Assembly: GCF_033568475.1 (NCBI RefSeq)
Contig: NC_133123.1
Span: 1,860,001 to 1,924,000, forward strand
Origin: Henckelia pumila
Taxonomy: Eukaryota > Streptophyta > Magnoliopsida > Lamiales > Gesneriaceae
Direction: 5' to 3'
Length of the DNA: 64,000 bases
Positions within the stretch are counted from its first letter, which is position 1, and the number at the start of each line of letters is the position of its first letter. Below are positions 1-64,000 of this stretch, in pieces. The notes under the pieces were generated by a model. It saw only the letters and a program-made list of their open reading frames with translations. It did not search any database and was not told where the DNA came from. The translations under genes and the position numbers were made by a program.

Positions 1-6
1 TATTTG

Positions 7-173
7 TATAATTTCATGTTATTATATAAAAGGCTGTCTATGACACCGATCTTATAATAATGTGATATGATATATTATACCTGACTTTATACTAACTATA
101 TTAGTATAATTTCACAATATTATATAAAAGGCTGTCTACGACACCGACCTTATAATAATGTGATATGATATAC
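7..173. repeat. Imperfect direct repeat, two copies about 99 bp apart
   Basis: A roughly 68-bp block at 7-76, containing the words AAAAGGCTGTCTATGACACC and TTATAATAATGTGATATGAT, recurs at 106-173 with a few substitutions. It lies upstream of the Copia gag region. No function can be assigned; it may be a local tandem duplication or part of a promoter-like leader. Confidence 0.7.
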
Positions 174-299
174 ATAATTATTTAATTATGATTATCATTA
201 TATACATTGCATCATTATCACAAATTTTTATTCAACACATACTCGATTTTTTTCTTTACCCCCAACTGTCACAAACGGCTAATTTTTGCCCTATAAATA

Positions 300-3200
300 T
301 GTTCACTCAAACTTATTTTCAATCACACCAAATTCACTCTTTCTCTCAAAATATTTTCTCCTCAGGTTTTTTCGAAAAATAAGAAGATGGAGTTTTTGAC
401 CTTTCTAAGGCTATTTTTCATAACAACTATGATCATCATGCTCACGAGTTTTATACTCACCGGCAATTTTCCACCACAGATTTTTTATCTATTTATATAC
501 GCACTTGTAATTTTCGTCCTTCCATTATTTTATATTATCATACTAATAGAAATTAACTAATAAAATGCACTGTTATTTTTTTAGTACCACCATGTCAAAT
601 TTGGCAAAGATTGAATTTGTTGCGCTCGATATCACTGGAAAGAATTATATGCCATGGACTCTCGATGTAGAGATGCATCTTGAGTCATTGCGTCTAAGTG
701 ATAACATCAAAGAAATTAATATATCAACCTCACAAGATAAAGCAAAGACAATGATTTTCTTACGCCGACATCTTGATGAAGGGTTGAAATGTGAGTATCT
801 CACAGAAAAAGACCCAATGATTTTATGGAAAGGGTTGAAAGAAAGATTTGAGCATATAAGGGAAGTGATACTTTCGACCGCCCGTGATGAATGGAATTCG
901 TTGTGAATCCAAGACTTTAAAAAAGTCAGTGATTATAATTCTGCGATGTATCGAATAGTCTCGCAATTAAAATTCTGTGGACTTGAAGTCACAAAGATGG
1001 AAATGCTTGAGAAAACGTTTTCCACTTTTCACGCATCAAATATAACTCTACAACAACAGTATAGAGTGCGTGGTTTTACGAGATATTCTGAACTCATTGC
1101 ATGTCTTCTTGTGGCGGAAAAGAACAACGAATTGTTAATAAGAAATCATCAATCCCGACCCACTGGATCAACGGCATTTTCTGAAGCAAATGTCGTAATG
1201 AAAAATGAAAACCAAAATCAAAGACATAGACCAGAATTTGGTCGTGAACGAGGTCGAGGAAGTGGGCGTGGACGTGAACGTGGATGTAAAAATTATCGCG
1301 GTCGTGGTCGTGGCCGTGGATATGAAAATAATCGAGATAGTTATTTCAATAACTCATCTCAAAAGAACGTCACGAACCACCCACCAAAAAGGCAGCATGA
1401 AAATACGAGTGAAAATGAAAATCACTCAAAAAGATATGAGAGTGTTTGTTATAGATGTGACACTCCAGGACATTGGTCACATATTTGTCGAACCCCTGAG
1501 TACCTATGTAAGCTCTATAAAGAATCGACAAAGGGGAAAGGAAAAGAGACCAATTTTGTTGAAAATAGTGACCATTTAATTGGTTCAACTAGTTTCAATG
1601 CTGCAGATTTTTTGAATAATTTCGAAGACATTGATTAAAAGATTGGTGGAATTAGATTGTAACAAATTTGTATTTTTATGCATTTTTGTATTATAAAGCA
1701 TGTTATATTTTGCATTTGTATTGTACTTAATTTTTTTTATTGCATTTTTGTGAAGTTTGATATGGAAAATGCTATGAGCAAACATGAAAATAATATCATG
1801 GAAATTTGCATACCGGATAGTGGTACAACGCACACTATTCTGCGAGATGAAAGATATTTATTGAAAATAAAACCAACAAAAACAATGGTGAATATAATAT
1901 CAGGTCCTGTAGACTTGATTGAAGGTTGTGGAAAAGCACATTTTTTGTTACCTAATGGTACAAAATTTTTTATAAATGATGCTTTATATTCACCACAATC
2001 GAAAATAAATTTGTTGAGTTTTAATGACATATATTCTCATGGATATGATACTGAGACGATAACTGATGAAAATCAGAAATATATGTGTCTTACCACATAT
2101 AAATCAGAAAAGAAATATGTGGTTGAAAAATTATCAATGCTCCCTACTGGATTGCATTATACACATATAAGGCCAATCGAATCAAATATGGTGGTTAATA
2201 GTTCTTCAATATTAATCAATTGGCATGATCGATTGGGACATCCTGGTTCAATAATGATGCGAAGAATTATTGAAAATACGCATGGTCATCCATTGAAAGA
2301 CCAGAAGATCTTTCAGAATAATAAGTTTCAATGTAAATCACGTTCTCTTGGAAAACTTATTATAAGACCATCACCAGCTAAAATCCAAACAGAATCACCC
2401 ATATTTCTTGAACGTATTCAGGGTGATATTTGTGGGTCAATTCATCCACCATGTGGACCATTTCGATATTTTATGGTATTGATCGATGCCTCCAGCAGAT
2501 GGTCACATGTATGCTTATTGTCAACTCGGAATATGCCATTTGCAAAACTAATGGCTCAAATAATAAAATTGCGGAATCAATTTCCCGATTATACAATCAA
2601 GAAAATAAGACTTGATAATGCTGGAGAATTTATTTCCCAAACTTTCAATGACTATTGTATGTCAATGAGAATTACTGTTGAACATCCTGTTGCTCATGTT
2701 CATACATAGAATGAATTAGCTGAATCATTGATTAAATGTCTACAACTGATTGCTAGACCAATGATTATGAGAACAAAACTCCCTATTTCTATATGGGAAC
2801 ATGCAATTTTACATGCTGCAGCATTAATTCGCATCAGACCAAGTGCATATCATAAATTCTCTCCATTGCAGCTTGCATTTGGTAAAGAACCAAATATTTC
2901 TCATCTGAGAATTTTTGGATGTATGGTGTATGTGCCTATTGCACCACCTCAACGATAAAAAATGGGTCCTCAAAGAAAAATCGGTATTTATATCAGTTAT
3001 GATAGCCCATCAATCATTCGATATCTTGAGCCTCGGACAGACGATGTGTTTACAACACGTTTTGCTGATTGTCATTTTAATGAAGAAATCTTCCCAATGT
3101 TAGGGGGAGAAAAGAAACACATCGAAAAAGAAATCACATGGTATGTACCATCATTGTTACATTTGGATCCAAGGACCAAACAATGTGAGAAAGATGTACA

Positions 3201-5676
3201 GCAAATTGTGCACTTGCAAAGAATTGCAAATCAAATGCCAGATGCATTTGCAGACACAAAAGGGGTAACAAAATCATATATACATGCTGTAAATGCCCCT
3301 GCTCTAATTGAAATTCCAAAGAAACAAATTGAAGACACTCATGATGTCATAAAACGCTTGAAGCGTGGAAGGCTTGTCGGTTCCAAGGATAAAAATCCTC
3401 GGAAAAGAAAAAGCATAGAGAAATACGATGATCATATAATAGAAAATGGTGTTCCAAAAAAAAAAAACACCTGATGATGAAAATGTTCTGTCAGAACCAC
3501 AAACTGACGAGAATCGTGAAATCTCTATCAATTATATTAATACTGAAAAAATATGGAACCGAAAAGATATAAAAGATATTGATGAGACATTTTCTTATAA
3601 TGTGGCATGTGAGATCATAAATGAAAACAAGGATCATGAACCAAAGACCTTTGGTGAATGTAAAACTCGTCATGATTGGGCAAAATGGAAAGATGTCATC
3701 CAGGTTGAATTGGATTCGCTGAATAAACGTAATATTTTTGGACCTATAGTCCTCACACCTGAAGGTGTAAAACCTGTTGGATACAAATGAGTTTTTATTC
3801 GAAAGCGAAATGAAAAAAATGAAATAGTCAGATATAAAGCTAGACTTGTTGCACAAGGTTTTTCTCAAAGGCCTGGAATTGATTATGAAGAAACGTATTC
3901 TCCTGTTATGGATGCAATTACGTTTCGATATTTAATTAGTTTGGCAGTGTCTGAAAATTTGAAAATGTGTCTTATGGATGTTGTTACTGCTTACTTATAC
4001 GGATCACTTGATAGTGATATATACATGAAAATTCCTGAAGGATTTAAGATGCCTGAAGCACAAAGTTCAAAACCCAGAGAATTTTATTATGTAAAATTGC
4101 AAAGATCATTATATGGGTTAAAGCAATCCGGCCGAATGTGGTATAATCGGCTAAGTGAGCACTTGATGAAAAAGGGATATGTAAATGATCTAATATGGCC
4201 TTGTGTTTTCATCAAGAAAACAACATCTGGATGTGTAATTATTGCTGTATATGTTGATGATTTAAACATCATTGGAACGAATAAAGAAATTCAAGAAGTT
4301 ATGATGTACTTGAAGGAAGAATTCGAAATGAAGGATCTTGGAAAAACTAAGTATTGTCTGGGTTTGCAAATCGAACAAAAAGAATGTGAAATTTTTGTTC
4401 ACCAGGCAAATTATACAGAAAAGATCCTTAAACGTTTTAATATGGATAAATCAAATCCATTAAGTACTCCAATGGTTGTAAGATCATTAAACATAGAAAA
4501 GGATCCATTCCGTCCATGTGAAGATGATGAAGTTATTCTTGGTCCAGAAGTACCATATCTAAGTGCCATTGGTGCCCTTATGTATCTTGCAAATTGCACT
4601 AGACCTGATATATCTTTTGCTGTAAATTTATTGGCAAGATTTAGTTCATATCCAACAAAGAGGCACTGGAATGGAATTAAACATATATTTCGTTATCTAC
4701 GAGGAACGATAGATTTGGGACTTTTGTACTCAAAAGACACCAATCAAAGTATCATTGGTTATGCCGATGCAGGATATTTATCTGATCCACATAAGGCACG
4801 TTCCCAAACCGGATATGTATTTACTCGTGGAGGCACCGTAATTTCTTGGCGTTCACAGAAACAAACACTCGTAATAACTTCATCAAATCATGCTGAGATT
4901 ATTGCATTACATGAAGCAAGTCGTGAATGTGTATGGTTAAAGTCAATGACCAAACATATTCAAATATCGTGTGGATTGACAGTAGACAAGAAGTCTGTGA
5001 CACTATATGAAGATAATGCTGCATGTATTGCTCAAATGAAAGAAGGATACATCAAAAGTGACAGAACCAAACATATCCCCTCAAAATTCTTTGCCTACAC
5101 TCAAGAGCTTGAGAAGAATAAAAATATTGATATCTGTTACCTTCAATCAAGTGAGAAATCATCAGATCTCTTCACAAAAGCACTTCTCACGACGATATTC
5201 AGAAAGCATAAATACAACATTGGGATGCGCAATCTACGAAATATGTAAAGAATCACTCATGTTAATACGAGGGGGAGTTTACGTGGCTGCACTCTTTTTT
5301 CCTTACTATGGTTTTTATCCCACTGGGTTTTTCCTAGTAAGGTTTTTAACGAGGCAGTATAAAACACGTAATGAAGATAGTCATCATATCACGATCATCA
5401 TCACAAGGGGGAATGTTGAAAAATATATTATTATTATTGTTATTATGTTGAATATTGAATGTTGAATGTTGAATATTGAGTTGTAAAATATGGAAAATTA
5501 GTGTGTGATGATGTATTTATTTTTGGATTAATCTCAAATGTGGATCTATAAATAAATCTTCATTTGTGATGAAAAAAACAATTGAGTTGAGAAAAAAATA
5601 TTATAAAGTGTAGAGTTTGATATATTTTGTGTTTTGGAGTATTTACTTTTTACCGTAAATTTTTACTTTTTCACAA
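300..5676 (+). mobile_element. Ty1/Copia LTR retrotransposon fossil
   Basis: Parts appear in Copia order. A gag region lies at about 565-1638 with a CCHC zinc knuckle (CYRCDTPGHWSHIC). An aspartic protease core DSGTTHTI lies near 1816. The pre-integrase motif WHDRLGHPGS is near 2222, followed by integrase to about 3100. The reverse transcriptase has YVDDLNII near 4250, and RNase H runs to about 5248. A purine tract (AAGGGGGAA) ends near 5413 and is followed by a TGTTGA...ACAACA stretch at about 5414-5676, read as the 3' LTR. No matching 5' LTR is seen in the first 560 bases, so the left edge is uncertain. The element is broken, with around five or six interruptions, and is an old copy. Its pol proteins resemble those of the Copia element at 27.4-32.6 kb, so both belong to related lineages, but the LTRs differ. 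Confidence 0.9.
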
Positions 5677-8110
5677 CAAATCTATATATTTGAACGAGCT
5701 AGGGATGCATGGGAAATCGGTCCAGAATTATACGATTAATTAAGTGTAAACAATTTCTGTGGCTAAAACGTAGATATAAAGATTAAGCACGACTTTGTTA
5801 ACTCCCAATAATATAAAATTAAGAGAAATAGTACAAAGTTTGTGTTCTCTAACAGCGGACAACTTTTAAGATATTTTTTTAATATAACGCTAACTGTTTA
5901 TGCTTACCATATATCCAAAAGATTTGGAGGTTCTCTTAATGTTATATAGGTATGTAGATCAATCTGATTCCACATTTTTAGTCAAAACGAATGGATTTCA
6001 TATGTTAAAAAATAGAATAAAAATAAATATCATAGGCCCGTGGCAGCAGTACTGTATATGGGTATATATGAAGAGGGTAATATATATATATATTTTTTGA
6101 AATAAAAGAGGGTAATATTAATATTATATTTGGTTGGGAAACTTATAAAATATTAAAACTATAAAGAAATATTCGAAATATTTAGCTGATGTATTTTTTT
6201 ATGAATAAATTTTTAAAAATATTTAGTATTGTGTGTAGCTCTTATTTTACAAACATACGAAATCCTTTTTGAAATAAAAAAGAAACAGGAAAGAAAGAAA
6301 TGATCTCTCATTAAAAAAAAATAAAATAAAAATATCCTAATTAAGATGCGAGACATCGACTAATAAATAAATAAAAAAGGTATTTTGGTGGCATTCCAAT
6401 TTCCAAATTCCAATTACAGCTGCAGAGGTGAATATCATAAATAATTCGTCTGGATTGAGAGTAGTACACTTGTCCTTGCATGTCAAATTAACTTCACAAG
6501 CAATTTTCTTAATTAAATCGTTTTATCCAAACGCAACATATTAATACTCAAATAATATAGATATTTCAAACTTTGTGATATATTTGTAAACATTCTATTA
6601 AAAAAGGGGCATTTTAAGACACATTATGTTAAAGAATTTCGAAAATAATAAAAAAGATTTTAATTGAATCATCAAGGCATGTTTATACGTTTTTTTTAAG
6701 ATATGTTTCTGGATTATAATAAAATATATCTCATGATACAATAAAAAAAACAACTGATAAAAGACATGATATTAAATCTGATAATTCACATATTTATAAA
6801 AAATAAAAAGACGATATCGAAAGGTTGCGAGTCTTAGTCAAACAACACTCTTTTTTGCTAAATTGACACATATATCCGTTCATGAACCAAAACACCCACC
6901 CGCAATCTGACATGATAGATAAATCTCCGTAATTTCGACAGCAAAAATAATTTTTTTGTCATGGGTAACAAAATTTCTCAAAAATATTAAACGAATTCGA
7001 AAAAATATAACACATTGCTAAGTGATTTAAGCTATATATGATTCAATTAAAGAATATTGATCACGTAAGTGACACGAAATTTCTTAGCAAACATAAACTT
7101 CTACGAAACCAACTCTCTTTTACTTTTAAATATACCGTGGCTTTGACAAGAAAAGAAATACGCATCTAGTAGAATTAAAAGAATCCATCAATTGATTAAT
7201 ATTCATTTTATTATTTTTCAAAAAAAGGAAAATAGAAAAAAATTTAAGAATTTCATCTTAAATTTTTTTATTTTGTATACATGAGACCTATATTTTTGTT
7301 AAACTATACAGCTTAGAATTCCAATTAACTACTAGAATATATATATATTTTAACAAAGTGAAGTATTCAACCTCCAACGTATTGGATTTCCTCTTCTTTA
7401 TCAAATTATTATTTTATAATAATTATAATTCATATGCAATGAAAGAGTAGCAGCCGGGTTAAGTCTTCGGTCAATAATTAGGACCCACCACACCTTTAGA
7501 AAAAAACAACGAGAAAAGAAGGGATCCACTATTTGGCTTCATATGATGGTAAATTGGTAATAACATAATACAATTTTTATGTTTTGATATTATTTTGATT
7601 TTTCTTCTTTTTTTTTTTTTCTGGAAGCTAAGATAATGTGAGGAGTATATAATTAGTTGCTTGAATATTACATTTTACTTGTTATCTAATATTGTCCATG
7701 AACCGATCAGAATAAATTATTGTAATACTTGGAATATCTACATTAAATTCGTAGAGTAATATAAATTAGATATCCATGAAATTTATTTATCATTTAATTA
7801 TTAATTAGGAATATATATTAACGCATAGAGTATTTTGTTTTAGTAACAAATAGTATTTATGCATTAGTAACTTATTCACCACCTTTTTCTATGATGAAAA
7901 TTTTCATCTTAAACAATACATATATATTCTCCATATAGTATACTATTTTTTGAAATGATTTGTTGTATAGTTTACCAAATTCAATATGTGGACGAATGAA
8001 GTGAAAACAATTGTGTTATGTGTATGTTCCACTCAGTGAGATTCCTGCTCATATTAACATTCACAGGATCAAAATAAAATTACTTCTATTGTCCCCCTCC
8101 CCCACCCCAC
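5677..8110. other. AT-rich intergenic region, ACC oxidase upstream DNA
   Basis: No convincing coding sequence, RNA gene or long repeat is seen. The region is very AT-rich with short poly-A and poly-T runs. The part nearest 8100 should contain the promoter of the ACC oxidase gene that follows. Confidence 0.6.
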
Positions 8111-8120
8111 CTCTATAAAT
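8111..8120 (+). promoter_or_regulatory. TATA box of the ACC oxidase gene
   Basis: TCTATAAATT lies about 90 bp upstream of the start codon at 8204, a typical distance in plants. It is followed by a GA-rich leader (AGAGAGAGAG) at about 8167-8190. Confidence 0.6.
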
Positions 8121-8161
8121 TGCTCTCCCACTGAGCATAAAGTTTCATCAACTATTTGTGA

Positions 8162-9554
<1,393 letters not shown>

Positions 9555-10943
9555 CTAGTATTCAAGAGTTAATTAAAAACTTAAATAAAGTGTGTGTTTG
9601 TGGAGGTTGTTGAATAGTCTACCTCAATAATGCGTTATGTTCGTTGTCAGTGTGTTTTGCCTGTAACAAGACTAGGGTGTTATATGATACTGGCCTTATT
9701 GGGTTTGAACTTCGAAGTGGGATTTTTTTTCCCAATGCGAGGGTAATGGGGATTCTCTTGAAACGTTACAGTGATATTCCAGCTGTTATTTGCTACCAGA
9801 TTTGGATACATATCCATTAATTTTATTTGCTACCAGATTTGAATACATATCCATTAATTATATTAGCACATGTTCATGATATCCTATTCAACATCTCTCC
9901 ACAAATCTTCTAAATTAGCTAATATTAAAAAATTGAATAATGTCTTGTTTCAGTCAAAAGGGAAACCTACCAGAAATCATTTTGAACTCGAACTGAGCAG
10001 CCTTCGGTGACTAACAAGTCTAGGAAAATGACCAAGACTTTTTTTTATGCAGTGCTTACTTTGTTGAATTTTTTACACCTTATCTAGTTTTAAACAAAAG
10101 CTTTAAAGTTTGCTTAAAACACAAACAAATAAAAAAGCTTTAAAGCCTAAAAAAATCGAATCAGCTCCTCCTCTGGTGGCTTCTGCATCGTCACTATTAT
10201 CATACTGTCTCCCTTTAGCAACTGAAACACGGAGTAGGTTTGCTGGTACAAAGATACATGGGACATGCGAATCTCAAAATTTTGCCCAATATACTTGATA
10301 AAACATGGGATGATCAAGAAATATGAGAATAATCTCACCTGCAATCTCTTCCTGATATCACAGCTCAGTTTGGTAGTAATTCCTTGCAGTGTGACCAAGA
10401 ATCATTAGAATCAAATCCAACAGTTCAGCATATCTCCCTTCAAAAGCACCTCGCTGGATGAAATTGAAAACATAAAAAAAATGTGCTGTCTTTACATATT
10501 CAACGCAGTGCTATTCTTAAGATAAACTTGATGCATTAAAGACCAGAAAACGTTAAATCATATGAATCTAGGCTAATATTGGAAGAGAATGAAAAATCAC
10601 TTCTTTATTACTCTCTTTCGATTAGAAGATAAAAAATTTCATTTTCAAATTTCATAATCGCATTGTAAAGCCAGAAATTATTAGTAGAACAGCTTCAAAA
10701 GTCACCTTGAAAGTCTAGATGTTACATGGACATCACAGAAAATTTTCTAAGGACTATGGAATATAGGATGGAAATTCTTTCCCCAAAGGCAAGATAGGAA
10801 AATAGTTGTGCGATGCCATACCATGATTTCGGGAAGCAGTGGACACTTTCTGCCACCATTACAGTGTCATCAAGAGAAAACCATCAACAGCTGATTTCCC
10901 ATGACACCAGTCATATCACTCGCGAAAGTTTGCTGAATTCTTC
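9555..10943. other. Intergenic region between convergent ACO and CLMP1-like genes
   Basis: This should hold the 3' UTRs of both flanking genes, which point toward each other. A 40-bp tandem duplication (TTTGCTACCAGATTTG core) lies at about 9788-9862. No gene is recognised; the short open frames near 10.1-10.4 kb show no coding character. Confidence 0.6.
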
Positions 10944-13242
10944 TTACTCGTGTCCTTTGGCAACTGCATCACTATGCACATCTCCTACCTTTTTGTCATC
11001 CCCATCTACAGCTTCTTCATTAGAACAGTGATTTTTCAAAACGGTAGAAATCTCTGCTTCAGAAGCTCCAGCAAGTTTGAATCGTTCCATTGCAACATCC
11101 AGGTTCTTCTTCCACCCAGGAGAACCCAATTTGTATTCAACTTGAGACCTCTCAAAAAGCATGTTACCCCAGAACAAGTGCATTTGAGATCTAATTAGTG
11201 CTGCTTGCTCTACTGCTTCCTCAGGTGAAATTTCATCGCGACCTCCTGGACCTGTGGAATCACCTTCTCTACCACTGCTCTGTTTCTTCCTTCTATTTAG
11301 CAGTTCATCCTTCTTGTTTGCTATAGGATCTTTCAGTTCATTTGCTCTCTGCTCCTCTAGCTTCTCCCACATCTCAGTCGCCACAAGCATTTTCTGTTCT
11401 GCATTATTAAAAAGACTGATAGTCTCCGTTGGATCCCATTTTGACAAGTCTTCTTTCTTTGCTAGCACATAAGACCAATTTAGTTTAGCCATTTCAAATT
11501 GCTGTTGTCCAAGAGCCAAACATCCTTTGTAGAAATCTGGTTTGATCAATAGTGCCTCCTTGTACTTCTCCCTGGCAAGAGAATATTTCACTTTCACCCA
11601 ATCATATGCAATTTGAAGCTGCACAGCCATAATTTCTTTAGCAGCTGATTCGTCGATGGGGATTCTCTTCCTAGCCGCACACATATGAACATTTCCCCAG
11701 TTAAAGAAAGCCAGAGCAGCCACCTCCTGAAACTTTATAGCAGCCCTGTCAAAAAGCTCTTGAGATTCTTCACTAGTTACCGTTCCCTCAAGTGCTTCAG
11801 AACAAAGTTCCATCCCAAGCTCATGCAGATCAACATGAGCATCAGGGTCAATACCGACATGGGTTCGAAACAACTGAGCAAACTCAAATAGCCAATCATC
11901 CATCTCCACCTCATTACAGTCAGGTTCTTCTGATGCTCCAGGTTTCTCCTGGTTGTCAACCTCAGCATCTACAGTTTTCGGTTTCGAAGCATCCAGACTT
12001 TCATCTACCGTAGCCCTCTGGCTCTCAAGTAGCTTTTCTACTTCTTCTTCTTCGTCTTCTAGTAAAGGTGGCTCCTGCTCAGGACTCACTTCAACAATAT
12101 GCAGACGTAACATAGCGATGGATCCTCCGTTATCAGCATCAGGGTCTCTGGGAATAAGGCTGTCAACATACGACTCTGCCATTTTAAGTTCAGGGGTACA
12201 TGTTATAGTCACCAAGTCACCAACATCGTCCTTGTATTTTATCAGCACTGCTTTTGACATGGGAATGCATTTGCTGATCACATCTCTCAAAACCTTTAAA
12301 CTGCAATTTACTGGAATTTGGCTAAGCCTTATGTCATGATCATAAACAAGTTTCAACTGCCTCCATCTGATTGGACTGCATAGGTTGTTCACTTAGTGCA
12401 AGAAAATCCAGTGCGGGCACCGAATGTCTCTTCTGGTTATCCAGACTATTATTCTCATGGGGTTTTAACGAACTATTTGGAGGCTTTAAGACAAATTTCA
12501 GGAACTGGATTTTCGGCTCCCGGCCATTTTCAATTGGTGGATTTTGATAAAGCTTTTCTGACTTGTAAGCTGGCGAAGTTGGTCCTAGTACCGACTGCAT
12601 TGGCTTCTTAGGCGTGGGTCTAGCTGTCAAGCATGGACCAAGCCCAGAAATCGGTGCCCCACGCACTGCAGAAGCCCCCAGGGCAGCTGGTGATGGCCGG
12701 CTCTGGAGATCCTGCCGAGCCTCTTGACGAGGGCCAATCGCCATCCTTACTCGTTCAGCAATCTCCAAGGCATCATGGTTATCTGAATCCGTACTTAACA
12801 GTGTTTGCACATCTAGCATGGCAAGTTCACACTTTCCTATAGCCTCATATGCGCGAGCTCTCCTTAACAGAGCTCGGACAAACTGGGGCTGCACCTGAAG
12901 TGCCAAAGTACACTCGGATATCACGCTGCCATAGTCAATCGGTTTAATGTGCATCAAACAAGCAGCTCTGTTGCTGTGAAAGACAGCTCGATCTGGATTT
13001 GTTTTGGGAGTAACTTTGAGGGCATCCTCATATTGTTTAAGGGCACCCAAGTAGTCCTTTGACTGAAACCTTATGTTACCCTCTTCCTTTAGCTCATGTG
13101 CTCTCTTTGAGAAAACTGACGAGTCCAGATTAATAACACCATTAACAACAGGCGTGGCAGGGGAATCCCCTTCCGAAACTTTGTTTTGGCTCGGATTAGA
13201 GTTAACAATAGATTTCTTTTTCCTCCCACCAGACTTCCCCAT
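10944..13242 (-). CDS. CLMP1: TPR and PB1 domain protein, CLMP1/Phox type, with one frame break
   Basis: Intronless gene of the plant family that carries N-terminal TPR repeats and a PB1 (octicosapeptide) domain. Arabidopsis CLMP1 is needed for chloroplasts to separate and distribute in the cell. The start chosen is MGKSGGRKKK at 13242, the family N-terminus, rather than the ATG three codons upstream. TPR repeats cover about residues 45-165 (KEEGNIRFQSKDYLGALKQY onward). The PB1 domain begins at RWRQLKLVYDHDIR near 12367. The C-terminal half has conserved blocks DDWLFEFAQLFRTHVG, FFNWGNVHMCAARKRIP and LAGASEAEISTVLKNHCSNE. The span of 2,299 nt is 3x766+1. The TPR frame ends at a TGA at 12340-12342, while the PB1 frame opens just after a TAA near 12400, so one extra base lies within about 12340-12400. 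Any GT-AG pair there would give an intron of about 17 nt, so splicing is unlikely to explain it. It is either a sequence error or recent loss of function; the rest is well conserved (about 765 residues). Confidence 0.85.
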
Positions 13243-13251
13243 AAATTTCAA

Positions 13252-13763
13252 CTAAACACTTCCAAGATTCGAACTTTATACAATATAAATATATAATTTG
13301 TGTACAACAAACTCAACTAAGATGCTCTGTCGACTACCGTTGGAAACCCCTTCATGAAAACCAAAAGTCAACAGTAAAACAAACAGACAGAAGGAAATGC
13401 TAAAGGTCTGTAGTTCACACCTTTGAATGAAGAAAAGCAGTGCTTTATTTCTGATTCGAAAATGAAAAGGAAAATTGAAATGGCCTTCCAAAATAATGAC
13501 TGAAAGCGTAGTGACTAGTGAGTGTGAAACAGGGGGAGTTCTTGAGTATATTGATATTGAAACCCTAAAAATTTAAATTCAGATTATTTTCTGTTAATTG
13601 TTTTCGTGGGCTTTCCTTTACCTGGCATGACGCCAGTTGAATTAGTGTAAAATGGGCCTTAAAAATTAGGGCATCAGTTGAAGTTGGCCCAATATATCCT
13701 TTATATTTTTAAAATTTATGTTATTCTTTATACTTATATATACATAGATAAGTAATAAGATAA
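13252..13763. other. CLMP1-like gene upstream region
   Basis: Likely 5' UTR and promoter of the minus-strand TPR-PB1 gene. No other gene is seen. Confidence 0.4.
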
Positions 13764-14137
13764 GTAATGGTTTAGGTGATAAAATGATAAATAATATAGA
13801 GATAAGTAATATAATATAATAAAAAAAATAAATTAGAAATGATGGTTAATATAGTATTTATTTTGATTGATATATTATAGTTTGTTTGATTAAATTTTAG
13901 ATAAAATGATAAATTATCATTTTGTCTTTTAATAATTAATAAAATATGAATAATATTATTTATAAAGGATAATAAAGTAATTTAAATTCAATGATTTGAT
14001 TGATTTAAAATAAATAATTAGTGATTTGATTGATGTAAGATAAATAATTAATAGATGGATAAATAATATGACAAAAAAACGTGATATTAGATAAAATAAG
14101 TTATACATAGATTAATAATATATAAAACCAAATGGTA
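13764..14137 (+). mobile_element. MITE-like non-autonomous DNA element, family copy 1
   Basis: An AT-rich unit of about 374 bp. It shares ordered blocks with 17190-17560 (inverted) and 41680-42040 (direct): ATTTTGTC[TC]TTT, AATTCAATGATTTGATTGAT, repeated AAATAAATAATTA, and AAGTTATACAT. Its ends are of the type GGTTTA...AAACCAAA[TC]G. It has no coding capacity. The borders are approximate and no target-site duplication could be fixed. Confidence 0.6.
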
Positions 14138-14880
14138 CCATAGTATACAAAAGTTATCTAATATAAAAGTTACAAAACAATAAAAAGTTAGCTAATCTAA
14201 TATAAATATAAAAGTTTCAAAAACAATAAAAAGTTAGCTAATACAAAAAAATGTTAAATTCATGAAATCGAAAAAATTCACTCCAAGGATTTTAATGTAC
14301 CAACAATATCACATATACACAATCTCGCGTGAAATTGTTTCACGAATAAATTTTGGGAAACATATCTTTTAATTGAGCCATAACAATGTACTACTTTTAA
14401 TGCTAAAAATAAAAATATTATTTTTTCTTGTAAATATGAGCAAGATTAAATGATGTCTATTTCACAAGAGACCTACGCATAAATATAATAGCCGCAAGTT
14501 CATTGAAGATACATGTATTGCACATCTTAATTTATCGAAGAATATACATATATTACTTAAAATTCTAAATTTAATATGGCATTTAAACTATAATAGGAAT
14601 TAGGTTTTTATTACTTCATCCGAGTCTGCAATTTTTCAGATTTGCATCTTTTATTTTTTAATATACAGACATTGAAGACTTCCATGAAATGCTACTCAAT
14701 ATACTCCCTTAAACTCTATGATCGTGGAACTTTGAAAGAAAAACACAAAAATGACGAGTCTCGAGATAGCAATGAAACTCTGGTCTGGCTGCATCTAATC
14801 TACAAAGAAAAAGGGGAAATAAGGAAAGAAATAATCGATCTGTTTCTAAAAAATTACATCTGTTAGGCGATAGATCTTGC
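14138..14880. other. AT-rich intergenic region with phosphatase 3' UTR
   Basis: No gene is seen on either strand. The last few hundred bases before 14881 should be the 3' UTR of the minus-strand phosphatase gene. Confidence 0.4.
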
Positions 14881-17184
<2,304 letters not shown>

Positions 17185-17560
17185 ACAAGTACAATTAGTC
17201 AATGTATAACTTATCCTATCTAATTCTGTGTTCTTCTCGTCATATTATTTTTTCATCTATTAATTATTTATTTTAATCAATCAAATTATTAATCATTTAT
17301 CTTAGATCAATCAAATCATTGAATTTAAATTACTATATTACCCTCATAAATAATAGTATTCATATTTTATTTATTTTTTAAAAGACAAAATCATAATTTA
17401 TCATTTTTATATAAAATTTAAACAATCAAATCACATAAACTATAATTTATCAATCAAATCAAATATTATATTAAATATCATTTTTTATTTATTTTATATC
17501 ATATTATATTACTTATCCATGTATTATTTATCCTATCACATAAACCAAACGATAACTAGT
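17185..17560 (-). mobile_element. MITE-like non-autonomous DNA element, family copy 2
   Basis: Read on the minus strand, it begins TATCGTTTGGTTTATG (plus end near 17555) and carries the same ordered blocks as the copies at 13764 and 41680, including AATTCAATGATTTGATTGAT and AAGTTATACAT. It is non-coding. The end at about 17190 is less clear than the GTTTGGTTT end. Confidence 0.6.
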
Positions 17561-17851
17561 ATATATTGATAGTATGTTTTAAAAAAATAATAATAATAAT
17601 AATAAAAATCACAGGAGCCCGTGATTGAGAGCAAAAGCGTAGATGGAGATAGAAACAAATTATATGAGCTTGATGGACCTAGGTACTAGGCCCATTCCAG
17701 TTGCTGCTATAGTACCCTCCGCCCAAATAAAATACATGGACTTGTCTTGTAAACAATGACGTATCCCCAAAAAACACCCACTAAAATTATTTTTCTTCTC
17801 CTAACGACTCGGTCTCCCTTATTATGTCAAATATACATTCAATGTGCTATC

Positions 17852-18072
17852 AAGTCAAGCAGTGAGCAACTCGATATTGAGGATGCAACACGTAGAATCA
17901 AGCTTAAAGTTTTACGTTGTGTTTCTATGTCTTGTAATATTTTCTTATAAATTTGGCTTAGAATAGGATATGTGGTTGTCTTCTCCTGGGATACCCAGTG
18001 CATTTGTACTCATTTACCCGTTTTTTTTAATGAAATTTATTTCATTAAAAAAAAAAGTCAAGCAGTGAGCAA
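17852..18072 (+). mobile_element. Short retroposed element (SINE or LINE 3' tail) with target-site duplication
   Basis: AAGTCAAGCAGTGAGCAA occurs at 17852-17869 and again at 18055-18072. Between them lie about 185 bp that end in ATGAAATTTATTTCATT and a run of ten A. A direct repeat flanking an A-tailed insert is the signature of LINE-machinery retroposition. The body (with CTCCTGGGATACCCAGTGC) has no recognised coding part; it could be a 5'-truncated LINE 3' UTR or a SINE. Confidence 0.75.
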
Positions 18073-19861
18073 TGGAAAAAAATAAATACTCGGAAAGAAG
18101 AGGTCAAAACCACACGAGTAACTATCAAAGAGCCATCAAACCAAGAGTTCCATGCTTGACTTGATCCCCACCAATGTGTACACACGTCAATTTACAATCA
18201 GCTACGTTGTTGAATTTTAACAATTGAATCCTTCAACATCTTCGAATTACGTGGTGAATGGGGCACAGACTGTTACTGGGAACGCTTGCAAGATTAAGCA
18301 AATTCAGGGTATAGCTAGACTTGTAAATAGTTGCATGAATCATGCTAGGACAACATAGAAACCAGTACAAGTTATTTTCAACTTTTTGTGAATTCAGGCA
18401 GTATTTCACTTTTTCATCTTCTTCGAGAATCCCACCCACGCCAAAAGCAACATCCACGAGTCCCAATATGTAGTATTATATATAATTCTACCATTTTATC
18501 TTCGGAAAGAATTAATGTGTCTCTTTAACTTTATCATCCATCCTCTGGTATGACGATAACGTTTGATCTTGATGATCATTATTTCAATCCTATACATCAT
18601 TATTTGAAATCTTTTCTCAACTTGTTACTTGTAGTTGGTACTCTGATTTAGAATCAATGCAGCAAAAGTATCGAGTTCAAAAGGAGCAATCATAGAATAT
18701 AGATTAATAATGTTGTCCATGTTTTGCACGAAATGGTGACTCCAGCACTAAAAACACTTGAAATTTTTTGATTTTGCAGTATCCTGGGACTGAAACTTGG
18801 GTATTATTCAGCAAATTAGCAACATAGTGAGAACTGAGAATGCCCTGAATCCTGTTCAAACTTTAGTGAACAGATTTTGGAACACAAGTTCCAGCACATA
18901 ACTGGACCACGCAGGAGACACTTCTTGAGCCGGTGGGGTAGCTTCATTAATGTGATATTCAAAACAAGAATGTACAATTGTCACAGTCAAGTATGTTAAA
19001 TTGCTCCCAATTCCGACGCGGTGGAGCAATCCATTGTTGTGTACCAAACTCGGGCTAATTCTACAAGCTCCAAACTTGGATGCATTGCCAATGTTTCAGA
19101 CGTGTCTTACATGAAATATCTAAGTATTGATAATTGAAATGCAGATTACACTATATCACTTGGAAATTCAATGAACTTTGTGCTTCAATCTTGGCCAACA
19201 AAATATAAAATTTAGAATAATCTCATGACACGATATTTCATCCATCAAGATTTCACCTTACAACAGTTATTTTACCTAGGTTAATTATGACCAAAGGAAC
19301 GAAACAACACGTGAAAATATGACAGTGAACACAATCATAAGACTAGATGAAGTGGACAAAAGAGAGAAGTAGATGCTTGGGAAAGTTACAAATTATGCAG
19401 GGGTGAAAACAAAGAGTACCCAAAAGGAAAAGAACAGAGAGATGGACAGAGAGAGGGGCAAAATACAAAAACTATGAATGCTTTGTTTGGTCATTCCAGT
19501 AAATAAAATTAAGATAAAACAGATGACTGAATAATGGAAGTTAGTCAGTACATAATACCTTCAATTTCCAACTACATCTGGGAAATTTACCAATTGCAGA
19601 GCTCAAATGCAGATGATTAAACTAACTCGTTGCTGTCAATGATCAAATATACTAAAAATTGAAGTAAAAACCAACTAATAAAGAAGAAATTTAAGGAAGA
19701 TTGAATATGTAAAACTCACCCTTGATTTACAAGATGTTTGTCTACAAACATACCAAAATAGAATTTCTTGCAGCAAAAGTGAATATTGCTTCCATGGTAT
19801 AAGCAAAAAAGGAAAGTAAATCAATCTTTTTTAACCTTACGCTTAGTTTCCTCCAATATCT
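18073..19861. other. Intergenic region, no gene recognised
   Basis: Both strands were read. Only short open frames without domain similarity are present. The stretch next to 19862 probably includes the 3' UTR of the minus-strand gene that follows. Confidence 0.4.
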
Positions 19862-20521
19862 TTAACCCCAAACGCCCCAAATCCTTTCTCCAAGAAAGCT
19901 CACAAATCTCCTCACCGACCCTCTCTCCAACTCTTCTTCTTCCTCCCCATTCTTCTCCTCCTCCTCACGGCCACTATTTTCTCCGCCGTCTCCGCCGCCG
20001 TCAATACCGTTCTCCACAGGAGAGTTCGATTCACTAAAGTTGAAATCTTGCTTGGTCAAACTGGGCTCAGACGTCTTGGTTTCATCTAATTCAAGACTAA
20101 TTTTACCTTTAACACTTTTACCCTTCCTCCTTTCTCTCCTGTTCTTTTCTTTCCTGCTCTCCTTAAATAGACTATCTTCGAAAGCATCAATAATTTCGTG
20201 TATAAGCTGGCGATTTGGCGATGAATCCCACTTCACCCAGTAGCTCATATAGCATCTGAAGCAGTAGCAGCTGAAGCACACAGGGTGGTCCGTCGCCCCA
20301 CCCTTAGAACCACCCGAAGTGGCTCCGGAAGGGGTTTTCTTGTGGTGGCTGTTGGAAAAGTTGGCGGAGGAGCAAGAAATGAGGTATGCAAGCACTTCCC
20401 TTTCTTCCGGTGACAGAGCTGCGGCCAAAGTCAATATCGCAGCCGGCAAGAAGGAAAGAAGCTGGTCCGAGACCGCCGGCGGCGTCGGATGCACCGTGCC
20501 CCTTTTGTACAGCTTCTTCAT
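19862..20521 (-). CDS. Plant-specific uncharacterised protein with a Cys-rich CFSCYCFRCY core
   Basis: An intact intronless gene of 219 residues. The N-terminal half has a hydrophobic segment (LLSFLPAAILTLAAALSPEE, about residues 22-41), then LAYLISCSSA, then the core CFSCYCFRCY...YWVKWDSSPNRQLIHEIIDAFED at about residues 82-116. This core is a recognisable signature of a plant family of unknown function. The second half is basic (KESRKEKNRRERRKGKS), then very acidic (REEEEKNGEEEEELERGS), and ends in RRFVSFLGERIWGVWG. The Cys cluster could bind metal, but this is inference. No function is assigned. The ATG is the first in frame and is followed directly by family-like sequence; the upstream leader is GA-rich (20590-20612). 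Confidence 0.8.
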   Translation of the reverse strand: MKKLYKRGTVHPTPPAVSDQLLSFLPAAILTLAAALSPEEREVLAYLISCSSANFSNSHHKKTPSGATSGGSKGGATDHPVCFSCYCFRCYMSYWVKWDSSPNRQLIHEIIDAFEDSLFKESRKEKNRRERRKGKSVKGKISLELDETKTSEPSLTKQDFNFSESNSPVENGIDGGGDGGENSGREEEEKNGEEEEELERGSVRRFVSFLGERIWGVWG

Positions 20522-21223
20522 AGCTCACTTTCAGAGATAGAAAGAGAGTTTGTGAAATGCTTGTTCCAAGTTCACTGATGTATGAAAATACAGAGGGAGA
20601 GAGAGAGATAATGGGGTGAGGATTTTGAGGAAGTCTTTGATTCTTGAACATAGAGATTAATGTATTGTTTGGGTTGGAGGAATATTAAAGTGCGACGCAG
20701 GGGGAGGTATGTCTACAACCTACAGCGTAGGCCCATCTATGAACAGTGATATTTTGCGAAAGGAAGAGATTTGATTGGTTGAAAAAGCAACACAGGAAAC
20801 AGAGCCATTAAAGTGGGCCCCACTCTATGGCGAATCTCTTTGATCGTATCCTCTTTTCAGAAATTGTTATTAGCACTCTGTGTCTCTTTGTTCCATGCCA
20901 GTATTTCTTCAGCTTTTGGGCCGGGACGAGGCCCAAAACATGCTTACAGCGGCCCACAATGCATGACTCGGCTTTTGTCTTTTTCAGAGAAAATATTATT
21001 CTTTATGGTAGGAGAGATTCGAATTATTGTGAGATGATCATTTTCATTAATGAGATTTTATCTTTACATGCGGTGTCGATACACATTTGAAAGTTGAGAT
21101 TTATCGATATTTTTGGGTCATTTTATTTTTTCTGTAAACTTCATAAATATTGTTAAATCTTTACTTTTAAATAAGTTATTTGGATAGTTTGGGATTAAAG
21201 AATTAGTGGTCCAGTCAATAATT
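20522..21223. other. Promoter-side intergenic region
   Basis: Holds the 5' UTR and promoter of the minus-strand Cys-rich gene (TCTCTCTC leader on the minus strand near 20600). No other gene is recognised. Confidence 0.4.
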
Positions 21224-22034
21224 CAGGGGTGACAAAAATTTTCAAAATTTCGACTCATTCCGAATCTCATCTTATTTTTGTCCTGAAACAATCTCATCTC
21301 GATATTTTTACAACCCAAACTTTTGAAATTTTTCTCGTCTTGATTAATATCGGGAGATGAATCAAGAATAAATCTTTTTCGACGGGATTTCTGACTCATC
21401 TCGAAATAATATTATAATATATTTTATTAATAATTTTAATAATATATTGAGCTAAATATTATTGTGTTTCAACTTATATAATAATTAAATTATGGACTTA
21501 ATTCGCATAATTGTTTATTGTTGAAACTATCGAATAATATTATCATGAAATGATATTTTATTTTGTGTATTTTTTTAAAAATAAATTAATAATTTAATTA
21601 ATTCATATTTATAATTATCTCATTAGAATAAATATGAATAAGATATGCAATTGGACAATTTATTTAATAAAATTTATCGAGTAATTTGTATCTAAATATT
21701 TTATTAATAATTCAATAAGATGTTCTTATCTTTAGAGAACCTTGAATAATTATTCGAAATATTTTAATATTATATGTTTTAAATTGAATTTTTTTATTTA
21801 AAAATATAAATTTATAAATAATATTTTTTATTAAATAATCACATTTTTTTTGTTTTTTAAACGAAATCTTGAAATTAAAAAAAATCAGGATTTTTTCTCT
21901 CTACTCGACAAGATCTCGAATGTTCGGAATCCCAAATATTCGAGTCCCGAAATATGTTGAGTACGGGTTCGAGAGAAAAAAATTCCGACTCTTTTCAAGA
22001 CGAGAATTGGGTAAGGGAACTCTATTCCATTCCT
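21224..22034. mobile_element. Candidate non-autonomous hAT-like element
   Basis: It begins CAGGGGTGACAAAAA and ends with the complement of TAGGAATGGAATAG, resembling the YAGGGRTGGCAA termini common in plant hAT elements. The interior is AT-rich with many CGA-containing words near both ends (TTTCGACTC, CTCGACAAG, CGGGTTCGAG) and has no coding capacity. A clear 8-bp target-site duplication was not found, so the call is tentative. Confidence 0.35.
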
Positions 22035-22993
22035 AGTTAATATTGAAGAAAAAATAGTATCAAATATAATTAACTTGAAAAAAAAATGGTATGCTTTTCA
22101 AAATGTTATGCACTTATGCTAGAAAAACAATTAAAACTTTGGAAATACAAAAAGTACAAAAATTATATTTCAAGCCCAATCGCAAGCCATGAAAAAAAAA
22201 AAACTGATTAAAAGATATACGACGAACATCCGATGTCAAATTGTGCTTTTTTGGGCCACACAATCATAGATTATAATGATAAATGATCATTATCTATCGA
22301 TAGGGTTGAGTGAACCATAGCCTGCTGAAAGCCATTATGGGATTCCCTTCATAAGTACATCAATTTTCTAAAATTCTGAAAACCACAGTCCACACACCTC
22401 TTCATATGATTTGACATGCATTGTCTCCCATTTTTCGATTAAAATAAGAACACAATATGCATGCAATTTTATAATCTAGCAACATTGCAACTTGTTTTTA
22501 GAATAAATTATGTTGTTTCTTTCATCCTCCATCACATTGGTTCATTTATTTTTCCAATCGCTCAACTTTCATGTTTGAATATTATGATCAAAACATTATT
22601 TTCACATATATTTTTCACTTTTTTTAAAAAAATCTGAATTATATTAAAAGCCCAAGCTAGCGAACATTAACACCATCCATGCTTCAACTCAAGAATTTAG
22701 CAAATGGTGAGATGAATGAATGTATATTGAAGACACTGTGCATTGCAGACAGAGAAATGTTGAAACATATAATTTCTCTAGGGTGAGGACTGAGGAGGCA
22801 AACAAAAGTTAAGCCAACAGGCCTAACATTAACCAAGATAGGATCTACCAGTAGGATATATGACAAGTATAACAACGTTCTGGCAATATGCCACAATTCA
22901 GCTGCTCGAATGATGAAAATAAGGTAATCTAAGAGTTCTTCAATATGGCACAATTCAACTGCTCGAATGACGAAGATAAGATAATCTAAGAGT
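22035..22993. other. Intergenic region, thioesterase 3' side
   Basis: No gene is seen. A short imperfect duplication (ATATGCCACAATTC / ATATGGCACAATTC with GCTGCTCGAATGA / ACTGCTCGAATGA) lies at about 22886-22972, within the likely 3' UTR of the minus-strand thioesterase. Confidence 0.4.
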
Positions 22994-25610
22994 TCAGGAA
23001 GAACTCGGAAGATGGGATTTGATCCACGATTCCAAACTCCTGAGCTCTTCATTACTTATGGAATGACTAAGGCCGGGATAAGCCTGAGATTTCAGAAAAA
23101 AAAAGCCATAGCAGTTCAGACAAAATCTTCTTGCCATAGCCAAGAATGGCCAGCTTGTCCCAGTTTTAACTATTTTCACGAAAAAAGTATCAGTTTGATT
23201 CAAGAAATTTAAAATACTTCATTCACTTTTGAGTTTTGAATATATGTAAATCATAAAGATGTCAAGAAAATTTGGATAGAAGATGGGAAGAACTACCCTT
23301 GTGAGCCACCTCTCACTCCACCCCACCACTTCCCAACCCAAAGGCAAAGTACTCGAATTATAACACATGCATAAAAACATGCTGTGACCGATATCCACTT
23401 AGATACAGATATAAATAGATATAGTATCACACAAGATCCAAGATACAAGCAGACACATGAAGCATACACAAACTAAACCAATCTTTAAGGGAGAGAGTAG
23501 TATGGAACCTTGAATTCACAGCTGACACCAGCCTTTTCAAGGAAAGGGGGTCCTGCTTGCCCAGCCTCGAAGAGGACAGTTCTATCAGCCATTCCATGGG
23601 ACCATAATATAGGAGTCTGAAAATTACATTCCCATATGTCATATCCATGGCATTGCAAACAGAAAGCATGGACTTGAAACCAACAAAATATGCTAGTCAT
23701 CATATATCAGTGAACTTAAACTTTTCATTCATCGGGCGAAGAATAAGTATGCATCAACCTATTAAAGTAGAGAAAGACACAAAAAGACAAAATGGAATAG
23801 ATCAGAAGTGGCTCATGACCAGGAAATAACCTTCTTTGCTTCTGATGTAACACGTTCTAGAATTGAAGAATTGAATGGAAGCCATCCACTAAAAACTGCA
23901 CCTCCACCCAAAGATTTCGGGTACAACAGGACACTAGCCAATGTCAAGGCCCCTGGAAAAAATTATACTTCATAAATACTTATTTAATCTACTGCAATCC
24001 AACAGGACCAACAACTTTCTTAATCGGGGGATAAGGTAATTTTAACTATGGGAAAAAGAAAACACAAACCTCCTTGACTAAATCCACAAACAAAAACATT
24101 GCTAGGATTGATTCCAGCGGCTATCTCTTTATCTATAATTGCATGTATATTCTGAACTGCTTTAAGCACACTGCCTTCATCTTTTGGGGAATCCTGACAA
24201 ATAATAATAATTTAGATGATTCAGACTGAGAGGATATATGGTGCAGGGATTCCAAAGTAGAGATCAGATATATACTACCCTGACTTCCTACTATCGTCTT
24301 TAGCCTAACCATTTAAAGGAAAAATGAATCAAACACATCGCAATCAACTGAATCTGTTCGTAAAGAAAGCACATTGATTCCGTTTATGCATGAATCAAGT
24401 CGAATTTATACATATTATAATGAATCTGTTTAAGGAAAAGTGAATCAAAGACGGAATCTTTAGCAATGTCATAGAACTTAAAAAGACTTATAATGAAGCT
24501 CAACTTAATACATAGATTAAATAAGGATTAAAAGACAAAGATACAAATGAATTATGACAGAAAATTGAAGATAAAATGATGCAAACTTACAGCTGCCACA
24601 GGTATTTCAGCAATGTCAAACCATGAAGGCATAACAGCACCATCTACAAGGAAACCCAAATACACAAATAGCAAAATGAGCATGCAGTAAAGAGATTTTG
24701 TTCGCTCGTGAAACCCAATAAGATGCAAAACCCAGACCCGCTACATTTCAGTGGCTTTTATTTCGAAGTAGTGTTATATAATACAATCAATCTTAGTATT
24801 TACTCGATCAATATGAGTTTGTTCTCTTTTTTTTTTTGAGTGATCAGATCACTCCAAAATGGGTAATATGCAAAAAAAAATTATTTTAGACAGGACAATC
24901 ATTCACAATCCACGAAAAAATGAGCCAGAAACAAATCTCAAACACGAGTACATCATTTTCAAGTGAACAATTTTACTACGGCTCAAGCATAATCAAGGCA
25001 CCATTTACATCTTTATTGTACGTCAAACAATGAAATGCAGTATGATTGCCAAGGCATAATGAATAAAACAATAGAAGAGAAACAAGAAACTAGTTAGATT
25101 TAAACAAATCCCAACAATCCTCAACTTCATAAAGACTTCACCTTGGTAAGTATACGATCATCAATTCACAAAATATAAAATTGGATTTTCTAATCAGATA
25201 GTTCAATCAAATGCAGCCACAACAAAAAACCCAAAAACTGGTCAGTGCACCTGCAGCATCTAATGAATTGCAATGTACAGAATCAAAGACTAATTGAAAC
25301 ATAAAGCGCAAGAAAAATCCACAAAGAAAGAACAAACAGTCCTAAATGTTAACAGGAACATACAGTTACAAGTGACGGGGTTAGAAGGAGCAGACGGGAA
25401 AGACCACTTGGTTTTGCTGAACTGAGGAGACGTGAAAAGCGTCTTGATGGGTTCGTTAGCAGGACCCGAATCGCCCAGTCCATGTAGCCACAACACAAAG
25501 CTCCGCGCCATCGGATCGGGTTCAACAGAAGATGGATTTTGCTGATTGAATAGCACCAAGGAAATCGTGATGCCGAAAGTGACTGCGATCAAGAACACGA
25601 TGGACTTCAT
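22994..25610 (-). CDS. Acyl-protein thioesterase / SOBER1-like carboxylesterase
   Basis: An alpha/beta hydrolase of the acyl-protein thioesterase family, which removes fatty acyl groups from cysteine or hydrolyses small esters. Six exons join in phase: 25610-25364, 24643-24591, 24193-24070, 23952-23831, 23616-23509 and 23083-22994, giving 247 residues. The oxyanion loop LWLHGLGDSGPANEP is in exon 1. The catalytic triad is S139 (GFSQGG), D193 (HGMADRTV) and H225 (GLSHSI). The N-terminus MKSIVFLIAVTFGITISLVLF is a hydrophobic anchor or signal that precedes the domain. An in-frame Met34 (MARSFVLWLHG) matches the start of soluble family members, so two products differing in membrane attachment are possible. 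All splice borders obey GT-AG and all active-site residues are present. It looks functional; the exact subgroup (SOBER1/TIPSY1 versus APT) is not settled from the sequence alone. Confidence 0.92.
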
Positions 25611-25970
25611 TTCCCCATTCCCATCGGCCCATCTTCCTTCGACCGGAAAACGTTTCTCTTAATTTTCCCCCCTTCGAAGACCAATATGCGCTTTATCTAC
25701 GTTTTCCTTGTTCAAAACACGTTTTCGATGCTTTGCATGCTAAATGTTGTATTTGTATATGAAAATTTTACCGTAGACTATCAAACAAAACCACGACTCG
25801 AATATATAGACAAATCACAAATATGAATGAGTGTGTATAAGTACACACATCGAATTAATGTAATCTAATGTTTAAAAAAATAAATAAATAAGAATTAATG
25901 TAATCTACCATCAGAGTGGCGCTGTCACTCACCTAATTGAGAATTTTTACATTAATTACGTACAACCAGC
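25611..25970. other. Divergent intergenic region
   Basis: About 420 bp separate the divergently transcribed thioesterase and RALF-like genes, so their promoters must share this space. Nothing else is seen. Confidence 0.5.
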
Positions 25971-25980
25971 TTTATATATA
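25971..25980 (+). promoter_or_regulatory. TATA box of the RALF-like gene
   Basis: TTTATATATA lies about 55 bp upstream of the start codon at 26030, implying a short 5' leader. Confidence 0.55.
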
Positions 25981-26029
25981 ACATCAAGCCCCATTGCTAG
26001 TGAAAAAAAAAAGTACTAAACATTCTTGA

Positions 26030-26236
26030 ATGGCCTCAACAAAAGCTAGAGGCCTCCTCATTGGCGTCCTCCTAGTATGTTGCTTCATGCTTCAAGCAGG
26101 AGACGCGAGATTTATCTCCTACGACGCCTTGCGAAAAGGGAATCCCATAGATCCATCAGGCAACCATTCAGAGATAGCAAATAATTACAACAGAGGTTGC
26201 CTGATGACAAGTCGCTGCAGAGATGAAAATGGTTGA
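26030..26236 (+). CDS. RALF-like secreted peptide with a single C-terminal Cys pair
   Basis: An intronless 68-residue precursor. Residues 1-27 form a signal peptide (hydrophobic core LLIGVLLVCCFMLQAGDA). The mature part begins near RFISYDALRKGN, which matches the RALF receptor-binding motif YISYxALRxxN. It ends in NNYNRGCLMTSRCR, matching the conserved NPYxRGCxxxxRCR tail. Classic RALF peptides have four Cys forming two disulfides. Here the first pair is missing and the spacer is short (PIDPSGNHSEIA), so only one disulfide is possible. No dibasic S1P cleavage site is present before the mature part, as in short RALF subgroups. RALF peptides act outside the cell on FERONIA-type receptor kinases and LRX proteins. 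TATA box spacing and the intact frame suggest a real gene. Confidence 0.82.
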   Translation: MASTKARGLLIGVLLVCCFMLQAGDARFISYDALRKGNPIDPSGNHSEIANNYNRGCLMTSRCRDENG

Positions 26237-26469
26237 TATATGTCTCGATCATTAAGAAGCTTGTTAGTGAACAATAAACATGTTCCTATGAAGCTAGATG
26301 CATGAAAAAGAGCATCTCTATAATCCCAGTTTTGCTTACTTGATGTCCTTCAACTATTGATGATCTACCTTCCGTAATGAATCTGGTTGCAAGTTAAGTT
26401 TGTTTGCAAATAAATTAAAAGCCTGTTTTCAGTTTGTTTTCCAGTATGTTCAAACGATTGATCAATCAG

Positions 26470-26523
26470 TTTATTATTATTATTATTATTATTATTGTTG
26501 TTGTTGTTGTTGTTGTTTTTTTT
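26470..26523. repeat. Compound microsatellite (TTA)n(TTG)n
   Basis: About eight TTA/ATT units followed by six TTG units and a T run. On the minus strand this is an A tail followed by (AAC)n(AAT)n and directly abuts the SINE-like unit, so it is probably its evolved 3' tail. Confidence 0.85.
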
Positions 26524-26660
26524 TGTGTGACGTGGAACCCGCAGCCGCTACCTTTCGGTGCGCTCTGGGTAAACCCATGGAGTAACACAATAGCCTGCAA
26601 ACTACGCTAGTCAGGTAAACCAACTAGACAAGCTCTGTGTGACAGGCTAGTCCATCAAAA
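26524..26660 (-). mobile_element. SINE of the Au / SolS-V type, minus strand
   Basis: On the minus strand the sequence contains TAGTTTGCAGGCTATTGTG, GGGTTTACCCAGAGCGCACC and AGGTAGCGGCTGCGGGTTCC, then an A run. These are hallmarks of the 3' half of Au-family SINEs in flowering plants. The tRNA-like 5' head with A and B boxes is not recognisable, so the copy is probably 5'-truncated. The upstream end is estimated. Confidence 0.7.
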
Positions 26661-27250
26661 TTAGTGTTTTATGCTATTCTTTTAAAATATTTAGCCATTA
26701 TATTTTTTTTTATAAAAAAATTTACGTAACATATTCAACCTAAATTTTTATGTTTTTAAAATATAATTTTTAATAAAATAATATAATTAAAACTACTACA
26801 AATATTTAAATCTAGACTTCACATTTTTATTAAACAAATAATATAAGTTGAAATAATAATATTGTTCAATGCGTATAAAATTAAATGATTTTTTAACTAA
26901 CTGATTTTTGATAAATTTTCATCATATTAATTATTAAATAAATAAGTATTTTCATTCCAAAAAATATACTAAATAGATATTTAAAGAAAATGATGAACGA
27001 ATTTTGTTGCGAAATAGAAACAAATATTATAGAATCCCATTAAAATAGCAGGATTAAAATGCATGTTTAATAATAACGAATTAACATAAAATTGACAAAT
27101 ATTTAAGTTTAATTAGTGTAGTATGGAATATAGCATATTGCTAGTAGAGGATCTGACCACAAAAAGAATGCTGTTCCGGATTCTTGGAAAAATTAATTAG
27201 TAAAATTAAAATTGAAAATAAAAAGACAATCTTGTCCTTACAAAAACATC
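26661..27250. other. AT-rich intergenic region
   Basis: No gene, RNA or clear repeat is seen. Confidence 0.4.
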
Positions 27251-27453
27251 ATGTTTGGATGTCTAAAAAATATCATTTAGAATTGGATTTGAAATTGGAA
27301 TTAAATTTTAAATTCATAGAATTCAAATTCCATATTTGTGTTTAGAAAAAAGTTAAAATACATATATGAATTTACTAAAATAAATTTTAGAAAATTGATA
27401 TTTTGTAAAAAAAACTGTAAGAAAAACTTAAATTTTTAACTAAAGTTTATAAA

Positions 27454-30400
27454 TTTAGTTGGAGGAAAGGAGGAAGAGAATAAAATACTAGAGAAATGTA
27501 ATTGAGAAAGAAGAGTCACCAATATATGAACTAAACACCTCTATTTATAGGGTAGAGAGATTAGTGTAAAGAAAGGAAAATCCCATCAAATCAATCAACT
27601 ACAAATCATCTATATATAACACTCTCCCTTAGATGATTGATGAAGAGTCCAATGTTGCCTCGTTAAAACCTTGTCAGTAAAACCCAGTGGAAAAAATCTG
27701 AACAAAGGAAAAAGAGTACAACAATTGATACTCCCCCTGATTTCAATCACCGAATATCTTTTAATTGATGCATCCCTATCTTTTGCACCAATTTCTTGAA
27801 TGTTGATGTCGGTAATGCATTTGTGAATAAATCAGCTACATTTTCACTTGAACGGATTTGTTAGACATGAATATCACTTTTTTTGTTGAAGTTCGTGCGT
27901 GTAGAAAAACTTTGGTGAAATGTGTTTCGTTCGATCGCCTTTGATATACCCTCCCTTTAGTTGTGCAATTCAAGCGGCATTATCTTCAAAAATAGTCGTC
28001 GGGCTATCTTTTGTTGTTGGTAGTCCGCATGATTCTTGAATATGTTGAGTTATAGATCTCAACCATATACATTTTTGACTTGCTTCATGCATTGCAATGA
28101 TCTCAGAGTGATTATATGATGTCGCTGTCAAAGTTTTCTTTGTCAACTTCCATGAAATAGCGGTGTTCCCTCGTGTAAACACATAACCCGTTTAGGATTT
28201 GGCTTTATGTGGGTCTGAAAGATAGCCTGCATCTGCATATCCTATTAAAGAGAAATTTGATTTTTTCGAATAAAATAATCCCATGTCAGTTGTACCACGA
28301 AGGTAACGAAATATATGTTTTACACCATTCCAATGTCTTCGGGTTGGAGAAGAACTATATCTTGCTAGAAGGTTAACAAAAAAAGCTATATCTGGTCGGG
28401 TACAATTTGCAAGATATGATAATGCACCAATTGCACTTAGATATGGTACTTCCGGACCAATGATATTCTCTCCATCTTCAAGTGGACGAAAAAAATATTT
28501 CTTGGTGTCAAGTGATCTAACGACCATTGGTGATGCTAATGGATGTGCTTTATCCATGTAAAATCGTTTTAATATTTTTTCTACGTATGAGGATTGATGA
28601 ACAAATATTTCTTCTTGTAAATGTTAAATTTGCAAGCCAAGACAAAATTTTGTCTTTCCCAAATCCTTCATCTCAAATTCACTTTTTAAATAATTGGCAG
28701 TTTTGGTGAGCTCTTCGGGAGTTCCTATGAGATTTAGATCATCCACATATACTGCCACGATTGCAAAACCTTCATCCGTTTTTTTCGTAAAAACGCATGG
28801 ACAAATAGCATCGTTTGTGTAACCTTCTTGTAATAAATACTCACTAAGGCGATTGTACCACATGCGCCCGGATTGTTTTAATCCATATAATGACTTTTGC
28901 AGTTTTATTGAGAACATGGTCTTAGGGATTGTATCACTTGCTTCTGATGTCTTAAATCCTTAAGGGATTTTCATGTATATATCGTTATCAAGTGAACCAT
29001 ATAAATATGCAGTAACCACATTCATAAGTCGCATGTCCAATTTTTCTGATACATCCAAGCTAATCAAGAATCGAAAAGTTGTGGCATCCATTACAGGTGA
29101 GTACGTTTCCTCATAGTCAATTTCAGGTCTCTAAGAGAAACCTTGGGCTACAAGTCTGGCTTTATATCTTACAATTTCGCCATTTTCATTTTTTTTCCGT
29201 ACGAACACCCATTTGTATCCTACAAGGATTATATTTTTTAGGTGTTTGAACTACGGGCCCAAACACTCTACGTTTCTCTAAAGAATCTAATTCAGTTTGT
29301 ATAGCCGCCTTCCATCTTGGCCAATCATTTTTTTGTTGGCAATCTTTAACAGATTGTGGTTCGGGATCATCATTGTCTTGCATAATATCAAGGACTACGT
29401 TTAGAGTAAAAACATCATCGATGTTTGTATTACTTCGATCCCATATTTTATGAGGTATCAAATAATTTGTCGAAATTTCGATATTTTCATGTGATTGTGA
29501 TTCTTCATGAATCATGTTTTCCACATCTGTAAAATTTATTTCTCTTGTTATATCATGTAAAGTTGCTTCTTCTGGAGCTGTAACTGCTTCTTTATCTTGT
29601 ACCTTTCTTTTTCTAGGTACCGTATCCTTCGAACCAATTGGTCGACCACGCTTCTGGCGTATTTTAGATTCGTTTGCGGGTAAAGTATTACATGGTCCTA
29701 CAGGGACATCAATCTTCATCGGAGTATTCTCTACTTGTGTATATGATTTTGTCACATTTTTTGTATTAACAAAAGCATCAGGTAATTGATTTGCAATTCT
29801 TTGCAAATGAATAATTCTTTCAACTTCTTGCTCACATTGATTGTTTCGGGGATCATAATGAGATATAATGTTTTCTCATTTCAACAAATTTTTCGTTGTT
29901 CCTCAGGATACAACTTTGCTCCCCCTAGAGTTGGAAAATCAGTTTCATCAAAGTGGCAATTTGCAAATCTTGCAGTAAATAAATCACCCGTTAAAGGTTC
30001 CAAATATCTAATGATAGATGATGAATCATATCCCACGTAAATTCCAAGTCTACGTTGTGGACCCATTTTGGTCCGTTGTGTAGGTGGGATAGGGACTTGT
30101 ACCGCACAACCAAATACACGAAAATAAGAAACTTCAGGTTCTTGACCATATGCAAGTTGCAAAAGTGAGTATTGGTGGTACTTAGTTGGTCTCACACGAA
30201 TCAATGATGCAGCGTGTATTATAGCATGACCCCAAGCTGCAGATGGTAGTTTTGTTTTCATGAGTAGCGGCCTAGCAATCAATTGCAATCGTTTAATAAA
30301 TGATTCTGCAAGACCATTCTGTGTATGAACATGAGCAACTGAATGCTCAACTGAAATCCCGATCGACATACAAAATTCATCAAATGATTGTGATTTGAAT

Positions 30401-32617
30401 TCAGCAGTATTATCAAGACGAATTTCCTTGATCGAGTGATCAGGGAACTGAGCACGTAATTTAATTATTTGTCCAAGTAATCTAGCAAAAGCTATATTTT
30501 CGAGATGCTAACAAATTAACATGTGACCACCTAGTTGAGGCATCAATCAATACCATGAAGTATCGAAATGGTCCACATGGTGGGTGTATAGGCCCACAAA
30601 TATCCCCATGAATTCTTTCCAAGAAGGTTGGAATTTCAATATCAACATTTGTTGGGGAAGGTCTTATAATTAATTTTCCTTGTGAACAAGCCACACGTGA
30701 AAAATCATCATGTAAGAGAATCTTCTGATTCTTTAAGGGATGTCCACGAGAATTATTTATTATTCTTCGCATCATTGAACTCCCAGGGTGACCAAGTCGA
30801 TCGTGCCATAATACAAAATTTTTCTTGTCAACAAACTTCTTGTTTGTGACTGTATTTGCTTCAATTGATTTTATTATTGTGTAATACATCCCTGAGGGAA
30901 GTGCACGTAATCTTTCTTTTATCTGCTTCTGGCCAGATATAATAGATGTAATGCAAAGGTATTCAACATTGTTTGCATTTAATGTTTCAATATGATATCT
31001 ATTTCGACGGATATCTTTAAAGCTAAGCAAATTTCTACTGGATTTGCTTGCATAGAGTGCATTTTCAATATACAGGCTTGTCTCATTTGGTAAATGACTT
31101 TTGTCTTCCCATAACCTTCAATAATTTTTGATGCACCCGAGATTGTTATAACATTATTTTCATCTAATGTTAATTCCAAAAAATACATTTTGCTTTGAAG
31201 GATGGTGTGCGTTGTACCACTATCGGCTAGACATTCATCGTGATATTCCTTCATTAATCTAAAAATAAATTAGATAGGTTATAGCTCAAAGATAATTACA
31301 TCCAAGGCATATATAATTTACGCAACAAAATATTATAACTTATATCATTATTTTCATGAAGGATATGAACATCTAAAAAGATTAAATAATGAGATACCCA
31401 TAAAAATAAATAAGTTAAATTTATCTAAGGTATAGATCACGATTTGCGCAAATAAAATATAAATAAACATGGTATCATGTAGACTATGGAAATGTGTATA
31501 AACTTGTCATGTTGACATAGTTATTAATCAATCAAATATTTGTGTTTACATAAAGAAAATATTAGCAACTTCTTAAATCAATAAAATTAAGAATACAAAT
31601 AATAATCATACATGTCAAGATATAATGAGAAAACTTAAATAAAACAAGAATACATTTATAATTCGTATTGAATTAATATTCTTCAAGAATATAGGCAAAT
31701 CTTGAATCTTTAATCAAAATTCTGCAAGAATATTGATATATGTTAGATCTCGAATCAATATTCTTTGTTAATATTGATGAATATTAGATCTTATATCACT
31801 ATCGTTGACAAATCAAATATCAAAATTTCTCTAGAATTTTGGCAAATCTCAAAAATTTGATTCTTAATAAATATTGACAGAATTTATCTTGGATCAATAT
31901 CCATTCAAGAAATATTGATAGATCTATATAGATACAATTTTAAATCTTGAATCAATATTCTTCAAGAATAATAACAATCTCTAATTTAAATATTAAATCA
32001 TAAGTTTGACTATTTTGTTAAAATCAAATCAATATTTTTCCGGAATATTGATGATTAATATATCATGCTATCAAGTCAATATTCTTCAGAAATTTTTTCA
32101 GATCTTAAATCATCTATCAATATTGACAATTTTATATCTTGTATCAATATTTTTTCCGGAATATTGAAAGATTAAATCATTATATTGTATCCGTAGATCT
32201 ATCAAGTATCAATATAGAAACATGTTGTGTTACATCAAGAACATCAACATAAAATTAAATGATATGCTTCTCCAGGAGCATCAATAATTAACTAGGAGGA
32301 TGAACATAAAAAATAAAATTTATGCGATTTCGACGAACATCAATATAAGATCTAAATATTGTGCTTCTTCGAGAGCATTCATACAAATATAATAATATTT
32401 TTTTTCTCTACCTTGATGAGAGCACTCGTGCTGATAACGCATTATAAATTTAGTTGGAGGAAAGGAGGAAGAGAATGATATACTAGAAAAATGTAATAGA
32501 GAAAGAAGAGTCACCAATATATGAACTAAACACTTTTATTTATAGGATAGAGAGATTAGTGTAAAGAAAAAAAAATTCCAATCAAATCAATCAACTACAA
32601 ATCATCTATATATAACA
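27454..32617 (-). mobile_element. Ty1/Copia LTR retrotransposon fossil, minus strand
   Basis: Short LTRs of about 170 bp lie at 27454-27621 (3' LTR) and about 32446-32617 (5' LTR). They start TGTTATATATAGATG on the minus strand and differ by roughly 6 percent by eye, pointing to an insertion a few million years old at typical plant rates. ATAAA at 27449-27453 and 32618-32622 is the likely target-site duplication, though the same bases also occur next to the other LTR. A primer site resembling an internal initiator-tRNA match (TTATCAGCACGAG) follows the 5' LTR near 32437. A purine tract (AAGGGAGAG) precedes the 3' LTR. Protease (DSGTTHTI, near 31225), integrase, reverse transcriptase (YVDDLNLI near 28745) and RNase H are seen in order. 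It is broken, with roughly eight or more interruptions, and no recognisable gag is seen. Confidence 0.92.
31660..32235. repeat. Degenerate palindromic repeats inside the Copia leader
   Basis: Roughly nine copies, 50-70 bp apart, of a variable palindrome based on TCAATATTCTTCAAGAATAT, each with potential to fold as a short hairpin. They lie between the 5' LTR side and the protease region of the minus-strand Copia element. Confidence 0.65.
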
Positions 32618-32890
32618 ATAAATTTATTATTAAAAATAATTTTATTATTTTTATAAACTCAAATCCCAAAATACTGTTTTAAAATTTCATTTTCCCAAAA
32701 AACCAAAACAATATTTACAAATTCAGTCAAATTCAATCCAAATTCAGTTCACCAAACAGAACGAAAAAGAAATGAAACAATTACTTTAGTAGGATAAAAT
32801 AACAGGCGTATGCGATTAAGCTTCTGAATCTCCTCCCTCGGAGAGGCATCTCGAGCAGTCAAACACAGAGCAGAGCAGAGCAGAAATTTG

Positions 32891-34429
32891 ATGGCTACCT
32901 CGAAACTTCATGCTCTATGGAATCACCCTGCTGGCCCTAAAACAAGTAATTTTACCACCCCTCCACTCATTTCATCCATTTCCAATCTATGCGATGCAAA
33001 GATTCTAACTTTATCTCGTTTACATTAAGTTTGATAAGCTTACTTTGATGGGATTGCTTTATGGGATTTAGATGTTATCTTGCCTGTTGATATTGGAACA
33101 CGGGAAGGGTGTGTTTACTGATTTGTTGCATTAATTTTACGGAATTAGATGTGAAAATTATTGGACTTCTAGCTGATCTTTTACTCTTATTGATGTAGCC
33201 TTTCTTTTGCTTTACGGCTTTAGTACGTATTCTCGTGTCCTTGCTTTCTGAAAAAACTTGGGATGCCAAAACTGTTGAATTTTTGAGTATTTTAATTGAT
33301 TTTTCTTTTTCTTTTTTCCCCCAATTTCCATGAAAGAGCTTCTTAGATTAATTCTCAGAATTATGAGTGCAGCTTATTTTTGGAATGATGAGTGCAGAAT
33401 TTATCTGAGTCTTTATAGAATTATTCTGTTTTAGATTATCCTAATGAACTCGTACTTGATGAGATTGTTAATCATGAAATGAAGCATGTAAATGTTGTAG
33501 CTAAGCAGGTAAACTGTATTTCTTGTTTAAGTTTTTGTTTTGTCTCAAATCCTCAACCAATCGTGTCTTATAAACAGATGCTGAATGAACATCATCTGCT
33601 GGTTGAGTTCTCTTTATGTTTCTTTAACTGTCAGGTTCATTATAATTTTGGAACCTGCTTTGACCAATATTGTGATCTATGTGTGTAATATTCTAGTTGT
33701 TGCGTTGTAGTTCATTTCTGGGCACCAACGTTCAAGTGGGGCATTAGCATAGCCAATTTTGCCGACTTTAGCAAACCGCCAGAGAAAGTTTCCTATCCCC
33801 AGCAAGTTGGTGAGTGGTGTTTGATGATCTTTTGTGCTCTCAAACTTTTGAACCTGTGAACATGAGATAATTGTGCATCTATTGTTGCTTAATTTCCATA
33901 TACGGTTTAATTACTTCTATTTTGTCAATCTTATGATCAAATTTATGCAGCTGTGACAGCAACTGGACTAGTATGGTCGCGTTACAGCACAGTTATTACT
34001 CCTGTAAGTTCAATTAAATCTGGGCATTAATTTTTTTTACATTATGTTTTTGTGAGACTGGATAATAATCAAGCCGCTGATTGCATCTGCTGCTGATGGA
34101 TTCATGTTCCATTATTTGCATCGTCTTTGTTTTGCAATTGCATCACATTCTATTTTCCTGTATGAGATTGTTGGTTTCTTAAATGTGATATCACTGATTA
34201 TGGAGTGCAGAAGAACTGGAACCTTTTAAGTGTAAACGTTGTAATGGCTGGTACAGGCATTTACCAGCTTTCCCGAAAAATTCGGTAGGTGGATTTCATA
34301 GTATGTTTTTGTATATCATCACTGTGGCCTTTGTGATAATGCTACATTATGCTTTGCATTCATGAGACCCCTCATCATTACAGGCACGATTACTTCAATG
34401 AGGAGCAAGCTATTGTAGCTAAAGAATGA
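32891..34429 (+). CDS. MPC: Mitochondrial pyruvate carrier subunit (MPC2/MPC3/MPC4 type)
   Basis: A subunit of the heteromeric carrier that imports pyruvate across the inner mitochondrial membrane to feed the pyruvate dehydrogenase complex. Five exons join in phase: 32891-32945, 33711-33809, 33951-34003, 34211-34284 and 34384-34429, giving 108 residues, the usual plant length. The protein starts MATSKLHALWNHPAGPKT. It continues with the family signature IHFWAPTFKWGISIANFADF, then YPQQVAVTATGLVWSRYST, ITPKNWNLLSVNVVMAGTG and IYQLSRKIRHDYF. Three hydrophobic helices are expected, as in MPC proteins. The long intron 1 (about 765 bp) is typical. The start is the first ATG after a CAGAG-rich leader, and it looks intact. 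It lies about 270 bp from the end of the Copia insertion, so its promoter space is short. Confidence 0.95.
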
Positions 34430-35266
34430 TCCGAAAATCACGCACTTCTCGTTCTGCTATAAACTCAGTTTGCCTGATTGCTTCTTGCGTGCTCGCACCT
34501 TATGGCTGTACTATTTTTAGTTCTCTCGCTCTTTCTTCCTTCCTTATTTTCACTTATTTTTTCGAGTGTTTTCCCAGTTCCCGTTGATCTTCGATGATGC
34601 ATATTTGGACATATAGTCTGATTTACTGAAAAGTTTGATGTTTATGATCAGTGTAAGAGTGTGATATGGATCGATCTCTCATCGGGTGCAATCACATGAA
34701 TTCCCATAACTTGATATAATTAGATGCTCGAAATTTACCAGTCTTTTATGTAGGTATTCTAAAAGTTCTTTTTTTTTTTTTTGAGGGATAATATAAAGAA
34801 CAACTTGACTGTTTGATGTTAGTTGTTTTTCTATAATAATTTGGTATATTAATGTACATACATTAGTTTAACTTCTTATTTTAAACAATAATACGAGTTT
34901 GAAAATCTTATCATATAACATTTGAAAAAAAAATCAAATTAGAATTTACTCAATTTGCTCCTGAATAAATTAACAATTGATTTCAAATACTAATAATGTT
35001 ATTTTTATTGTAAGCTGAATTTATTTATTTCTTTTTGTAGACAAATTTTTTCCGTCTTTATATTTACGTATATATATTATATAACCTTAACTCTTAAGTC
35101 AATTTGTTTATTGATGATGAAATTACAATGGATTGATATATCAAAAGTAAAAAATATAACTATTATTTTTTAATATTTTAGTAGTATTTTGTGCATTTTG
35201 AAAAAAAAAATAATCATAATTTGATAGTTTGGATTTTTGACAAACAAATTTATGATATACGGGAAA
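34430..35266. other. MPC 3' UTR and AT-rich intergenic region
   Basis: The first 250 bp are likely the carrier 3' UTR. The rest is AT-rich without a recognised gene. No terminal exon of the neighbouring PUR3-like gene was found here. Confidence 0.5.
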
Positions 35267-36036
35267 AGGTGTTAATCGGACAGTTCGATTTTAATTTGTC
35301 AAATTTCGGTTCAATTTTTGGTTTTCGATTTATGAAAAATGTAATCTGAAGTCAAACCTTTCTGCTTCGATTCGGTTCGATTTTTGTATTATAATGCACC
35401 GATTTATACGGTTCGATTTGGTCGATTTGATAATTAATAATACTTAACACAATAAAGAAAACATAAATTTCATTCAACATGTAATTTAAATATCCAACAC
35501 ACAACTTAAAATTATAATCATATAGTGAAAAAACAAAAAATAACGAACAATACAAAAACAAAATTCAACCACAGTCTTATAATATTTTCAAAAAAAAAAC
35601 GAAAAAAAAAACAAATTTGATACGGTTATTCTGATTTTGATACAATTATTAAAATTAATAATATAAATACATTGTAAAATATAATATGTTTTTTTTACTT
35701 GATTTCTTAGTAAAAACTTTAAAAATAAAGTTTAAATGACTTACATAAACAATAATCAACTATAAATCACATAAACAACAACAATGAATTAAATAAACAA
35801 CAAACAACTAAAAATTATTCAAAATGGAACTCATTCACTAAATATCATCTCATAACATATGTAATATAAATAAAATTATTAATTTAATTCAATTTCGATT
35901 TTGACATATATAATCCAAAATCAAATAACTTCAGTTTTAATATTTATATCTAAATTAAAAATACGATTTTCGGTTCGGTATTTGATTTTTTCGATTTGGA
36001 TTTCCGGTTATATCCGAAATATGAACACCCCCTATA
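35267..36036. mobile_element. Candidate non-autonomous hAT-like element, full copy
   Basis: Ends resemble each other: AAGGTGTTAATCGG on the left, and TAGGGGGTGTTCATATTTCGG on the complement at the right. Subterminal regions are rich in CGGTTCGGTTTT-like words, while the interior is AT-rich and non-coding. Its right three quarters recur inverted at 39284-39817 as part of the palindrome, where the element is cut off. Confidence 0.55.
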
Positions 36037-37542
36037 ATAACCTATATAAATCTGATTCAATGTGAGCAAAAAAATTCTAGAATTTCGACAAACAATTTAT
36101 GATATACCAATATAAATATGATTCAATCTGAGAAAAATATCTCATCCTCCATTTAACGAAAAACTAAAAGTAATAACACTAGTATTTGAAATTGGAAAAA
36201 ACGTATTAATAATTTTAAACGATAACAAATGTCACAAACAAACATATCAAATTTGAATATTAGCTATTATATTTTGGATGTCATCAATTAATTTTGAATG
36301 TCATCACAAATTAATTTAATTTCAACCATCAAACATCCCTTAATTACTATGTATATGATTAAATTATTAAAAAATTGAAGAATAATATTTTCATAAGTCT
36401 ATACAAAATTAAAACACAAAACGACCAGAATATATATGTATATACACGTGTACTAACATATGTACACGTATATTCATTAAAAGTCAAAACAAATATCTAA
36501 TAAAATTATGTAATATGTTGAGCAACCAAACAATGAGAGTCTCTTCCCCCTATCTTAGGAAAATGTTTACGACAGCATCAATAAATCAACTCAATTGTCA
36601 CGGTTACAAGCACAAGCACTCTAAGATAGATAAATAACGCTTTCCAAATCGATCCATTTTAACCACTCACCCTCGTTTAATTATTGCTAATCACAGGTAC
36701 AGTGGCGTTCGATAAGATATCACAACTAATTTCTGGTCTGACGAAAGAAAAAACTCATACCCCACCAAAGTCACACGTGTCTTCGGTGGGGTGATAACTG
36801 AACATGCTACAAAGCATGTACGTCAAGTGATTGGATGGATAAAGTATCGGGCAGAAACACTCACCTCCAAGTTGGATAGAAAGACGACATTCTGGATTCG
36901 TAGCGCAGCCTTTGTCCGAAGATAGTTGTAGCAGTGACGGGGCAATACTGGACCTGGGCATACACCCGGCGATGGCTTGTAAGTACGTGTTCTCCCCACA
37001 GTCTCTTGGATTAAAAATGCCATTAAAATTGTCAGTAGTATTAGAGCCATTAGGAACAGAATTAAAGGAATAAAGACTCGACTCTATTTTCAAATGATGA
37101 AATGGTGGCTGATGCCTAATAACAATCAACAGTTAAGTCAACAATATATATGTATTAAGACAAAACACGGTTTTTTTTTTTCCACATTGTTTACCTTCAC
37201 TTAGGCAACGTTTATTTTTGAAATGAAAAAAAAATGGACACAAAAAGAGTCTCCAAGATTTTTCCAAAATTGTTTGCACAAGGGTATAAAAATTAAAACT
37301 CAAGTATACTATAATACCTAGTATTTTGTGCGATACCAACGGATGACACATACAAAGCTATCCATATATTTTCGAAAAAAAATGCAGACAGTCAAAAGCA
37401 AAACGGTCCCATATTTATGTTTTGAAGTTACTCTACGTCTATTATTTCTTTAGAAACATAAACCTTCAAATAAGAATTTTACTATTTATCATCTCCACAT
37501 AAGTGAAAAACAAAAAGTACTTGTGCTTAAGACTCCCAAAAT
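35576..37542 (-). repeat. Left arm of a 4.2-kb inverted duplication
   Basis: Read as the reverse complement, this arm aligns over its whole length with 37738-39817 at roughly 85-90 percent identity by eye. Anchors include CACGTGTGACTT[TC]GGTGGGG, GTGACAATTGAGTTGAT and the doubled ACACGTGTA words. It contains X8 gene copy A and part of the hAT-like element. About 195 bp (37543-37737) separate the arms; most of that spacer still matches X8 copy C, so the left copy extends to about 37722. Confidence 0.9.
36755..37050 (-). pseudogene. X8-domain (CBM43) secreted protein, copy A, frame-broken
   Basis: A start MALILLTILMAFLIQE at 37050 gives a signal peptide. The X8 domain lies in the next frame, with GCATNPECRLSIQLGGECF and ending TCDFGGV. 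It retains the Cys pattern C-x-C-x-GGxC-x-CDF typical of X8. Signal peptide and domain are put out of phase by one small indel near the G-rich joint (about 37000). X8 proteins such as PDCBs bind callose at plasmodesmata or the cell surface; that function is known for the family and only inferred here. The first conserved Trp (WCV) is replaced by GC. This copy sits on the left arm of the palindrome, facing copy B tail to tail across the axis in inverted order. Confidence 0.65.
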
Positions 37543-38228
37543 TATTGCTTTACCAAAAAAAAAAAAAAATTCGGATGTCAAAAGTGTATTGTGGGGACGT
37601 GGAGCACTTTCAAAAGGACGAGATGTAAAAATTACATGCAAATGTACATAGCAAGTTGAATTCAAAAAAATGATTACCTTATTAGGAAGATAGGAATGAT
37701 CACATACGACCTTCTCATAATTGATTAGTTTATTTAATTTTGAGAGTCTTAAACGCAAGCATGTTATGTTTTTCACTTATGTGGAAATGAAAAATAGGTA
37801 AAATTCTTATTTGAAGGTTTATGTTTTTTAAGGAACAAGACGTACTAGAGTAACTTCAAAATATGAATATGTTACCCGTTCTGCTTTTGGCTGTCTGCAT
37901 TTTTTTTCAAAAATATATGGACAACTTTGAATGTGTCATCTGCTGCCATCATACAAAACAGTAGGTATTAAAATATACTTGAGTTTAATTTTGTGCAAAC
38001 AATTTTGGAAAAAAGCTTGGAGACTCCCTTTGTGTCCATTTTCTTTTCATTTCAGAAAATAACGTGTGCCTATGTGAAGATAAACAAATGTGGGAAAAAA
38101 AGAAAACTGTGTCTTGTCTTAATACATATATATTATTGGCAATTAACTGTTGATTGTTATTAGGCATCAGCTACCATTTCACCATTTGAAAATAGAGTCG
38201 AGTTTTTATTCCTTTGGTTCTGTTCCTA

Positions 38229-38594
38229 ATGGCTCTGATACCGCTGACAATTTTAATGACATTTTTAATCCAAGAGGGCGGTGGGGTGAACACGTACTTA
38301 CAAGCCACCGCTTGGTGTGTGTCCAGGTCAAATATTGTCCCCTCACTGCTACAACTAACTTTGGACAAAGACTGCATTATGAAGCCAAAACACTGCCTTA
38401 CTATCCAACTTGGAGGTGAGTTTTTTCTGCCCGATACTTTATCCGATCACTTGACGTACATGCTTTGTAGCATGTTCAGTTATCACCCCACCGAAGACAC
38501 GTGTGACTTCGGTGGGGTAGGAGTTTTTTCTTTCGTCAAACGAGATATCAGTTGTGATATCTTACCGAACACCACTATGTGTGATAAGCAATAA
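38229..38594 (+). CDS. X8-domain (CBM43) secreted small protein, copy B, open frame
   Basis: An uninterrupted 121-residue frame. Signal peptide MALIPLTILMTFLIQE is followed by a short GGG linker. The X8 domain has AWCVSRSN, DKDC, KHCLTIQLGGE, the H-x-TYM block (DHLTYMLCSMFSYH) and TCDFGGVGVFSF, and then a short tail ending CDKQ. The residue expected to be Cys after GGE is Phe here, so one of the usual disulfides is lost; an extra Cys (LCSM) occurs nearby. X8-only proteins with a signal peptide include the callose-binding PDCB group, but no GPI signal is evident in this tail. A TATTAG splice-acceptor-like site (about 38158) precedes the start and an upstream non-coding exon is possible. It may be a live gene or a recent relic. 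Confidence 0.55.
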   Translation: MALIPLTILMTFLIQEGGGVNTYLQATAWCVSRSNIVPSLLQLTLDKDCIMKPKHCLTIQLGGEFFLPDTLSDHLTYMLCSMFSYHPTEDTCDFGGVGVFSFVKRDISCDILPNTTMCDKQ

Positions 38595-39283
38595 TTAAAC
38601 AAGGGTGAGTGGCCAGAATGGATCAATTTGGAAAGCGCTATTTATTTGTTTTAAAGTGTTTGTGCTTGTAACCGTGACAATTGAGTTGATCTATTGATGC
38701 TGCCGCAAACATTTTCCGGAGATAGGAGGGGAAGAGACTCTCATTGTTTGGTTTCTCAATATATTACATACTTTTATGAGATATTTGTTCTGAATGTTAA
38801 TGAATACACGTGTACATATGTTAGTACACGTGTGTATATATATTTTCTCGTCATTTTGTGTTTTAATTTTGTATAGGCTTATGAAAATGTTATCCCTTAA
38901 TTTTTTAATAATTTAATCATATGCGTACCGTGTCATGTAATTAAGGAATGCTTGATGGTGAAAAATTAAATAAATTAATCAATATAACGCCCTAGATAAT
39001 CATATATTTTGAAGTAAGAATTAATGATGACATCCAAAATATAATAGCTAACATCCAAATTTGACATGTTTGTTTTATTGTAACATTTATTATTTGTTAT
39101 TGTGTAAAATTATAAATACATTTTTTTTCAAATTCAAATATTAGAGCTATTACTTTTATTTTTTTCGTTACACAGAGGATGGATATTTTTGCTCACATTG
39201 AATCATATTTATATATGTATATCATAAATTGTTTGTCAAAATCCTAGGATTTTTTTGCTCAAATCCACAAATTTATATAGGTT

Positions 39284-39817
39284 ATTATAGGGGTGTTCAT
39301 ATTTCGGATTTAACCGGAAATTAAACCGGAAAAATCAAACAAGGAACCAAACCAAAAACCGTATTTTTTAGTTCGGATATAAATATTAAAACCGAAGTTT
39401 ATTTGATTCGATTTTGGATTATATATGTCAAAACTGAATCGATCGAAAAACAAAAATTGAATAAAATTAAAAAATTTATTTATATTATATATGTTATGAG
39501 ATGATATTTAGTGAATGAATTTCATTTTGAATAATCTTTAGTTGATTGTTGTTAATTTAATTCATTGTTGTTGTTTATTTAATTTATAGTTGATTAGTTG
39601 ATTATTGTTTATGTAATTTTAGTTGATTATTGTTTAAGTAAGTCAATTTAACTTTATTTTTAAAGTTTTTACTAAGAAATCATGTAAAAAAAGAACATAC
39701 TATATTTTACAACGTATTTATATTATTAATTTTAATGATTGTATCAAAATCGGAATAACCGTATCAAATTTGTTTTGTTTTGTTTTTTTGTTTTTTTGTT
39801 TTTGAAAATATTATAAG
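39284..39817. mobile_element. hAT-like element, truncated inverted copy
   Basis: Starts TAGGGGTGTTCATATTTCGG and repeats in inverted order the right part of the element at 35267-36036, including GTTTTTACTAAGAAATCA and TTATGAGATGATATTTAGTG. It stops at the palindrome breakpoint. Confidence 0.55.
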
Positions 39818-40098
39818 AAAACATACCACCACCAATTGATCTGTCCTCATGTTTGATCTGCATTGATATGCTTTCTCGCACCAAGCTCCAAACTCCACGG
39901 TCAATCGATCTGCTCTTAAAACTCATCTGTCCATCAACTTCGATAAACACTATTGCTTAGGTATAAAGTCAGAGTGGAAATCTAAATTTAATGATCATAA
40001 GAAAATTGAAAAACTGCCAACCAAGCACAATCAAATATTTTATTGGACCCCAAGATTACAGCAATAACAATACTCGAAAGGACTTCGAAGTTTCATAC
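39818..40098. other. Junction between palindrome and PUR3-like gene
   Basis: About 280 bp. On the minus strand there is a 68-codon open frame (VFIEVDGQMSFKSRS...) bounded by splice-like sites, but it does not resemble the missing part of GAR transformylase. Origin unknown. Confidence 0.4.
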
Positions 40099-41310
40099 CT
40101 CGCCCCAGAAGCAATGACTGCTTTATGCACCTTTATACCATAGTATCCTTTGCCACCAAATGCTGGAAGAAGTGATGGATGAATGTTCAATATCGAATTT
40201 GGAAAAGCACGGATCAGCTCAGTGGGAATAAGTTTGAGATAACCAGCCAAAAGAACAAAATCTACCTTGTAGATCTGTTCATAGGTAATATGAAACTAAA
40301 CTCGGTAAGATAAATCACCAGAAAAAGGAATGTAAATGCTTGACGATATTTTGCTAGAAGAGGGGATGAAAATCAGTTTCTGCTTTCCCTCGAGATGGTA
40401 ATAATACATAATAGTATGCCAAAAAAATAAAAATACAACAAAAAACACATGGAGACAACATAGTGAAAGAGCTCAAATAACACTTTCAGAAAATGACTGA
40501 TGTCAATTAGCCAAACCACTAACCAGATAGATTAACTCAAACCTGAGCAACATAATGCCAAGAATTCTGTGCCTACACTTTAATTTATTTATCTTTAAGA
40601 CAAGTAAATTCTCGGAAACCCTTGAGGTGGCAACTTATCATGTAGGAGGCAAAACTTATAGTTCTAGAAAAATTTAATTACAATAATCAAGTTGGAAAAT
40701 TATTCGCTGGAATGGGCAATTATTCTCCTCTTGCACATCTTTCATTTTAGGAACAATATAAACAGGGATACCCTTCTGACGGGCAAAGTCCGCCCCTCCA
40801 CATTCTGTATGAAATATTGAAATGTGACCACAGAAAATACAGAGTTTGGTTTAATAATCATGAAAACAATTATGACATGAAAGTAATCGATCTCAAAATT
40901 TGGACTAATAGTGATAAAGTAGAGATCTTTGGCCGTTTAAGAATCAACTACAATGCTACGCCGCATCTACGCGAATAATTGCTGAAATTTACATGAAAAA
41001 TACCAGGTTTATTGGTGACCAAAACAGCGATGTCACCTTGAACAGACCCACTAAGACTTGCCTCATAGATGGACCTGAAATTGGAGCCTCCGCCAGATAC
41101 AAAAACCGCCAAATTTTTCTTTCGAATTTCTGAGACTTGGTTATCTTTTCCTACAACGAGGCTCCCTTCACTCTCAAGTCTCACGACGTGATTTATGAAC
41201 TGCACATTCCTTTTCGAAAGTGCGCGAGGATAAAAGGAACGATGAATTTTGAAAGAAACCCAGCTTGGGCAACGGATTTTGGATGAAATTGGAGTAGAAA
41301 TTTGTGCCAC
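40099..41310 (-). CDS. PUR3: Phosphoribosylglycinamide formyltransferase (GAR transformylase), 3' end missing
   Basis: The enzyme transfers a formyl group from 10-formyl-THF to GAR, the third step of purine synthesis, in plastids. Exon 1 (41310-41004) encodes a transit-peptide-like leader and the substrate loop AVFVSGGGSNFRSIYEA. Exon 2 starts at 40804 with ECGGADFARQKGIPVYIVPK (G split across the intron). Exon 3 (40274-40099) carries DFVLLAGYLKLIPTEL and the catalytic NIHPSLLPAFGGKGYYGIKVHKA, ending at SGA(R). The end of exon 2 and the linker to exon 3 could not be matched to the family. The following exon, with the catalytic Asp block (HFVDExYDTG in homologues) and the C-terminus, is absent; the palindrome begins about 280 bp further on. 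Either the end was lost at the palindrome breakpoint or it lies beyond this window after rearrangement. As shown, the gene could not make an active enzyme. Confidence 0.82.
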
Positions 41311-41679
41311 TGAATAGATATTTCAGAGGATCGAATCCATGGAATAGCTGAATGGAAAGGGTTCCGGGAATGAGCTGTCTGGGTTTCCATAGAACTGCAA
41401 TAACTTAAAAATGGAGAAAAATAATAATAATATAATAAGTTACATTTGGAGTCAAGGATTTCCACCAAATTTGGTGGGATTTAAATTTATGAATATCTTT
41501 TCGGCGTTTGGAAAAGTTTTGATGAAATTTGATGAAATTTGATTTAACTGAATGAAATTTTTATAAAATTGATTGAATTGTGGAGATTCATATGATAAGA
41601 TTTGTGTTTATAAAATAATATATTTTTTTTTCAAAAAATTATATTATATTTTTTAGATGAAATTTATATTATATTAAGA
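41311..41679. other. PUR3-like promoter side and AT-rich spacer
   Basis: 5' region of the minus-strand PUR3-like gene followed by AT-rich DNA. Nothing else is seen. Confidence 0.4.
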
Positions 41680-42040
41680 TATCGTTTGGTTTGAGGTATA
41701 ATATAAATAATATATAAATAAGTAATATAATGTAATAAATAAGAAATAAGAAATTATAGTTCAAATAATATTGTATTTGATTGATATATTATGGTTTATT
41801 TGATTTGATTGATTAAATTTTATATAAAAATGTTAAATGACTATTTTGTCCTTTTAACAATAAATAAAATAAAAATTATATGGGTAATATAGTAATTTGA
41901 ATTCAATGATTTGATTGATGTGAGATAAATAATTAATGATTTGATTGATGTAAAATAAATAGTTAATATATTGATAAATAATATGATGATAAGAACATAA
42001 GATGAGATGAGTTATACATATATTAATAATATGATTAACA
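41680..42040 (+). mobile_element. MITE-like non-autonomous DNA element, family copy 3
   Basis: Starts TATCGTTTGGTTTGAGG and shares the ordered blocks of copies 1 and 2 (ATTTTGTCCTTTTAAC, AATTCAATGATTTGATTGAT, ATAAATAATTAATGATTTG, GAGTTATACATATATTAA). The 3' border is approximate. Confidence 0.6.
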
Positions 42041-43570
42041 AAATTGTGCCTAAGGGTATAGTATGCACGAAATTCATCAAGTGGTTAATTTGGAGTTTAT
42101 ATATCTTCAAGCACGTGAAACTAAAACTTGATGTTATATTTGGATCTATGGATTTGAAACTTAAGATTTCAAACCATGATAACAAATTTATCGGTTTGTT
42201 TGGCAAAATCCTCAAATTCAAACTAATTATTTTTTAGACTTGAAATAATAAAATCTACCCCAACGTGGGTTAGTTTCAAACGAAATCCCTGGTTTCAAAT
42301 ACATGTATCGAAATACAACATAAAAGATAAATATTATTAATTCCAAAGTGGAGAAAGATGGTGAGAGCCTTACATCTGGTAATTCCAACCACCATAATTA
42401 CCATACCAAAAAATAAGAGAGAGTAAACAAAAAAAAAAGAAAAAAAAAGTTTTGGTGTCCCATCTCTTTCATGACCACACTTTGGTAGCAAAACTAGAAA
42501 GGTAAATATTTTCATGATTCCTTGTGTAACTTATTCAATAGCAGAAAAATTTCACACCACGAAAGTTGCCAAGTTAGTACCAAATGATGAGTGGATTATC
42601 CCATTTCTGATTTCTCCTATCAGGTTTGGCGTGGAAATGACTCAGCATGGGACATTAATTTCACAATTCCATCTCCAAAAAGAACAAGATAGTGTTGGCT
42701 CATTTACGCTTAAATGCAACCTAAAATTGATTCTAAAAAATAAATTAAAATTGCTACCTAAAATTGGTGAGGAAGCAAATCAAGAAATTTTTTACCGTAG
42801 GTTCATCTTTGTTGATTTGGTTAATGATCGAATCTTGCAAATCTATGCTTAATTGAGAAATGATCCAAAATTTTGGTCTATCTTTCAAAGGATGAGGTTT
42901 ATAAATGAAGAAAAATCATGTTTTATATGCAAGTTTTTAATTTAAAGTAAATAATTATTATGTTGCTAATCATCCAAGTTTGATTAGAGAGAAGTTGTTA
43001 GGAAGGGGCTACCACAAAGGGATTGGAAAGATAGCATGTGACAAACAAAGGGATGATCAAAAGCTAAGCCACCCATTTTGCTTAACTGATTTTTTAAATT
43101 ATATTTCTTCAAAAAAAATATAAATTTTGCAAGGTTTTGGATTACTAATAATTGTAATTACCATGTGATATAAAAAGAGCTAATTTTCTCTTTTTTAAGA
43201 CTTTTCAAACTGCTAAAATCTTAAGGTACGTGTGATCCACTGAAAAATAAATAGATACATATTTATTGATAAATGTGCATCTTCAAATGCACTTTTAAGA
43301 TAATAACCCAAAGATAGCATGAAATTTTTCAATATGACCATATTTCAAAATATAGAATTCCTAACCATGAGAAGATGAGAAATACATTGGCTTTGGGTGA
43401 CTAAAGGCACTTCTTTTCTTAGTCCGTGAAAATTTTATTCAAGTTTGTTTTTATCACGTATATTAAAAAAACATTAGAAAAACAAAGTTTATATAAAAAC
43501 TTCCTATTTCAGTTTATTTATTGCATTAAAAAATAATTATATATTTTTCAAAACGTAAGGATATGTTAGT
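42041..43570. other. Intergenic region with an unrecognised 112-codon frame
   Basis: An open frame at 42514-42852 (MIPCVTYSIAEKFHTTK...) has no similarity I recognise. It may be a relic linked to the Gypsy fossil that follows. The rest is AT-rich and empty. Confidence 0.4.
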
Positions 43571-46000
43571 AAAACAAAAAAGTGCAGTTAAATGTAAAAT
43601 ATGACTACATATATTCGAGACAATCGGAAATGATGCAAATGACCAACTATGCCAAGTTCTTGAAGGAGATTTTCTCCAACAATAAAAAATTAAAGGAGCG
43701 TGTGTTGATCTGCTTAACTGAATATTGCTCTGCACTGGTACAGAACAAAATCCCACCCAAACAAAAGATACAAGGAGTTTTTCTATTCCTTGCATTATTA
43801 GTGATATTCATTTTCAATAAGCTTTATGTGAATTAGGTGTTAGCATAAATCTGATGTCATACTCTATTTTTAGGAAACTAGGTTTGGGGGAGCCAAAACC
43901 CACAAGGATGTCGCTGCAGTTGGCTGACAGGTCTATAAAATATCCAAGAAGGATAATAGAGGATATACTGGTGAAAGTAGACAAATTCATCTTTCCAGTG
44001 GATTTTGTAGTACTTGATATGGAAGAAGATTTGGATATGCCATTTAGTTTGGGAAGATCTTTCCTGACGGCATGAAAAGCACTCATAGATGTCCAAAAGG
44101 GAGAATTACTTCTGATAATGGGAGATGAAAAAATTGCTTTTTATGTTTTTAATGCGCTCAAATGTTCATAGGTTGATGAAGAATGTTTTCAGATAGATGT
44201 GGTTGACTCACATGTTTATAATTATGTGCAGGATACACTCTAGGAACCTTTAGAAGCTGCACCTGCATCTTCTTTCCATGATGATGACATTGGTGAAGGA
44301 AAATTCGGAAATGACTGCTTACTTGAATGATAACCAACCTTGGCGGAAAGGTGGCAGGCTTAGACTTGAAGATCTAGGTGACAGGAAGGATTTAGTCCTC
44401 CAGAAACCAAGTCTTGAGGAGCCACCAACTATTGTATTGAAACCCCTAGCTCCTCATTTGAGATATGTATTTTTGGGTGATGATAACAACTTACCCGTCA
44501 AATTCCCTCTTATTTGACAGATACCATGGAATCCAAACTACTAGATGTTCTAAAAAATAACAAGAGTGTGTTTTCTTGGAAGGTAGCAGATATCAAAAGA
44601 ATCAATCCTTCTATCTGCATGAATAATATCTTAATGGAAGAGAACATCAATCCTTTGGTCCAACCTTAGAGAAGATTGAATCTCAAGATGCAAGAGGTGG
44701 TGAAGGCCTAAATGATAAAACTATTGGACGCAGGTATTATTTATCCAATATCTGATAGTGCATGGGTAAGTCATGTTCAGTGTGCACCAAAAAAAAAAAG
44801 GGGTATAGCTGTAATTAAAAATGAGTAGAATGAATTAGTACCTTTTAGGAAAGTTACAGGTTGGCGTGTGTGCATAGATTATAGGAAACTAAATGACGCA
44901 ATCAATAAGGACCACTTCCCTCTCCCCTTCATTGACCAAATGCTAGAAAAACTTACGTGGTATGAATTATATTGTTTATTAGATGGGTATTCAGGGTATA
45001 ATCAGATTACTATTGAACTTGAAGATCAGGATAAAACAACTTTTACTTTTCCATATGATACATTTGCTTATAGATGTATGCCTGTTTTTTTAATAATGCT
45101 CATGCAACTTTTCAGAGATGCATGACTGCGATATTTTATGACATGGTTGAAAATTTTCTGGAAATATTTATGGATGACTTTTCAATTTTTGGTCAGTCTT
45201 TTGATGCATGTCTAATAACCTGATCACTGTTTTGGTGAGATGCTAGGAGACAAATTTGGTCCTAAATTGGGAAAAATGTCATTTCATGGTAAAAGAAGGG
45301 ATTGTGTTTGGACACCGAATTTTTGAGTAGAGAATCGAGGTGGAAAGGGCCAAGGTTCAAGTCATTCAGAATTTGCCTCTACCGAAGATGATTAAAGGAG
45401 TCAGAAGTTTTTTAGGCCATGCCATTTTTTATCGGTGGTTCATCAAAGATTTTTCAAAAATTACAAAACATCTTTCTTCTTTTTTAATGAAAGATGCACC
45501 AATTAATTTTGATTCAAATTTTTTGCAGACGTTCAAAACTCTGAGGAAAAGATTGGTAACTGCACCAGTGCTGACAACACCTAATTGGGATCTTCCCTTT
45601 GAGGTCATCTGTGATGCAAGCGACACGTTAGTTGGTGCCTTACTTGGACAAATAATAGAATTATGCTACCAATGAAAATGAATTGATTTTTGTAATTTTT
45701 TCTCTTGACAAATTTCATTCTTACCTTGTACTTTCAAAATTCACTGTGTACTCTGATCATTCTACAATAAGACATTTATTGGCTAAGAATGATGCAAAAC
45801 CAAAATTGATTAGATGGATCTCGCTCTTACAAAAATTTGATCTATAGATAAAGGATAAGAACGAAGTAGAAAATGTTAAACGCAACATGCGTGAAAATTT
45901 CGACGATGTAGCAGAAAAGCCCTTAAACACGAGCTCAACTAATGACCCGAATAAAAATGTATCAAGACAGCAGCAATCCTGCAACTTGTAATGTAGAATT
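43570..46000 (+). mobile_element. Ty3/Gypsy retrotransposon fossil, Athila-like
   Basis: Pol remnants lie in order on the + strand. A pre-protease block (NYAKFLKEIFSN) is near 43640. Protease-type sequence with SYSIFRKLGLGEPKPTRMSL and FPVDFVVLDMEED runs at 43854-44075. Reverse transcriptase with CIDYRKLNDAINKDHFPLPF and LDGYSGYNQI runs at about 44868-45125. An RNase H start (FEVICDASDTLVGALLGQ) is near 45600. This wording is typical of the Athila/Tat branch. No LTR pair was found. The element is badly broken (about ten interruptions or more) and old. Confidence 0.85.
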
Positions 46001-46982
46001 TCTTTTGAAATATATGGAAGTTGGAATGTTGGGTCTCAGTCCATGTATAAATATAATGTATAACACAACTAGATTTATGCATATCCATACAACGCCATCT
46101 TTGTCAGTCCATTTATAAATGAGTATTAAGTACTACTCTAGAACAAAAATCCAAATTCACCCTCTAATCCATGCTTAGGAAAAACTTGAATATGACAGAA
46201 GAAAACAAAGAAAAAATTCAACAGTTGAGGCTTGTATTGAGCATGATTTCCTTAAAAAAAATTTACCCCGCTCTTGGTGCTTTACGTTGTTTGGAAATCT
46301 TCTCTTAAGATACAACAACTTCTGTTTGTGATTACAGCAATGTAAAATCACAAGTTTCTTGACCAAAAATATATGTTTATAGAATCTCTTTTGTAGAATA
46401 AAGAGGAAGATGAATGCAATGAATGTTTTTCAAAATCTGAGAATCTATATATAAAATGATGTTTGATTCTCATATTTATGTTATTTTTGTGTAAAGACAA
46501 AAATTTTCAATCATGTGGTGTATCTTTTGGTTCAAATAACTGACAAAAATCACCAAAAAAAGAAAAAAAAACAACAAACTCTAAAAAGGCATAAAAAGTG
46601 TCCGGCATCCATTTTGTATTTATGGACACTCAAAAATTGTCAAAACTGTTATCCACGACAGCAAATGAGTTGTAGTCTCTGTGGTAAGATAAAAGAAAGA
46701 AAGTTTCTTAGTATTTTTTTGAGCGTCCTCTTGTGTGAGTTAGAGAAAATATTTTCTCGGTAATACTCGGAAGTTGGGATAGTATGAGAAAAAGTATTTT
46801 GTATACACTTGTAATATTTTTTCGATAATAAATATTTATGTGGATGTAGCTTTATTGGGTGAATCATGTTAATCTTTGATTTTTCGTTGATTATTTTATT
46901 CCACAATTACTATCGTCATGATCGCTTCGTTATAAATCCATAACAGAAGGCTATGTGATTGGTGTTAGATCCGAAGGAGAAA
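46001..46982. other. Intergenic region with possible LTR remnant
   Basis: No gene is seen. The stretch around 46740-46930 (GGTGAATCATGTTAATC followed by TTATTCCACAATT) resembles the end of a Copia LTR, but no partner was found, so it is only a possible relic. Confidence 0.35.
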
Positions 46983-48031
46983 CAGACAATTGCGAGAAGG
47001 TTGTATGTGATCCTTCCAATCTTCCTAATCATTTTTCTAAATTCGACTTGCTATGTACCCTTGCATGTAACTTTTACATCTTGTCCTTTCGAAAGTGCCC
47101 CACAATACACTTTTGACATCCGAAAATTCATTTTTTGTAAAGCAGTCATTTTAGGAGTCTTAAACGCAAGCATTTTCTGTTTTCACTTATGCCGAAATGA
47201 TAAATGGGTAAATTTCTTATTTGAAGGTTTATGTTTCTTAAGAAACAATAAACGTACTAGAGTAACTTCAAAACATAAATATGTCCCCCGTTCTGCTTCT
47301 GGAAGTCTGTATTTTTTTCCAAGGGTATATGGACATCATTGTATGTTCCATCCGCTTCCATCGCACAAAACACTAGGTATTATAGTATACTTGAGTTTTA
47401 ATTTTTCTACCCTTATGCAAACAATTTTGGAAAAAAATCTCGGAGACTCCCTTTGTGTCCATTTTATTTCCATTTTAGAAGATAATATTTGTCTATGTAA
47501 AGGCAAACAAATATGGAAAAAAGAAAATCGTGTCTTGTCTTAATACATATATATTATTGTCACTAACTGTTGATTGTTATTAGGCATCAGCCACCATTTC
47601 ACCATTTGAAAATATGGTTGAGTCTTTATTCCTTTAGTTCTGTTTCTAATGGCTCTGATACCGCTAACAATTTTAATGACATTTTTAATCCAAGGGGGCG
47701 GGGTGGAGAGAACACGTATTTACAAGCCACCGCTTGGTGTGTGCGCAAGTCCAATATTGCCCCGTCACTGCTACAACTAACTTTGGACAAAGGCTGCACT
47801 ATGAAGCCAGAATGCTGCCTTACTATCCAACTTGGAGATGAGTTTTTTCTGCTCGATACTTTATCCGATCACTTGAAGTACATGTTTTGTAGCATGTTCA
47901 GTTATCACCCCATTGAAGATACGTGTGACTTCAGTGGGGTAGGAGTTTTTTCTTTCGTCAGACAGATATCAGTTGTGATATCTTACAGAACGCCACTGTA
48001 CTTGTGATTAGCAATAATTAAACGAGGGTGA
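46983..48031 (+). pseudogene. X8-domain (CBM43) secreted protein, copy C, frame-broken
   Basis: About 1,050 bp match both palindrome arms, from AATTGCGAGAAGG to ACGAGGGTGAG, without the flanking hAT-like element. The start MALIPLTILMTFLIQ (47649) gives a signal peptide, while the X8 block (AWCVRKSN, DKGC, ECCLTIQLG, TCDFSGVGVFSF, ending by 48007) lies in another frame because of an indel in the G-rich linker near 47695-47710. The residue after the GGE-like turn is Phe, as in copy B, so B and C are closer to each other than to A at that site. This is a third paralogue or the source copy of the palindrome. Confidence 0.65.
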
Positions 48032-49700
48032 GCTCTCAAAGCATGTGAATTAAATGCAAGATCATTTAATTCACCTCTTATCTTCCCAACTACCACCAAT
48101 CACAAATCTAGCTCACCTAATGCCTTCATCATTAAACTCTTCCTAACAGTTAACCAGTTCCAAGTAAGCGGCAAGACATTAAATCACTCTCAAAAACCAA
48201 ATAATCAATAAAACGAAGAATAAATGCAACACATAGTAACCAAAGGTATAACAACTGGAGTGGCAAAATTAGTACTCGATTATAAGCAGGATATGAATAA
48301 AAATAAATTGTAGCTTCAATTAAGAAAACATAACACCACCAATCTTAACAAAAAAGAAAAAAAATAAGAATGACCGATTGGAGATAAATGTAAAAATAAA
48401 AAGAAACTACTTCATATTTAATGACAACACCACAATTTCTACAAACTCTTGATAATAGTAGTATGTTAAACAAAATTTCTCACCAAAATTTGCGATAATG
48501 CCATGACATTAAAAAAAAGTATTTTACAAGTTAACAAGAGAACATAAAAGGAAAATAGAAAATACAGTAGCTTATAAGATCGTAGGTTGGCTAAAACACA
48601 TTAGTATGCGAGATTGATCCATGGATGACTAAAATCTCAAAAAGAATATTGTAGCAGAAGAAAAGAATAGTAAAATAAAAAACAATGAAAATCTTAAACT
48701 TCACAACAAAAAGATTAGAGAACAGGGAAAACTAACTTTGAAATTTCTAAAAATCTTAAAATCGGCAAAATAACATTAAAGAATCCTTTGTTTTTGGCTG
48801 ATGAATTTCTAAAAATCTTAAAATCGGCAAAATAGCATTAAAGAATCCTTTGTTTTTGGCCAGTTGCATCAGCTCTGATGTAGAGTATAGCAAAAATACG
48901 CCAACCTCTTTGTGAACAAACTATTTTTGGGTTGTCGAACGTGGATTAGATAATGACACCAAAAAGTTTATTTTCTCTTAACAATTTCAAGTTGATGGAT
49001 TCGTAGCTCTTGAGTTCTCGTACATTTGAGAATTTGAAGCGGTGGAAAATACTAAATGTTGAAGTGTGCTTGTGATCGAAATACTAAAATCAGATCAAAT
49101 ATCAGGATTCTCTCCCCATGGGCCGATCCCAAATTTAGATCGGCCCCTACCCGACCGTTTTCCCTTGTCCCGGGTCATCGGCCCCGGAATTCCCTTAACG
49201 GGTCAGACCCACGCACTTATAGAGGCATTTAAATATATAAGCTCGGTCTTGTTTTTTTTTTTTTAAGTCAAAGGGACTCGCGTGTTTTTTTTTAAGTCAA
49301 AGGGACTCATTTAATGTACCGTATTAGTTGGCCCTTAAATTGGGTCTTAATTACTTAAGTGGTGTCAGATCAGATTAGTTAATGGTTATGTAATCTTTTA
49401 TCTCGACCAATATACTCGTGGGGCCTGTTTTTTTTTGTTTTTTTGTGCGTATTCCCCTGCTGTGCAAACACAGCTCCTTTTCTACCGGGACCACCCTTTC
49501 TCCGACCAAAAAATTCTCAGAAACTTCCTTCCAACTGGACCACTCTGCTTTAAAGTCCCACACCTGTACCAAACAAACTTTTTCCCTTGTTTTATCCCTC
49601 GTATTTTCCAAGAGGGAACAAAAAGTAAGCAATATCATTAATGCTCCAAATCTGCCCCCTTTATTTTATTTCTGTTATGTTAAATGACAATTATCTTTTA
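48032..49700. other. Intergenic region with a 62-bp tandem duplication and a GC hairpin
   Basis: A 62-bp unit (GAATTTCTAAAAATCTTAAA core) is duplicated in tandem at about 48739-48863. A perfect 9-bp stem GGGCCGATC / GATCGGCCC with a 9-base loop lies at 49120-49146 in a locally GC-rich patch. A 22-bp motif (TTTAAGTCAAAGGGACTC) is repeated at 49262-49279 and about 49293-49310. No gene is recognised. Confidence 0.55.
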
Positions 49701-49779
49701 TTTTTCAGTGTATATATTTTACAATGATGTCTTTAATGCTAACTGTTTAATAAATATTTGTATCGACTCTGATAGTAAC

Positions 49780-50300
49780 TATATTGTTGTTGGATCGGGG
49801 AAGAAATTTGAGTGGTTTACATTTGGTCGACCGACATAGGCTATTGCTCGACTGTCTATTTGTAACGTCGACCGAGGAAGAATGCATTTTGTAAAGTCAT
49901 ACCGACCGTAATCTCGACTACTATTTCATGAATCTCTACCTAATTATTGTAATGATCGACCAACTTGTTGTAGTGCCGGCTTGTGTAGAATGCAATGGTT
50001 TAGTCAACCTGACCGTTTGCATATAATTAGTACGATTTATACCCTCCAATATCGACTGATTTTTGAATCAGTTCGACTGCTCTTTCAAGCATATAGACTG
50101 CACTACAAGACTTTAAGTAGTTTCCACCGTTGGCATAATATTATTTCGACCATTATTATGAAATCTCGGTTGATATGTAAAGCACGGCGACCTTTTGGAC
50201 ATGACAATGTCGTCTTCGTAATTCAAATAAAATTTGTTAAAACGCATGTGTATTTATTTTTTCATTTTGAAAGTTGCTTATGCTTAATCTAATTATTTTT
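49780..50300. repeat. CGACC-rich subterminal-type region beside the MULE gene
   Basis: Words such as GGTCGACCGAC, CGTCGACCGAGG, ATCGACCAAC, ATCGACTG and TTCGACTG occur about every 30-50 bp. Clustered short motifs on both sides of a transposase gene are typical of transposon subterminal regions. The same words recur at 52.98-53.4, 57.09-57.14, 58.26-58.32, 58.7-58.77 and 60.9-63.9 kb. Confidence 0.55.
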
Positions 50301-50307
50301 ATAGGTT

Positions 50308-52969
50308 ATGACAATCAGTAATGTTGTCCTTCAATGTAATGGAAAGTGGATTCGGGATGAGCACGATGTTTTCAAATGGTCTTCACATGAAAGTTGTAAA
50401 TGGGATTTAATCACAGTGGACGATGAGACATGCAATTTCGAATCTTTTAAGAATGAGGTTGTTAACATTCTGGATTTGGCATGTGATATTAACAGAACCA
50501 AATTCAGCTATTTGCCGATTGTTCCTAATTGTCATCCTCATCCCTTTTATATTAAGGATGATAGAACTCTGCATGTGTACCTTTACTTTGGTGCCCCAGA
50601 CAAGAGACCCGTGCTGAATGTTATGGTGGAAGAAGAGGAAGTGAACGTTGGACTGGACAACGAAGTGCATGCATTTGAAAGCACTCAGCACCTCAGTAAT
50701 GATAGCATGACATTTAATAACATCGCTAATTTTGAACAATCATTTGATGTTTGTGGCAATTGTAAAGTCGCTGATTATGGTAGATCATGCAATGAAATGC
50801 GGGGTCTTGATGGTGAAGACGAGGATCGTGACAGATCGATGGATGTAAATGTTGGGGGGTTGAATCGTAATGACAAATACTTCGATGGAGATTTTGTCAT
50901 TCCTAATGAGAATGATAAGGAAACAACTGAGAATGTCAACGTGTCTTGTCCTGTGGGGGGGTTGAATCATAATGATGAATACTTTGGTGGAAATTTTGTC
51001 ATTCCTAACGAGAATGATAAGGAAACAACTGAGAATGTCAACGTATCTTGTCCTGTGGGGGGGGGGGGGTTGAATCATAATGACGAATACTTTGATGGAT
51101 TTTTTGTCATTCCTAACGAGAATGATAAGGAAACAACTGAGAATTTCAACGTGTCTTGTCCATTCGAACAACTTGAAGATCCTTTAATTTTAGGAGAACC
51201 TTCATTACACCAGCAGCAATTAAGACGGTCTGAGTCCGAGCCGGAAGGGTATCTAAATGGACATCGGATCCGAAAAAAAATTCCGTTGGTAGATAGAGCT
51301 GAGTCATGTGGCAATGGTACATACTCATTCCGTGATAGATCCAACATTTCTATTGGGCAGGTATTTTCCAATAAGGCAGAATTTCAGATTGAATTGTCCC
51401 CACTTGCAATAAAGTCATCTTTTGAGTTCAAAATAGTGAAATCTAACAAGTCCGTGTATGATGTTCGATGTGCTGCTGATAGTTGTACTTGGAGGATTCG
51501 AGGTGCAAAGAAAGATCCACACTCAACATGTTTTAACGTTCGAACATATTGTAACATTCACACCTGTGACTTGATGCGCATGAGTATAAAAAATCGACAT
51601 GCTACTTTTGGGTTAGTGTCAGCTGTGTTGCTAGAAAATTTCGGTGGTCAAAGGACTACACCTATGCCGAAATCAATAATCACAATGATGCGTAATCAGG
51701 GAGTTCAGGTATCATACTTCAAGGCACGTAGAGGTAAAGAACTGGCCCTTAACACCATGATGGGCAATTCTGTTGAGAATTTTTAGGAAGTTGCCATCAT
51801 TTTTAAAAATGGTTGAGAAAGTAAATGTTGGTAGTTTCACGGATTTAGAAGTGGATGAAGAAAAAAGATTTAAATACATGTTCTTGGCATATGCTGCATG
51901 TATTACGGGATACAAATTCATGAGAAAAGTTGTCTGCATTGATGGTACATTCTTGAAAGGAAATTATGACGGTGTGCTACTTGTAGCAACCGCACAGGAC
52001 GGAAATCACCACCAATTTCCCATTGCATGGGGTGTTGTCGACAAGGAAAGCTCTGAGTCATGGTCTTGGTTTCTAAGCAGATTGAAAATCATAGTAGAGA
52101 ACGACGACTAATTGGTGATAATATCAGATAGACACCAGGGCATCATAAATGCAGTTGCATCTTTATACAATCGTGCATATCATGTGTTTTGTATGTGGCA
52201 CATGTCACAAAACATCAAAGTCAAGAGCAACAAAAAAAATGGAGCTGCCGAGCTATTCATTCGAGTGGCAAAAGCATACAAGGAAAGTGATTTTTATTCC
52301 TTGTATACAGAATTGAGAGAGAGATTTCCAGAGGTTGCTAAATATTTGGAGGATAACACTTCTCCCGAAAGGTGGTCTAGAGCGAAACAAACCGGGAACC
52401 GTTACTCCATCATGACCACGAATGGAGTGGAATCAATAAATGGTAGGTTGCGTGAGGAGAGGGAGCTTCCAATAATTGCATTATTGGAAGCACTGCAAAG
52501 AATCACATCAACCTGGAGAAGTAAATATCGTCAAGAAGCGGTTGCATCAACTACACATCTCACACCAGCGATAGAGTCAATCATTCGTGAGAATTTCATC
52601 GTTTCTAGAAAATATGAAGTCATTGAAGCAACTGAGGGGAAGTATTGCGTGTACGGTAGCACAAGCAACGAGTTAGTTGATTTACAGAGTAAATCTTGCA
52701 CATGCCGTAAATTTGACATTGACAAGATTCCATGTTCACATGCCATTGCTGCTGCCTACAACGAAAATATTTCTGTTTATGAACTTTGTACAGATGATTA
52801 CACCACACGTTATTGGTTAAAAGCATATACGGACCCTGTCTATCCAGTACCAGGTGAATGGACAGTGCAGGAGGAAATATTGGTGCTGCCGCCTCTAGTC
52901 ATTCCCCGTTGTGGACGGAAAAAATTAAAAAGAATACCTTCAGTCGGGGAGTATGCCAGAAGACGTTGA
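50308..52969 (+). mobile_element. Mutator-like element (MULE) transposase gene with two lesions
   Basis: One transposase of about 886 codons is covered by three consecutive open stretches. The N-terminal part (50308-51786) has a plant MULE DNA-binding domain near FSNKAEFQIELSPLAIK...CTWRIRGAKK. The DDE domain includes CIDGTFLKGNYDG (Asp codon 51941) and LVIISDRHQGI (Asp codon 52127), then FCMWHMSQNIK. A SWIM zinc finger CTCRKFDIDKIPCSHAIAA lies at about 52696-52752. Two breaks are visible: an extra T at about 51784 in GAATTTTTAGG shifts the frame by one (span 2,662 = 3x887+1), and an in-frame TAA lies at 52109-52111 where homologues have an acidic residue. Otherwise it is well preserved, so inactivation seems recent. 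An upstream AG at 50302 suggests a possible 5' intron. Confidence 0.9.
50855..51165 (+). repeat. Three in-frame tandem repeats inside the MULE transposase
   Basis: Units of 102 and 108 bp encode GGLN(R/H)ND(K/E)YF(D/G)G followed by FVIPNENDKETTEN and NVSCP three times. A run of about 13 G at the third joint (51057-51069) encodes extra Gly and is the cause of the length difference. Confidence 0.9.
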
Positions 52970-53000
52970 TTTTTGTTTTTGTCACTCATTCAGCATGAAA

Positions 53001-53600
53001 CGACCGATTAATGTATGGTGTCGACTGTTAATATTACCAACTCGACCGCTTTGAGTGTAGAATTTTAATTCTCTTTTCAATCGATTGTTATTATCGAAGC
53101 CTAATTAATCCAGGAGAGTCGGTTGGTATATAAAAAATATAAAATGGTACAAGTTTGTTAATAAAAAATATTGCTAGCTAAAATTCCACATAAACATAAA
53201 TAAAAATTATTACGGAAATCTGTTTTGTTGTTTCCAAACGTTAGGGTTTTTCGTATTTATTATTATTTGCATTTTATTCGTATTTAACTTTTGTAGTCTG
53301 TTTGCGGAAAACGTGTCGACCGATTAATGTATGGTGTCGACTGTTAATATTACCAACTCGACCGCTTTGAGTGTAGAATTTTAATTCTCTTTTCAATCAA
53401 TCGTTACTAACGAAGCCTAATTCATCCAGGAGAGTCGGTTGGTATATAAAAAATATAAAATGGTACAAGTTTGTTAATAAAAAATATTGCTAGCTAAAAT
53501 TCCACATAAACATAAATGAAAATTATTACGGAAATCTATTTTGTTGTTTCCAAACTTTAGGGTTTAGGGTTTAGGTGTAAAAAAAACTGATTGCCTAAAT
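53001..53600. repeat. 316-bp tandem duplication downstream of the MULE gene
   Basis: CGACCGATTAATGTATGG starts at 53001 and again at 53317. The copies are nearly identical through GAGTCGGTTGGTATATAAAA and TTGTTGTTTCCAAAC, and both contain CGACC/GTCGAC words. The second copy ends in telomere-like TTTAGGGTTTAGGG near 53557-53572. Confidence 0.85.
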
Positions 53601-53608
53601 AAAATATA

Positions 53609-53815
53609 TTACCAAGGAGCAGCAACAATTCTTCTTAACTCGAATCCGAGTCCTTCTTCTTCACCACCTATCTCGGCCTTCAAACGGTTTATGCGACGAT
53701 CGAAAATAAAACATTGATGCCCAAGTCTTCGAAAGCCTTACATTAATTCATGAAATCATAAATTCATGTAAGATTAGATAGGTGATTTGGAATAAAAACC
53801 TAACGTAGATGCCAT
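53609..53815 (-). CDS. Possible two-exon gene for a 47-residue basic-acidic peptide
   Basis: Exon 1, 53815-53800, and exon 2, 53736-53609, join in phase across a 63-bp GT-AG intron to give MASTLGFRRLGHQCFIFDRR, INRLKAEIGGEEEGLGFELR and RIVAAPW, followed by TAA. The composition looks coding and the splice sites are plausible, but the intron is short for a plant and I do not recognise the protein. It lies between the MULE tandem repeat and a probable solo LTR and could instead be a captured gene fragment. Confidence 0.3.
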
Positions 53816-53973
53816 CTTGAAGTGAACATGGCGGTAGCAGGCAGTGTTAGGACTCCTCTTGTATTATTAGGTAATACAGAGGATACGTAGGACTGCAATT
53901 AGGACTCCACTCGTATTATTGTAGTTGGATGGAACTTGTAACCTAGGTTGGGCAGAAATCCATACGGGGTGTG

Positions 53974-55881
53974 TGTTGGAAAACGTGTTCAGATCAATTA
54001 AGAATTGATACCCGGTGCAGCGGAAGTTTAAAATTTTTATTTTCTAATATGGAACGATTCCATATCATGGGTATCAAAACTTTTACGATTAAATTTATGC
54101 AAGTAAAAATAAAATCACAATTTAATTTTTACCTCTTCAAGCAACGGCTTGATTATGGACACCAACAGAATTTAATCTGCTCTTCTTGTATATCCCGGGA
54201 ACCGATGACTTCACGATCAATCTGCGGAATAAGTCCACGAACAGAAAACAGAAACCCTCTGATTGATTGCACTAGAAATCAATCAGAATTTTATCGTAGA
54301 GAATAAACAGATTTGATCTGTTAATTCGGAATGTAATTTTTCACAAAAATCACAGACCGAATTTTTTCAAAAAGAGACAGAGAATTTCGAAAATCCCCTT
54401 GAAATATTAAGAGTGATTTTTCGAAAATTGCTAGAATGAATTCTTATGATTTTCGAACACTACTCATCTATTTATAGATAATTTCTAGACTAGATTAAGT
54501 TATGATTGTATTAGGACTCTAACTCCTTAGGGCCCACAATCCATAACTCAAGCCCAACAAGTCAAGCCTGTTAATATAGAAATTAATATAAAATTCATCG
54601 TGACTCCGATTGATAAACTGATTTCACCAATGTGCACAGAAACCATTTCTGCATCTTTTAGAGTCAAGATAATTTTTTTGAATTCGAATTCAGTGATTTC
54701 CAAAAATGTGCATCCCTATGTCATTTTAGGAAATCCCACTCCCTTTTAATTAAGAAGTCCAACTTCTCTTTCATTAAATAACTCTTTAAATTTAACTATT
54801 TCTACGGGGTTTAGTAATCCATTACTTGTGTGACCCTCAATGGTTCAGGGATACAGCTAGCCGTGGGCTCACAACTCCTTGTGACTCGGAACAACAATTT
54901 CCGACTTACCCAACAAATCATGGTAAGAGCGCCTAGAAACATCGTCCCATGATTTCCTAGGTATCACTGATAGTGCCTGCAAGAACCAGTAGATTTTGGT
55001 TAGCGTACAGTACGATCCCTTCATCCAAATATCCCGATCAAATCAACAACCATTGGTACATCGAGAGTCGTTCGAGATTCGATAACTATGCATTACATCT
55101 TGGAGATCAAATAGTGACATCGCATGTGTTACTAGGAACACCGAGTAACCTAAAACACATCATGTACTCTGGCCAGAGATTCGTCACACTAATATCTCCT
55201 CAGATCGCATAGGATATCCACACTCGCAAGTATGTGTTGAATCCTTGACAACAAAGCATCGACTCCTATATGTGTTGTAACTGTACCCAATCCCGACACC
55301 TGATGACCCCAATAGAGTCGGTAAACGAGTCAAAGTACAGTACTAGCATATAGAGTCTCAATGATGTTTCAAGTAATAAGGACTAATGGTGTACAACCAA
55401 AACCGCGAACTTTATCCACTCGATAAGTGATAACCACTTGGAAAGTCCGAATAGGGTAGTTCGATCATTCATCATATGAATATCCATTTGCATGCTTTGA
55501 ACATCTCTATGTTCCATACCAATGAAACGTGATACTCGGCATCGCAAATGCTAGTCTCAAACTCGAGCGATCCTTATCCTTATTTGCGGACGGCTCAATT
55601 GACTAGGAACAGTTTAGAATATACAGTGACTATAAGATGTGTTTCATGATAGTCATCTCCATGTGCTATCACATCTTACATACACTATAGTATATTCAAG
55701 GTCTTTATCAAAACAACAATAGTATATCATAATATAACAATATGAATAAAGATAAAGTCAATGTCATTATAAAAGTGTAAATTATATTAAACAAAAAATT
55801 GTTTATACATAGAGTCATAAAAGCCCTTAGCCACAAGTTGGCTAACCGGGCACCCACTCTTTCAGTGTGGAATGTCCAACA
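53974..55881. mobile_element. Probable solo LTR, Copia type, about 1.9 kb
   Basis: It begins TGTTGGAAAACG and ends TGTCCAACA, matching inverted ends of the TGTTGGA...TCCAACA type. It has LTR-like composition (a GGTGCAGCGGAAG block near one end and AACCGGGCACCCACTCTTTC near the other). It carries no recognisable pol. No matching 5-bp target-site duplication is seen, so it may be a rearranged remnant. Orientation was not fixed. Confidence 0.55.
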
Positions 55882-56492
55882 TAATAAGTTGATCAACAAC
55901 AATCATAGTGATAAAATATTAATTATTGTAATTTTGTATTCGAGAGAGGAGAAGAGTAGAAGAGTAGGTAGAAGACGAAGAAGGAGATGGAGAGATGGAA
56001 ATTTTTTTAATAATGGTGAATATGAATATGAAAAATTAAACGCCTTTTATCTTTATTTATAGAAGAAGAAGATTGGGTGGGTGAGTGAATAATCATAATC
56101 CATACGGTTGAGCACTTTAGATTTTGTTCCAAAATTGTTCCTACACATTAAATTATAAGTCGAATGAATTGAATTATTCCCACATATCGGGTCATGGGTG
56201 AGAATGAATCAAATTCCTTTTTCTTGGAATGTGTATCCGAAGAAGACAGATAGATTTCGATTCCCGTGAAATTAGTCTTGAGACTAGCATGGTCGAACAG
56301 TCAAGTCTTTTGAGATCCCAATCCTATATATTTTTTTGCTATATAAATAGCCATGAAGTTGCGTCCAATAATTATTATTAATTATAATTATTAGTCGAAT
56401 AAAATTCCGAAATAAATGTATATATTGCTAGTTGTTAGTGACCATTATTATGAAAAATAATATTTTTATTCAGCTTCGATATAATCAAGCAT
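55882..56492. other. AT-rich spacer
   Basis: A purine-rich patch (GAGAGGAGAAGAGTAGAAGA) lies near 55940. No gene is recognised. Confidence 0.4.
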
Positions 56493-56943
56493 TCAATAAA
56501 ACATTCCAATAAAATAACACAAAGTAAACAAAATAAAAATCAACCATGAACCAGCAAGCAATGACTTCAACTTTCGGTTATCTTTTTCAGCTTTTTTCTT
56601 GTAATCTTCGAGCACGACCAGTTTCCATTTCAACTCGGGAATTATAGTCATCGCCCTACGACACATCGGCGGATCTTCCCATGCGAAGAAATTACATCCA
56701 CCACTCTGCCACGGTAAGGGAGGAAATAGGACCAAAAAAAATTAGAATAATATAATGAGCAATAAATTATAAGAAATAAAGATAATCCCGTAAAAGTAAA
56801 AAAAATTAAAACAGGACTTTCACCCTCCAATTTTTGCATCCATGGAACCTCCGACCTGGATTATCACTGGTCCAAAAAACCCTCAAATTTGCTCGTAGTC
56901 CACATTGACAGAATATCATTCCCCCTTGAGAAACTAAGGACAT
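56493..56943 (-). CDS. GRF-type zinc-finger protein with coiled coil and C-terminal membrane helix
   Basis: Two exons, 56943-56824 and 56705-56493, join in phase to give 110 residues. The GRF finger is built across the intron: FCQCGLRANLRVFWTSDNPG then RRFHGCKNW in exon 1, and SGGCNFFAWEDPPMCRRA in exon 2. This supplies the C-x-C...C...C ligands and the conserved NPGRRF and F-x-W-x-D-x-P blocks. A short charged coiled coil (LEDYKKKAEKDNRKLKSLL) follows, and the protein ends in one hydrophobic helix (SWLIFILFTLCYFIGMFY). This architecture matches the plant family typified by At4g04775, whose role is unknown; GRF fingers in other proteins bind single-stranded nucleic acid. The frame and splice sites are intact. 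It lies inside a repeat-dominated tract. Confidence 0.8.
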
Positions 56944-57064
56944 CGCGATCCTTGGAAGATAATGTATGATTTGGGAAGGTTGGAAAATTTATAAAATGAT
57001 AATAAAAATTTGAAGTATTTAGAAATGGGTCGAATTATGAAATAAATATACTGCCCAAAAAAAT

Positions 57065-58246
57065 CCTATTTAAAGCTCAACGTGAAGGGGTCGACAAGCA
57101 AATATATTCGGTCGATCAATCATTATATTCGGTCAGACAGCGGTCGAGATGGTAGCGTGGGCATCCTCTGTGTTTAATATGGGTCAAATCATGTTGTATC
57201 ACATTATATTGAATAGATTCTGGACGCACATGATGATTTTAGTCTTAATCCAATGGTGAGAACGATACTTTCTTCTCTACCAAATGTCGCACTAATCTTA
57301 ATCTTACATTATGATAGGGATGTAATCATGTTTATAAATTCGAATAATCACAATCATAACCTTTGAAATAATATGATACAATCTCCATGGAACAAATTTC
57401 ATAATAGTGGAATTTAGGGTTTAGGGTTTTCAATTTTTTTTTTTTTGAAAAAAAAACACCGCCGGAAGCGGGGGGTTAGGCAGACCCCTACCTGTATATA
57501 AACATAAAAAATCGATACAAATAAAACCTAACGGAGGAGGGGGACTAGGCCAAGACCTCCCCAAAAGGCTATACAAAGGTAATAAGAACATCAGAACAGC
57601 TATGGTATCGAAAAATATACAACCAAAGCATCCCTAGAAAATAAGTATAAACAAATAACATCAAAGATAGCTAACTAAGTCAACGTCAGCAGTCATCCTG
57701 AGCAGCAAAAGCTAGAAGAGAACCACAGCTCGGCCCAGCAAATCAAAAACGGACACTGAGGCGCGAAGAGTGGCTGGTATCAACCTGTGCAGTAAAACCT
57801 AGAGGAGATCCACAACTCAAGGCCAGCAAAATCAAATCCGACACTAAAGCGCGAAAAGAGGCTGGCACCATCCAGAGCTGAACAACAGATCAAAGCTATG
57901 CAAGAAATATGTCCAAAAATCATGATCAGCTGGGAAGTCACTATACATAGGCCGCGAGGAAAAAGAGGAGCGAAAAACAACATAACAAAATTAGGGTTTA
58001 GGGTTTTAAATTTAGGGTTTAGGGTTTAGGGTTTAGAATTATTTGGGGTTTAGGGCGTCTTATTGCGGGTCCGGTGAAACCCGACAAGTTCAAGCGCGCA
58101 ACCCCTAAAAAACACGCTAATGAGTCTGGATTCGATTCTTTATCACTATTTTACTTTCGCAGTATTCAAGGTTATATAGCAATGTAAAGTACAAATATTC
58201 ACAAGATTGTCACGTGGCCTTCTAATAAATATCAATCGATCACGTT
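57065..58246. repeat. 0.6-kb direct repeat, copy 1, split by a LINE tail
   Basis: 57065-57430 plus 58008-58246 (605 bp together) match 58689-59294 almost base for base. The unit holds GTCGACAAGC and CGGTCGATC words, telomere-like TTTAGGG repeats and a palindromic GCGGGT...ACCCGAC block. No coding frame is present. Confidence 0.92.
57414..58007 (-). mobile_element. 5'-truncated LINE 3' end in telomere-like repeats
   Basis: A 560-bp insert at 57431-57990 is bounded by the 17-bp duplication TTAGGGTTTAGGGTTTT (57414-57430 and 57991-58007). On the minus strand it ends with GGGGTCTGCCTAACCCCCCG, then CTTCCGGCGGTG, T and A runs, the usual 3' end of plant L1-type LINEs. Comparison with the uninterrupted copy at 58689-59294 shows the empty site. 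Inside, a 75-bp unit is tandemly duplicated in degenerate form (ACACTGAGGCGCGAAGAGTGG / ACACTAAAGCGCGAAAAGAGG). Confidence 0.88.
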
Positions 58247-58688
58247 AGCATATCAAGTTTTCAACAGTCGACAACCAAATAATAATCAGTCGCCTATTAC
58301 ATAGACGCCGACTGTTTAATAACATATACATATTACGTAATACTGTAATCTTAATCATAATCGTAAGCAATAACGTGTAATTCATAATCATAACCCAATT
58401 GGTTAAGTTGAATAACCAAATTTATTGATATATGATGGTTTTCCATAAAAATTTTTAAAAAAAAACATATTTTCTTTTCTCTCAAGCAGGACAAATAAAT
58501 ATATATATACTTTCTCTCAAGTTTTTAGTAAAATTTTAGCATATCTCTGATTATTGAATTGTATCGTAATCTCAGATAAAATTGCATATGGTATTTTATT
58601 CTTGAGGCCGATGCTTGTTAGATAGGAGAGGTCAGAGGACTATGGTTAAGCACAAACAAATGTTGGGGAAATAGGAGTCAAAACAGAG
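58247..58688. other. Spacer between direct repeat copies
   Basis: Contains CAGTCGACAACC, CAGTCGCC and GCCGACTG words like the MULE flanks. No gene is seen. Confidence 0.4.
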
Positions 58689-59294
58689 CCTATTTAAAGC
58701 TCAACGTGAAGGGGTCGACAAGCAAATATATTCGGTCGATCAATCATTATATTCGGTCGGACAGCGGTCGAGACGGTAGCGTGGGCATCCTTTGTGTTTA
58801 ATATGGGTCAAATCATGTTGTATCACATTATATTGAATAGATTCTGCACGCACATGATGATTCCAGTCTTAATCCAATGGTGAGAACGATACTTTCTTCT
58901 CTACCAAATGTCGCACTAATCTTAATCTTACATTATGATAGGGATGTAATCATGTTTATAAATTCGAATAATCACAATCATAACCTTTGAAATAATATGA
59001 TACAATCTCCATGGAACAAATTTCATAATAGTGGAATTTAGGGTTTAGGGTTTTGAATTTAGGGTTTAGGGTTTAGGGTTTAGAATTATTTGGGGTTTAG
59101 GGCGTCTTATTGCGGGTTTGGTGAAACCCGACAAGTTCAAGCGCGCAACCCCAAAAAGACACGCTAATGAGTCTGGATTCGATTCTTTATCACTATTTTA
59201 CTTTTGCGGTATTCGAGGTTATGTAGCAATGTAAAGTACAAATATTCACAGGATTGTCACGTGGCCTTCTAATAAATATCAATCGATCACGTTA
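58689..59294. repeat. 0.6-kb direct repeat, copy 2 (uninterrupted)
   Basis: Empty-site counterpart of 57065-58246 without the LINE tail. Differences between copies are few, so the duplication is young. Both copies hold short arrays of TTTAGGG (here about 59038-59078). Confidence 0.92.
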
Positions 59295-59313
59295 TCACGT
59301 TCCTATTGCCCTA

Positions 59314-59480
59314 TTCAGTTCATGAATAATATTACTCCAAAGAAGACACGCATACCGAGGGATCAGCACGCATGCGCATGATTATTTATTTTCCAGTTCA
59401 GTTCATGAATAATATTACTCCAAAAAAGACACGCATATCGAGGGCTCAGCACGCATGTGCATGCTGTTTGCGCAACCCGA
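59314..59480. repeat. 83-bp tandem duplication
   Basis: TTCAGTTCATGAATAATATT begins at 59314 and again at 59397, followed each time by AAGACACGCATA[CT]CGAGGG and CAGCACGCATG. A third partial match (ACACGCAAATCGAGGG) follows near 59487. Nothing else recognisable lies between here and 60160. Confidence 0.85.
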
Positions 59481-60161
59481 AGACAACACGCAAATCGAGG
59501 GATTTAAGAACTGCAATTGTATTTATTTTTGTCCCGTTGTTCATTTTTTATTTTTTTCTTTTGTCTTCTGGTTATTACTAGGTTCCCTTTATTATCTTAA
59601 TGTTATTATGTTATTATTATAAATATATAATGTTTATAGGCGAGATTCGTTAAAAAGGCCGGTACACGCACTCTGAGAGGCTCTGAACTCTCATCGTCTG
59701 TCTTTCTTCCTTGACATCTCCCCAAAATAGTATCTATTTTCAAAATACGTATTATGGGTTCCATCAGTACTGATAGATTTTTTTTTCTCATTCCGATATT
59801 GTATTATTTCGTGTTTCCATTACTAATTTGTTTTGTTTTTCTTGCATTGTAATGTTAAATAGTATTTATTTTCCACTATGTTGGTTATGTTGGTAATACA
59901 AGAAGAGTCATTACGGACCTTACCTGCGTGTAACTGGGTTTCCATCAATAGGGTTTTTTTCATTTGTTTTCCTAATGATAATAATAATGATAATAATATT
60001 ACCGTGTAAACAGTACTTACGAAATTACGTTTACGATTAGTTCACCGAAGAGACGTCAACCAATTAATATAGCGTATTAATTGAGAACATGCATTCAAAA
60101 CGTCCCATCGCATCGGATACTCACGATAAGGATGAATACACATTTGCAACTTTCAATGTTT

Positions 60162-60171
60162 GTCTATAAAT
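60162..60171 (+). promoter_or_regulatory. TATA box before the unrecognised gene
   Basis: TCTATAAATA lies within TTTCAATGTTTGTCTATAAA, about 100 bp upstream of the ATG at 60264. Nearly the same block (TTTCAATGTTTGTCTATAAA) recurs at about 61327-61346, so a promoter segment has been duplicated. Confidence 0.55.
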
Positions 60172-60263
60172 AGTGCATTTACGTGTTTACGTAATATTAC
60201 GTTCTGCTCAAACTCTTGCCCTCTTCTCTTTATTTTCTTCTCCTCTCTCGCATTCACTTTCCA

Positions 60264-60664
60264 ATGGCAGGCGACAGTTCCAACGTCAACCACTACATAC
60301 AACATGTGAAGAGGATGTACGAAGACTTTGTCTATGAGAAGGCAATGTCTACGTGGTCGAAGATTGAGGAGCTGAGGATGTACAGTACAGACAAGCGCCA
60401 ATACCTCCTCGGCGAATGTCAGATACCAGAAGACTTGATCGCGTAGAGGAAAAATTTAAGAGGAAGCTCCGCATTTCGAATTCCATGGACATTTTCAAAG
60501 ATGAAAATGTTCGCCGTTTAATGTTAATGAAAGAGTCTAAATATGTGAGGAAAATTTTTTACTCTTATAATTTTATGAAAATCGCCTATGATCACTCTAA
60601 CTCTGACTTGTACTCTTGGGTTTCTGAATGGAAACATTCACTACTTCAAGATTTAGGGTTGTAA
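60264..60664 (+). pseudogene. Unrecognised small gene in two overlapping frames
   Basis: The first frame starts MAGDSSNVNHYIQHVKRMYE at 60264 and ends at 60446. The second, running to 60664, reads VEEKFKRKLRISNSMDIFKD, then LMLMKESKYVRKIFYSYNF, and ends SWVSEWKHSLLQDLGL. Both have coding-like composition with many Lys, Glu, Tyr and Trp. The total length (401 = 3x133+2) fits a single reading frame of about 133 residues with one base lost between about 60380 and 60446. I recognise no domain. A clear TATA box and leader precede it. It sits in a CGACC-rich repeat tract, so it may be an accessory or captured gene of that transposon family. Confidence 0.45.
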
Positions 60665-61507
60665 AAATTTCCTTTTATTATATAAAATTATGTTTCGTTA
60701 ATGAGTTTTTCGTTACACATGTGTTGATAATTCTTGCAACTTTAATGAAGATAATAATAACAATACAACCTAAATGTCAACAGTCTTAGTTCAAAATATT
60801 ATATACCCTAAAAAAAGGCTTAATATATTATATTTAATTACAAACGGTAGTCGATTGTGAATGAAGGTTTACTCCACATAATAACCGGTCGTCGATGATT
60901 TTGCTACCAAACGGAGAATAATTAAATATTAAATAATACCCTCGATCGAATGTGAATAATGTCGGTCGACCCAATATATTAACCGGTCGTCGCGGAATTT
61001 GCTATCGACCAACGAATTATATTCGTATTCAATGTTTAATAATTTATTACGATCTAAAATATGTTTTATATTGTACTTATATTAAATCTCATATCAACAA
61101 TATATTTTTGTTATTATATAAATTATTTTTTTGTATTTGTTCTGTTAGATTTTTATTGTGAATTATGACGAAAAAAAAAAAGAAAATCTTAATCTACAAG
61201 TTCAAAGAGAGAAATAAAGAATTGCAACACGTATTATCTATAATACTAATCATCAATTTAATAATAATAATTATATACAGACGTACTAATCATCAACAAT
61301 CTATTTTTTACTTTTTTTTATTACGTATTTCAATGTTTGTCTATAAACAGTGCTTTATGTCTATGCAAATCCATCGAATAGTCACGCGACTGTTCGGGTT
61401 CCCAGACTCTTCACACTTAACCTACCCTGACTTCTGATTTCTGATTATAAAAGCACAACATCTGTGATCATTTCGAAACAAACAAATCGAAGGTTAAGTA
61501 TATAATA
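60665..61507. other. AT-rich spacer with CGACC words and duplicated promoter block
   Basis: Two early matches to the 198-bp satellite motif (GGTCGTCGATGATTTTGCTA and GGTCGTCGCGGAATTTGCTA) lie near 60889-60910 and 60985-61005. The duplicated TATA segment is at about 61327-61346. Confidence 0.5.
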
Positions 61508-61651
61508 TGAGCAAATATGGACGGAGCAAGTTCTTTAAGGTGATCACCCACGAAGCAGATTATGCCAGAAGCCTCGGAATTTTCAGCTTTCTCCTGCCAT
61601 TCCGAGCAAAGTTTAGCGGTAATGCAAATATAGTTATCTGTCACTCAGATT
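61508..61651 (+). pseudogene. Possible B3 (REM-like) DNA-binding domain fragment
   Basis: A 47-codon frame starting MSKYGRSKFFKVITHEADYA has the B3 pattern FFKV(x)n-L-x-I...F-x-x-KF (RSLGIFSFLLPFRAKFSGNA). It then stops at adjacent TGA TAG codons. A possible donor GGTAATG follows KFSG at 61619, so an intron is conceivable, but no second B3 half was found. The match is short and only suggestive. Confidence 0.3.
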
Positions 61652-61899
61652 GATAGAGAACTCTCTTTGCATGATCATGGTTCGTGAAAGACATGGTACC
61701 CAAAAACTTTGATCGGAATGGCATGAAAAACATGAAACATCCTCAAAGTGTTGTTGCCTGTTGGGGATATCAAGGAATACCTTAAAATTGATTATGCTAT
61801 CCTCAAGGTCATTTCCATGCCAAATTCACGGGTACAAATTTAATTATTATTTTTTTTTGGAAAAGTTGTACAAATTTAATTATAATTATACATAATAAA

Positions 61900-63903
61900 T
61901 AAAACAGGAATCCGGTCGATCGATGGTCCAGTCGGTCTACTACATATAATAATCGATCGTCGATGATTTTTCTATCGACCAGATTACAATTATACATATA
62001 AGTTGATTTAAATAATATTATTTATATTCCTCGTCCTCCTAATAATATTCGTACTCATCGTATTAGTTTACAATTATAATTATACATATTAAATAAATAA
62101 AGAATTCCTTCGGTCGAGTGTGAATAACGTCGGTCTACTACATATAATAATCGGTCGTCGATGATTTTGCTATCGACCACATTACAATTATACATATCAG
62201 TTGATTAAAATAATAGTATTTATATTCCTCGTCCTCCTAATAATATTCGTATTCATCGTATTAGTTTACAATTATAATTATACATATTAAATAAATAAAG
62301 AATTCCTTCGATCGAGTGTGAATAACGTCGGTCGACTTCATATAATAATCGATCGTCGATGATTTTGCTATCGACCAGATTACAATTACATATATCAATT
62401 GATTAAAATAATAGTATTTATATTCCTCGTCCTCCTAATAATATTCGTACTCATCGTATTAGTTTAAAATTATAATTATACATATTAAATAAATTAAGAA
62501 TTTCTTCGGTCGAGTGTGAATAACGTCGGTCTACTACATATAATAATCGGTCGTCGATGATTTTGCTATCGACCACATTACAATTATACATATCAGTTGA
62601 TTAAAATAATAGTATTTATATTCCTCGTCCTCGATGATTCTACTACATATAATAATCGGTCGTCGATGATTTTGTTATCGACCACATTACAATTATACAT
62701 ATCAGTTGATTAAAATAATAGTATTTATATTCCTCGTCCTCCTAATAATATTCGTATTCATCGTATTAGTTTACAATTATAATTATACATATTAAATAAA
62801 TAAAGAATTCCTTCGGTCGAGTTTGAATAATGTCGGTCGACTTAATATAATAATCGGTCGTCGATGATTTTGCTATCGACCAGATTACAATTACATATAT
62901 CAATTGATTAAAATAATAGTATTTATATTTCTCGTTCTCCTAATAATATTCGTACTCATCGTATTAGTTTACAATTATGATTATACATATTAAATAAATA
63001 AAGAATTCCTTCAGTCGAGTGTGAATAACGTCGGTCTACTACATATAATAATCGGTCGTCGATGATTTTGCTATCGACCACATTACTATTATACATATCA
63101 GTTGATTAAAATAATAGTATTTATATTCCTCGTCCTCCTAATAATATTCGTATTCATCGTATTAGTATACAATTATAATTATACATATTAAATAAATAAA
63201 GAATTCCTTTGGTCGAGTGTGAATAACGTTGGTCGACTTCATATAATAATCGGTCGTCGATGATTTTGCTATCGACCAGATTACAATTACATATATCAAT
63301 TGATTAAAATAATAGTATTTATATTCCTCGTCCTCCTAATAATATTCGTACTCATCGTATTAGTTTACAATTATAATTATACATATTAAATAAATAAAGA
63401 ATTCCTTCAGTCGAGTGTGAATAACGTCGGTCTACTACATATAATAATCGGTCGTCGATGATTTTGCTATCGACCACATTACAATTATACATATCAGTTG
63501 ATTAAAATAATAGTATTTATATTCCTCGTCCTCCTAATAATATTCGTATTCATCGTATTAGTTTACAATTATAATTATACATATTAAATAAATAAAGAAT
63601 TCCTTTGGTTGAGTGTGAATAACATCGGTCGACTTCATATAATAATCGGTCGTCGATGATTTTGCTATCGACCAGATTACAATTACATATATCAATTGAT
63701 TAAAATAATAGTATTTATATTCCTCGTCCTCCTAATAATATTCGTACTCATCGTATTAGTTTACAATTATAATTATACATAGTAAATAAATAAAGAATGC
63801 CTTCGGTCGAGTGTGAATAACGTCGGTCGACTTCATATAATAATCGATCGTCGATGATTTTGCTATCGACCAGATTACAATTACATATATCAGTTGATTA
63901 AAA
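61900..63903. repeat. 198-bp satellite array, alternating monomer types
   Basis: The phrase TATCGACC recurs at 61973, 62171, 62369, 62567, 62676, 62874, 63072, 63270, 63468, 63666 and 63864: nine steps of exactly 198 bp and one of 109 bp (a shortened monomer). Each monomer has CGGTCGTCGATGATTTTGCT next to ATCGACC, a near-palindrome, plus TCGGTCGA[GC]T and TTCCTCGTCCTCCTAATAAT. Two types differ at fixed sites (ATCGACCAGATT with TTCATATAAT versus ATCGACCACATT with CTACATATAAT) and mostly alternate, giving a 396-bp higher-order unit. It has no coding capacity. The right edge is near 63903, where unrelated sequence begins. Confidence 0.95.
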
Positions 63904-64000
63904 CTCATTCATACAGACAAAATTGATTTCTACTACAAATAAATATAGCGTACAATGCCAATTTTATATTGTTCGCATGAACAAATTAATTGTGCTTACA
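63904..64000. other. Unique sequence after the satellite
   Basis: About 100 bp without a recognised feature. The array ends here, inside the window. Confidence 0.4.

What the first reader, a model, noticed from the sequence alone, without database searches (positions are those of the whole stretch)
35576..39817. A 4.2-kb palindrome of an X8-domain gene could fold into a long hairpin RNA
Two arms of about 2 kb, 85-90 percent alike by eye, face each other across about 195 bp, each with an X8 secreted-protein gene. Established model: inverted duplications of protein genes can found new MIRNA or siRNA loci that silence the parent family (proposed for Arabidopsis young MIRNAs). A third, non-inverted copy at 47-48 kb is a ready target. 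The hairpin origin is seen in the sequence; silencing is inference.
Basis: partly seen in the sequence, partly recalled or inferred. Interest (0 to 1): 0.78.

Follow-up and report, generated by a model that had tools for sequence, protein, structure and literature searches.

The report
Decayed inverted pair of X8 pseudogenes
Two worn, mirror-image copies of a small plant X8-domain gene lie back to back and could fold into a long RNA hairpin if transcribed, but the sequence holds no sign that the pair is kept for gene silencing; it looks like an ordinary ageing duplication.

Summary
The palindrome is real. Arms 35575-37544 (-) and 37735-39818 (+) are 87.9% identical over 1948 aligned sites around a 190-bp spacer; a shorter third copy lies at 46987-48032 (+). 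Twelve percent divergence with 29 gap openings argues against a self-chimera assembly artefact.

The silencing interpretation is only partly supported. A transcript would fold into a long hairpin (-2361 and -2457 kcal/mol by strand; three minus-strand controls -849 to -937). But the X8 copies evolve like pseudogenes: codon positions vary alike (17/95, 16/96, 13/97). The arms are no closer to each other (K 0.128) than to copy C (0.146, 0.122), and show no excess C-to-T decay (51/650 against 24/325).

The copies are head to head, so a hairpin needs transcription across the axis, most simply from outside. Both neighbours point inward: an MPC-like gene ending at 34429 and a GART gene fragment, apparently lacking its 3' exons, beside arm B, an arrangement resembling soybean GmIRCHS. 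Small RNAs and transcripts could not be tested. Most likely a neutral relic (0.75); siRNA production remains possible (0.22).

The parts
35575..37544 (-). Arm A: inverted copy of the X8 unit, sense direction leftwards
   Evidence: BLASTN and realignment to arm B, 87.9% over 1948 sites
37545..37734 (.). Spacer, 190 bp; 37545-37723 is upstream sequence of the unit shared with copy C but missing from B; arm-B match to C starts at 37737
37735..39818 (+). Arm B: copy of the X8 unit, sense direction rightwards
36755..37129 (-). X8 remnant of arm A: 124-aa ORF from a TTG, no Pfam hit at E<=1, Trp before the first Cys replaced by Gly, two compensating indels relative to B and C; the putative signal-peptide ATG is in another frame
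38229..38594 (+). X8 ORF of arm B from the first ATG, 121 aa, putative signal peptide in frame; one Cys position occupied by Phe against 2JON
46987..48032 (+). Copy C: third, partial, non-inverted copy; X8 frame open (47570-48007, TTG start) but the putative signal-peptide ATG at 47649 is in another frame
40095..41118 (-). GART (phosphoribosylglycinamide formyltransferase) gene fragment, three exon-like pieces (41118-40936, 40805-40737, 40265-40095), apparently lacking the 3' exons, pointing into arm B
   Evidence: tblastn with recalled probes; Pfam Formyl_trans_N 60.3 bits over profile 80-130 of 181; PDB GART chains
32891..34429 (+). MPC-like (mitochondrial pyruvate carrier) gene, five exon-like pieces joined by eye, pointing towards arm A; ends 1.1 kb before it
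   Evidence: PF03650, 138 bits

Best explanation
A plant intergenic inverted duplication of an X8-domain gene segment (exon, its upstream sequence and 3' flank) that has been decaying largely without constraint. Shown: three copies with near-equal mutual divergence, two forming a head-to-head palindrome with a 190-bp spacer. Shown: codon positions vary alike, as in pseudogenes, and the arms are not homogenised. Inferred: the copies arose close together in time by local duplication, one in inverted orientation; the locus is at most sporadically transcribed and has no selected function. If read-through from a neighbour crosses it, the RNA would fold into a long imperfect hairpin that Dicer-like enzymes could cut, but no sign of a maintained role is seen.
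For: Star-like distances A-B 0.128, A-C 0.146, B-C 0.122; unique sites A 55, B 39, C 52. Variable sites by codon position 17/95, 16/96, 13/97 (positions 1+2 against 3, Fisher p 0.50) and X8 part 46/288 against upstream 104/556 (p 0.34). The putative signal-peptide ATG is out of frame with X8 in A and C. Cys to Phe in B against 2JON, the same residue in C. C/G-to-T/A changes 75 of 975 sites against 32 of 1635 for the reverse, alike in the three copies.
Against: The X8 frame is open in all three copies, B has a 121-aa ORF from ATG with putative signal peptide and X8 above Pfam's cut-off, so a working B gene is not excluded. The codon-position test rests on 46 variable sites and three sequences, and has little power. 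Polarity was set by majority of three copies without an outgroup. Absence of sequence signs does not exclude recent or lineage-specific siRNA production.
Confidence: 0.75

Rival explanations
1. An endogenous hairpin-RNA (inverted-repeat siRNA) locus. Transcription from the truncated GART fragment (minus strand) or read-through from the MPC-like gene (plus strand) crosses both arms; the hairpin is diced to 21-24 nt siRNAs that act on X8 relatives.
For: Either strand folds almost wholly arm to arm: 1817 of 1870 pairs on the minus strand, 1779 of 1844 on the plus; 35 and 21 uninterrupted helices of 21 bp or more. 18 perfect identical runs of 21 nt or more, longest 64. Both neighbours point inward. 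Precedents: GmIRCHS has the promoter-bearing 5' part of a DnaJ gene beside an inverted repeat of pseudoCHS3 (PMC13051633, passages); the Cvi VIM4-VIM2 pair is head to head and makes siRNAs (PMC13213937, passages and section 6). A hairpin with one substitution in four still silenced GUS in 33 of 33 lines, 10 strongly (PMC9263138, section 6 part 1).
Against: No expression or small-RNA data. Arms no closer than either is to copy C, no excess C-to-T change in the arms (51/650 against 24/325, p 0.90; by context p 0.87, 1, 1) and no significant G:U bias (p 0.10). The Cvi precedent is 99.86% identical; the Col-0 pair, 92.22% and 2.8 kb apart, is not the reported siRNA source. A GART promoter was not tested.
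Confidence: 0.22
2. A young MIRNA gene born by inverted duplication, targeting X8 genes.
For: Pseudogene-related miRNA genes overlap inverted duplications more than chance in A. thaliana (P 0.0301; PMC3237417, abstract and section 6).
Against: Arms of about 2 kb are far longer than plant miRNA foldbacks (size rule recalled); no Rfam family in the window at gathering score; no reads to show one precise miRNA/miRNA* pair.
Confidence: 0.02
3. Arm B (and perhaps C) is a working secreted X8 protein gene, and the palindrome is merely two head-to-head members of a small gene cluster.
For: 121-aa ORF from ATG with a putative signal peptide, PF07983 28.6 bits (cut-off 25.7), PDB 2JON match E 0.0019.
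Against: B-specific changes by codon position 6, 5, 3 give no excess at third positions; one Cys position is Phe.
Confidence: 0.1
4. A foldback or Mutator-type transposon with long terminal inverted repeats that carries X8 sequence.
For: Arm structure; a MULE transposase lies at 50.3-53.0 kb.
Against: In the ranges searched around the two outer ends (5-12 bp), no direct repeat longer than 6 bp; the outer half of the unit is absent from copy C.
Confidence: 0.04

Closest known systems
Soybean GmIRCHS (I allele), inverted repeat of pseudoCHS3
   Same: Inverted repeat of a pseudogene with a short spacer next to the 5' part of an unrelated truncated gene pointing into it (PMC13051633, passages)
   Different: There tail to tail, 78-bp spacer, CHS dsRNA detected; here head to head, arms 12% diverged, the GART fragment looks decayed, expression unknown
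Arabidopsis Cvi VIM4-VIM2 inverted repeat
   Same: Head-to-head pair with a short non-palindromic centre (50 bp there, 190 bp here) and a related copy elsewhere (PMC13213937, passages and section 6)
   Different: 99.86% identical working genes with siRNAs shown; here 87.9% and pseudogene-like
Inverted-duplication model of MIRNA birth
   Same: Inverted duplication of a protein-gene segment (PMC3237417, abstract and section 6)
   Different: Stem about 2 kb, no miRNA evidence, no sign of selection on the pairing
X8 domain (PF07983, CBM43) proteins such as the 2JON olive-type beta-1,3-glucanase domain
   Same: X8 profile match in B and C, 2JON match for B
   Different: Below or lost in A; Cys to Phe; no purifying selection detected

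Membership tests
Endogenous hairpin-RNA / IR-siRNA locus | Closely spaced long inverted arms able to form dsRNA | tested here: met
   Arms 1970 and 2084 bp, spacer 190 bp; -2360.5 and -2457.3 kcal/mol; minus-strand controls -936.7, -849.3, -924.9
Endogenous hairpin-RNA / IR-siRNA locus | Transcript crossing the axis | not testable with these tools
   No RNA-seq held; only inward orientation of both neighbours seen
Endogenous hairpin-RNA / IR-siRNA locus | Dense 21-24 nt small RNAs on both arms | not testable with these tools
   No small-RNA data
Endogenous hairpin-RNA / IR-siRNA locus | Arms kept alike or showing methylation-linked decay (supporting, not strictly defining) | tested here: not met
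   K 0.128 between arms against 0.146 and 0.122 to copy C; C-to-T 51/650 against 24/325
Plant MIRNA | Short foldback, about 300 nt or less (rule recalled) | tested here: not met
   Whole palindrome 4244 nt; substructures were not searched for short foldbacks
Plant MIRNA | Precise miRNA/miRNA* reads | not testable with these tools
   No small-RNA data; no Rfam match in the window at gathering score
X8-domain protein gene | PF07983 above curated cut-off | tested here: met
   B 28.6 and C 28.2 bits against 25.7; arm A none (2 of 3 copies)
X8-domain protein gene | Conserved Cys pattern and selection on the protein | tested here: not met
   Cys to Phe in B against 2JON; codon positions 17/95, 16/96, 13/97, few sites
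Foldback or MULE-type transposon | Target-site duplication at the outer ends | tested here: inconclusive
   No direct repeat over 6 bp in the ranges searched near 35575 and 39818; an old one could be lost

The most novel reading that the evidence does not exclude
The truncated GART fragment supplies a promoter whose minus-strand transcripts, lacking the gene's own 3' end, run through both arms and make a long imperfect hairpin RNA; its siRNAs damp an X8 (callose-binding-type) family. It would be a natural, head-to-head, mismatch-rich analogue of GmIRCHS built independently on another gene family.
Probability: 0.1. Interest if true: 0.55.

Novelty: new member of a known kind. Interest (0 to 1): 0.2.

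Why it matters
If silent, it is an ordinary inverted pseudogene duplication and a reminder that a foldable palindrome is not a silencing locus. If transcribed, three copies of near-equal divergence (two paired, one not) would give a built-in control for asking how long a diverging hairpin stays a Dicer substrate, and whether head-to-head inverted pseudogenes next to truncated genes repeatedly become silencing loci.

Tried and rejected
Assembly artefact: not favoured, since arms differ at 235 of 1948 aligned sites with 29 gap openings. Transposon ends: no direct repeat over 6 bp near the outer ends. Compensatory or wobble-biased change: 65 against 86, p 0.10, towards the minus-strand hairpin but not significant. 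Small-RNA-linked C-to-T decay in the arms: none over copy C. Rfam at gathering score: 0 matches. tRNA/tmRNA: 0. Viral-contig scan with the B ORF: 4 stretches matched a pattern, none confirmed by tblastn; metagenome and genome collections were not scanned. The whole genome is not held, so the parent gene, other copies and the species stay unknown. Literature on 'X8 domain' with 'inverted repeat' and 'siRNA': 0 papers in the held library. An outgroup for rooting the three copies was not available.

Full report
OBSERVATION. BLASTN of 34001-42000 against the whole 64-kb window pairs 35575-37544 with 39818-37735 (2110 columns, 82.65%, 2121 bits), and both arms with a third stretch, 46987-48032 (84.1% to A over 1072 columns, 87.1% to B over 890). 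Realigned, the arms agree at 87.9% of 1948 sites with 29 gap openings. Of 29 inverted pairs of 60 nt or more, 25 were listed, and the 11 with arms under 5 kb apart all belong to this palindrome. Differences at 12% of sites argue against an artefactual self-chimera, which would be nearly identical (inference).

ANATOMY. The X8 copies point away from the axis: A leftwards, B rightwards, C rightwards. The A-C match runs through the spacer to 37723, while the B-C match starts at 37737/47148. So most of the spacer is the unit's own upstream sequence, kept in A and C and missing from B. The outer 1.1-1.2 kb is shared by A and B only, with the same divergence (K 0.130, 1085 sites) as the core (0.128, 861 sites), as expected if the arms were duplicated as one piece. 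No direct repeat over 6 bp was found in the ranges searched around the outer ends.

HISTORY. In the core shared by three copies, K2P is 0.128 (A-B), 0.146 (A-C) and 0.122 (B-C); unique sites are A 55, B 39, C 52, with 5 columns all different. This is close to a star. The palindromic arms are therefore not more alike than each is to the unpaired copy: no homogenisation or selection for pairing is visible. With recalled plant substitution rates near 7e-9 per site per year, K 0.13 would mean roughly 9 million years; the species and its rate are unknown.

CODING STATE. In the X8 part and its tail (38305-38594 in B, gap columns dropped) variable sites are 17 of 95, 16 of 96 and 13 of 97 at codon positions 1, 2 and 3; positions 1+2 against 3, p 0.50; this part against all upstream aligned sites (46/288 against 104/556), p 0.34. 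There is no third-position excess, as expected of pseudogenes, but the sites are few. The first ATG of a hydrophobic, putative signal peptide is in frame with X8 only in B (121 aa); in A and C it runs into another frame (75 and 43 aa). B has Phe where 2JON has a Cys, and C has the same residue; A keeps that Cys but has Gly for the Trp before the first Cys and two compensating indels. Against this, the X8 frame itself is open in all three copies, and B and C pass Pfam's X8 cut-off. A working B gene is unlikely but not excluded.

HAIRPIN CAPACITY. Folded whole, the plus strand gives -2360.5 kcal/mol with 1779 of 1844 pairs between the arms, the minus strand -2457.3 with 1817 of 1870; 21 and 35 uninterrupted helices reach 21 bp. 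Three minus-strand controls in which arm B was replaced by other window sequence, shuffled in 10-mers or turned round gave -936.7, -849.3 and -924.9. Arm-arm runs of perfect identity of 21 nt or more number 18, the longest 64. Copy C shares 129 of 1026 21-mers exactly with the palindrome; no other window 21-mer does. Mismatch alone is no bar: a GUS hairpin with one substitution in four still gave silencing in 33 of 33 tobacco lines, 10 of them strong (PMC9263138, section 6 part 1).

TRANSCRIPTION. Head-to-head copies fire away from the axis, so a hairpin needs transcription that starts outside or upstream on the far side. Both neighbours point inward. On the left an MPC-like gene (plus strand, 32891-34429; peptide joined by eye, PF03650 138 bits) ends 1.1 kb before arm A. 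On the right a GART fragment (minus strand, exon-like pieces 41118-40095) ends 276 bp before arm B; a recalled probe found no convincing match to its last 78 residues anywhere in the window (next best E 1.1), and Pfam covers profile 80-130 of 181 in its last exon. Soybean GmIRCHS likewise joins the promoter-bearing 5' part of a DnaJ gene to an inverted repeat of pseudoCHS3 (PMC13051633, passages), and Cvi VIM4-VIM2 shows that a head-to-head pair can make siRNAs (PMC13213937, passages and section 6). Those arms are 99.86% identical. Whether the GART fragment has a live promoter was not tested.

TESTS FOR USE. If the arms made siRNAs over long times, one could expect methylation-linked C-to-T decay. 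With majority polarity, C-to-T (both strands) is 28, 23 and 24 of 325 sites in A, B and C; arms together 51 of 650 against 24 of 325 in C, p 0.90; CHH p 0.87, CG p 1, CHG p 1. All three copies lose C/G faster than they gain it (75 of 975 against 32 of 1635), which suits methylated, decaying DNA in general. Transitions that keep a G:U pair number 65 for the plus and 86 for the minus hairpin, p 0.10: a lean towards the minus strand, not significant. Rfam gave no match in the window.

VERDICT. A genuine but ordinary inverted duplication of X8 pseudogene-like copies. The hairpin is physically possible and its setting has good precedents, so small-RNA data would be worth a look; nothing in the sequence shows a maintained silencing function. 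The four non-exclusive rivals are scored separately, so the figures do not sum to one.

Noticed in passing
40095-41118 (-): GART gene fragment that appears to lack its 3' exons; exon-2 reading frame also looks disturbed by eye.
   Followed up: partly
907-5248 (+) and 28024-31117 (-): Two copia-type retrotransposon remnants in opposite orientation; RVT_2 196.9 bits in the first, inverted matches of 70-78% between them.
   Followed up: no
43854-45675 (+): Gypsy-like pol fragments between arm B and copy C, by eye from the ORF list; not scanned.
   Followed up: no
50305-52969 (+): MULE transposase pieces (DBD_Tnp_Mut, Transposase_mut, MULE, SWIM) with a 102-bp tandem repeat of 3 copies inside the first ORF at 50850-51161.
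   Followed up: no
61878-63903: Satellite-like tandem array with a 198-bp unit and a 307-bp higher-order period.
   Followed up: no
41677-41997, 17229-17557, 13768-14071: Dispersed repeat of about 300 bp in three places, 79-82% alike.
   Followed up: no
57089-57139 and 58713-58759; 57987-58036 and 59034-59083: Two pairs of similar short arrays, one of them TTTAGGG telomere-like, suggesting a local duplication.
   Followed up: no
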